DNA from: a virus
Length of the DNA stretch: 30,384 nt
IMG/VR virus record: IMGVR_UViG_3300009285_001146
Location: 1-30,384 of that record
Direction: 5' to 3' (one strand)
In this document: positions 1 through 30,384 of the stretch, piece by piece
Numbering within the stretch: the stretch's first letter is position 1
How the letters are laid out: each line of letters begins with the position of its first letter
The notes under the pieces: model-generated
Seen by the model: only the letters and a program-made list of their open reading frames with translations
Databases searched by the model: none
What the model was told of the DNA's origin: nothing
Program-made: the position numbers and the translations under genes

Positions 1-51
1 CAAAGCCTTTATCCTGGGAAGGGAAGGTTTAAGTGAACCGATTAAGTGTAT

Positions 52-76
52 CCGGATAAGAGAGGACCGGATAAGA
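52..76 (+). repeat. Two direct copies of CCGGATAAGA
   Basis: The 10-mer CCGGATAAGA occurs at 52-61 and again at 67-76, a 15-bp period, just upstream of the promoter at 85-113. The spacing puts both copies at a similar angle on the helix, as in iterons or activator sites. No function can be assigned. The rest of 1-128 holds no gene that can be supported. Confidence 0.4.
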
Positions 77-84
77 TCGTACCA

Positions 85-113
85 TTGACAAACTGTACAG
101 GTAAGAGTAGAAT
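85..113 (+). promoter_or_regulatory. Sigma70-type promoter facing right at the left edge
   Basis: TTGACA at 85-90, a 17-bp spacer and TAGAAT at 108-113 form a near-consensus promoter. A short hairpin (ACGC/GCGT, 114-128) and an AAGGAGG stretch (135-141) follow, but no plus-strand ORF begins after it. The AAGGAGG is also the reverse complement of the last codons of the minus-strand gene ending at 129, so the apparent ribosome site may be accidental. Transcription from here would run antisense into the early operon. Confidence 0.45.
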
Positions 114-128
114 ACGCATTATACGCGT

Positions 129-530
129 CTAGAAAAGGAGGATATACGCATACACCAGAGTCTTTTTTAAGATCAATAGATCATTTGTCTTATCAATACC
201 TTGAGTTTTAACCAGTTTTTTTGAGTAATTAAGAGCTTCAAGATAAGACATATCTGAATTATTGACAGGACGTGAAATCCATTCCGCTATCTGTTCTGCA
301 ACTGCGAGCTCTTTAGAATTAAGGTCTACTTTTTCGACCTGTTCAATTGGTGCAATCCATGAGTAATTTGTCGATAAAACCTTATCTTTAAATTTGACAA
401 TCTTCTTGCCATCTTCTGTTGCGGCAACTAACGCTTGTGCTTGTGCGGCGGTTAAGTAAAACCTCTGATTGTATCCGTATGCAACTACATGTTCAGACGT
501 TTGTAGCGTCATAGACTTTTGATTTTCCAT
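129..530 (-). CDS. Hypothetical protein, last gene of the leftward early operon
   Basis: An unrecognised soluble protein of about 133 residues starting MENQKSM. An in-frame ATG at 557 would give nine more residues but overlap the upstream gene by 65 nt, so 530 is preferred; neither start has a clear ribosome site. The N-terminal half contains YGYNQRFYLTAAQAQALVAA followed by DGKKIVKFKDKVLS, a pattern of short beta strands. The C-terminal half is helical. It is the distal gene of the leftward operon, downstream of the replication protein. It may be a small accessory replication or host-takeover factor, but nothing in the sequence proves that. Confidence 0.6.
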   Translation of the reverse strand: MENQKSMTLQTSEHVVAYGYNQRFYLTAAQAQALVAATEDGKKIVKFKDKVLSTNYSWIAPIEQVEKVDLNSKELAVAEQIAEWISRPVNNSDMSYLEALNYSKKLVKTQGIDKTNDLLILKKTLVYAYILLF

Positions 531-1455
531 GATGTTCTTGTTTAATTTGTAATGCATCTTTTTTTACCCAGTTAGATAGAGCGGCCTTGTAATTTTTGTA
601 AGTTTTTCCTTTAGCTTCCATCCAGTTTTTCATATCATCGAGTTTGCTTAAAACAAAACTTATAGGTACTTGGTACTTGTCTGCAATTTCTTGTAGGTCA
701 ATTTCTTTGATATTTTTTAGGGAAGTGTGCATACTCTCTCTTAACTTATCTTTACTTAACTTAACTTTACTTAACTTAACTTCATGTTCCAAATTGTTTC
801 CATTTTGTTTCCATTTTGTTTCCATTGTTGGAATGGGTAGTAATTCCATACCTGCTTCTTCCGGAGTTCTTTGTCCTTTTTTTGAATTACATTTTTGACA
901 GGCTAGGACTAAATTGTCATCATTTGTCTCGCCGCCTAATTTTTTTGGGATGATGTGTTCTAATACAAAATGAGCTGTTTTATTTGGAAATTCAATACCG
1001 CAATATCTACATCCTTTATCTCTTTTGGTGATTCTAATACGGACTGGCAAATTTGCAGTTACATCCTCACTATCGGTTACACCATCTAAAACATCATTTA
1101 TACTTACGTTACATTTCGGGCATTCTGGAAGCATTGAAGGAGAAATTCTATCTGTTTTTTGCTTTTGAAATTCATCCCAATTATTTAAATGGCAATAAAT
1201 ATTATTATCAACTGTATAAATATGAACGTGTTTCATTATGTTGGTTATTTCTTGTAAATGTTTTTTGATCTCATTAAGAGCAATGTCGTCATACATGAAA
1301 ACAGTTGACCGTAAGTAGCTATCATTGGCTCTAATCCTTCCTTCATCATCGGCATTAGAAAATAAACCAATGAACAAAACTTTTGCTCGAGGACTTAACT
1401 TCCCAAAATTTTCATCCTCCCAAATTGTCGGATCTATCATTCTTTTGCGTGCCAT
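493..1455 (-). CDS. Phage replisome-organiser-like replication protein with embedded HNH domain
   Basis: The N-terminus (about residues 1-100, beginning MARKRMIDPTIWEDENFG, with LSPRAKVLFIGLFSNADDEG) matches the winged-helix start of phage replication-initiation proteins. The middle (about 145-200) is an HNH module: CRYC, then LEHIIPKKLGG, NLVLACQKCN and a trailing lysine. A second CPKC pair lies near residue 112. The C-terminus (about 245-320) resembles a DnaD/DnaB_2-type helical domain ending in a YKNYKAALSNWV-like motif. A TTG 18 nt upstream (1473) is better spaced from GAGGG and may be the real start. The role is probably origin recognition and helicase loading. The HNH may be a zinc-binding structural insert or an active nuclease. 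A VKLSK repeat separates the HNH from the C-terminal domain. Confidence 0.8.
   Translation of the reverse strand: MARKRMIDPTIWEDENFGKLSPRAKVLFIGLFSNADDEGRIRANDSYLRSTVFMYDDIALNEIKKHLQEITNIMKHVHIYTVDNNIYCHLNNWDEFQKQKTDRISPSMLPECPKCNVSINDVLDGVTDSEDVTANLPVRIRITKRDKGCRYCGIEFPNKTAHFVLEHIIPKKLGGETNDDNLVLACQKCNSKKGQRTPEEAGMELLPIPTMETKWKQNGNNLEHEVKLSKVKLSKDKLRESMHTSLKNIKEIDLQEIADKYQVPISFVLSKLDDMKNWMEAKGKTYKNYKAALSNWVKKDALQIKQEHHGKSKVYDATNV
740..782 (-). repeat. 15-nt tandem repeat inside the replication gene, candidate origin
   Basis: Two perfect copies of CTTTACTTAACTTAA (plus strand, 750-764 and 765-779) are flanked by partial copies (740-749 and 780-782). They encode VKLSK-VKLSK-DKLR. Phage origins often lie as iterons inside the initiator gene (lambda O is the classic case), and this AT-rich in-gene array fits that pattern. 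Slippage in a lysine-rich linker is the alternative. Confidence 0.45.
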
Positions 1456-1499
1456 AATAAAAATAACTGTCAAGATAATCGCCCTCGTGTCTACCCTTA

Positions 1500-1514
1500 T
1501 TTACTTTATGTAAA
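1500..1514. promoter_or_regulatory. Palindrome TTTACTTTATGTAAA, possible operator
   Basis: Perfect 5-bp arms TTTAC/GTAAA surround a 5-bp centre. The site lies upstream of the replication gene and downstream of the ERF gene in the leftward operon. Its size and symmetry suit a dimeric repressor, but no second copy was noticed. Confidence 0.35.
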
Positions 1515-1530
1515 CACAAAGGCGGATATC

Positions 1531-1558
1531 TGCCGTCAACCGCTTAAAATTGACGGCA
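1531..1558. promoter_or_regulatory. Nine-bp inverted repeat between ERF and replication genes
   Basis: TGCCGTCAA (1531-1539) and TTGACGGCA (1550-1558) are exact reverse complements around a 10-nt loop. Neither strand has a following T-run, so it is not a typical intrinsic terminator. It may be an mRNA processing or stabilising hairpin that sets ERF and replication-protein levels apart, or an operator. Confidence 0.45.
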
Positions 1559-1578
1559 TGCTTTCAGGAAACTAATTG

Positions 1579-2214
1579 TTAAACTGCTACTCTTGATCCC
1601 TTCATTGATAGAAACCAGCCCGTGCCTTGACACTTATACCATTCACCGTTCTCGTCATATTCTTTTTGTAGGTTGAGTTTTGCGCGGTGATCCCATACGC
1701 CCTCAGCTCTCATTTTTAGCGGCTTATTGTGCATATCACAGTAATGCCTTTCCTCGTCAGGCTTTCCCCACTCCTCAGTTGGGTCTGGTGGTGTTTCTTC
1801 TTTTGGCTTTTCTTTTGTGTTATCCACCGTGTCTGCGTCTTTTGTATCATCTATTGCAAATAAGCCATTAAGCGCGTATTTACGGGCATAGGATGATGTT
1901 GAGCCTGTGATCTGTGCGCTGTCCATTCCTTTCTTTTCAAGAGCCTCACGTGCGTATGCCGTACACACAATCGTTTCTTTTCCGTTACTTAAAACAGTGG
2001 CTGACTTGACGTAATAACGCTCTCCAATGTTTACAACTTCATCACTTATTACAAGAGTGCAACCGTTAAGTAGTGGCTTAACAGCTTCTAAAATATCCTC
2101 ACATGATCGGTAGTAATAATTTCCAAATGAGTTTTTTTGGTTTTTAGCTACCTTCAATGATTGTTGAATTGTTGCTAATTGTTCTTGTAATGTTTTTATT
2201 TTTTGTTCTGTCAT
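1579..2214 (-). CDS. erf: ERF-family single-strand annealing protein
   Basis: This 211-residue protein has the ERF-superfamily pattern: an N-terminal helix (IKTLQEQLATIQQSLKV), the NSFGNYYYRSCEDILEAVKP segment, a beta region (VISDEVV, RYYVKSATVLS) and the signature QITGSTSSYARKYALNGLFA with downstream DDTKDAD. ERF proteins form rings on ssDNA and anneal complementary strands during phage recombination and genome circularisation. After about residue 125 comes an acidic, proline-rich linker and a C-terminal segment with YCDMHNKPLKM and GEWYKCQGTGWFLS, whose cysteines and histidines suggest a small zinc-binding tail. It overlaps the upstream small gene by 4 nt (ATGA), implying translational coupling. 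No partner exonuclease is visible here. Confidence 0.85.
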   Translation of the reverse strand: MTEQKIKTLQEQLATIQQSLKVAKNQKNSFGNYYYRSCEDILEAVKPLLNGCTLVISDEVVNIGERYYVKSATVLSNGKETIVCTAYAREALEKKGMDSAQITGSTSSYARKYALNGLFAIDDTKDADTVDNTKEKPKEETPPDPTEEWGKPDEERHYCDMHNKPLKMRAEGVWDHRAKLNLQKEYDENGEWYKCQGTGWFLSMKGSRVAV

Positions 2215-2426
2215 GATTTGTTTTTAAAAATTCTAACTACTTGACCGACACTACTCTCCCTAAATTTGTTATCAAGCTGGTTCATCTCTTCAAGTGCGTC
2301 CAGGATATCATCATGGAGTTTTCGTCTTTCCTCGATAATTTCTTCTTTTACTATTTGACGTAAAAGCAAAATCACTTTGTCAAAAGGATCCTCAGTTATG
2401 AATGTGCCTTTTATTTTTGTGCTCAT
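2211..2426 (-). CDS. Small helical hypothetical protein
   Basis: A 71-residue protein not recognised as a known family. After a short start (MSTKIKGTFITEDPF) it is dominated by a charged amphipathic helix with heptad-like hydrophobics (VILLLRQIVKEEIIEERRKL, then DDILDALEEMNQLD), so a coiled coil is likely. An AAAGGAGG ribosome site lies just upstream of the start on the minus strand. It couples into the ERF gene through a 4-nt ATGA overlap, suggesting a recombination or ssDNA-handling accessory. Confidence 0.65.
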   Translation of the reverse strand: MSTKIKGTFITEDPFDKVILLLRQIVKEEIIEERRKLHDDILDALEEMNQLDNKFRESSVGQVVRIFKNKS

Positions 2427-2436
2427 ATACCTCCTT

Positions 2437-3063
2437 TCAATTCATCCCTGCAAAGTTATAACTAAGATATGGGCATACCTGTACGATCTGACCCATGTTA
2501 TATAAGCAGAGCTTTTGATTATAGGTAAGGTCAGAATGTTCCTCGTACCAGCGTTCCATACGGGCTACACTTTCTTCAAACGTGTCAAAGCACCATGAGC
2601 CTTGTGGAAAAAATCCAAACTCATTACTCTCACCTTTTGCAGCACATTGACCTGCAAGTCCCGAAGGATTAGTACCACGTCCACTTTCCCTTTCCCACAC
2701 GTGATCTATAAATTTTGCATATTTACTTGATGCGACTATCTCTTTTTTGGTTTTAGTCATACTCTGTACTTTCTTTTCTTCCTGGATCGGTGATATATAG
2801 CTCTCTTTTGGTTTATTGTATTTTCTATCCTCAACAATGACCGGCCAGTAGACAGTAAAATCAATTCTTGGTACCTGAAACCTTACACGGTATTTATCGT
2901 AAAACTTTGAGATGCTGTAAAAGGCTAGTCCAAGAATACCTAAGGCAAGGACAACTCCTAAGAATATTGAGAATGTTTTTACCTGTTTTTTAAATTTAGG
3001 TACTTTCTTTTCAAATTTTTCTATCTGTCTTAATACTTTTTTTTGTTTTGCTGGAGTAGTCAT
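2437..3063 (-). CDS. Membrane-anchored lysozyme-like (transglycosylase-type) protein
   Basis: Residues 1-30 are strongly basic. Residues about 31-52 (FSIFLGVVLALGILGLAFYS) form one membrane segment, predicting a cytoplasmic N-terminus and an exported C-terminal domain. After a linker, residues 114-200 carry KFIDHVWERESGRG, then NEFGF, FEESVARMERWYEEH and KLCLYNMG, the pattern of lysozyme-fold soluble transglycosylases with a glutamate (E124 or E126) where the catalytic acid sits. Four cysteines (about 140, 158, 186, 197) could form disulfides outside the cell. Its place in the early operon is odd for a late lysis gene. Peptidoglycan opening during entry, superinfection exclusion or a signal-arrest endolysin are all possible. 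The fold call is moderate; the role is uncertain. Confidence 0.55.
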   Translation of the reverse strand: MTTPAKQKKVLRQIEKFEKKVPKFKKQVKTFSIFLGVVLALGILGLAFYSISKFYDKYRVRFQVPRIDFTVYWPVIVEDRKYNKPKESYISPIQEEKKVQSMTKTKKEIVASSKYAKFIDHVWERESGRGTNPSGLAGQCAAKGESNEFGFFPQGSWCFDTFEESVARMERWYEEHSDLTYNQKLCLYNMGQIVQVCPYLSYNFAGMN

Positions 3064-3290
3064 GGTTTTTTGTCTCCTTTCTTGTAGTTGTTGTTGAGCA
3101 TGTTATATAGACCAGTTCGTGTGAGTTGACCTTCAAGCTGGGGAATGCGAGTAGAGTTTATAATCTCAAGAAGTTTTGGCATCTTGAAATATTTAGAAAG
3201 GATCTTTATATATTTAGTATCGATGTAGGTTCGATAAGGGTAGAGAGACTCTTTTTGTACTTCAAGAAACTCTGTGTTATAATCTGACAT
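3060..3290 (-). CDS. Small hypothetical protein, first gene of the leftward operon
   Basis: A 76-residue protein, first in the leftward operon and overlapping the next gene by 4 nt. It contains YPYRTYIDTKYIKILSKYFK followed by MPKLLEIINSTRIPQLEGQL and a helical end (TRTGLYNMLNNNY). The IPQLEGQLTRTGLYNML stretch may be a small helix-turn-helix, which would suit a promoter-proximal regulator, but I do not recognise the family. A structured leader of about 110 nt precedes it. Confidence 0.6.
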   Translation of the reverse strand: MSDYNTEFLEVQKESLYPYRTYIDTKYIKILSKYFKMPKLLEIINSTRIPQLEGQLTRTGLYNMLNNNYKKGDKKP

Positions 3291-3330
3291 GATTAGGTTT
3301 TATACCTTCATGTTTATCTAAAGTAGTTTG

Positions 3331-3353
3331 TTGCAGGCCCCATCGCCTGCCAA
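3331..3353 (-). promoter_or_regulatory. Hairpin in the leader of the leftward operon
   Basis: GCAGGC (3333-3338) and GCCTGC (3345-3350) pair around a 6-nt loop, extended by TTG/CAA with one bulge. Outside it, GTAGT and ACTAC (minus-strand sense) can close a longer stem, making a branched leader between the promoter and the first ATG. No T-run follows, so stabilisation or translational control is more likely than termination. Confidence 0.45.
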
Positions 3354-3406
3354 CGTAATACTACAGAAGATTCTTCACGAAGGTTAATTTTTAATGTGTT
3401 AATGTC

Positions 3407-3436
3407 AGTATAAATGACTTTGATTATATTTGTCAA
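3407..3436 (-). promoter_or_regulatory. Leftward early promoter
   Basis: On the minus strand, TTGACA (3436-3431) is followed after 18 bp by TATACT (3412-3407). It lies upstream of six minus-strand genes and about 110 nt from the first start codon, so it is the obvious early promoter. Confidence 0.65.
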
Positions 3437-3484
3437 GTACCAAATTAAAGAAAATAACTGTTCTTACACTATTCTTACATAACA

Positions 3485-3514
3485 GATATGTACTATAACA
3501 TAGTAGTATATATC
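3485..3514. promoter_or_regulatory. Dyad in the divergent intergenic region, possible operator
   Basis: TACTAT-aac-ATAGTA (3491-3505) is a perfect inverted repeat, with imperfect outer arms (GATAT and TATATATC). It sits in the 260-bp gap 3291-3550 between the leftward early operon and the rightward integrase, where a lysogeny repressor or the integrase would be expected to bind. A TATAAT at 3534-3539 may be the integrase -10. Two TTCTTACA words lie at about 3459-3477. No repressor gene is recognisable in the window. Confidence 0.45.
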
Positions 3515-3550
3515 TAACTCAAATTATATAAATTATAATAGCCTATAGAA

Positions 3551-4516
3551 ATGATAACTTGGGATTTGTTCATTACTTATCTTAGAGATGTCAAAAATTT
3601 GAATGTTAGTAGGAAAAATAGAAACACTTATCATTCACGTTTTCTAAACGCATATAACTTTTTTTTAAAAAAACCATTTAACCGCTATACATGTGACGAG
3701 TATTTAGCATTATTCCACGATAAGGCAAATGCAACACGAAATAATGCACTTAAGATATTAAAGAATATCTGTTCCGGTATGCGTTACTACAAGATGGAAG
3801 AAGATGCGGTACTAAAAAATATTGAGAGCATACAGTATCTTAAAAAGGTAAGGCTACGGCAGATTGATGTACTAACATCTTCGGAGATTTGGAAACTGGC
3901 AGAAGTTAGGATGCCGTATAAGATGTCATTCGTTAAAACTAATTTAAGATGGCGGGCTGTGATCTATACACTTGCTCTTGGACTTAGGGTATCAGAACTA
4001 ACAGACGCAAAATGGTTTGACTTAAAGGCGGATCATTTAATAATTCACGAGGGCAAGACTCCTAATGCGCAAAGACGTATTTATATACCGCCTAAGTTAC
4101 ATAAGGATATAATGAAGCTTGATCACTATTCACATGGGTTTATCTTCGGGTCACATCGTGGACAGCTTAATCGTGATTATATTTCAAGAGATTTAAAGAA
4201 AAGAGCTGTAGCGGTTGGAATTAAGAAACTTATTTATCCGCATGTACTTCGTCATTCATTTATCACAAATTCAATCATTGCAGGCGTGCCTCTTGCATTC
4301 ATAGCGGCACACGTTGGACATAAGAGCTATGATGTGACTGCCGAGTATGTTCACCTTACTCTAAGCCAGACAAAACAGGCGGTAGAAGCTAATCCTTTAT
4401 ATAGATCAGGTGCGTATACTCACATCAAAGAAGTATTGAAAGATACAATTGATCGGGTGTATGATAAAGATAAATTAAAGGCCATACAAACATTACTTTT
4501 ACAAGATGGACAATAA
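3551..4516 (+). CDS. int: Tyrosine recombinase / phage integrase
   Basis: A 321-residue tyrosine integrase. Residues 1-90 form the helical core-binding domain. The catalytic domain shows R146 in ALGLRVSEL, a likely K169 in HEGKT, H231 and R234 in HVLRHSF, H257 in VGHKS and nucleophile Y266 in TAEYVHLT, so the full R-K-H-R-H-Y set is present. It lacks an obvious N-terminal arm-binding domain, which resembles XerC/D-like or simple phage integrases. It would recombine attP with a host attB to establish lysogeny. No excisionase and no convincing attP core could be identified. It is transcribed divergently from the early operon. Confidence 0.92.
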   Translation: MITWDLFITYLRDVKNLNVSRKNRNTYHSRFLNAYNFFLKKPFNRYTCDEYLALFHDKANATRNNALKILKNICSGMRYYKMEEDAVLKNIESIQYLKKVRLRQIDVLTSSEIWKLAEVRMPYKMSFVKTNLRWRAVIYTLALGLRVSELTDAKWFDLKADHLIIHEGKTPNAQRRIYIPPKLHKDIMKLDHYSHGFIFGSHRGQLNRDYISRDLKKRAVAVGIKKLIYPHVLRHSFITNSIIAGVPLAFIAAHVGHKSYDVTAEYVHLTLSQTKQAVEANPLYRSGAYTHIKEVLKDTIDRVYDKDKLKAIQTLLLQDGQ

Positions 4517-4646
4517 TATTTTATACATCATACTAATACTGCTACTAAGCTCCAATGCTTATATCTTATTTAAGCTTCGTAGGTGTCGAAAAGAGTTAAT
4601 CCGACTTCGTAAAGACTTCATGGGTTGGCAAAAGAAACATGATTAG
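4506..4646 (+). CDS. Micro-protein with one membrane segment
   Basis: This 46-residue ORF starts inside the integrase stop region, overlapping by 11 nt. It encodes a hydrophobic helix (NILYIILILLLSSNAYILF) followed by a basic amphipathic tail (KLRRCRKELIRLRKDFMGW). The layout is that of small phage membrane proteins such as Rz-like spanin parts, holin regulators or exclusion proteins. Charge placement predicts the C-terminus inside the cell. No family is recognised. Composition and the tight overlap support it as real. Confidence 0.5.
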   Translation: MDNNILYIILILLLSSNAYILFKLRRCRKELIRLRKDFMGWQKKHD

Positions 4647-4654
4647 TGTATAAT
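4625..4654 (+). promoter_or_regulatory. Promoter for the heptose cassette
   Basis: TTGGCA (4625-4630), an 18-bp spacer and a perfect TATAAT (4649-4654) preceded by TG (extended -10). It overlaps the end of the micro-protein gene and lies just upstream of the rightward genes from 4689. Having its own promoter suggests that the sugar cassette can be expressed apart from the late genes, perhaps in the lysogen. Confidence 0.65.
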
Positions 4655-4688
4655 CTTTTACTGCAAGGAAACTACAACTTATGGATAC

Positions 4689-4871
4689 ATGAAACCTATC
4701 ATTTTAAAGGCTGTTCTATCCAAAAAGACTACGGATGAGGTAAAGTCTGTTCTTCTGACGCCAACACTAGCGCGCCTTGTATTTGATGTTTATCTTGATA
4801 CACCAATGCAATTTACTGAGATTATTGAGGGGTGTTTTGAACGTGAATTTAGGATCGAAATCAAGGAATAA
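4689..4871 (+). CDS. Small hypothetical protein
   Basis: A 60-residue acidic-basic protein (MKPIILKAVLSKKTTDEVKS, then PTLARLVFDVYLDTPMQF). It is not recognised. It is the first ORF after the promoter at 4625-4654 and precedes the heptose genes with a hairpin between. No membrane segment or metal-binding cysteines are visible. Confidence 0.5.
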   Translation: MKPIILKAVLSKKTTDEVKSVLLTPTLARLVFDVYLDTPMQFTEIIEGCFEREFRIEIKE

Positions 4872-4878
4872 TGACCAG

Positions 4879-4913
4879 AAACTCTAGCAGCCAGTCATTA
4901 TCTGCTAGGGTTT
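4879..4913 (+). promoter_or_regulatory. Hairpin directly abutting the gmhA-like start codon
   Basis: AAACTCTAGCAG (4879-4890) pairs with CTGCTAGGGTTT (4902-4913) over 12 positions with one G-U pair and an 11-nt loop. The next base is the A of the ATG at 4914. No Shine-Dalgarno sequence remains exposed. It may act as a translational gate, or as a terminator with a minimal T-run. Confidence 0.6.
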
Positions 4914-5375
4914 ATGAAGATTCCTACAAGCTATATTGATGATATTTCAAATATCATTATTGATGTAATAAGGAAGGGCAATAAGATAATGGTTTGTGGT
5001 AATGGGGGATCTTCTTCGCAAAGTTCTCATTTCGTTGCCGAAATGATCGGAAAGTTTAAATATATAAGGCGGGCATTACCTTTCTTGGCGTTGACGACAG
5101 ATACTTCAATTTTAACTTCTATCGGAAATGATATAGGGTTTGAGTATGTATTTTCCCGTCAGGTTGAAGGACTTGGTGCTCGCGGTGATCTGCTTATTGT
5201 TTTGTCAACTTCAGGTCAATCTAAAAATTGTCTAGAGGCAATAAAATCTGCACAAAAAAAAGGGATATTTTATGAAGAGCTAATACGAATCGGAAAAGAT
5301 ACTTCAGAGATTCAGGAAAATCATCTTAAGATGATCCATTTAATTTGTGCTCGCGTTGAGGAGGTTTTTATATGA
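4914..5375 (+). CDS. gmhA: Sedoheptulose-7-phosphate isomerase, GmhA-like (SIS domain)
   Basis: The SIS fold is clear: GNKIMVCGNGGSSSQSSHF, VAEMIGKF, the LTTDTSILTSIGNDIGFEYV motif typical of GmhA, LLIVLSTSGQSKN, and a C-terminal helix with IQENHLKMIHLICARVEE. GmhA turns sedoheptulose 7-phosphate into D-glycero-D-manno-heptose 7-phosphate, the first step of nucleotide-heptose synthesis. At 153 residues it is short for the family (about 190). The N-terminal helix is reduced. The strand region between the EAIKSAQKKG helix and the C-terminal helix is cut from about 26 to about 11 residues. It overlaps the kinase gene by 4 nt. Activity is likely but not certain, because of the shortening. Confidence 0.85.
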   Translation: MKIPTSYIDDISNIIIDVIRKGNKIMVCGNGGSSSQSSHFVAEMIGKFKYIRRALPFLALTTDTSILTSIGNDIGFEYVFSRQVEGLGARGDLLIVLSTSGQSKNCLEAIKSAQKKGIFYEELIRIGKDTSEIQENHLKMIHLICARVEEVFI

Positions 5376-6292
5376 TCTATAAAGCAGAAAGTCCGGTTAG
5401 GATTTCTTTATTTGGCGGATCGACTGATTTTCTATCTTATTCAAATAAATTTGGAGGATTAGTTGTTAATACATCAATTGATTATTACCAGAAGATTAGG
5501 TTATTCACAGGTAATGATAGGACAGCTTTGGAAAATACAAATATGTGGCTACTTGATGATGATAATGAGGAGTTATTTAAAAAGCTATATGAAGTTTATA
5601 ACATAAGGGCAAGCGATGTTAAACTTGAGCATGAATGTGAGGTAAATATAAGATCGGGTTTAGGTTCTTCGGCTGCTTTAATTGTAGCATTTATTAAAGC
5701 TTTATCAAAGCTAAGACATGACCCTGAGAGAAATTCTTTCGATATAGCAAAAGAAGCTTGGAAATTTGAAGTCAACGAGATGGGAATACTTGGCGGTATT
5801 CAGGATCAGCTTGCATCTGCATGGGAGGGTATGAATATATTTGAGATGTCAAAGCGTGGAATTTACAGGATACCAGTAACTAACGGAGTAAGACAGAAAA
5901 TATTAAATTCAATTATTTTAATTTATACGGGGATAAGTAAAAAAAGCTCAACGACACAAAACCATTTCCGTCATCTTGAATCTTCTGAGATTGAGTACCT
6001 GCATAAAATTAAAAAAATAGCTGAAACTGCGGTTAACATTATAGAGTATGGTGACATTGAAAAGCTTGGGTATTTACTTCATGAATCATGGGAATTAAAG
6101 AGTAAATTTAACAAAGTCAGTAATAGTAAAATTGACCGTATATACGCGAGAGTTAAGAAGCTTGGAGTATATGGCGGTAAGCTTTGCGGTTCGGGTGGCG
6201 GGGGGTATATGTTTTTTATGGTGCCGCCTCATAAAAAAGCAGATATTATAGAAAAAATTGAGAATAAATATCAAGTTTTAGAAAATTTATGA
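5372..6292 (+). CDS. hddA: GHMP-family sugar kinase, D-glycero-D-manno-heptose 7-phosphate kinase-like (HddA)
   Basis: All three GHMP motifs are present: PVRISLFGGSTDF near residue 8, the ATP loop NIRSGLGSSAALIV near residue 90, and KLCGSGGGGYMFFM near residue 270. The opening FGGSTDFLSYSNKFGG and the segment MGILGGIQDQLASAWEG match heptose kinases of the HddA type better than galactokinase or mevalonate kinase. HddA phosphorylates heptose 7-phosphate at C1 to the 1,7-bisphosphate. Length (306 residues) is close to the family norm. It sits between isomerase and nucleotidyltransferase with ATGA overlaps on both sides, which supports a coordinated pathway. Confidence 0.85.
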   Translation: MIYKAESPVRISLFGGSTDFLSYSNKFGGLVVNTSIDYYQKIRLFTGNDRTALENTNMWLLDDDNEELFKKLYEVYNIRASDVKLEHECEVNIRSGLGSSAALIVAFIKALSKLRHDPERNSFDIAKEAWKFEVNEMGILGGIQDQLASAWEGMNIFEMSKRGIYRIPVTNGVRQKILNSIILIYTGISKKSSTTQNHFRHLESSEIEYLHKIKKIAETAVNIIEYGDIEKLGYLLHESWELKSKFNKVSNSKIDRIYARVKKLGVYGGKLCGSGGGGYMFFMVPPHKKADIIEKIENKYQVLENL

Positions 6293-6522
6293 AAAAAATA
6301 TTGGATAATTATTATTATTTTATGTATAGATGGACTATTATGCACCCTCTACATTTTTTATTTTATCGTGATGGTCATAAATTTCTATATACAAATCATC
6401 CGAAATTAGATCGTATTTGTTTTTTAATATTGCAATTTATTCATTCATTAGTTGCTGGAAAACCAGTTTATCATATTAAACTGTTATTTCTCAAAGTATT
6501 CAAAAAAAATTTATATATATGA
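6289..6522 (+). CDS. Small aromatic, basic hypothetical protein in the heptose cassette
   Basis: A 77-residue protein rich in Y, F, H and K (MKKILDNYYYFMYRWTIMHP), with a moderately hydrophobic stretch (ICFLILQFIHSLVAG) that could be membrane-associated. It overlaps the kinase and the nucleotidyltransferase by 4 nt each, so it is translated as part of the set. It is more AT-rich than the virion genes. No family recognised. A membrane-recruiting partner for the sugar enzymes is possible but speculative. Confidence 0.55.
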   Translation: MKKILDNYYYFMYRWTIMHPLHFLFYRDGHKFLYTNHPKLDRICFLILQFIHSLVAGKPVYHIKLLFLKVFKKNLYI

Positions 6523-7058
6523 TTACTGCGGTAATACTTGCAGGGGGCTATGGCACACGGCTTAAAAAATTAACAAAGACAATTCCAAAGCCGATGATCG
6601 TAATTGCAGGGAAGCCTGTTATCAGACATATTATAGACAATTTACATATTGCGGGGATTAATCAAATTATAGTTAAGACCCATTATTTACCCGAAGTTAT
6701 CATGAAATATCTAGGTAACTCGGTCATGTATTATTATGAATCTGAACTTTTATCGCATAAAGAGACAATTATTGCGTTACAAGGACAAATAAATGATAAC
6801 TTTTTTGTTATTAATGGTGATACTTTGTCAAATGTTGATTACAGGAAAATGTTAAAAACTCATAAAGAAAATACAATTACTGTACTTATGGATGAGTGGA
6901 GATGTGCGGGTACATGGCTTTATAGTCGGCAATATTTTAAAGATCAATCTATTGCCGTTTATCCATATCGACAAACAGGTTTACTTTGGTTTGATATTGG
7001 AACACCTGAGAGGTTACAGGCGGCTAAAGATTATTATGAAAGATATGAAAAAAACTAA
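6519..7058 (+). CDS. hddC: Sugar nucleotidyltransferase, HddC/RmlA-like
   Basis: The nucleotidyltransferase fold begins with the NTP-binding signature VILAGGYGTRLKKLTKTIPK, followed by PVIRHIIDNL, the metal-binding FVINGDTLSNVD, and the C-terminal FDIGTPERLQAAKDYYERY typical of mannose-1-phosphate/heptose-1-phosphate guanylyltransferases. With GmhA- and HddA-like neighbours, the best reading is transfer of a nucleotide to heptose 1-phosphate, giving GDP-heptose (ADP-heptose is less likely because the kinase/transferase fusion HldE is absent). At 179 residues it is shorter than usual (about 230); sequence between the NGDT strand and the C-terminal motif seems reduced. Confidence 0.8.
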   Translation: MITAVILAGGYGTRLKKLTKTIPKPMIVIAGKPVIRHIIDNLHIAGINQIIVKTHYLPEVIMKYLGNSVMYYYESELLSHKETIIALQGQINDNFFVINGDTLSNVDYRKMLKTHKENTITVLMDEWRCAGTWLYSRQYFKDQSIAVYPYRQTGLLWFDIGTPERLQAAKDYYERYEKN

Positions 7059-7314
7059 TTTAATTATCTGTCCAAACTGTGAATTAAAGCGGGATGCAAA
7101 CGGTCATTCCATACGTCAGATTTTAGGTGAAGTTACAGACCGCGGGGATGTTCTTATATTACGGTTTCACGATGGTTATACTATCGTTTCAGGACAAGAT
7201 TTTAATATACGATGCGGTAAATGTTTGGAGATTGTATATTACAGACGTCAGGATTATGAAAAGATTAGTATTACTCAAGAAGTTAAATGTTTTAATGGAT
7301 CGATGGTGATGTGA
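7045..7314 (+). CDS. Small zinc-ribbon protein
   Basis: An 89-residue protein starting MKKTNLIICPNCELKRDANG and ending just before the late promoter. CPNC near residue 10 and CGKC near residue 55 form a four-cysteine zinc ribbon around a beta-rich core (GDVLILRFHDGYTIVSGQDF). A longer in-frame ORF upstream overlaps the nucleotidyltransferase and is judged a shadow; ATG 7045 (or 7036) overlaps its end by 14-23 nt. Small zinc ribbons in phages often bind RNA polymerase or DNA. Its position immediately before the first late promoter makes a transcription factor worth considering, but this is inference. Confidence 0.65.
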   Translation: MKKTNLIICPNCELKRDANGHSIRQILGEVTDRGDVLILRFHDGYTIVSGQDFNIRCGKCLEIVYYRRQDYEKISITQEVKCFNGSMVM

Positions 7315-7343
7315 TTGACAAGTAGGAAAAATAATAATAAGAT
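7315..7343 (+). promoter_or_regulatory. Late promoter 1 (packaging module)
   Basis: TTGACA at 7315-7320 begins at the base after the zinc-ribbon stop codon. A 17-bp spacer leads to TAAGAT at 7338-7343. The structured leader at 7348-7413 follows. Confidence 0.65.
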
Positions 7344-7347
7344 ATAA

Positions 7348-7405
7348 GCACTCGATAAAAAAACGAGCAAGCGTCATGAATTAGAAGATGCGCCATTACA
7401 GGCGC
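7348..7405 (+). promoter_or_regulatory. Late leader 1: 5'-terminal hairpin, GAAT-AGAAGA box, terminator hairpin
   Basis: CTCG (7351-7354) pairs with CGAG (7364-7367) around a 9-nt loop ATAAAAAAA, starting about 7 nt after the -10, that is at the predicted transcript 5' end. The box ATGAATTAGAAGA (7376-7388) follows, then GCGCC/GGCGC (7390-7405). The same order is found at 15311-15371, 24336-24398 and 28831-28899. GCGTC (7371-7375) could pair with GATGC (7387-7391) instead, competing with the terminator stem. Confidence 0.6.
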
Positions 7406-7413
7406 TTTTTTTT
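7390..7413 (+). terminator. Intrinsic-terminator-like hairpin ending at the terS start codon
   Basis: GCGCC (7390-7394), loop attaca, GGCGC (7401-7405), then eight T residues (7406-7413) and immediately the ATG at 7414. It lies within the transcript from the promoter at 7315-7343, so it should stop that transcript unless readthrough is induced. Confidence 0.7.
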
Positions 7414-7830
7414 ATGGAAAAAAAAGAATTAAAAAATAAACCCTTAGAATTGAAGATAGGGGGTTTGACGCCGTCAAAACAAGCTCTTCAATCATATCTT
7501 CAGAACTTTACATTGGAGGCGATTGATGGAATTGTGGAAATGATGCGAACTTCAAGAAATCCACAACTGAAATTTGCCTCAATGAAAATAATTATCGATA
7601 AATCAATTCCAGATATTAAAGCAATTGAATTAAAAGGAGAAAATGGAGAACCAATCAAACTTACTGTCCTTGCAGGGACAGGTTTTATTCCCGCCCTTGG
7701 AAAGTTTGTTACCACACCAGAGGGAAGTGCTACTACAGGATCCACATCGCTTCAAAATCCTAGTGTGGCACCGCAGGGCGAGAAAAACAACAACGGCAAT
7801 AATGGAGATAGTAAAGCAGGCGCATCTTAA
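7414..7830 (+). CDS. terS: Terminase small-subunit-like protein
   Basis: A 138-residue protein directly upstream of and overlapping the large terminase. Residues about 15-75 are helical (TPSKQALQSYLQNFTLEAID, RNPQLKFASMKIIIDKSIPD), followed by IELKGENGEPIKLTVLAGTGF, a pattern seen in small phage proteins next to TerL. TerS would recognise pac or cos DNA and load TerL. The last 40 residues are low-complexity (TTPEGSATTGSTSLQNPS, then NNNGNNGD) and coincide with the TerL coding frame. The start has no Shine-Dalgarno sequence: the ATG follows a U8 run. The role rests mainly on position. Confidence 0.6.
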   Translation: MEKKELKNKPLELKIGGLTPSKQALQSYLQNFTLEAIDGIVEMMRTSRNPQLKFASMKIIIDKSIPDIKAIELKGENGEPIKLTVLAGTGFIPALGKFVTTPEGSATTGSTSLQNPSVAPQGEKNNNGNNGDSKAGAS

Positions 7831-8971
7831 GCGTGGTGTCTATTGGCATATATTTCCAACTAGCACCGAAGCTAAAGATGCTGTATGGCGGGATCCTGCC
7901 ATGCTCTTTAACATAATTCCAGAAAGCCTCATTGAAAAGAAAAATGAGGTAGAGATGGTGATCTATTTCAAAAATGGCTCAATCATGCAGATTAAGGGAG
8001 CTGATGACCCGGATGCACTGCGAGGAACTGGGCCATGCGGCATAGTTTTGGATGAATTTGCAAAGATGAAATATTACGCATGGGAAGTGGTTGAACCCAT
8101 TATTCGTGCCAATGGCGGATGGGCATGGTTTATAGGAACTCCTAAAGGCAAGAATCATTTATTTAATTTATATCAGCGGGGGAAGGAAGGACATCATGAA
8201 TGGAAGTCATGGCTTTTAAAGGCCAGTCAATCAGGGATCATACCAATGGATCAGCTTTTAGAGTCCAAACGTACATCCACTCAAGCTAATTTTAATCAGG
8301 AATGGGAATGTGAATTTTTAGAAGGTGAGGGTTCGGTTTTCAGAGGAGTACGAAATATTTGTACAGCAATACCTGAAAAACCAGAAGGTACACACATGTA
8401 TGTGATGGGAGTTGATCTAGCCAAAGTGCAGGATTACACCGTAGTTTCAGTTTATGACAGATCGACAAACGGTCAGGTATATCAGGACAGGTTTAAGACT
8501 TTAGAATGGCCTTTTCAGAAGAAAAAGATAAAGGCTATATCAGATCATTATAACCATGCGTTAACAATAATTGACGCAACGGGAATAGGAGACCCCATAG
8601 CAGATGATCTAATCCGAGCGGGAGTACCAATCGTAAGTTACAAGATAACAGAGCAAAGTAAAAAGGATCTGATTGAAAAGCTATCAATATGGGTAGATCA
8701 AGGTTTATTTAAGATGCTTGCCATACAGGAAACATTATTTGAATTTGATAATTTTACATACGAAATAGGATCAACGGGGCGAATCAGATACGGAGCGCCG
8801 GTTGGATTTCATGACGATATTGTAATTTCACAAGCACTTGCAATATGGTCATTACAGCCAATCAGTAAGGTCCAGTTAGCAGTTCCTAAAACTAGGATAC
8901 AAAGATTTTATGAGTCGGCAAAAGAAGCTATCCGTCAAGAAGATAACGAATGGGGATGGGAGCAAGTATAA
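7643..8971 (+). CDS. terL: Terminase large subunit
   Basis: A full-length TerL of 442 residues. ATPase: LLPHQREVLLQDPHRFKILV leads to Walker A VWHRRARKTT (residues 41-50; the usual glycine before lysine is replaced by arginine), Walker B with catalytic acid in GPCGIVLDEFAKM, and coupling motif FIGTPKG. Nuclease: MGVDLAKVQDYTVVSVYD, TIIDATGIGDPIADDLI and FHDDIVISQALA supply the RNase H-like acidic residues. It packages DNA into proheads at the portal vertex. Start ATG 7643 follows AAAGGAGA closely, and Walker A lies inside the 188 nt shared with TerS in another frame, so a later start is not possible without losing it. Confidence 0.93.
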   Translation: MENQSNLLSLQGQVLFPPLESLLPHQREVLLQDPHRFKILVWHRRARKTTTAIMEIVKQAHLKRGVYWHIFPTSTEAKDAVWRDPAMLFNIIPESLIEKKNEVEMVIYFKNGSIMQIKGADDPDALRGTGPCGIVLDEFAKMKYYAWEVVEPIIRANGGWAWFIGTPKGKNHLFNLYQRGKEGHHEWKSWLLKASQSGIIPMDQLLESKRTSTQANFNQEWECEFLEGEGSVFRGVRNICTAIPEKPEGTHMYVMGVDLAKVQDYTVVSVYDRSTNGQVYQDRFKTLEWPFQKKKIKAISDHYNHALTIIDATGIGDPIADDLIRAGVPIVSYKITEQSKKDLIEKLSIWVDQGLFKMLAIQETLFEFDNFTYEIGSTGRIRYGAPVGFHDDIVISQALAIWSLQPISKVQLAVPKTRIQRFYESAKEAIRQEDNEWGWEQV

Positions 8972-9368
8972 GGAGGTAAAACATTTTAAGGATGATGATT
9001 TGGCTTTTGCTCTTTTTGATGTTGAAGATTTACTTAATATGGCATTTGCCGAGTTTATATTACTTGATATAACGGCAAAATCCTTATGTAACGGTGAAAC
9101 ACTTTCCGGGGATAAGATCGTACTTGGAGTTGAAAAGAAAAATGTTACTCCGGGTGTATTAAGTACTATCCGCACCGAGAGACCTGATCTTGATATTCAA
9201 GACAATGGGTTTCAATACTTTTTTAAAGGTATAAGAATAATTGTTAAGTTCATAAGAAACAGGTATGACTTTTTCAAGTATCCCGATAAGAGGTTTTATA
9301 GGACTGAAGAATACAATGTTCCAAACCCATTTGATGAGTATTGGTATAACAGATTTTATGTTAAATAA
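8910..9368 (+). CDS. Hypothetical protein between TerL and portal
   Basis: A 152-residue protein whose start overlaps the end of terL by 62 nt. The only in-frame ATG is 8910; later in-frame options are non-ATG. The sequence is mixed: a basic N-terminus, an acidic helix (DDDLAFALFDVEDLLNMAFA), a beta segment and an aromatic C-terminus (YDFFKYPDKRFYR, PFDEYWYNRFYVK). I do not recognise the family. Its conserved slot in packaging operons suggests a head or packaging accessory. Confidence 0.6.
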   Translation: MSRQKKLSVKKITNGDGSKYKEVKHFKDDDLAFALFDVEDLLNMAFAEFILLDITAKSLCNGETLSGDKIVLGVEKKNVTPGVLSTIRTERPDLDIQDNGFQYFFKGIRIIVKFIRNRYDFFKYPDKRFYRTEEYNVPNPFDEYWYNRFYVK

Positions 9369-9370
9369 AT

Positions 9371-9637
9371 ATGATAACTGAAATTGTACTTTTAATTGTG
9401 ATTATCGCACTTCTAGTCTTACTTGGATATGAAAGGTATATTGCAAAAGAAGAGCGGTCAAAATTGATAAATGCCATTAAAGCTAAAGATGCGCAAGAGC
9501 TACAGGGCTTAAATGCTACAGACAAGATGAATATTAAGGTAGGACTAACCAAGCCTGAAGCGGAAGATTTAACACCAATTAATGAAATGACTGATGAGGA
9601 GTTTCAGGACAAGATTATAAATCAAAAAGTAAGCTAA
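9371..9637 (+). CDS. Small N-terminal membrane-anchored protein
   Basis: An 88-residue protein. Residues 3-19 (TEIVLLIVIIALLVLLG) form a single membrane helix, followed by a charged helical tail (YIAKEERSKLINAIKAKDAQ) and an acidic end. It overlaps the portal start by one base (TAATG). Similar single-span proteins with charged coils occur in phages as inner-membrane spanins or virion-associated membrane proteins. No endolysin or holin neighbours allow a choice. Confidence 0.6.
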   Translation: MITEIVLLIVIIALLVLLGYERYIAKEERSKLINAIKAKDAQELQGLNATDKMNIKVGLTKPEAEDLTPINEMTDEEFQDKIINQKVS

Positions 9638-11802
9638 TGCCAAAAATAGGCGGTTATTATTCAACTGACAACATTAAGGGAGATGATATAGGCCGTGTTG
9701 TTGATAGCATGAAAGAATTTGTTTCAGAGCAACGCGCCAGTTACGAGCGTTCATGGTATGACAATAACTTCTTTGATGACGGACACCACTTCCGCTACTA
9801 CTCACGAAGCGAAAATAAGATAGTAGATTTATCTGCCCGTGAGAGTATATATAATCCGATTCGAGCTATACCTAAAGCAAGTAAGCAGATACGGGGTATT
9901 GCAAATCTTCTAACACAAAAAGACCCTGTGCCTATTGTTTATCCTGAGAAAGTAAATCTTGCGGCTTATCCTTCTATTCCACAGTTTGACGAAGAGACCC
10001 AACAGCAAGTAATGATGGAAAACCCGATGCTAAAACAAGCGCTAGATGAGGCAAAGCGGGTAGCAAGTCTAACCGGGCATTATCTTGAAGAGGAGTTTAG
10101 AAAACAGATGCTTATTGATAAGGTAGCCTATATGTTAGTTCTAGCTGCCAAACACGGCATATCGTACATGCAGGTTTTCTATGACCGTGAGTTTGAATCT
10201 ATGAAGACTATCGTACATGATGCGTTTGATATATATACAACAAATGTCAATGAACTGGAAGACTCGCCTTTTCTTATTAAGTCTGTACCGATACTTATTT
10301 CGCAGATTAAATCAAATGAGATGTTTGACGAAGAACAGCGTGAAAAAATAAATCCTGATAATAAACTCGCTAACTCTGAAATTAAAGAAGCTTATCTCAA
10401 GTCAAAATATGGTTCTATCGCAAATATTGAGCAGACCTCAACCATTATGTTTAACGAGGCTTTAATCAAAGAGTATCTGACGGATGAAAATATGAGTACT
10501 ATACGTAGTCAGGAAGATGGTGAGGAGATATTAAAAGGTCGAGAAAAAGGAGATACTGTCATAAGGCAGGTGTTTACAGGCGGTAATATCCCACTCAAAG
10601 AAAAATATATAAAACTAAAGGAATATCCGTTTGTTGATTTTCGCTATGAGGCGGGGAGCATTTATCAGGTACCACTAATTGAGAGGTTTAAACCTGCAAA
10701 CAAGTCACTCGACATGATCGTTTCGAGGCTTGAGCGGATCTTACACACGATGACCGTTGGCGCATGGATTCAAAATGAGTCCGAGGGGAACTTAAATATC
10801 AGTAATCAGGCAGGAGGACAGGTAATTAAATATAAAGCAATCCCACCAGTACAGGCGACTCTTGCAGGTGTCCCTTCTTACGTATTTAACATGATGCAGT
10901 TTTTAAATGATGTAATTGAAGAGCAGGGTGTATCTACTTCAGTTTTAGGGAAAATTCCGCAGGGAGTTAAGGCGGCGCGTGCCATTGAGTCCATTAAGGA
11001 GTCTGAATATGCAGGATTAATCATAGCTTCAAAACGTCTTAACACAATGGTTAAAAAAGTAGCAGAAAAGATGCTAGACCTTGTTGATGATTATTTTGTG
11101 ACTCCGCAAACCGTACAGTATCTTGAAAAAGGTGAACCTAAATATTTTGACATCATTGGTAGTTCCGCACTTGAGAAGCGAAAAGGCTTAAAAATAGAAA
11201 ACCCAGAAGGATTGGTACCCATTAAAAATGATTACAGGGTTGAGATTGAGATCCAATCTGGGGTTGCATATACCCGTGAAGGTCAAAAAGCGGCCATGCA
11301 AGAGCTAATTCAAGAGATGTTAGCTTATGCACAAGCTGGCTATATACCGCCTGAAGCTATTAAGGTGGCTATTGAAAAATATCTTGAAGCTTATGAGTTT
11401 GGTTCAACAAGCGAGTTTATGGAGGCGATGGATAAGTATCAGACGGCAGGAAATATGGATCAATCACACATTGACGCTATGAAAGTTGCACTGGCCGAAG
11501 TATTTAAAGATTTTCAAAGCGCTGGAGTCATGCCAACAAGCGAGCAGCGTATTGAAGAGGGGAAGATTGCAACGGCTGAGGCTATTCGTGATACCGGGCT
11601 AGCCAGTAAAGAGACACCAGTTAATAAAACAGAGGAAGCAAAAGCCGCTCAGGATATGTCTCATTCTGAAGAAAAACATAAAGTAACAATGCAGGGAACA
11701 AAACAAAAACAACAGATAGAAGCTATAAAAGCTATGCACGATATGAAGTTAAAAGAAGAGATGTTGAAAAAAGGAGGAAAAAGTGCCACTAAAAAAAGGT
11801 AG
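9637..11802 (+). CDS. Portal protein (P22-like podovirus type)
   Basis: At 721 residues it matches the size of P22-like portals. The N-terminus has [23 protein letters not shown], then [19 protein letters not shown], a DPVPIVYPE stretch and long helices, all typical. The middle ([20 protein letters not shown], then [20 protein letters not shown]) fits the crown and clip region. The C-terminal 100 residues are a helical, Q/K-rich barrel-like extension ([20 protein letters not shown]). Twelve copies would form the DNA channel and the docking site for TerL and the adaptor. It overlaps the following small gene by 20 nt. Confidence 0.88.
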
Positions 11803-11977
11803 TTCACAAAAAGTTATCAGTTCAAATATATCTATGTTAATGCATGAGAGTATGGATCAAAAACAAGCCGTTGCGGTTTCAATGAGCAAAGCTGGTAAAA
11901 AGAAGAAAAAAAAGAAATCATCTGGCAAGAGTTACGACATGCGTGAAGTTAAAATGGCCATGATGATGAAAAAATAA
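11783..11977 (+). CDS. Conserved small basic phage protein (GTG start)
   Basis: A 64-residue lysine-rich protein beginning [20 protein letters not shown] and containing [19 protein letters not shown]. This resembles a small family common beside phage portal genes, whose function is not known. The GTG at 11783 has an ideal AAGGAGG a few bases upstream, within the end of the portal gene, which decides the start. The basic run suggests nucleic-acid contact. Confidence 0.7.
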
Positions 11978-11980
11978 TAT

Positions 11981-12256
11981 ATGAAAAACATGACTTTTCT
12001 TGAGTACGTCTTTATGTTTGAGACTGATGCCGGTTGGGCACACCTTGATCTGTTTGAACGGGATCTAGCTAAATTTTTTGAGAGTAAAAATATGGAAGCT
12101 GAAATTGTACGGACACCAGGAGGATATAACGGACGCCGTATTTTACTTATTAAAAAGAAAGATATGATTTCACCGCTTGTTACTCCTAAAAAGAGTTTAA
12201 AGAATACAAAAACTCCTAAAGAACAATTTAAGGCTATTAAAAAACTAACAATGTAA
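11981..12256 (+). CDS. Hypothetical protein
   Basis: A 91-residue protein in the portal operon, starting three bases after the previous stop. N-terminal MTFLEYVFMFETDAGWAHLD and FERDLAKFFESKNMEAEIVR look like a small alpha/beta fold, ending in GGYNGRRILLIKKK. The tail is basic (TPKKSLKNTKTPKEQFKAIK). No family recognised. A minus-strand homing endonuclease follows it. Confidence 0.6.
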   Translation: MKNMTFLEYVFMFETDAGWAHLDLFERDLAKFFESKNMEAEIVRTPGGYNGRRILLIKKKDMISPLVTPKKSLKNTKTPKEQFKAIKKLTM

Positions 12257-12271
12257 CTTATGTCTAATAAA

Positions 12272-12724
12272 TTAAATTTTATTTCTTTTTGGATTAAATC
12301 CATGAGGAAAATGAATCTTATTATGTTGAGCGTTACTTATTATTTTCATATTTTCATACCTATTGTCATCTTTAATACCATTTATATGATGTATATGTTC
12401 TTTCGGTTTAAGATAACGACCAATATGTTGTTCCATTATGTAACGATGTTCAAGAATGTATCCATTTGTACTTGCATAAGGATGTTCCGGTATATAGATT
12501 CTTATGTAGCCAAATTTTGTTATATTTCTTCCTCCTCTCCAATTAGGATGATTCGATCTAAATCCCATCAATCCTTTTGTTCCTTTATTCCAAGGTGTTT
12601 TTCCGACATCACTAGTCTTAATTCCAATTTTTCCCTTATTCCAAGGAGGATGAGTAGAAGCTCTAATTTTTTTCATTGTTTTAGATATTTTTTGTCTACG
12701 ATTTTTTTCAGAAGCAGTCAACAT
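12272..12724 (-). CDS. HNH homing endonuclease with NUMOD3-type repeats
   Basis: A 150-residue protein from ATG 12724 (a GTG at 12748 would add eight residues and overlap the next gene). The N-terminal half has NUMOD3-like DNA-binding repeats (TASEKNRRQKISKTMKKIRA, PPWNKGKIG, TPWNKGTKG). The C-terminal half is HNH: NPNWRGG-like NHPNWRGGR, YILEHRYIMEQHIGR, then HIHHINGIKDDNRYENM and NAQHNKIH, with the histidine pair and the downstream asparagine and histidine in place. It is the only minus-strand gene in a 25-kb run of plus-strand genes and lies exactly between two ORFs, as a free-standing mobile endonuclease would. Confidence 0.88.
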   Translation of the reverse strand: MLTASEKNRRQKISKTMKKIRASTHPPWNKGKIGIKTSDVGKTPWNKGTKGLMGFRSNHPNWRGGRNITKFGYIRIYIPEHPYASTNGYILEHRYIMEQHIGRYLKPKEHIHHINGIKDDNRYENMKIISNAQHNKIHFPHGFNPKRNKI

Positions 12725-12741
12725 AGTTCCAATTATAACAT

Positions 12742-14001
12742 ATGACACAAGACGCGATACAAGACCAGAATACCGTACATGCCCTTCTTATTCATTCGGG
12801 AACAGCAGGGACAGCAGAAACCATACGGGCAACAGGGCAGGCAAATGGTGCCCAGAATATCCATGTAACTGGGGGAACAGTAGTATCAAGTGCCAGTCTT
12901 GAATTAAACTCAGGAACAATAACAACCATTCAAAATGGTACTCAACAAACTTTAGGAACAGTTGGAGTATTAAACGCCGGCTCTGTGGTTGTAACGAATG
13001 GTACAGTTGTTGCAAGTGCTGGTAGCATTGTTCAGACGGCAGGTACTCTAACGACAGGGTCACTTACTGATGTTGCGACACTTGGCACTATTTTAAATCT
13101 AAACAAAGGAACAATTACCCGTATTGAAGGTGGATCAGTTGTCGTGACCATAGGTACAGTGAATGTAAATACAGGAACAATCGTACAAGCATCAGGTACT
13201 TTAACTACCGGATCACTTACTAATCTTGCAACAGTAGGAACAATTCTTAATGTAGATAAAGGGACAATTACACGGGTAGAGGGTGGATCGATGGTGCAAA
13301 CTGCAGGGACAGTAACACTTCTTGAGGCAGGGACGGTAACTGCTATTAATAATATAGTGAAAGGAACAATCACTCGGGTTGAAGGCGGATCAGTAGTTGT
13401 GACTATAGGAACCGTAAATGTAACAACTGGGTCAATAGTGCAGACTGCAGGTACCATGACAACAGGTTCTCTTACAAATGTAGCAACTCTTGGCACCATA
13501 TTAAATGTAGATAAAGGGACTATAACAAGCGTTCAGGCAGGGACAATCAGTAATCTCGCCTCAGGATCGGTTGTCGTGACTCTGGGTACAGCAATCGTAA
13601 GTACAGGAACCCTTGCTGCGCTAGCTGCAGGGACAATTACTGCAGGGACTGTACGTCAGCAATGGCAACCGGTTAATCAGGTGACTTCATTTGGAACACG
13701 TGCTACTGCTGCAGGGTCGGCATTTGGGACTATATCTGCTGCATCAGGCGCAGGGACAAAACATATCGTATCTGGAATATCAATCGTTGTTGAATCGGGA
13801 ACTACCGATGTTCGGGTATTATACGGAACAGAAATTATCGGAGGATCGGTGCTTGCTGCCGGTAAATTTGTACCATCTGCCGGAATAGCCCGTGATTTTA
13901 GTCCTTCTGTAGAGTCGGGAGCAAATAGCGAAATAACCTATCATTTTGTTGGTGCTGGGACAGCATATATAACAGTCCAGTACTGGAAAAGCTTATTATA
14001 A
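12742..14001 (+). CDS. Repetitive Thr/Gly/Val virion protein, fibre or decoration type
   Basis: A 419-residue protein dominated by short T-G-T and G-S-V-V-V repeats up to about residue 305. A 51-residue repeat is visible: TLTTGSLTDVATLGTILNLN starts at residue 102 and recurs at 153 and 238, with GTITRIEGGSVVVTIGTVNV and variants inside; the middle copy carries extra 11- and 23-residue units. Regular beta-strand/turn spacing predicts a beta-solenoid or trimeric fibre shaft. The last 120 residues differ (VSGISIVVESGTTDVRVLYG, ending AYITVQYW) and look like a folded beta domain. No signal peptide. Position among virion genes supports a surface fibre or head decoration. Confidence 0.7.
   Translation: MTQDAIQDQNTVHALLIHSGTAGTAETIRATGQANGAQNIHVTGGTVVSSASLELNSGTITTIQNGTQQTLGTVGVLNAGSVVVTNGTVVASAGSIVQTAGTLTTGSLTDVATLGTILNLNKGTITRIEGGSVVVTIGTVNVNTGTIVQASGTLTTGSLTNLATVGTILNVDKGTITRVEGGSMVQTAGTVTLLEAGTVTAINNIVKGTITRVEGGSVVVTIGTVNVTTGSIVQTAGTMTTGSLTNVATLGTILNVDKGTITSVQAGTISNLASGSVVVTLGTAIVSTGTLAALAAGTITAGTVRQQWQPVNQVTSFGTRATAAGSAFGTISAASGAGTKHIVSGISIVVESGTTDVRVLYGTEIIGGSVLAAGKFVPSAGIARDFSPSVESGANSEITYHFVGAGTAYITVQYWKSLL
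13045..13605 (+). repeat. In-frame repeats (153-nt unit) inside the fibre-like gene
   Basis: Unit 1 covers 13045-13197 (51 codons). Unit 2 starts at 13198 and is expanded to 85 codons. Unit 3 starts at 13453 and fades near 13605. Copies agree better in protein than in DNA, since many differences are synonymous, so the repeat is old and kept by selection. Confidence 0.7.
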
Positions 14002-14015
14002 ATTGATTAATTACT

Positions 14016-14507
14016 ATGGCTAGTGGGGATACGTTAATTGTATTTAGGCCTCAGGATAATGAGCCACCATCTGCAAATTTTGCAACCTTTGATACGCGCA
14101 ATTTGCATCCGGTACTTGATTTTGATGCGACAACTGAGGAAAAAGCAGTGTTTACTGGAATTATGCCCCGTAATTACGCAGGGGGTGGTGTAACAAATAC
14201 TCTTTTCTGGTCTGGTGGAACAGCAACTTCTGGTACTGTTGTATGGCAAACAGCATTTGAACGGGTAGGAACTGTTCTTGATATTGATGGGGATAGCTTC
14301 GCAACGGGTAATAATGGAACTACTGTTGCACCATCTACTACAGGATCTCTTACCTCAACTGCTATCGCACATACTGATGGGGCCCAGATAGATTCTATTG
14401 CGGTTGGTGAAGTTTTTAGAATGTATGTAACTCGCGAGGTGGCCGATGCTGATGATTCAATGGGGGGAGATGCAGAACTTCGGGCAATAGAAATTAAAGA
14501 AACTTAA
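14016..14507 (+). CDS. Beta-rich virion protein
   Basis: A 163-residue protein beginning MASGDTLIVFRPQDNEPPSA, with ATFDTRNLHPVLDFDATTEE, MPRNYAGGGVTNTLFWSG and a C-terminus with IAVGEVFRMYVTREVADADD. The alternating hydrophobic strands and turns fit a jelly-roll head-fibre or appendage protein found next to podovirus head genes in environmental phages. No enzyme motif. It lies in a run of virion genes, 1-15 nt from its neighbours. Confidence 0.55.
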   Translation: MASGDTLIVFRPQDNEPPSANFATFDTRNLHPVLDFDATTEEKAVFTGIMPRNYAGGGVTNTLFWSGGTATSGTVVWQTAFERVGTVLDIDGDSFATGNNGTTVAPSTTGSLTSTAIAHTDGAQIDSIAVGEVFRMYVTREVADADDSMGGDAELRAIEIKET

Positions 14508-14508
14508 T

Positions 14509-15273
14509 ATGGCCTACGATTTTGAATTTTCGGATGCAGCAGATAGAATACAGTTTGAGTCTCATACAGACTTTACAAGCTATGTATCTGTATCACTTTG
14601 GTTGTTTGCCGAATCTAATCCTGGGACTAATCAGACCATTTACATACAGAAACACAAATCAGGGGCAAATACAGATAAAAACTTCTTTTTTAATTGGACT
14701 CCAGCAGGGGGTGGCGATGTATATGTGGGTTGGAGTAGGTCTGATACAGGAGCTAATAATGAGTGGAAAATAGACTATACCCCTTCAACATCCGCATGGA
14801 CACACTTTTATTTTTCTATTGACTGGACAACTAATCCCGATGTAGTAAGGATTTGGGCTAATGGAGTAGAACAAAGTGTGGCGCATAATTTCGGAAGTAC
14901 AAATATCGGCCCCCTTACAACTGCTACACAAGTTTATTCTATTGGTGGTCCTCCTGCGGGAGATCCTAATTTTACAGACGGACTTTTGGCAGAAATAGGA
15001 ATATGGAACGATTTAGTTCCTAGTAGAGTTGAAGCATTAGCAAAGGGTTATTCTCCTTTGTTTTATGCGAACAATCTCGAAGAATATTTTCCTTTAATTC
15101 GTGAACTAATCAATCCAGTAGGAGGAGGAACAGGAACAGCTAGTGGAACCCCAGTTGTAGCGGCTCACCCTCGTATGATCTATCCAACGAAAATACAACT
15201 TGCCCATATTGTAGCCGCAGCCCCTCAGGTATCTGATTTTCTCCCCCGCCTTGCATTACTTGGTGTCGGCTAA
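14509..15273 (+). CDS. LamG/concanavalin-like domain protein
   Basis: A 254-residue protein with a LamG-type fold: DRIQFESHTDFTSYVSVSLW, TIYIQKHKSGAN, WTHFYFSIDWTTNPDVVRIW, ANGVEQ, and YSIGGPPAGDPNFTDGLLAE followed by IGIWNDLVPSRVEALAKGYS, the classic end of this domain. The remaining 55 residues are a Gly/Thr linker and a hydrophobic tail that may dock on the particle. LamG domains bind glycans, so host-surface or polysaccharide binding is likely. The next base after the stop region begins the promoter at 15277. Confidence 0.75.
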   Translation: MAYDFEFSDAADRIQFESHTDFTSYVSVSLWLFAESNPGTNQTIYIQKHKSGANTDKNFFFNWTPAGGGDVYVGWSRSDTGANNEWKIDYTPSTSAWTHFYFSIDWTTNPDVVRIWANGVEQSVAHNFGSTNIGPLTTATQVYSIGGPPAGDPNFTDGLLAEIGIWNDLVPSRVEALAKGYSPLFYANNLEEYFPLIRELINPVGGGTGTASGTPVVAAHPRMIYPTKIQLAHIVAAAPQVSDFLPRLALLGVG

Positions 15274-15276
15274 TAC

Positions 15277-15304
15277 TTGACAAATAAAAATCTTCCTATA
15301 TATT
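15277..15304 (+). promoter_or_regulatory. Late promoter 2 (scaffold/coat module)
   Basis: TTGACA (15277-15282), 16-bp spacer, TATATT (15299-15304). It begins three bases after the LamG gene ends and drives a structured leader. Confidence 0.65.
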
Positions 15305-15310
15305 CCTTAA

Positions 15311-15371
15311 GTAGAGGGATAAAAAAGCCCTCCCTACATCGGACAAACTAGAAGGTCGCGAATTACGCGAC
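15311..15371 (+). promoter_or_regulatory. Late leader 2: 5'-terminal hairpin, AGAAG box, terminator hairpin
   Basis: GTAG-AGGG (15311-15318) pairs with CCCT-CC-CTAC (15328-15337, two-base bulge) around a 9-nt loop ATAAAAAAG. It starts 6 nt after the -10. CTAGAAGG (15348-15355) precedes the hairpin GTCGCG/CGCGAC (15355-15371). This is the second copy of the architecture at 7348-7405, with a different stem sequence but the same fold. Confidence 0.6.
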
Positions 15372-15379
15372 TTTTTTTT
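15355..15379 (+). terminator. Intrinsic terminator ahead of scaffold/coat genes
   Basis: GTCGCG (15355-15360), loop aatta, CGCGAC (15366-15371), eight T residues (15372-15379), then ATG at 15380. CTTTTTTTTATGGAAAAAA is shared exactly with 7405-7423. Confidence 0.75.
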
Positions 15380-15403
15380 ATGGAAAAAACTAACCGCTTT
15401 TAG
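15380..15403 (+). CDS. Seven-codon leader peptide MEKTNRF
   Basis: ATG directly after the U8 run opens a seven-codon frame ending TAG at 15401-15403, sixteen bases before the strong scaffold ribosome site. The same ATGGAAAAAA context opens terS at 7414. It could be a leader peptide for attenuation, or a truncated relic of a copied terS-type start. Confidence 0.3.
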   Translation: MEKTNRF

Positions 15404-15418
15404 AAGTTTAAAAGACGG

Positions 15419-15427
15419 AAGGGGGTG
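15419..15427 (+). promoter_or_regulatory. Strong variant ribosome site AAGGGGGTG (scaffold)
   Basis: One of three near-identical sites (also at about 16167-16177 and 17853-17863) where AAAGGAGGTG has G in place of A. Each is followed by an AT-rich spacer of 7-10 nt and ATG. It marks the scaffold, coat and adjacent virion genes for high translation. Confidence 0.7.
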
Positions 15428-15435
15428 CAATATAT

Positions 15436-16146
15436 ATGCCAGATGAATTTTTTAATAAAACAGAAACAGAGACGGAAACAAAAACTGAAACTGTAGAAAA
15501 AGTAAAGGTCGGAAGTGATGAATACACACAAGATGAACTTTCAAAACTCGTTGGTCTTGGAAAGATAGGGGTTGAAGCCGAACAGAAGTTTAATACCAAG
15601 CTTGACAGGGTCTGGCCCGAGTTTGTCAAATCAAGCCAGGAAAAGGCTGAACTTAATGCGAAGGTAAAGGAGTTTGAAGGAAAAATTAAAGATATGGAGA
15701 CTAAAAAGAGTCCCGCTTTAAATTCTTTAACTTCAGAGCAAAAAGAACAGGCAAAAAAAGAGCTTTACGAACTTATGGGAGGGGAACCTATGACTGAGAA
15801 GCAATTTGAAGTCAAATATGTCCAAAGAAGGAATGCAGAACGGCTTGTCGAGGACACAGAAAGCGTTTTACTCGAGATGAAAGAGCAGGGAATGCCACAA
15901 ACAACTGTCGAGGATGTGTTAAAGCACATGGCAGATACAGGCATTAGGGTTCCTCAAAAAGCCTATAAGGATATGTTTGAAGCTGAAATTGACAAGATCA
16001 AAGAGGAAAAACTAAAGAGTTTAAGGCCAAGTGGCGGATATGAGACAGTTCAAGTCCAATCGCCGGGTAACAAACAGCCTGCGCTAAAGAAAGTTACGAA
16101 AGAGAATTTAGCCGAAATGCTAAATGCCAGAATTAATAGGGTATAA
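15436..16146 (+). CDS. Scaffolding-like protein
   Basis: A 236-residue, highly charged, helical protein immediately upstream of the coat gene, the standard place for a scaffold. It opens with a KTETETETKTETVEKVKV low-complexity tract, continues with DELSKLVGLGKIGVEAEQKF and a coiled coil (SSQEKAELNAKVKEFEGKIK), and ends with a basic helix (KKVTKENLAEMLNARINRV) where coat-binding elements usually lie. A scaffold would assemble with the coat into the prohead and then leave. AAGGGGGTG upstream gives a strong ribosome site. Confidence 0.75.
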   Translation: MPDEFFNKTETETETKTETVEKVKVGSDEYTQDELSKLVGLGKIGVEAEQKFNTKLDRVWPEFVKSSQEKAELNAKVKEFEGKIKDMETKKSPALNSLTSEQKEQAKKELYELMGGEPMTEKQFEVKYVQRRNAERLVEDTESVLLEMKEQGMPQTTVEDVLKHMADTGIRVPQKAYKDMFEAEIDKIKEEKLKSLRPSGGYETVQVQSPGNKQPALKKVTKENLAEMLNARINRV

Positions 16147-16167
16147 GCGTTAGAAATTTAAATTTAA

Positions 16168-16177
16168 AAAGGGGGTG
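16168..16177 (+). promoter_or_regulatory. Strong variant ribosome site (coat)
   Basis: AAAGGGGGTG with a TTTAAATTTAA context and a CGAATAATAT spacer before the coat ATG at 16188. It decides that start over the in-frame ATG two codons later. Confidence 0.7.
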
Positions 16178-16187
16178 CGAATAATAT

Positions 16188-17432
16188 ATGACAATGCTTT
16201 TAAGTAATTATACTGCTGCTTTGAAAGAGGTTGTTATGCCTTTCTTGCAAAACAATTTCCCATCAGAGACAATCCTTCTTGATAACTTCAAGAAAAATGT
16301 GGACTATCAATTCATAAATGATGAATTTATAGCACCAGTTTGGACTTCTCGACACGGTGGAATTGCCAATCTTGCAAATGACGGCAATAATGTGGTATCA
16401 GCGTCAGGTCGGACAAGTTCTCGTGCGACAGTACCTGTTGAAACAGTTACAGGCGCTTTCAATATCTCGAGACTTGCAATTGAAGCTTCAGCAACAAGCA
16501 AAGGCGCAGTTGCGGCAGCGCTTACTTCTCAATCACAGACCCTATCTTCCGATTTTGCGAGACATATAAATCGCCAGATCTATGGAGATGGAGTTGGTGT
16601 TGTAGCAGAAACGATAGGATCTTCAAGTGCGACTAATATCGAACTTGCATATCCGACAGCTTCTCTTGATGATGGACGGTCAGTTGACTGGTATGGAACG
16701 GTAAATGGAGACATTTCACCTACTAAATACCTGGCAGTTGATCAGATTCTTGGTTTTGGTACAGGTGGTGCAGATTTAGGTACAGTGACCGCCGTTAATG
16801 GTGGTACATCAGTAACTGTTACCGGGAATCCCGCATGGGCCACAAATGATTCCGTGTACATAATGGACGGATCAGGACAAGGCGCAGGAACAAGTGAATT
16901 TTTGGGTATCCGAGCTGCTCTTTCTTCAAGTACCGGTACTTCAACGTATGCAGGTCTTGCAAGAAATACGACAGGATGGACACCACAGTTTGGTTCAGCA
17001 CTTGAGGCACTAACTCAGGATAGAATTGATGATTCTTATCTTTCTGCCCGTGAGTATGCCCGTGGATCTGACAAGTTTATTATTCTTGTTAATAAGTCGC
17101 TCTATAAAAAGTACGGAAAAATCCTTACTTCTATGAGAAGGACTGTTAATGAGACGAAGTTACTTGGTGGATTTACAGGTCTTGAATACGCTGCAGGTGG
17201 TGGAGTCATAGGCGTTTTTGTTGACTATGATGTTCCAGATGGTGAGGTTCTTATAATTGATTTAGATTCATGGAAGTTATGCCAAGTCCGTGATCTTGAT
17301 TGGTTAGAGTCCGGTGGCGAGTTATTGCGACTTCAAAACACAATTACATATCAGGCCGTTATGGTTTGGTTTGCGAATGTGATGACAGTTGCACCCGCTG
17401 CAAATGGACGACAGACACAGAAACAGGATTAG
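16188..17432 (+). CDS. Major capsid (coat) protein
   Basis: A 414-residue protein following the scaffold, with the strongest ribosome-site context. The N-terminus (NYTAALKEVVMPFLQNNFPS, then ILLDNFKKN) is the N-arm pattern of podovirus/HK97-fold coats. VETVTGAFNISRLAIEASAT, SDFARHINRQIYGDGVG and SARYARGSD-like SAREYARGSDKFIILVNKSL follow as the spine helix and P domain. The C-terminus (LRLQNTITYQAVMVWFANVM) is a typical final A-domain strand and helix. A Gly/Thr-rich insertion (about residues 185-240, with TVTAVNGGTSVTVTGNPAW) resembles a Big2/Ig-like inserted domain of some coat proteins. Confidence 0.82.
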   Translation: MTMLLSNYTAALKEVVMPFLQNNFPSETILLDNFKKNVDYQFINDEFIAPVWTSRHGGIANLANDGNNVVSASGRTSSRATVPVETVTGAFNISRLAIEASATSKGAVAAALTSQSQTLSSDFARHINRQIYGDGVGVVAETIGSSSATNIELAYPTASLDDGRSVDWYGTVNGDISPTKYLAVDQILGFGTGGADLGTVTAVNGGTSVTVTGNPAWATNDSVYIMDGSGQGAGTSEFLGIRAALSSSTGTSTYAGLARNTTGWTPQFGSALEALTQDRIDDSYLSAREYARGSDKFIILVNKSLYKKYGKILTSMRRTVNETKLLGGFTGLEYAAGGGVIGVFVDYDVPDGEVLIIDLDSWKLCQVRDLDWLESGGELLRLQNTITYQAVMVWFANVMTVAPAANGRQTQKQD

Positions 17433-17435
17433 TTA

Positions 17436-17496
17436 ATTACTCGCATTTTGCAAGCGGTTTGGCGTGCAGGCTAAATTAAACCGCTTGATAAGTAAT
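17436..17496 (+). promoter_or_regulatory. Long hairpin downstream of coat gene
   Basis: CAAGCGGTTT (17451-17460) and AAACCGCTTG (17478-17487) pair perfectly. Outer arms ATTACT (17436-17441) and AGTAAT (17491-17496) can extend the stem, ending two bases before the next ATG (17499). No T-run follows. It may protect the abundant coat mRNA from 3' decay or hold down translation of the next gene. Confidence 0.6.
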
Positions 17497-17498
17497 CT

Positions 17499-17840
17499 AT
17501 GAGATACAGTCCTTTTAAGGTACATCCACGGGATGTGAAGTATGCACCCGTTGATGCTGATCCCGATTTTGATCCAAAACGTAATGAGGCAATTGTTAAT
17601 AAAACAATGAAAGAGGCAGAAACATACTGGCTACGTAAACGTAAGACTTTTAATGAAACTTTACGGGAACGCACAGATGCAACGGCTTCCTACTTAAAAA
17701 GTCTGGATCAAGGGGGAAAAGCAAACACAGCGGAGGAATATTTTGGCAAGCATGAGCTTGCCCGCCTTAGGGGGCTTGAGATCATAAAATTACTCAAAAA
17801 TGGAGTAGAAAAGGGTGAAAAATTGAGATACAAAAGTTAA
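17499..17840 (+). CDS. Hypothetical protein after coat
   Basis: A 113-residue basic helical protein (MRYSPFKVHPRDVKYAPVDA, DFDPKRNEAIVNKTMKEAET, YWLRKRKTFNETLRERTDAT). It is not recognised. The start follows a long hairpin and lacks a Shine-Dalgarno sequence, so it is probably translated much less than the coat. A minor head or adaptor accessory is possible from position. Confidence 0.6.
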   Translation: MRYSPFKVHPRDVKYAPVDADPDFDPKRNEAIVNKTMKEAETYWLRKRKTFNETLRERTDATASYLKSLDQGGKANTAEEYFGKHELARLRGLEIIKLLKNGVEKGEKLRYKS

Positions 17841-17850
17841 CATTTTAATT

Positions 17851-17863
17851 TAAAAAGGGGGTG
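17851..17863 (+). promoter_or_regulatory. Strong variant ribosome site (beta-helix virion gene)
   Basis: TAAAAAGGGGGTG with a TTTTAATTTAA context and a TAAATAT spacer before ATG 17871, almost the same cassette as before the coat gene. It implies that the product at 17871-18893 is made in large amounts. Confidence 0.65.
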
Positions 17864-17870
17864 TAAATAT

Positions 17871-18893
17871 ATGGATCCTTATCGAAATTTCAATCAATAC
17901 AAAATTGATCCCATAAGTGAGATCAGAAATGCGGGTATCATAACCAATGGTTCAGTTTTCTGGGTTAAAGACTCGGCAGACTCTGATTATGTTCATTTTC
18001 AAGATCAGGTAGGAGCAGACTCAATACGGCCAACCATTCAAGGAGGCGTTGATTTAACTCGCGCTGACAAGAATGATTACGTATTTGTCTCTCCGCGTGA
18101 CGCTAATGCTGTGTGGACCGCGACAGCTGCGCTTGACATCAATAAAGACAGAGTTCATGTAATGAGTATCGGCTACACAAAAGCTTTGCGGGGGTATTCA
18201 AATACTCTACGGGGTTTTGCAACGGCAGGTACGGCAGATCAGAATGGTCTTATGGATGTTACGGCAGATGGGGCTGAGGTTGCAGGTTTCTATTTCTTAG
18301 GAACAGCAGGTACGTCCTCAGGTGGAACTCTCGGAGACAATGGTACATCCGGTATCGTTACTGTTTTTGCAGGTGTTCACGACTTTCATCTTCATGACTT
18401 TAGAATCGAAAGGACAACTGATAACTGGGATGATGGCACGCCTAGTGCTGCGTTGTACTTAGGTTCTGCCTCAAAAGGGCATGTTATAGAAAATGGAGTT
18501 ATTCACGCAGGAACATCAACTGCGGTTACAACTTCTAATGTAAAACTTCCTTTCAATGGAGAGGATATTACATTTAGAGAAGTACGTATGATCCGTCATT
18601 CAATAACAACTGGTGATCAGTTTGTTACAAGTAACGGTGGAACGATGTCTGGAATGTTTGCAACATTTGAGCGTTGCCAATTCATCAATACAAATGCAGG
18701 TACTAAAAATGCCAGTGCAGTCGGTGGAACATTCCCGGTCGGGGGTGTTGGACTCATTTTAGAGTCGTCAGGAATAAACGTAACTGAAACTGGAACGCCT
18801 ACATCATTCTTTGTAGCGCCGGCGTCAGGAACTGCTACTGTGGTGAGAAATAATTATTTGGGGCTCGGAACAACGGCTTTGATCTCAGTATAA
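17871..18893 (+). CDS. Abundant beta-helix-like virion protein
   Basis: A 340-residue protein. The N-terminus (MDPYRNFNQYKIDPISEIRN) may anchor it. From about residue 100 the text reads like right-handed beta-helix coils: GLMDVTADGAEVAGFYFLG, IVTVFAGVHDFHLHDFRIER, ALYLGSASKGHVIENGVIHA, DITFREVRMIRHS, ATFERCQFINTN. These resemble pectate-lyase-type fibre folds without a clear catalytic set. A coat-like ribosome site and a position two genes after the coat suggest a high-copy head fibre or decoration protein. Confidence 0.65.
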   Translation: MDPYRNFNQYKIDPISEIRNAGIITNGSVFWVKDSADSDYVHFQDQVGADSIRPTIQGGVDLTRADKNDYVFVSPRDANAVWTATAALDINKDRVHVMSIGYTKALRGYSNTLRGFATAGTADQNGLMDVTADGAEVAGFYFLGTAGTSSGGTLGDNGTSGIVTVFAGVHDFHLHDFRIERTTDNWDDGTPSAALYLGSASKGHVIENGVIHAGTSTAVTTSNVKLPFNGEDITFREVRMIRHSITTGDQFVTSNGGTMSGMFATFERCQFINTNAGTKNASAVGGTFPVGGVGLILESSGINVTETGTPTSFFVAPASGTATVVRNNYLGLGTTALISV

Positions 18894-18897
18894 TAAT

Positions 18898-18926
18898 TTG
18901 CATAACTGTAAATTATTTGCTAGAAT
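18898..18926 (+). promoter_or_regulatory. Promoter of the groES-groEL operon
   Basis: TTGCAT (18898-18903), 17-bp spacer, TAGAAT (18921-18926). It starts five bases after the upstream stop. The final T of the -10 is also the first base of a terminator stem, so promoter and terminator overlap. Confidence 0.7.
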
Positions 18927-18956
18927 ACAGGGATTTCATACATCCCTGTATTTTTT
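18926..18956 (+). terminator. Intrinsic terminator ending at the groES start codon
   Basis: TACAGGGAT (18926-18934), 7-nt loop, ATCCCTGTA (18942-18950), six T residues, then ATG 18957. Expected initiation near 18933 falls within the left arm, so transcripts from the local promoter cannot form the hairpin, while readthrough from the coat operon would be stopped. Confidence 0.75.
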
Positions 18957-19247
18957 ATGAAAATAACACCTACTCGTGGAAACTGCTTAATAGAACTTAT
19001 TGAAACTCAAGAAACATCTGCTTCAGGTCTTATAATTCCTGATGAAGTCAAGTCGCGACAAGCTAAAGGGAAAGTTATAGAAATAGGTTCCCCAGAATAT
19101 TTAGGTGATGGTGTATATGATCTAAAATCACTGGTTGATAAAGGTGATATTGTCTGGTTTAAACAGTTCGCAGGTGAACCGATACGTGAAGAAGGCAAAA
19201 AATATCTCATAGTCCCTTACAAAGAAATACTGGCCGTGATTAAATAA
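18957..19247 (+). CDS. groES: Co-chaperonin GroES
   Basis: A 96-residue full-length GroES: MKITPTRGNCLIELIETQET at the start, mobile loop around TSASGLIIPDEVKSRQAKGK, VIEIGSPEYL, the GDIVWFKQFAGEPI strand pair and the terminal YLIVPYKEILAVIK. GroES caps GroEL rings to form the folding cage. The mobile-loop hydrophobic tripeptide (LII) that contacts GroEL is present. The start has no Shine-Dalgarno sequence; it follows a U6 run, and the predicted 5' leader is only about 20-25 nt. Located 30 nt upstream of groEL. Confidence 0.93.
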   Translation: MKITPTRGNCLIELIETQETSASGLIIPDEVKSRQAKGKVIEIGSPEYLGDGVYDLKSLVDKGDIVWFKQFAGEPIREEGKKYLIVPYKEILAVIK

Positions 19248-19251
19248 TGAC

Positions 19252-19280
19252 CATAGAGTACCATAATGACGTGCTCTATG
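19252..19280 (+). promoter_or_regulatory. Hairpin that includes the groEL start codon
   Basis: CATAGAG (19252-19258) is the exact reverse complement of CTCTATG (19274-19280), whose last three bases are the groEL ATG. The 15-nt loop also contains an in-frame upstream ATG (19266). Such a stem would make groEL translation depend on unfolding, for instance by ribosomes finishing groES. Confidence 0.5.
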
Positions 19281-20834
19281 AAAAAAGCCAAAGATATAAT
19301 CTTTGATGCTAAGGTACGGGAAAAATTACTTCGTGGCATTTCAATTACAGCGCAGGCCGTGGCTTCAACTCTTGGGCCACGAGGCCGTAATGTTGCCATA
19401 AATAATCCATTTTCAACTCCCGAGGTCTATCACGATGGAGTAACTGTAGCCCGTCAAATCAATCTAAAAGATCCATTCGAGGATATGGGGGCAGAACTTC
19501 TTAAGTCTGCAGCAATTAAAACGAATGAACGGGCGGGTGATGGTACAACTACGGCAACAATACTTGCTGAGGCTATAATTACTCAAGCTTTTAAGATGAT
19601 CGGAGAGGGTGTAAACCCAATGGTACTTAAAGGTCAAATTGAGAGCGAGATGAAAATAGTCCTTGAAGAACTTAAAAAACTTACTAAAAATATAGAGACA
19701 AACGAGGAAATTGAACAGATAGCAACAATTTCTTCAACTGATCCCGTTATAGGTCGGATGGTAAGTCAAGCTATTAAGACTGTCGGCAAACATGGAACAA
19801 TTACAGTTGATAACGGTCGGGAAGTAAATACAAAGGTAATTTATAAAGAAGGATTTGAATTTGACCGTGGATATATCTCTCCTTACTTTGTAACGGACAA
19901 AGATACAGTTGAAGCAGTAGTAGATGATCCATACATCTTGATAACTGACAGGTCTATCCGATATGGCTATGAGATCGTGCCTTTCTTAGACCGCTTTATA
20001 AAGGAAACTAAATCAAAAAACCTAGTCATTATAGCGGGCGAGGTCTCAGATGAGGCGCTTGCTACCCTAGTTGTCAATAAACTTAAAGGTCTTATAAATG
20101 TAGTCGCGGTAACTGCTCCAGCATACGGAGGACGGCGTATTGATGAGATTGAGGATATAGCGGTGTTTACTGGTGGGCAAGTAATTATTGCAGATAGCGG
20201 AACTGACATTCAGGGAGTTCAAATTGAACAATTGGGACGGGCTGAAGCAGTAAAGGTAGACCGTGATAAAACCATAATATTTGGGGGAAAAGGAAATAAG
20301 GAAGCTATTTCCTCATATACCAATAACTTAAAGGAACAAATAAAAATATCAAATACTGATTTTGACCGAGATATTAAGTCAAATAGACTTGCAACATTAT
20401 CGGGTAAAGTAGCAATTATCGAGGTAGGTGCGCATTCTGAGGTTGAGATGAAAGAGAAAAAAGAACGTATTCTGGACGCCGTACATGCTACACAGGCCGC
20501 GATAGATGAAGGCATTGTAGCTGGGGGCGAGATAACACTATTAAGACTTGCAACTAAGGTGAAAGGAATACTTAATCAAGCATTCAAAGCTCCATTTAAG
20601 CGCCTCATGGAAAATGCAGGTTATGACTATACTGACAAAATGATTGAACTATCGGGGAAAGATTACCCCTATGGCATTGACATGCTTGACGGGAAAGTTA
20701 AGGATATGATAGCAAGCGGAATTATTGATCCAGCTAGAGTCACAAGATCAGCTATAGAAAATGCCGTATCAATAGCAGGAATGATTGTATCAACAAATGT
20801 CATGATTACAGATATTGAAGAAGAAAAGATATGA
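19278..20834 (+). CDS. groEL: Chaperonin GroEL
   Basis: A 518-residue GroEL with all landmarks: STLGPRGRNVAINN, HDGVTVARQI (D53), AGDGTTTATILAEAI (D88), apical RGYISPYFVTDKDTVEA, NVVAVTAPAYGGRRIDEIED, hinge and ATP residues in ILDAVHATQAAIDEGIVAGG, and IIDPARVTRSAIENAVSIAG near the end. ATPase aspartates are conserved. One glycine of the usual AGGG triplet is glutamate, and the C-terminal GGM tail is absent; it ends DIEEEKI. ATG 19278 gives the standard MKKAKDI start. It overlaps the next gene by 4 nt. It would fold phage virion proteins with the adjacent GroES. Confidence 0.95.
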   Translation: MKKAKDIIFDAKVREKLLRGISITAQAVASTLGPRGRNVAINNPFSTPEVYHDGVTVARQINLKDPFEDMGAELLKSAAIKTNERAGDGTTTATILAEAIITQAFKMIGEGVNPMVLKGQIESEMKIVLEELKKLTKNIETNEEIEQIATISSTDPVIGRMVSQAIKTVGKHGTITVDNGREVNTKVIYKEGFEFDRGYISPYFVTDKDTVEAVVDDPYILITDRSIRYGYEIVPFLDRFIKETKSKNLVIIAGEVSDEALATLVVNKLKGLINVVAVTAPAYGGRRIDEIEDIAVFTGGQVIIADSGTDIQGVQIEQLGRAEAVKVDRDKTIIFGGKGNKEAISSYTNNLKEQIKISNTDFDRDIKSNRLATLSGKVAIIEVGAHSEVEMKEKKERILDAVHATQAAIDEGIVAGGEITLLRLATKVKGILNQAFKAPFKRLMENAGYDYTDKMIELSGKDYPYGIDMLDGKVKDMIASGIIDPARVTRSAIENAVSIAGMIVSTNVMITDIEEEKI

Positions 20835-21370
20835 AAAAGTGCTTCTTTACTATTGTAGCCGATAAAACCTCAGATGATCTTAAAAGACAAGAAGACTCTG
20901 TAAATAAATTCTATAATGATATTGATTTTGTCACATTTGAAACAAAAGATATAAACTTCACGGGTGATAAGATGATTGAGAAAAGATCTATTCCTCCTAT
21001 TTTAAATGTCTTATTTAATAAAGGTTACGAGTTTTTAATTAAACTCCCAGAAGGCGCGGTAATGACAAAACCAATCTCTGACATAATGAGTGAAGAATTT
21101 GACATGACCGTATTTCCCATGAAAACTGCGGAAGAAATTAAGAAAGAGCCATATTCGGTATGGTTTATAGATCCTGCCGAATACTTTGATACCTCATTTT
21201 TTATGATAAAAAATAAGGAGATGGCCGCACAATGGATGAACCTTTGTTATAAACCTTTTTTTACTAATTACAAAAATGGGCAGCGGGATATATTAAATAT
21301 TTTAATTCATTTTGGAAATTATAAGGTTAAGATGTTTCCTAAAGAGGAGATTAGTAAATACTTTGTATGA
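20831..21370 (+). CDS. Degenerate GT-A glycosyltransferase-like paralogue lacking DxD
   Basis: A 179-residue protein similar in plan to the glycosyltransferase at 21680-22444: both open with a beta strand (KKCFFTIVADK versus GKTLFFTTAFN) and share the C-terminal pattern W-x-x-L-C, then QRDILNILIHFGNYKVKMF versus EQDFLNILIHYFPYKTKFL. Where the paralogue has RLDTDQI, this one has KLPEGAV, so the metal-binding DxD is lost. It is also 75 residues shorter, missing the C-terminal acceptor region. It may be a catalytically dead partner or specificity subunit. Its ATGA overlaps with groEL and with the HAD gene imply coupled expression. Confidence 0.6.
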   Translation: MKKCFFTIVADKTSDDLKRQEDSVNKFYNDIDFVTFETKDINFTGDKMIEKRSIPPILNVLFNKGYEFLIKLPEGAVMTKPISDIMSEEFDMTVFPMKTAEEIKKEPYSVWFIDPAEYFDTSFFMIKNKEMAAQWMNLCYKPFFTNYKNGQRDILNILIHFGNYKVKMFPKEEISKYFV

Positions 21371-21678
21371 ATAAAACAATTAGCATTGATTGCGATGGTG
21401 TGTTACATAAGTTTTCAAAGGGCTGGTATGACGGTTCAATGTATGATACGGCGGTAGAAGGCGCAGTACATGAGGTAAACCATCTTATCGAAAAAGGATA
21501 TAAGATTGTGGTTTGTACGGCACGGGATAATCTGAAAGATGTTGAAAAATGGATGCTTGATCAGGGATTTGATGTAAGTGAGATTAAAGTTACTAATAAA
21601 AAGCCAAAAGCTATCGCGTATATTGACAACCGAGGAATAAGGTTTACCAATTGGCGCGATATAGCAATGTATTTCTAA
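21367..21678 (+). CDS. HAD-superfamily phosphatase
   Basis: A 103-residue minimal HAD protein. Motif I is SIDCDGVLH with nucleophile D8 and acid D10. Motif II/III region: IVVCTARDNLKDVEKWMLDQ, the CTAR signature of the PNKP-like phage group. KKPKAIAYIDNRGIRF supplies the lysine and terminal aspartate. There is no cap domain. Substrates of this group include nucleotide 3'-phosphates and sugar phosphates. Because the window has a heptose pathway without a recognisable GmhB phosphatase, removal of the 7-phosphate is a possible role, but the sequence is not GmhB-like. Confidence 0.8.
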   Translation: MNKTISIDCDGVLHKFSKGWYDGSMYDTAVEGAVHEVNHLIEKGYKIVVCTARDNLKDVEKWMLDQGFDVSEIKVTNKKPKAIAYIDNRGIRFTNWRDIAMYF

Positions 21679-21679
21679 T

Positions 21680-22444
21680 ATGGGAAAAACACTTTTTTTT
21701 ACAACTGCCTTTAATCCTCAAAACATTGAGCTTGCCCGCAATATGGTTAACTCCTTCCATAAGTTTCACCCAAATACTGAGGTAAAAGTATTTACACAAG
21801 AAGACCTACCTAATTTTCTGCCCGTGCCGGGTTACGAGTGGAACTTTAGGATTACACCACTCTTTGCCGTACGGCTTCTACAAGAGTATGATACTGTAGT
21901 ACGATTGGACACGGATCAGATCATAACAGGTAATCTCGATCATATATTAGAGGGAGATTATGATGTTGCGGTAGTTCAAAACTCAAATCCGAGGGATTAC
22001 ATGCTTCACTACAGAAAGACGGGACAGATGTTGACTGCGGTAGATATACCTTATCTTGATTATGTAAACTGTGGATTTGTTGTCATAAAAAATCTGAAGT
22101 TTGCACAACACTGGTTTGGACTTTGTAACTCTAAATACTTTCCATTCTTCCAGTTTCGGGAACAGGATTTTTTAAATATCTTAATTCATTACTTTCCTTA
22201 TAAGACTAAATTTTTAGATAAATCAAATAAATGGCACGGGCTGATAAGTAAGGGATTTTGGCCACAGATAGAGCTAAAAGACGATAAATTAATATTGCCT
22301 AAAAATGATGAATGGCCGAAAGACGAATCAAAGGAAATTGTTTGTCTTCATGTAGCAGGTGGTGGTAGTGTCTCAAAATTTCATGACTTGAATATTAGAT
22401 TTAAGCCCGAAGTGATTAATCATTTAAAAGGACTTATTAAATGA
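21680..22444 (+). CDS. GT8-like glycosyltransferase (GT-A fold)
   Basis: A 254-residue glycosyltransferase. It opens with TLFFTTAFNPQNIELARNMV (nucleotide-binding first strand), has the metal-binding DxD in VVRLDTDQIITGNLDHIL (D77, D79), VNCGFVVIKNLKFAQHW and a C-terminal HVAGGGSVSKFHD, the H-x-G-type metal ligand of GT8 enzymes. It probably transfers a sugar from a nucleotide donor; acceptor unknown. It is followed by an HNH gene whose start overlaps its stop (ATGA). With the paralogue and the GT-B enzyme downstream it forms a glycosylation block. Confidence 0.75.
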   Translation: MGKTLFFTTAFNPQNIELARNMVNSFHKFHPNTEVKVFTQEDLPNFLPVPGYEWNFRITPLFAVRLLQEYDTVVRLDTDQIITGNLDHILEGDYDVAVVQNSNPRDYMLHYRKTGQMLTAVDIPYLDYVNCGFVVIKNLKFAQHWFGLCNSKYFPFFQFREQDFLNILIHYFPYKTKFLDKSNKWHGLISKGFWPQIELKDDKLILPKNDEWPKDESKEIVCLHVAGGGSVSKFHDLNIRFKPEVINHLKGLIK

Positions 22445-23091
22445 AAAAGAATTGGCACCATAGTGAAGAGTCTCGTAAAAAAATGAGTATGACTAGAAAG
22501 GGTAAGCCTCATCCATGGTTAAAAGGAAAGTCTTTGTCTGAAGAACATAAAAGAAAAATAAGTGAAGCTCATAAAGGAAAAATACCATGGAATAAAGACC
22601 TAAAGACAGGACACGCACCATGGAAAGGTAAAAAAAGACCCGATCTTTTAAAAACTAATGCAGTAAAGACAATGTTTAAAATAGGTTTATCTCCATGGAA
22701 TAAAGGTTTAAAAAACCCAATACTTATTTCTGAGAAATCTAGGGAGGTTTCAAGAAAAAGATGGTTAGGTGAAAATAATCCTAGATGGAGAGGTGGTGTT
22801 TATCCAGAACATTTAAGATTAAGATGGTCACTCCAGCATAAAGAATGGTCAAAAATGATTAAAAAGAGGGATAACTATACCTGTATACTATGTGGTAAAG
22901 TTGGCGGTAAATTACACGCTGACCATATAAAGCCTTTCGCTTTGTATCCTACAGAAAGATTTGAATTAAATAATGGTCAGACTTTATGTATAGAATGTCA
23001 TAAATTGAAAACACAATATGAAAATAAAATTTATTGGTCAAATCAATACGGCCAATCTAACGAAAGGGGAGTGATGCCACATGAGGTCTAA
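22441..23091 (+). CDS. HNH homing endonuclease with NUMOD3 repeats
   Basis: A 216-residue endonuclease. NUMOD3-like repeats fill the first half: HHSEESRKKMSMTRKGKPHP, LSEEHKRKISEAHKGKIPWN, then APWKGKKRP and SPWNKGLKNP. The C-terminal HNH has NPRWRGGVYPEH, YTCILCGKVGGKLHADHIKP and NNGQTLCIECHKLKT, with paired CxxC and the active-site D-H. It sits between the GT8 gene and a glycosyltransferase gene that lacks its first codons. It belongs to the same broad class as the protein at 12272-12724 but is clearly diverged, so the two were acquired separately. Confidence 0.88.
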   Translation: MKKNWHHSEESRKKMSMTRKGKPHPWLKGKSLSEEHKRKISEAHKGKIPWNKDLKTGHAPWKGKKRPDLLKTNAVKTMFKIGLSPWNKGLKNPILISEKSREVSRKRWLGENNPRWRGGVYPEHLRLRWSLQHKEWSKMIKKRDNYTCILCGKVGGKLHADHIKPFALYPTERFELNNGQTLCIECHKLKTQYENKIYWSNQYGQSNERGVMPHEV

Positions 23092-23163
23092 TAAAGACCG
23101 CCGCTTGAGAACAATCTGGAGCTCGAACGGCTATTGGTAGCCCTGCGGGGCACCAATATTTTT
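23085..23163 (+). ncRNA. Three consecutive hairpins after the HNH gene, unknown structured RNA
   Basis: GGTCT-AATAA-AGACC (23085-23099, containing the HNH stop), then GCCG...CGGC (23100-23131) with an inner TTGAG/CTC-AA pairing, then TTGGT-A-GCCC-TGCG-GGGC-ACCAA (23134-23156) followed by TATTTTT. The last could be a terminator. The cluster is GC-richer than its surroundings and lies exactly where the glycosyltransferase coding frame is interrupted, which suggests the 3' end of an intron or other inserted element. I could not find a group I or group II core. Confidence 0.4.
23134..23163 (+). terminator. Terminator-like hairpin ahead of the interrupted glycosyltransferase
   Basis: A nine-pair stem (TTGGT/ACCAA plus GCCC/GGGC, one bulged A) with tetraloop TGCG and a T-rich tail (23157-23163). 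It is the most GC-rich hairpin in the window. Confidence 0.5.
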
Positions 23164-23315
23164 AAAGAACAAGATCAGGATACGCTAATGAACAACTTTA
23201 TCTACTTGATAGATTAGATAAAGACGGTTGGCCTATAGCTCAAATTGCCTTCTGGGGACTTGAAGGACAGCCTATACATACAAAAGAGCATCCTAATATC
23301 AAGGTCTATCCTAAA
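23164..23315 (+). other. 5' coding remnant of the GT-B glycosyltransferase, without start codon
   Basis: In the frame of the gene starting at 23316, the sequence is open from 23166 and reads RTRSGYANEQLYLLDRLDKD, then GWPIAQIAFWGLEGQ and IKVYPK. SGYANEQ and FWGLEGQ match the N-terminal nucleotide-fold segment of GT4 enzymes. No ATG, GTG or TTG starts this frame, and a TAA (23163-23165) closes it upstream. About 12-15 codons (the first beta strand and start) are missing, so the gene is interrupted or truncated here. Confidence 0.7.
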
Positions 23316-24344
23316 ATGGCAGACGGCTTTGGTTCAGACGCTCTAGTACATCAAGCCCGTGACTTTAAGGCTGACGCCGTCCTCACCATGCACGACATCT
23401 GGACTATAAATCCAACATTCTTACCACAGATCAAAAACTTCATTCCTTATGTACCAATTGATAAAGAGCCTGTACCCTTGTCTATTCTTGAAAGACTCGA
23501 ATATGCTTATAAGATAATTACCTTTTCCCGCTTTGGACAAAAGGCATTGGAGCGTGCAGGATTTGCCTCGACTTTGATAGTTGAGGGGATAGACGTAAAC
23601 CTGTTTACACAGATGGATAAAATGGCTGTAAGACGCGAACTGGGATTACCGCAAAACGCATTCATATTCGGGATGATTGCGGCAAATAAAGAAAATCCGC
23701 CGAGGAAAGGTTGGCAGGAGGCTCTCGAGGCTTTTGCCCTATTTTATAAGAATCATCCTGAAGCTATGTTATTTTTAAGAATCCAACAGCAGACACCTTC
23801 TGGGTTTCCCATTTTAGGGTATGCCCGCTATCTTGATATTGCACACAGGCTTATATTTGTTGAAGAATATGAGGCGGTGTATGGATCGGATATAACAAAA
23901 ATAGTAAAGGAAATGAATGCTATTGATGTACTGCTTCATCCCTCACAAACTGAAGGGTTTGGGCTGACAGTAGTTGAGGCACAAGCCTGTGGTACTCCTG
24001 TACTTGTCAACGACTGTACGTCGATGCCTGAACTTATAATTGACGGTGTTACAGGTGAGAAAAGTAGGGTTGCAAGTCGTAGATTTTCAAATGATTTAGG
24101 ATATGTATATGTAGCAAATCCAAACTCTATAGCCGAGAAAATGGAAATACTTTATAAACGTATTAAAGAGGACAAAGAGGGTAAGATTGCCAAGGCGTGT
24201 AGGGAAAATATTGTTAAAAATTATAACATTGATACAATATTCAAAGAGCAATGGGTAAAATTTTATGAAACTTTACAAGATGAATTGTTGCCTATTGTTG
24301 ACACTCAAAAAAAAAGTGATACTATAAAAACTGTAGTAGGATGA
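23316..24344 (+). CDS. GT4-type (GT-B) glycosyltransferase, 5'-truncated
   Basis: From ATG 23316 this is 342 residues. The donor domain is complete: FIFGMIAANKENPPRKGWQE, LIFVEEYEAVYG, VLLHPSQTEGFGLTVVEAQA and CGTPVLVNDCTSMPE contain the E-x7-E signature of GT4 retaining glycosyltransferases. The acceptor domain lacks its first part, though clear homologous coding continues upstream to 23166 without a start codon. An enzyme made from 23316 would lack the first Rossmann strands and probably be inactive. Splicing, translational bypass or loss of function are the options. The late promoter for the tail module lies in its last codons. Confidence 0.8.
   Translation: MADGFGSDALVHQARDFKADAVLTMHDIWTINPTFLPQIKNFIPYVPIDKEPVPLSILERLEYAYKIITFSRFGQKALERAGFASTLIVEGIDVNLFTQMDKMAVRRELGLPQNAFIFGMIAANKENPPRKGWQEALEAFALFYKNHPEAMLFLRIQQQTPSGFPILGYARYLDIAHRLIFVEEYEAVYGSDITKIVKEMNAIDVLLHPSQTEGFGLTVVEAQACGTPVLVNDCTSMPELIIDGVTGEKSRVASRRFSNDLGYVYVANPNSIAEKMEILYKRIKEDKEGKIAKACRENIVKNYNIDTIFKEQWVKFYETLQDELLPIVDTQKKSDTIKTVVG
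24298..24325 (+). promoter_or_regulatory. Late promoter 3 (tail module)
   Basis: TTGACA (24298-24303) with TACTAT (24320-24325) after 16 bp; the spacer holds a run of nine A. It lies inside the 3' end of the glycosyltransferase gene and precedes the third structured leader. Confidence 0.55.
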
Positions 24345-24398
24345 CAAGGCCTACCAAGTAGCGTGAATACAAGAAGACCTACCTGTTATCGGGTAGGT
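24336..24398 (+). promoter_or_regulatory. Late leader 3: 5'-terminal hairpin, GTGAAT-AGAAGA box, terminator hairpin
   Basis: GTAGG (24336-24340), 9-nt loop ATGACAAGG, CCTAC (24350-24354); box GTGAATACAAGAAGA (24363-24377); ACCTACC (24377-24383) and GGTAGGT (24392-24398). The upstream GTAGG can also pair with the terminator's left arm, giving a textbook choice between antiterminator and terminator. Confidence 0.6.
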
Positions 24399-24404
24399 TT
24401 TTTT
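24377..24404 (+). terminator. Intrinsic terminator ahead of the tail module
   Basis: ACCTACC/GGTAGGT (7 bp, 8-nt loop) and seven T residues (24398-24404). An ATG follows at 24406, but the true gene start is 24429, with TGGAGGTG at 24411-24418 as ribosome site. Confidence 0.75.
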
Positions 24405-24428
24405 AATGCTTGGAGGTGAATTTAATTT

Positions 24429-24725
24429 ATGGAGCCACAATACAGAAACGGAGATTTTAAAACAGTATTAGGCGGTACGGCAAGTGCGGTACAACAATCG
24501 CATGATGGCGTATTACAACGGATTTTAGTTGGTGGTACATTTGTCGGTACCATTGCATTTTATGACTCGGCAACTATCGCAGGGACAACAGCTACAAATG
24601 AGGTTTGGTCATTTGGCAATCCAACAACCACATTTCCACAAGCATATGAGATAGGTGCAAATCTTAGATCAGGGCTTGTATACACAGCAACAGGAACACC
24701 AGTATTAACATTTATTTATAGTTAA
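24429..24725 (+). CDS. Small virion protein, probably high-copy
   Basis: A 98-residue Gly/Thr-rich protein (GDFKTVLGGTASAVQQSHDG, VLQRILVGGTFVGTIAFYDS, GLVYTATGTPVLTFIY). It has the regular strand pattern of a small beta barrel, as in head-decoration or fibre-base proteins. A dedicated late promoter and a strong GGAGGTG ribosome site suggest many copies. No family name can be given with certainty. Confidence 0.6.
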   Translation: MEPQYRNGDFKTVLGGTASAVQQSHDGVLQRILVGGTFVGTIAFYDSATIAGTTATNEVWSFGNPTTTFPQAYEIGANLRSGLVYTATGTPVLTFIYS

Positions 24726-24730
24726 ATAAT

Positions 24731-25435
24731 ATGTCTTCATCATACCCTAGCTCTAAGCAGGTGATAGCAAACCCTGCGGCTGGAACATCTAAAACAAATA
24801 ATCCAAGTCATTTTACAATACATACTCAAGCCAATGATACCTTAGGTTCAATTCAGGATACAGTCGGTACAACCTTGGGTACTAATGTTTTAATGAATTT
24901 TGCCGCAGGTCAGTTTCCTGTGAGAAATACGGGAGGTGGGGCAACTGGTACTCTTGTTCAGACATTAGTTGGTGGGACTTTAACTTCAACAGTGATAAAT
25001 CCGGTTACTTCAAATACCGCTAAATTCAGAGCTTATGTAGCTGGGAGCCAATCACTTGTTGGTACAACATCAACACTTGTTCAGTTTAACACGGAAAATT
25101 TTGATACAGGATCAAATTATGATAACGCTACTTATCTTTTTACAGCTCCGGTAACTGGATATTATCAAGTTACTGGACAAGTTATACTTTCATCGTTACC
25201 AGCGGATACTGCAATTATTCTTAGGTTCAATCGTAATTCAGGGACAATTGTAACTGAGGCTAAGGATTATGCCAATATTACTTCTAACTATTCAACGACA
25301 ATAAGTGATCTTGTCCAATTGACTGCGGCAGATACACTTGGATTATATATAGAACATTTAGGAGGGACAAATAATTTACAAATTGGCACAGGCGTTCAAT
25401 TTACCTATTTTACAGCTCATTTACTTTCAATATGA
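24731..25435 (+). CDS. C1q/TNF-like jelly-roll virion protein
   Basis: A 234-residue protein. Residues 1-95 form a Gly/Thr-rich stalk (TNNPSHFTIHTQANDTLGSI). Residues about 98-234 match C1q-type jelly rolls: KFRAYVAGSQSLVGTTSTLV, VQFNTENFDTGSNYDNATYL, FTAPVTGYYQVTGQVILS and final GVQFTYFTAHLLSI. Such trimeric heads occur at the tips of phage fibres and bacillus surface filaments and bind receptors. It overlaps the following small gene by 4 nt. Receptor binding is the best guess. Confidence 0.7.
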   Translation: MSSSYPSSKQVIANPAAGTSKTNNPSHFTIHTQANDTLGSIQDTVGTTLGTNVLMNFAAGQFPVRNTGGGATGTLVQTLVGGTLTSTVINPVTSNTAKFRAYVAGSQSLVGTTSTLVQFNTENFDTGSNYDNATYLFTAPVTGYYQVTGQVILSSLPADTAIILRFNRNSGTIVTEAKDYANITSNYSTTISDLVQLTAADTLGLYIEHLGGTNNLQIGTGVQFTYFTAHLLSI

Positions 25436-25629
25436 TAAAAAACAAAAATGTTATAGATATTAAGCCAAAGATCAAGAGAGTTATAGGACGGGTCGGCATT
25501 ATGCCACTGACTACACAAATTTATGACGATGCAAGTGTAGCTTATGACGACGCAAATGTAGCTTATGATAATCTTGAACCTCAATATGAGGGACATATTA
25601 TGCCCTCAGGAAAGGTAACTGACCTATGA
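25432..25629 (+). CDS. Small protein with YDDAxVA repeats
   Basis: A 65-residue protein with a basic N-terminus (MIKNKNVIDIKPKIKRVIGR) and a tandem repeat YDDASVA-YDDANVA-YDN encoded by a 21-nt DNA repeat (about 25528-25575). Acidic-aromatic repeats of this kind appear in small phage structural proteins near tail genes and could be a flexible docking peptide. ATGA overlaps on both sides couple it to the fibre-tip and adaptor genes. Confidence 0.55.
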   Translation: MIKNKNVIDIKPKIKRVIGRVGIMPLTTQIYDDASVAYDDANVAYDNLEPQYEGHIMPSGKVTDL

Positions 25630-26780
25630 TAATTGATATAATAAATTCCCTACATGAAACTGCTCCCCGTACGCATTTAACAAGTACTGAGGCTGCGGGA
25701 ACAACCATATTTAGGCTTGCAAACACTAATGCCTTTGGTTCATCATGGGCGCTTCAAATTGGTGAGATAGGACAGCAACAGACTGAGGTACTACTTTTAA
25801 ATGGTGATCCAGGCGCAGGAACTGTCGGTACATCAACCGTGGTATCTCGGTATGAACACCCGGCAGACACCCCAGTTTACGCTATAAAATACGATCAGGT
25901 TGTGTTTGAAAGGTCAACTACGGGGACGGCGGGTACGGCAACCCCGATGACTGACGGAACAATTACTTACCAGCCAAACCGCTTTGATCTTGAAGACCGA
26001 CAAAGTTATACCTCATTTGATGACACATCAGGTTCAACATCTTATGCTTACCGCGTTCGTTTTAGAAACTCGGTACTTGGTTCAAATACCATTCAATCCG
26101 ACTGGATTACACCTGCCGGTTATTATTTTTATGCCTTGTCTTCGATAAGACAACGGATACGCGATAAAATCTGGGACAGTAGTTTTATTGGTGATGACCG
26201 CATTATAAATGACTGGATAAATGAACTAAAAGATGAGTTTGTAAATGCGGTTATTGATGTTGATGAAAACTATGCCATGGGGACAGTTGGCGTTTCATTT
26301 GGAACGGCGGGCTTGGGAACAATAACAACCGGGGATTTTTCACAGGTCTCAAGGTTTGAGGTAACACATAACGGTGTTGATTATTTTTTAGCAACTAAAC
26401 AATACATATCAGATTATGTACCGGATCAGATATTTTCTTCAACTCATCCTTACTACGAATGGGTAGGGGATACGGTATTTAGAGTGCATCCTGCAGAGTC
26501 AGGAGGAACGGCAAGTCTTACTTTTTATCGTTTTGGGACAACTATGGTAAATGACACAGATGAGCTGCCTTCTCCTATGAAGACATTTACAAAAAGTTTT
26601 GTGGATTACGGTAAACTTCAGGCGCAATATAAAGACGGGAAAGTAAATCAGGATACGATAGATAACTTTCTCGCCCGGGAAAAATCACGGTTTACAAGTC
26701 ATATCGTACCGCGGGATAAGTCACAAGTATCAAGTATTAAAATAGTTGAAAGTACGACAGGAGATGATTTCGTATGGTAA
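25626..26780 (+). CDS. Head-tail adaptor-like protein (P22 gp4-type) with N-terminal beta domain
   Basis: A 384-residue protein. Residues 1-160 are beta-rich with Gly/Thr linkers (LTSTEAAGTTIFRLANTNAF and TTGTAGTATPMTDGTI). From about 170 comes the helical adaptor pattern SSIRQRIRDKIWDSSFIGDD, RIINDWINELKDEFVNAVID, then FEVTHNGVDYFLATKQYISD and the helical end KSFVDYGKLQAQYKDGKVNQ. This fits podovirus ring proteins that sit below the portal and extend the DNA channel. It is followed by the propeller protein, as gp4 and gp10 are functionally linked in P22. Confidence 0.68.
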   Translation: MIIDIINSLHETAPRTHLTSTEAAGTTIFRLANTNAFGSSWALQIGEIGQQQTEVLLLNGDPGAGTVGTSTVVSRYEHPADTPVYAIKYDQVVFERSTTGTAGTATPMTDGTITYQPNRFDLEDRQSYTSFDDTSGSTSYAYRVRFRNSVLGSNTIQSDWITPAGYYFYALSSIRQRIRDKIWDSSFIGDDRIINDWINELKDEFVNAVIDVDENYAMGTVGVSFGTAGLGTITTGDFSQVSRFEVTHNGVDYFLATKQYISDYVPDQIFSSTHPYYEWVGDTVFRVHPAESGGTASLTFYRFGTTMVNDTDELPSPMKTFTKSFVDYGKLQAQYKDGKVNQDTIDNFLAREKSRFTSHIVPRDKSQVSSIKIVESTTGDDFVW

Positions 26781-28171
26781 GTCCTATAATCACCCCAGGT
26801 GGGCTAAATTTGGCACTCAATCCTCTTTCTTTAAAAGAGGGTGATCTAATTAGAGCTATTAATGTTACTCTGGATCAATTTGGTGCTAAAAAAAAAAGAC
26901 CGGGATATACAACCTATTTAGGAACTCCTGATAATGCAGAAGTAACAACTTTATTTAACTTTACAAAAGATAGTGGTACACAGCTTTGGAATTACCGATT
27001 TTCGGGATCAGTCCTCTACTATTCAGCACAAGGCACGGGGGACTGGACAACTTGCGGCAACGGCACATTTGCCGGAGGTGGAACAATAGGACATGCGATA
27101 ACTGAAAACACGATGCTTATTGGTAATGGAGTTGATGCAACTCGCCATACAACAAATGGGACAGCATTTACGGATACGTCGTCCGCTCCTATTGCCGCAC
27201 ACTTTGTAGATTATCAAAATAGAATATATGCAGGGGGCACGGCATCAAGTCTATTTTGGTCAACTGCGGGGACTCCGACCGACTGGATAACTGACTCATC
27301 ATCTATACAAATTCCGGGACCGGGTAAAATTAATTCGGTAATCAAAGTCGGAGACCGCATTAATATCTCTAAAAACTCGGGGGGTATGTACCGATGGGAC
27401 GGATATAACTTATTTGATCTTGCGACAAATCTTGGGCCAACTTCCGCATCAAGCATCGGTAATGTTGAGGATTTTAGATTCTATTTCAATAATACGGGAG
27501 TATATGGATTTGGAGGTAATAAGCCTGAAATCATCTCAAACCCGATTGAGAAGCAGATATATAATGATGCGGGATCGGGAATAATTGGTACCACATTTCC
27601 TAATATCCAAGCGGTAGTCCATAGGTATGAGTATATAGCGACATTAGGCTCGGTTACTGATGATCTGACAGATGAACTTATTGAAAATGCGATCGGTGTT
27701 TATGACTATCAGGCTGATGAATGGTTTAACTGGAAATTTGCAAATAAACCTACCGCCTACTTATCCTACAAAGATGCGTTAGGCGATCAACAGCTAATAT
27801 TTGGTGACTCGGGAGGCCAATGTTATACCTACGGAGGTACAAATACGTCAGATAACGGACAAACTATTGAAGTTGTAATGGAGGGAATATTACATGGAGG
27901 AACCTTGAAGCTTAAAAAATGGTCATGGATCAGGTTTTTATTTAACCCTGCCTGTGAAGCTTCAGTCTTAATTGCCCCAAGTAATACATTTACTAAACAA
28001 AATAAACAATGGATTAATCTAGGACAAGCGATAAATGGTATTGTAGAGTTTAAGATACCGGCAGGAACAAGATCAAGACTAATGTACTATAAAATTATTG
28101 AGGCTTCAAGACAAACTCGTATGAATTGGTATGCTATGGAATACGATGCGGATCTTGATGACAACAAATGA
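26774..28171 (+). CDS. Beta-propeller tail protein (P22 gp10-like stabilisation factor)
   Basis: A 465-residue protein with repeated blades: MVSPIITPGGLNLALNPLSL and VTLDQFGAKKKRPGYTTYLG at the start, LWNYRFSGSVLYYSAQGTGD, HFVDYQNRIYAGGTASSLFW, SVIKVGDRINISKNSGGMYR, DWITDSSSIQIPG-type turns and FNWKFANKPTAYLSYKDALG. N-terminal GLN and arginine-rich RPGY motifs are typical of podovirus hub or tube-closing propellers. The C-terminus (LRKWSWIRF-like LKLKKWSWIRFLFN, ARQTRMNWYAME-like end) forms a beta sandwich. It probably plugs the portal-adaptor channel. Confidence 0.72.
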   Translation: MVSPIITPGGLNLALNPLSLKEGDLIRAINVTLDQFGAKKKRPGYTTYLGTPDNAEVTTLFNFTKDSGTQLWNYRFSGSVLYYSAQGTGDWTTCGNGTFAGGGTIGHAITENTMLIGNGVDATRHTTNGTAFTDTSSAPIAAHFVDYQNRIYAGGTASSLFWSTAGTPTDWITDSSSIQIPGPGKINSVIKVGDRINISKNSGGMYRWDGYNLFDLATNLGPTSASSIGNVEDFRFYFNNTGVYGFGGNKPEIISNPIEKQIYNDAGSGIIGTTFPNIQAVVHRYEYIATLGSVTDDLTDELIENAIGVYDYQADEWFNWKFANKPTAYLSYKDALGDQQLIFGDSGGQCYTYGGTNTSDNGQTIEVVMEGILHGGTLKLKKWSWIRFLFNPACEASVLIAPSNTFTKQNKQWINLGQAINGIVEFKIPAGTRSRLMYYKIIEASRQTRMNWYAMEYDADLDDNK

Positions 28172-28788
28172 AAGATTATACTATTCAAGGATATGACGGT
28201 AAAATGCGAAAAATCAGCAGTTTTGCGGGTCGTCCCCGTGATTATAAGTCAGCACTTGATGATGATTATAATCAGGAGGCAACGCCCTATCTACCGCCAA
28301 CTGCTGTATCAAAGGGTACGGTACAGACTAATTTAGGAGGACTTCTTGAAGTACGTGATACTACAGGCGGAACTGTCCTATTCACCGTTAACCCTACAAC
28401 AGGAGTCGTCACGATTGCAGGATCTATCCAAAATCAGGTAGCACTAAACTTAGGAACAATTACAGATACAGTTATTGCAGGTCAATCCGTTCTTTCGGGA
28501 ACTCTAACCAATAATAGACTCATAAATAATGGCACATGGAACAATGGGACGTTTAATAATGCGGTTGTCCAAACGCCCGCAATAACAGGAGGCACGGTAA
28601 CAAATGGTAATATACATAATCCGACTATTGGTACACCAGCTCTGACTGGTGGTACGGTAAATCCACTGGCATTCTCGGCAAATGGAACAGTTGGTGTTTC
28701 GGGTTCAATAATTTATCTTAAAAATCTAGCACCCGGGGATCTTGGTACGGTTGTATTTACAAAAGGGCTTGTAACAAGTATCGCCTAA
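28168..28788 (+). CDS. Tail-fibre-like protein with NG/TG repeats
   Basis: A 206-residue protein. The N-terminus (MKDYTIQGYDGKMRKISSFA) may dock on the propeller gene product, with which it is coupled by an ATGA overlap. From residue 60 a beta repeat follows: GGLLEVRDTTGGTVLFTVNP, then NNGTWNNGTFNNAVVQTPAI and TNGNIHNPTIGTPALTGGTV, as in short trimeric fibres or pyocin-like tails. No chaperone domain is present. Confidence 0.65.
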   Translation: MKDYTIQGYDGKMRKISSFAGRPRDYKSALDDDYNQEATPYLPPTAVSKGTVQTNLGGLLEVRDTTGGTVLFTVNPTTGVVTIAGSIQNQVALNLGTITDTVIAGQSVLSGTLTNNRLINNGTWNNGTFNNAVVQTPAITGGTVTNGNIHNPTIGTPALTGGTVNPLAFSANGTVGVSGSIIYLKNLAPGDLGTVVFTKGLVTSIA

Positions 28789-28793
28789 AGTCG

Positions 28794-28822
28794 TTGACAA
28801 ATAGTACAATAGGTATTATCAT
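28794..28822 (+). promoter_or_regulatory. Late promoter 4 (ejection-protein module)
   Basis: TTGACA (28794-28799), 17-bp spacer, TATCAT (28817-28822), beginning six bases after the fibre stop. Confidence 0.7.
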
Positions 28823-28830
28823 CAAACTAT

Positions 28831-28899
28831 CAGCACAAAATGGGCTGACACTTCGTGTGAATTTAAAGAAGACGCGATAACATATATCTTTAATTCACA
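28831..28899 (+). promoter_or_regulatory. Late leader 4: same hairpin and box, long stem in place of terminator
   Basis: CAGC (28831-28834), 9-nt loop ACAAAATGG, GCTG (28844-28847); box GTGAATTTAAAGAAGA (28857-28872). The second structure is a long stem (28856-28869 with 28887-28899, one bulged T) that covers the box and ends five bases before the ATG at 28905. There is no T-run, so this copy may act on translation. Confidence 0.55.
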
Positions 28900-28904
28900 T
28901 AAAT

Positions 28905-29729
28905 ATGGATCCAAACGCGGTTTCAGACTTACGAAATGTACGGGCACAGGGAGCTTCAACAGGCGATATACGTGATTTTGGTGGCGTAAAATGGAGATGG
29001 TCTGGTGAGTCTTGGCAACAGGAGCCACGTCACATGCAGTCAAGTTCATGGCAATCTCAAAATATAGATCCTGCGGAGGAAAGACAAAAACAACTTGAGT
29101 TTGCTCAACGCCTTCAGGAACAACAGGTGGCACAAAGAAAAACAATTAATGCTCCTATAGCACAATCTATAAAACAGGGCATTCCAACACTCCAATCTCG
29201 GTATAAGCAAATACTTTCGGATTTATCAACCCGTGAAAGTGAGGAAGCACAAACAACAACCCTAAATACAGCGACTGAATATTCTAAAAGAGGAATTCCC
29301 TTGTCGTCGGGAGCTTATAATGTTGGACTCGAACAAAAAATACAACCACAGCGTAGGTATTATTCAGGACAACGCTCCAGTGTTGGAATTTCAGAGCAGG
29401 AACAGATAGATCAGTTAAACCAGGTAATTGCCACGCTTGAGGCGGGATCTCCAGACACCTCTATTCCACAGGCTCTATCGTTATATAGCGGGATAACGGG
29501 AAATGTCAACCAGATGCAAAATCAGGCACAGCAATCTAGTTATCAGCAACAATCACTGGCTCAAGCCATGGAGATAGCTAAGATGCAGAATCAACCACAA
29601 TCCTCGTATCGTGATCCTATTTCTGTTGGAGCAAATAGTGACTTATACGATCCTAATTCTGGTCAATGGATAACCCGTCAGGGAATACAAAATCAGTTCG
29701 GTGGTGGTCGTTATCAAATTGTCGGATAA
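28905..29729 (+). CDS. Q/S-rich internal virion (ejection-like) protein
   Basis: A 274-residue hydrophilic, helical protein with very many glutamines (QQEPRHMQSSSWQSQNIDPA, RQKQLEFAQRLQEQQVAQRK, QQSSYQQQSLAQAMEIAKMQ). N-terminal DPNAVSDLRNVRAQGASTGD and an aromatic WRWSGESWQ precede long coiled helices (TLQSRYKQILSDLSTRESEE). Podovirus ejection proteins lie at the end of the tail module and have this composition. No peptidoglycan-cleaving domain is seen. It has its own promoter and a structured leader. Confidence 0.6.
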   Translation: MDPNAVSDLRNVRAQGASTGDIRDFGGVKWRWSGESWQQEPRHMQSSSWQSQNIDPAEERQKQLEFAQRLQEQQVAQRKTINAPIAQSIKQGIPTLQSRYKQILSDLSTRESEEAQTTTLNTATEYSKRGIPLSSGAYNVGLEQKIQPQRRYYSGQRSSVGISEQEQIDQLNQVIATLEAGSPDTSIPQALSLYSGITGNVNQMQNQAQQSSYQQQSLAQAMEIAKMQNQPQSSYRDPISVGANSDLYDPNSGQWITRQGIQNQFGGGRYQIVG

Positions 29730-29730
29730 T

Positions 29731-30384
29731 ATGCCAAAAATATTAGATACACAAACAGGACAGACTATAGAAGTAGGAGTTGAACAACTTCAAGACTATG
29801 GCTTAACTGGCGATGACTATAACACGTTTAAGGCACAACAATTACAGGCAGGACAACAACAGCCAACTACACAAGCCCCTACGCCCACAGAAACGCCCCA
29901 AATAACGAAGGAAAGCGTAAATGCGGCAATTGATGCCGCGGTAGCGGCTGGTGATTTAAAAACAGCTTCATCCTTAAAAACAATTTATGCGGATAGATTT
30001 GATGATGAGAAAAAAGTTGATGACGAGGAAACCGAAGACCCCAAAATTAAACAAGCTAAAAATATTATTGATCAACTAGAAACTCTCTATTTTGGAGAAG
30101 GTCTGCTGACATCTATGCGCCAGAGTCTGGCCGCAAAATATCTGAATCAGACCATGGAAACTCTTAGAAATCTTGGTATTTCTAATTTAGTCTTCACACC
30201 GACACTTATCCGAGGCTTTGATTATTACACGGGTGTGGTTTTTGAGGTTTTTGACACCAACAAAGAAAATCCTCGCGCTATGTTTGGCGGTGGCAGGTAT
30301 GATGACTTGGTGGGCGCCTTTACTAACCAATCCTTGTCCGGTTTTGGTTTTGGCATGGGAGATGTGACCATTCATAATTTTTTG
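29731..30384 (+). CDS. Phage virion ORF joined in frame to a HisRS fragment (open at the window edge)
   Basis: The frame is open to the last base (218 codons). Residues 1-130 (MPKILDTQTGQTIEVGVEQL, a Q/P/T-rich linker, then DPKIKQAKNIIDQLETLYFG) look like a phage internal or tail protein. From about residue 141 (near 30151) the text is class II histidyl-tRNA synthetase: TLRNLGISNLVF, then PTLIRGFDYYTGVVFEVFDT (the HisA signature), MFGGGRYDDLVGAF and GFGFGMGDVTI. No intact synthetase is present: motifs 1 and 2 are missing. Codon choice shifts towards GGC, TTG and TTT at the join. A chimeric assembly at the contig end is the leading explanation; real gene capture is the alternative. Confidence 0.7.
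   Translation, partial: MPKILDTQTGQTIEVGVEQLQDYGLTGDDYNTFKAQQLQAGQQQPTTQAPTPTETPQITKESVNAAIDAAVAAGDLKTASSLKTIYADRFDDEKKVDDEETEDPKIKQAKNIIDQLETLYFGEGLLTSMRQSLAAKYLNQTMETLRNLGISNLVFTPTLIRGFDYYTGVVFEVFDTNKENPRAMFGGGRYDDLVGAFTNQSLSGFGFGMGDVTIHNFL

Follow-up and report, generated by a model that had tools for sequence, protein, structure and literature searches.

Four copies of a promoter-leader module stand in the window, by which we mean the whole analysed stretch of DNA, a virus record of 30,384 bases, and all four belong to an RNA family that is conserved among uncultured tailed phages related to this one. Behind its promoter each leader can form a first hairpin (P1), a second one (P2) and a competing third one (P3), the latter an intrinsic terminator in copies 1-3. 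Each module is probably a regulated transcription attenuator heading a block of late genes.

The source phage and its relatives

Judged by its gene content the window derives from a podovirus-like temperate phage, as backed by genes for an integrase, an ERF recombinase, a Terminase_6-type large subunit, a P22-like portal and an SU10-like capsid protein. A near relative of the first 25 kb was not found among 50,697 phage records. Relatives were gathered via searches with the large terminase subunit (TerL), the portal and the capsid protein; their proteins are mostly 40-68% identical, and many of their contigs are fragments. A host search across 84,980 genomes yielded no portal or TerL relative. 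The portal was without match in INPHARED, and such TerL and capsid matches as were found were remote.

Several further features of the window were recorded. Two regions (4914-7058 and 20831-24344) hold putative sugar genes (phosphoheptose isomerase-like, heptose kinase-like, nucleotidyltransferase, glycosyltransferases), and the sets of the relatives additionally hold transketolase-like halves. Read from the sequence, these genes suggest a remodelled host surface polysaccharide. A pair of GroES-like and GroEL-like (Cpn60) genes lies within the virion genes (18957-20834) and was present in 8-9 of 18 compared contigs. At the end of the window (29701-30384) the last open frame appears to fuse the start of a virion-region protein to a C-terminal fragment of a histidyl-tRNA synthetase; at this contig edge a chimeric assembly or flanking host DNA is the probable source.

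Architecture of the modules

A preliminary description of this DNA had claimed that four places share a TTGACA promoter, P1, an AGAAG-type box and a second hairpin, and all of these parts were found at all four (Table 1). The exact TTGACA -35 box is followed 16-17 nt downstream by a -10 hexamer that begins with TA and ends in T. P1 consists of a 4-5 bp stem starting 7-10 nt past the -10 hexamer and, as had been described, a 9-nt loop beginning with A. The second hairpin had been regarded as an intrinsic terminator in three copies, in agreement with the T-run present in copies 1-3 and absent from copy 4. The box had to be revised. Its AGAAG part is present, but the fixed spacing of three bases in the proposed RTGAATnnnAGAAGA sequence does not hold, as the distance is actually 1-4 nt. 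Moreover, AGAAG is not a free linear box: it lies in the loop of P2, a hairpin overlooked in that description, which competes with the terminator.

Table 1. Coordinates of the four module copies in the window and of the adjoining genes.
Feature	Position	Strand	Details
Candidate regulator gene	7045..7314	+	small zinc-ribbon protein (CPNC...CGKC); stop codon abuts copy 1 -35
Copy 1 promoter	7315..7343	+	-35 TTGACA 7315-7320, -10 TAAGAT 7338-7343; promoter scan
Copy 1 P1	7351..7367	+	CTCG-ATAAAAAAA-CGAG
Copy 1 P2 (antiterminator)	7371..7393	+	GCGTCAT / ATGCGC, loop GAATTAGAAG 7378-7387
Copy 1 P3 (terminator)	7390..7413	+	GCGCC-ATTACA-GGCGC + T-run
Gene after copy 1	7414..7830	+	terminase small subunit by position, ahead of terL 7643-8971
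Copy 2 promoter	15277..15304	+	TTGACA / TATATT
Copy 2 P1	15314..15332	+	GAGGG-ATAAAAAAG-CCCTC
Copy 2 P2	15339..15361	+	TCGGAC / GTCGCGA, loop AAACTAGAAG 15345-15354
Copy 2 P3 (terminator)	15355..15379	+	GTCGCG-AATTA-CGCGAC + T-run
Gene after copy 2	15436..16146	+	scaffold by position, ahead of major capsid protein 16188-17432
Copy 3 promoter	24298..24325	+	TTGACA / TACTAT
Copy 3 P1	24336..24354	+	GTAGG-ATGACAAGG-CCTAC
Copy 3 P2	24358..24382	+	GTAGCGT / ACCTAC, loop GAATACAAGAAG 24365-24376
Copy 3 P3 (terminator)	24377..24404	+	hairpin ACCTACC...GGGTAGGT + T-run
Gene after copy 3	24429..24725	+	family 24, small virion-region protein
Copy 4 promoter	28794..28822	+	TTGACA / TATCAT
Copy 4 P1	28830..28848	+	TCAGC-ACAAAATGG-GCTGA
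Copy 4 P2	28854..28876	+	CGTGT / ACGCG, loop GAATTTAAAGAAG 28859-28871
Copy 4 competing hairpin	28856..28899	+	TGTGAATTTAAAGA / TCTTTAATTCACA, without T-run, 5 nt before ATG at 28905
Gene after copy 4	28905..29729	+	family 10

Distribution of the module

Intergenic regions of the relatives contain the same module with other stem sequences. A search of 87 loci with the seed architecture, in which sites were picked by requiring the P1 stem, gave 21 distinct sites, all 21 on the coding strand, and none in three shuffles. As these first scans required the P1 stem, an unbiased scan was run on 78 non-redundant contigs (1.37 Mb), searching for a sigma-70-type promoter followed by an intrinsic terminator within about 125 nt, with P1, loop and box left out of the criteria. 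This yielded 49 sites on the coding (+) strand, compared to 5 on the - strand and 2.3 in shuffles. The preliminary description had proposed a covariance model search, and it had named missing homologous leaders or missing covariation as evidence against the idea. A model built from the 21 copies found homologous leaders, and covariation was present as well (below): the 96 sources searched yielded 60 matches, of which 59 lie on the coding strand; those above about 20 bits were mostly convincing and lower ones mixed, with rough E-values. Several copies are present in most genomes, and whole contigs typically carry 3-5.

The Rfam 15 covariance models gave no match at the modules up to an E-value of 10, and 120 kb of sequence from relatives yielded none that reached the gathering threshold. 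In an exact-pattern scan of all IMG/VR contigs true modules were confined to this phage group. Outside it, nearly all matches to the pattern had no P1 stem, and the one with a weak stem was without the remaining layout, so that the matches outside the group look like chance. A comparable phage attenuator was not found in the literature.

The hairpin at the transcript 5' end

Among the 43 class-I modules TTGACA is exact in 40, and the -10 hexamer has the form TAnnnT. P1 starts 6-8 nt past the -10 hexamer in 40 of these 43, mostly with a stem of 4-6 bp; the RNA is therefore expected to begin at P1 or one base before. The loop comprises 9 nt in 29 modules and 7 nt in 10. Its consensus is A-Y-A-A-W-A-Y-R-G, with A at position 1 in 28/29, A at position 4 in 29/29 and G at position 9 in 26/29, and CA follows P1 in 34/43 modules.

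P1 at the transcript 5' end is kept through compensatory change, in accordance with the earlier statement that the fold is preserved while the stem sequences differ. In the 21 seed copies all 84 of 84 cells of the four inner pairs were paired without a single G-U pair, and the pairs vary freely on both sides. The covariation score for these 21 seeds, which were chosen by their P1 stem, was 1.015, compared to 0.196 for shuffled and at most 0.138 for slid sequences. At the unbiased sites 29 of 49 leaders had, starting at +1, a hairpin of Watson-Crick pairs only whose loop measures 7 or 9 nt; shuffling the leaders gave an expectation of 2.4 and never more than 8 over 200 rounds, and 2-5 were counted at other offsets.

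Conflict between P2 and the terminator

The AGAAG box forms the 3' half of the P2 loop (GAAnnAGAAG type), which is about 8-13 nt long and closed by about 3-7 bp. The arms of P2 covary across modules. P2 was not used in the choice of sites, and its duplex energy was -5.44 compared to -3.08 (sd 0.37; 0/5000); on the 43 modules the values were -5.06 and -3.17 (z -7.4; 0/20000). For the unbiased set z was -3.6, and a matching downstream control gave -0.5.

In 38 of 42 modules the 3' arm of P2 shares at least 2 nt with the 5' arm of P3, and the box lies within the P2 loop in 37. Because the 3' arm of P2 doubles as the 5' arm of P3, the two hairpins are mutually exclusive. The module thereby has the anatomy of a terminator/antiterminator attenuator. 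P3 is more stable than P2 in 40 of 43 modules (means -11.2 and -3.5 kcal/mol, respectively). In folding predictions on RNA prefixes of growing length, all six leaders tried formed P1, next P2 with the box in its loop, and last a competing hairpin displacing an earlier one. The displaced hairpin was P2, but in L053 it was P1.

A reading of AGAAG as a mere Shine-Dalgarno sequence was dropped, since the box is kept where a separate ribosome-binding site sits downstream, e.g. in copies 2 and 3.

Variant designs

In L053 and L061 the terminator pairs with the 3' arm of P1 and bears P2 on its tip. As it uses the arm of P1, the conserved feature is a conflict with the P1-P2 pair. Class II modules consist of P2 and P3 without P1 (L010, L020, L045, L046, L078, L105 and L006), G018 and L054 have a P1 with a short loop, and the module is absent from a few relatives. 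P1 is thus dispensable, some relatives holding P2/P3 alone and a few no module. The portal tree shows the classes in scattered positions; designs therefore seem to switch often.

The competing hairpin of copy 4 is long and A/U-rich. Since it has no T-run and ends 5 nt before the start codon, this copy may act on translation or be decaying. Unlike copy 4, family-10 homologues (e.g. G011, G019, G020 and G025) have a T-run at this position. In L062, L065, L067 and L069 the region 5' of the scaffold gene has a box resembling a promoter (TTGACT or TTGACC) and the hairpin GAGG-TGTTAAT-CCTC but lacks a terminator; the module may have decayed here or may act on translation.

A second promoter-hairpin-terminator element, distinct from the module of the window, was seen in G027 (oriented, 32828), G008 (11119) and L086 (2410). 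Between the loops of its first hairpin and of its terminator hairpin about 7-9 nt are complementary, e.g. ATCCGAGA / TCTCGGAT; the complementary letters suggest a kissing interaction.

Downstream genes and a candidate regulator

The modules are always co-oriented with the late genes and directly upstream of them. Across the relatives they precede the same genes, i.e. those for the small terminase subunit (terS), the scaffold and the families 24, 10 and 2 (numbers from our own clustering), so that the idea of a repeated module ahead of the late genes was borne out. The protein encoded at 12742-14001 of the window, like the family-2 proteins of the relatives, is a virion-region protein built of many short GT-rich repeats (GTVxx/GTIxx type).

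Directly in front of copy 1 lies a gene for a small zinc-ribbon protein of roughly 65 residues. It is present in most contigs covering this region and in the relatives stands upstream of the terS module; it was not found in L078, a phage with P2 only. The proteins comprise 55-90 residues with the pattern LxxCPxCExxG...LGExxxxGxxxxxRFHxGxTxI...CGxCGExxYxK. Comparison with Pfam, PHROGs and PDB sequences gave no significant match, Zn_ribbon_Com matching 3 of 21 members weakly (best E 0.054), and a scan of IMG/VR with one zinc-ribbon sequence returned its own contigs only. An AlphaFold model is mostly beta (pLDDT 80) and had no confident fold or PDB match; among the structural alignments listed the best were to Mis18/Yippee-type domains (Z 3.3), too weak to be accepted as fold relatives. 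The zinc-ribbon subtype tends to track the P1 class (3-4 of 5 independent pairs concordant, p 0.125-0.25), a sample too small for a firm association.

Domains of known antitermination factors were searched for, too. The ANTAR domain PF03861 was found in none of 34 phage contigs, though the host might encode an ANTAR protein of its own. The NusG-like domain PF02357 (RfaH/LoaP-type antitermination), the CAT RNA-binding domain PF03123 (BglG/SacY type) and the Q families PF06530 and PF03589 were each found in none of 16 contigs, the contigs of the Q search being partial.

Proposed mechanism and alternative explanations

For a terminator inside its own transcript regulated readthrough makes the simplest sense, we infer, and likewise that a factor is required. 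A strong sigma-70-type promoter would start the RNA at the base of P1, and P1 and next P2 would fold while the RNA emerges. The 3' arm of P2 would be the stretch that later forms the 5' arm of the terminator P3. Unaided, the stronger P3 would by default displace P2, and the transcript would stop after about 60-75 nt. A trans-acting factor on the P1 and P2 loops, suggested as its binding sites because they are conserved, would hold the weak P2 and prevent P3, so that polymerase enters the virion genes. One factor acting on several copies could activate the blocks for packaging, capsid and tail at the same time. As this factor we tentatively suggest the zinc-ribbon protein of the phage itself, whose gene lies immediately before the first module. 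More doubtful still is that, by reading both the P2 loop and the 5'-terminal hairpin of every late transcript, it opens several attenuators at a time.

Alternatively P1 and P2 might bind RNA polymerase and confer terminator resistance in cis without a phage protein, as HK022 put RNA does (PMC9378689). A phage transcript that opens with two hairpins and then runs into a terminator would fit, as would the search for known phage-encoded antiterminators, which found none in the contigs covered. We nevertheless regard this as unlikely: put has no need of a weak P2 overlapping a strong terminator, a terminator would serve no purpose behind a constitutive element, and stems of 4-7 bp with P1 and P2 spanning about 45 nt differ from two long stem-loops over 73 nt. 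It is also conceivable that promoter DNA and a promoter-proximal pause load a phage protein of the Q kind, with the hairpins incidental, given a late promoter and a terminator ahead of late genes and a candidate regulator gene that abuts the first promoter, in the manner of Q ahead of pR' in lambda. As DNA loading leaves the covarying RNA pairing of P1 and P2 unexplained and the contigs searched gave no Q family match, we think this highly improbable.

The strong promoter, the RNA of 60-75 nt and the terminator are also what a repeated small-RNA gene would have, the short terminated RNA being the product and the downstream genes, some with a separate ribosome-binding site after the module, using other promoters. 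We give very little credit to this explanation, for which the P2/P3 conflict would be useless and the constant, co-oriented position directly 5' of the same late genes unexpected. Hardly any weight falls on a metabolite-sensing riboswitch reporting the cell state to the late genes either: the conserved loops are aptamer-like and the terminator/antiterminator pair resembles an expression platform, but two short open-loop hairpins provide no larger core, several copies stand solely ahead of virion genes, and Rfam gave no match at the modules. The regulated attenuator thus remains our preferred reading.

Significance and comparison with known systems

Neither attenuation by terminator/antiterminator pairs nor the dual-hairpin antiterminator is new as a kind of control, and known phage antitermination uses N, Q or P7-type proteins or put RNA. 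To our knowledge, attenuators repeated before several virion blocks have not been described as late-gene control. New are the RNA family, its loops, P1 at the transcript start and the repeated use before the late blocks of one phage. Within a deep group of uncultured phages the element occurs commonly and has a strong covariation signature; it could mark late operons in metagenomic phages. It would also point to one defined protein as a candidate for RNA binding and might yield a compact transcription switch gated by a protein. If the zinc-ribbon protein is the trigger, phage antitermination would gain a new class of regulon besides N-/Q-type proteins and put. With P1, without P1 and with the conflict shifted from P2 to P1, attenuator designs turn over rapidly under one layout.

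The likeness to lambda tR'/Q or HK022 put proposed in the preliminary description found no support in detail, the anatomy being that of an attenuator with exclusive hairpins and short stems, and no Q-type protein having been found in the contigs searched. In lambda the Q gene precedes pR'. As with Q and pR'-tR', a late promoter and a terminator stand ahead of late genes, and a regulator gene, here a candidate, adjoins the first late promoter in the window. Unlike there, several promoters each have their own terminator, and the RNA is structured and covarying. RAT elements of the BglG/SacY type have an antiterminator hairpin that shares sequence with the terminator's 5' arm and depends on a protein for its stability; RAT has one bulged hairpin, whereas the modules have two hairpins.

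HK022 put RNA (73 nt) forms two long stem-loops in a V shape, binds polymerase and acts protein-free on distant terminators (PMC9378689). Its effect is processive and runs through the zinc-binding domain of beta'. It shares with the modules that it is a phage RNA with two stem-loops near the promoter and that terminator readthrough is at issue, but the short weak hairpins of the modules overlap the terminator itself. Com of phage Mu, a small zinc-finger protein, binds RNA to control a phage gene (PMC6483171). It is an analogue of the candidate regulator only, both being small, phage-encoded and zinc-ribbon-like, with RNA binding known for Com.

By our analysis the topology appears closest not to put but to the target RNAs of ANTAR proteins, e.g. 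of eut in Enterococcus faecalis, which are dual-hairpin antiterminators (PMC3369931). Both have two small tandem hairpins with conserved loop residues and an antiterminator that excludes an intrinsic terminator. ANTAR targets have two hexaloops with A1 and G4, the modules a P1 loop of 9 or 7 nt and a P2 loop of about 8-13 nt, and the modules differ further by P1 at the transcript 5' end and by their place before phage late genes. In ANTAR systems one factor controls several leaders, and the scheme proposed here for the modules would work likewise.

What the first reader, a model, noticed from the sequence alone, without database searches (positions are those of the whole stretch)
22441..23316. 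HNH endonuclease and a structured RNA interrupt a glycosyltransferase gene
Homologous GT-B coding resumes at 23166 in frame with the gene, right after a three-hairpin block, yet the first 12-15 codons and a start are absent. The HNH start codon occupies the ATGA junction where the glycosyltransferase start would be expected. Possibilities: a reduced or novel self-splicing element carrying HNH; a mobile insertion that created a translational bypass (as mobE did in T4 gene 60); or gene inactivation by homing. The interruption falls at the conserved SGYA nucleotide-fold loop, the kind of site that homing elements choose.
Basis: partly seen in the sequence, partly recalled or inferred. Interest (0 to 1): 0.75.

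Follow-up and report, generated by a model that had tools for sequence, protein, structure and literature searches.

The report
HNH cassette with stop-codon insert downstream
A phage carries a DNA-cutting homing gene just upstream of a sugar-transferase gene whose conserved loop is broken by a 31-base hairpin containing a stop codon, closely resembling the famous T4 case in which ribosomes skip such an insert, and related phages show other short inserts at the very same spot.

Summary
The HNH gene does not interrupt the glycosyltransferase (GT-B); it sits between two glycosyltransferase genes. The GT-B start is not missing: it is at 23081, in another frame, overlapping the HNH end (MRSNKDRRLRTIWSSNGYW, then TAG). 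Coding resumes at 23169 (TRSGYA). Only 31 nt (23138-23168), with a stop codon and most of a stable hairpin, interrupt the gene, at the conserved SN-xPW-xx-SGY loop. No group I or II intron was found in the window.

Among 168 GT-B loci (125 clusters), gross frame breaks occur only at this loop: window (+31), L134 (+5), L161 (+5), L211 (+5), L219 (+7). L332, found separately, has +5; L002 has a true group I intron there. Broken genes mostly carry an HNH gene directly upstream (4 of 9 HNH-adjacent clusters broken versus 1 of 116 others, p=6e-5), although the HNH genes belong to different families. L211 shows a sharp recombination break exactly at the insert.

Best reading: a free-standing homing cassette in which the insert destroys the homing site, as in T4 mobA/gene 60. 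Ribosomal bypass would rescue GT-B. This is plausible (stop after the last codon, hairpins in the right places, intact downstream frame) but unproven; take-off and landing codons match poorly in the window.

The parts
21680..22444 (+). Upstream glycosyltransferase gene (GT8-like); its stop overlaps the HNH start (ATGA)
   Evidence: Pfam PF01501 weak match, below cut-off; same order in L163 and L168
22441..23091 (+). HNH homing-endonuclease gene (NUMOD3 repeats + HNH domain), free-standing
   Evidence: relatives L010-L081; no Rfam intron in the 40 loci checked
23066..23078 (+). GGGGAGTGATGCC: motif before the GT-B start, shared with interrupted, mostly HNH-adjacent GT-B genes (L161, L211, L219, L241, L332; GGTGACGCC in L217)
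   Evidence: conserved although the HNH reading frame over it differs
23081..23140 (+). GT-B first part: start codon and 19 codons (...RTIWSSNGYW) ending in TAG at 23138-23140
   Evidence: sequence; homologous N-termini; codon choice among the rarest 0.3% of 19-codon stretches of this phage
23085..23099 (+). Hairpin 1 GGUCU-AAUAA-AGACC, candidate 5' stem-loop
23100..23131 (+). Hairpin 2 GCCGcUUGAG...CUCGAaCGGC, candidate 5' stem-loop directly before the next hairpin
   Evidence: 23081-23137 z -3.4 versus -1.8 to +1.6 in 18 intact relatives
23132..23158 (+). Hairpin 3 UAUUGGU-a-GCCC...GGGGCACCAAUA; its 5' arm holds the last sense codons and the stop, candidate take-off stem-loop
   Evidence: z -3.3
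23138..23168 (+). 31-nt insert TAGCCCTGCGGGGCACCAATATTTTTAAAGA interrupting GT-B at the SN-xx-SGY loop (net +1 frame)
   Evidence: alignment with contiguous relatives
23169..24344 (+). GT-B remainder (TRSGYA... to stop), open, catalytic motifs kept; in-frame stop TAA at 23163-23165 just before it

Best explanation
A free-standing HNH homing cassette of the T4 mobA/gene 60 type. The HNH enzyme would cut intact GT-B genes at the codons of the conserved SN-xPW-xx-SGY loop. Repair from the donor would copy the HNH gene, the first 19 GT-B codons and the insert into the recipient. The 31-nt insert splits the homing site, so the carrier is not cut. GT-B product is then most likely made, at least in part, by ribosomes that leave the mRNA at the TAT-TGG|TAG hairpin and resume about 31 nt downstream at ACA-AGA-TCA. 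Shown: gene order, insert borders within the ambiguity of alignment, recurrence of inserts at this loop, association with HNH genes, a recombination break at the insert in L211. Inferred: that the HNH cuts here, that the insert gives immunity, and that bypass occurs (I put bypass itself at about 0.35-0.4).
For: All gross frame breaks among 168 GT-B loci lie at this loop (L161), with different inserts: 31, 5, 5, 5 and 7 nt, plus 5 nt in L332 and in-frame 6 nt in L241. A group I intron sits at the same loop in L002. HNH genes of unlike families lie directly upstream of WIN, L134, L161, L211, L241, L332; 4/9 HNH-adjacent clusters broken versus 1/116, p 6e-5. In L211 versus L205 identity jumps from 27/39 before the insert to 115/120 after it (p 3e-5), while its N-terminal part is 36/39 like L210: a tract ending at the insert. 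In the window the N-terminal tract has foreign-looking codons and GC. Bypass-like features: stop codon right after the last sense codon, hairpin over that codon, upstream stem-loops in coding sequence (z -3.4; 18 intact relatives none below -1.84), downstream ORF intact. Six broken genes (2,776 codons) have no downstream stop, although 2.9 would be expected per 0.01 unconstrained substitutions per site. The L219 branch shows no relaxed constraint. T4 precedent: PMC5009743 and PMC11194080.
Against: Take-off and landing codons do not match well in the window: TGG to AGA has one base in common; TAT to TAA two of three. No 3' stem-loop stands out (z about -1.5). The first part has only 19 codons, too short for a T4-like nascent-peptide signal. 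L211's branch has relatively more amino-acid changes than L205's (p 0.02). L219 has an insert but no HNH upstream; L163, L217, L223 and probably L090 have an HNH upstream but an intact loop. The window sequence is one contig, and no nuclease target was tested.
Confidence: 0.57

Rival explanations
1. Homing cassette with an inactivating scar: the insert protects against the HNH but GT-B is simply lost, as it is dispensable for the phage; the 19-codon peptide and perhaps a truncated protein from ATG 23316 are the only products.
For: Frame-breaking sizes (5, 7, 31) predominate over in-frame (6) with no visible preference for frame; codon match poor in the window; L211 branch looks relaxed.
Against: No stops or gross frameshifts downstream in any of six broken genes and L219 constraint equal to its intact sister require all events to be very recent.
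Confidence: 0.3
2. The 31 nt is a regulatory hairpin such as an intrinsic terminator or attenuator (GC-rich stem then AUAUUUUU) that landed in the gene by chance, unrelated to the HNH.
For: Stem followed by ATATTTTT; second most stable 30-base hairpin of the window.
Against: The same loop is hit in other phages by unlike inserts; HNH association p 6e-5; the terminator scan does not list it.
Confidence: 0.06
3. Remnant or unusual self-splicing intron (group I, with the HNH as its ORF).
For: A true group I intron occupies the same loop in L002, and the T4 insert has been suggested to be a degenerate group I intron (PMC5009743).
Against: No Rfam match at any threshold; N-terminal coding is continuous to the insert; 31 nt is too short for a ribozyme core.
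Confidence: 0.03
4. Sequencing or assembly error in this contig.
For: Single contig; no near-identical relative to compare.
Against: A 27-nt near-perfect hairpin is not a typical short-read error; parallel cases recur in independent contigs, L134/L136 and L211/L213 each seen in two assemblies.
Confidence: 0.04

Closest known systems
Phage T4 mobA - gene 60 cassette (50-nt bypassed gap)
   Same: Free-standing HNH gene upstream, short non-coding insert in the neighbouring gene, stop codon directly after the last sense codon, hairpin over the take-off region, stem-loop before it, out-of-frame resumption (precedent in PMC5009743, PMC11194080)
   Different: Host gene is a glycosyltransferase; insert 31 nt; 19 instead of 46 codons before the gap; no matched GGA-GGA pair; no experimental bypass or protection data here
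Free-standing (intronless-homing) HNH endonucleases of T-even phages (mob genes)
   Same: HNH domain, start overlapping the upstream stop (UAAUGA for T4 mobE, PMC2988022), cassette between genes
   Different: NUMOD3-type protein; target not tested
Group I intron at the same GT-B loop (L002, Rfam RF00028)
   Same: Same loop, same host gene family
   Different: True ribozyme of roughly 220-230 nt, no ORF; the window has none
Mitochondrial byp elements of Magnusiomyces
   Same: Short inserts in coding genes that ribosomes skip; incomplete take-off/landing match allowed (PMC5009743)
   Different: Yeast mitochondria, 81 copies; not tied to an endonuclease as far as I know
Collaborative homing (free-standing endonuclease and ORF-less group I intron on one site; PMC3984707)
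   Same: Endonucleases and introns converge on one conserved codon stretch
   Different: Here intron and HNH were seen in different phages, and short inserts take the intron's place

Membership tests
T4-type homing endonuclease + bypass cassette | HNH gene adjacent to the interrupted gene | tested here: met
   22441-23091 overlaps the GT-B start region
T4-type homing endonuclease + bypass cassette | Short insert absent from relatives, with in-frame stop after the last sense codon | tested here: met
   31 nt with TAG at 23138; relatives contiguous
T4-type homing endonuclease + bypass cassette | Stem-loops before and over the take-off codon | tested here: met
[quoted passage not shown]
   TGG/AGA one base, TAT/TAA two of three; GGC/GGA matches in two bases but would drop six loop residues (read)
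T4-type homing endonuclease + bypass cassette | Stem-loop after the landing site | tested here: not met
   z about -1.5; in T4 it assists landing, so its absence weakens but does not settle the claim
T4-type homing endonuclease + bypass cassette | Fusion protein made by bypass; insert protects from cleavage | not testable with these tools
   needs reporter and cleavage assay
Free-standing HNH homing endonuclease | HNH domain with DNA-binding modules, outside an intron | tested here: met
   PF07460 and PF01844 above cut-offs; no intron
Free-standing HNH homing endonuclease | Biased inheritance with co-conversion to the cut site | tested here: inconclusive
   Sequence footprint seen in L211, not testable for the window itself
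Group I intron | Conserved ribozyme core (P3-P8, P7) | tested here: not met

The most novel reading that the evidence does not exclude
A whole class of phage homing cassettes in one gene family uses short frame-breaking inserts (5, 7, 31 nt) as portable immunity tags, each skipped by the ribosome: a T4-like bypass over 31 nt in the window, and +5 'stop-hops' between matched codons in L161 and L211 (ACC-UG-ACC) and a +5 hop between synonymous codons in L332 (AGU-UU-AGC).
Probability: 0.25. Interest if true: 0.9.

Novelty: new variant of a known kind. Interest (0 to 1): 0.7.

Why it matters
T4 gene 60 has stood almost alone as a natural phage bypass tied to a homing endonuclease. Here is a second, independent-looking candidate with the same layout, in a gene family where the same codons are hit by several unlike endonucleases, a group I intron and several short inserts. 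It gives ready test constructs for how ribosome skipping arises, and a natural comparison of how selfish endonucleases make their carriers immune.

Tried and rejected
Trans-splicing or a distant 5' exon was considered while the N-terminus seemed absent; a six-frame search for SNAP-like peptides found nothing convincing, and the exon then turned up at 23081. I first read the hairpins as the P9 helices of a group I intron by analogy with L002; rejected once two of them proved to be coding. I thought HNH genes in L014, L023 and L049 had removed the starts of their neighbours; in L014 and L023 the true starts overlap the HNH ends, and L049 was left unresolved. The exact 24-mer of the hairpin region has no match in viral contigs, and 22900-23300 has none in phage or plasmid records beyond short HNH or chance matches. 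A pattern scan for the 5-nt insert found only L161 and L211/L213 among GT-B genes. A genome-contig search for the GT-B found nothing. The hop GGC to GGA, which deletes six residues, was rejected because the loop length is fixed in relatives.

Full report
What is there. The window is a 30,384-base virus record. At 21680-24344 it carries a GT8-like gene, an HNH gene and a GT-B gene. The HNH ORF 22441-23091 starts on the ATGA stop/start overlap with the GT8-like gene, and has NUMOD3 and HNH domains. They are not. From 23081, overlapping the HNH end, ATGAGGTCTAATAAAGACCGCCGCTTGAGAACAATCTGGAGCTCGAACGGCTATTGG encodes MRSNKDRRLRTIWSSNGYW, followed by TAG (23138-23140). Relatives read MGKKCTETLKDRRMRILWSSNGPHTNSGYG (L163) and MKEKRDLRLFWSSNGVHTNSGYG (L082). 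In the window TRSGYA resumes at 23169. The interruption is therefore 31 nt (23138-23168), net +1 in frame. Borders slide by alignment: SSNGYW|TRSGYA and SSNGY|RTRSGYA are both possible without creating a stop.

Synteny. In L168 the GT8-like and GT-B genes overlap directly, with no HNH. In L163 a different HNH gene occupies the same ATGA junction and its end overlaps an intact GT-B start. So HNH presence at this junction and the 31-nt insert are separable, and the HNH does not split the gene.

RNA structure. The three hairpins are real: 23081-23175 folds at -35.3 kcal/mol, z -4.6; among 505 windows of equal size none is as stable and only 1% have as low a z. Hairpins 1 and 2 lie within the 19-codon first part; hairpin 3 covers TAT-TGG-TAG. 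The first part alone has z -3.4, whereas the same stretch in 18 intact relatives ranges from -1.8 to +1.6. Its codons are in the lowest 0.3% for this phage and its GC is 0.49 against 0.39 in the rest of the gene. This fits either a foreign tract or selection for structure. No Rfam family of this kind matches.

A hot spot. I collected 168 GT-B loci, the window included (125 clusters at 97%). Translated searches with full-length references showed gross frame breaks only around residue 16-20, the SN-xPW-xx-(S/T)GY loop. The cases: window +31; L134/L136 TCC[TGACT]ACG GGC; L161 GGT ACC[TGACC]GGC; L211/L213 CCC ACC[TGACC]GGC; L219 CCT ACC[TGAAGCT]GGG. L332, from a pattern scan, has AGT[TTAGC]GGC. 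L241 carries an in-frame +6, ACC TTAGCC GGG. L002 has a genuine group I intron (RF00028, 62.2 bits), apparently splitting the tryptophan codon of the same loop. My break test would miss small frameshifts that BLAST bridges, so 'only here' means no gross break elsewhere.

Link to HNH genes. HNH genes lie directly upstream of GT-B in the window, L134 and L161 (opposite strand), L211, L241 and L332, and belong to different families: NUMOD3-HNH, HNH with a CxCGC motif, HNH-AP2, HNH_3 with a zinc-binding loop of homing endonucleases. By cluster, 4 of 9 HNH-adjacent genes are broken against 1 of 116 others (Fisher p 6e-5; L241 counted as intact, L332 not counted, and L090 added by eye to the adjacent, intact group). 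The loci were gathered by similarity to interrupted genes, so the p-value is a guide. A motif GGTGATGC (window GGGGAGTGATGCC) precedes the GT-B start in the window, L161, L211, L219, L241 and L332, and was not found directly before the start of the other genes; it appears as GGTGACGCC in L217, which has an HNH and an intact loop. It is kept although HNH frames over it differ. I read it as the shared ribosome-binding end of the cassette, without proof.

Footprint of movement. L211's closest relative L205 matches it at 27/39 positions before the insert and 115/120 after it (p 3e-5), while L210 matches the first part 36/39 but the second 92/120. A recombination tract thus ends at the insert, as expected if the cut lies there. 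For L219 the contrast is milder.

Is GT-B still made? In favour: no stop after the insert in any of six broken genes (2,776 codons), against 2.9 stops expected per 0.01 unconstrained substitutions per site; the L219 branch has the same synonymous/non-synonymous ratio as its intact sister (63/30 versus 46/20). Against: the L211 branch looks relaxed (30/35 versus 45/22, p 0.02), and the insert sizes show no preference for frame. For the window no close relative allows the test.

Mechanism. T4 gene 60 uses a GGA take-off codon before UAG, a take-off stem-loop, a 5' stem-loop, a nascent peptide, a matched GGA landing codon and a 3' stem-loop (PMC11194080, PMC5009743). Its 50-nt insert lies in a gene next to a homing endonuclease and may protect against it (PMC5009743). 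The window has the stop codon, the take-off-type stem-loop and upstream stem-loops. It lacks a good codon match (TGG/AGA; TAT/TAA two of three), a clear 3' stem-loop and room for a long nascent peptide. In L161 and L211 the +5 inserts give ACC-UG-ACC, the layout of synthetic 'stop-hops' mentioned in PMC5009743; L332 has AGU-UU-AGC. These matches could also reflect how small duplications arise. I therefore hold the homing-cassette part with fair confidence and bypass at about 0.35-0.4.

Name correction: the endonuclease at T4 60.1/39 is MobA; MobE lies at nrdA/nrdB (PMC2988022).

Noticed in passing
L002:3347-3580: ORF-less group I intron of roughly 220-230 nt in a phage GT-B gene, apparently splitting the tryptophan codon of the conserved loop, with a possible second RNA (int-alpA-like, below cut-off) just upstream at 3183-3257.
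   Followed up: partly
L332 (reverse strand), L297/L241, L217, L223: HNH genes of unlike families (AP2, HNH_3, CxCGC type) repeatedly sit at the 5' junction of the same GT-B gene, several sharing a GGTGATGCC-like ribosome-binding motif.
   Followed up: partly
window 4914-5375: SIS-domain (GmhA-like) isomerase seems about 20-35 residues shorter than the usual GmhA in its C-terminal part (length comparison from memory); no hairpin insert was seen there by eye.
   Followed up: partly
window 4914-7058: A small sugar-nucleotide set (SIS isomerase, GHMP kinase, nucleotidyltransferase) in a phage that also has several glycosyltransferases: likely heptose-type sugar activation.
   Followed up: no
window 18957-20834: Phage-borne GroES-like and GroEL-like genes; the close relative L163 also has a GroEL-like gene in the same place.
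   Followed up: no
window 12272-12748 and 493-1473, minus strand: Two more HNH-domain proteins, one between structural genes and one apparently within a longer replication-like protein; L163 and L168 also carry several HNH genes near GT-B.
   Followed up: no
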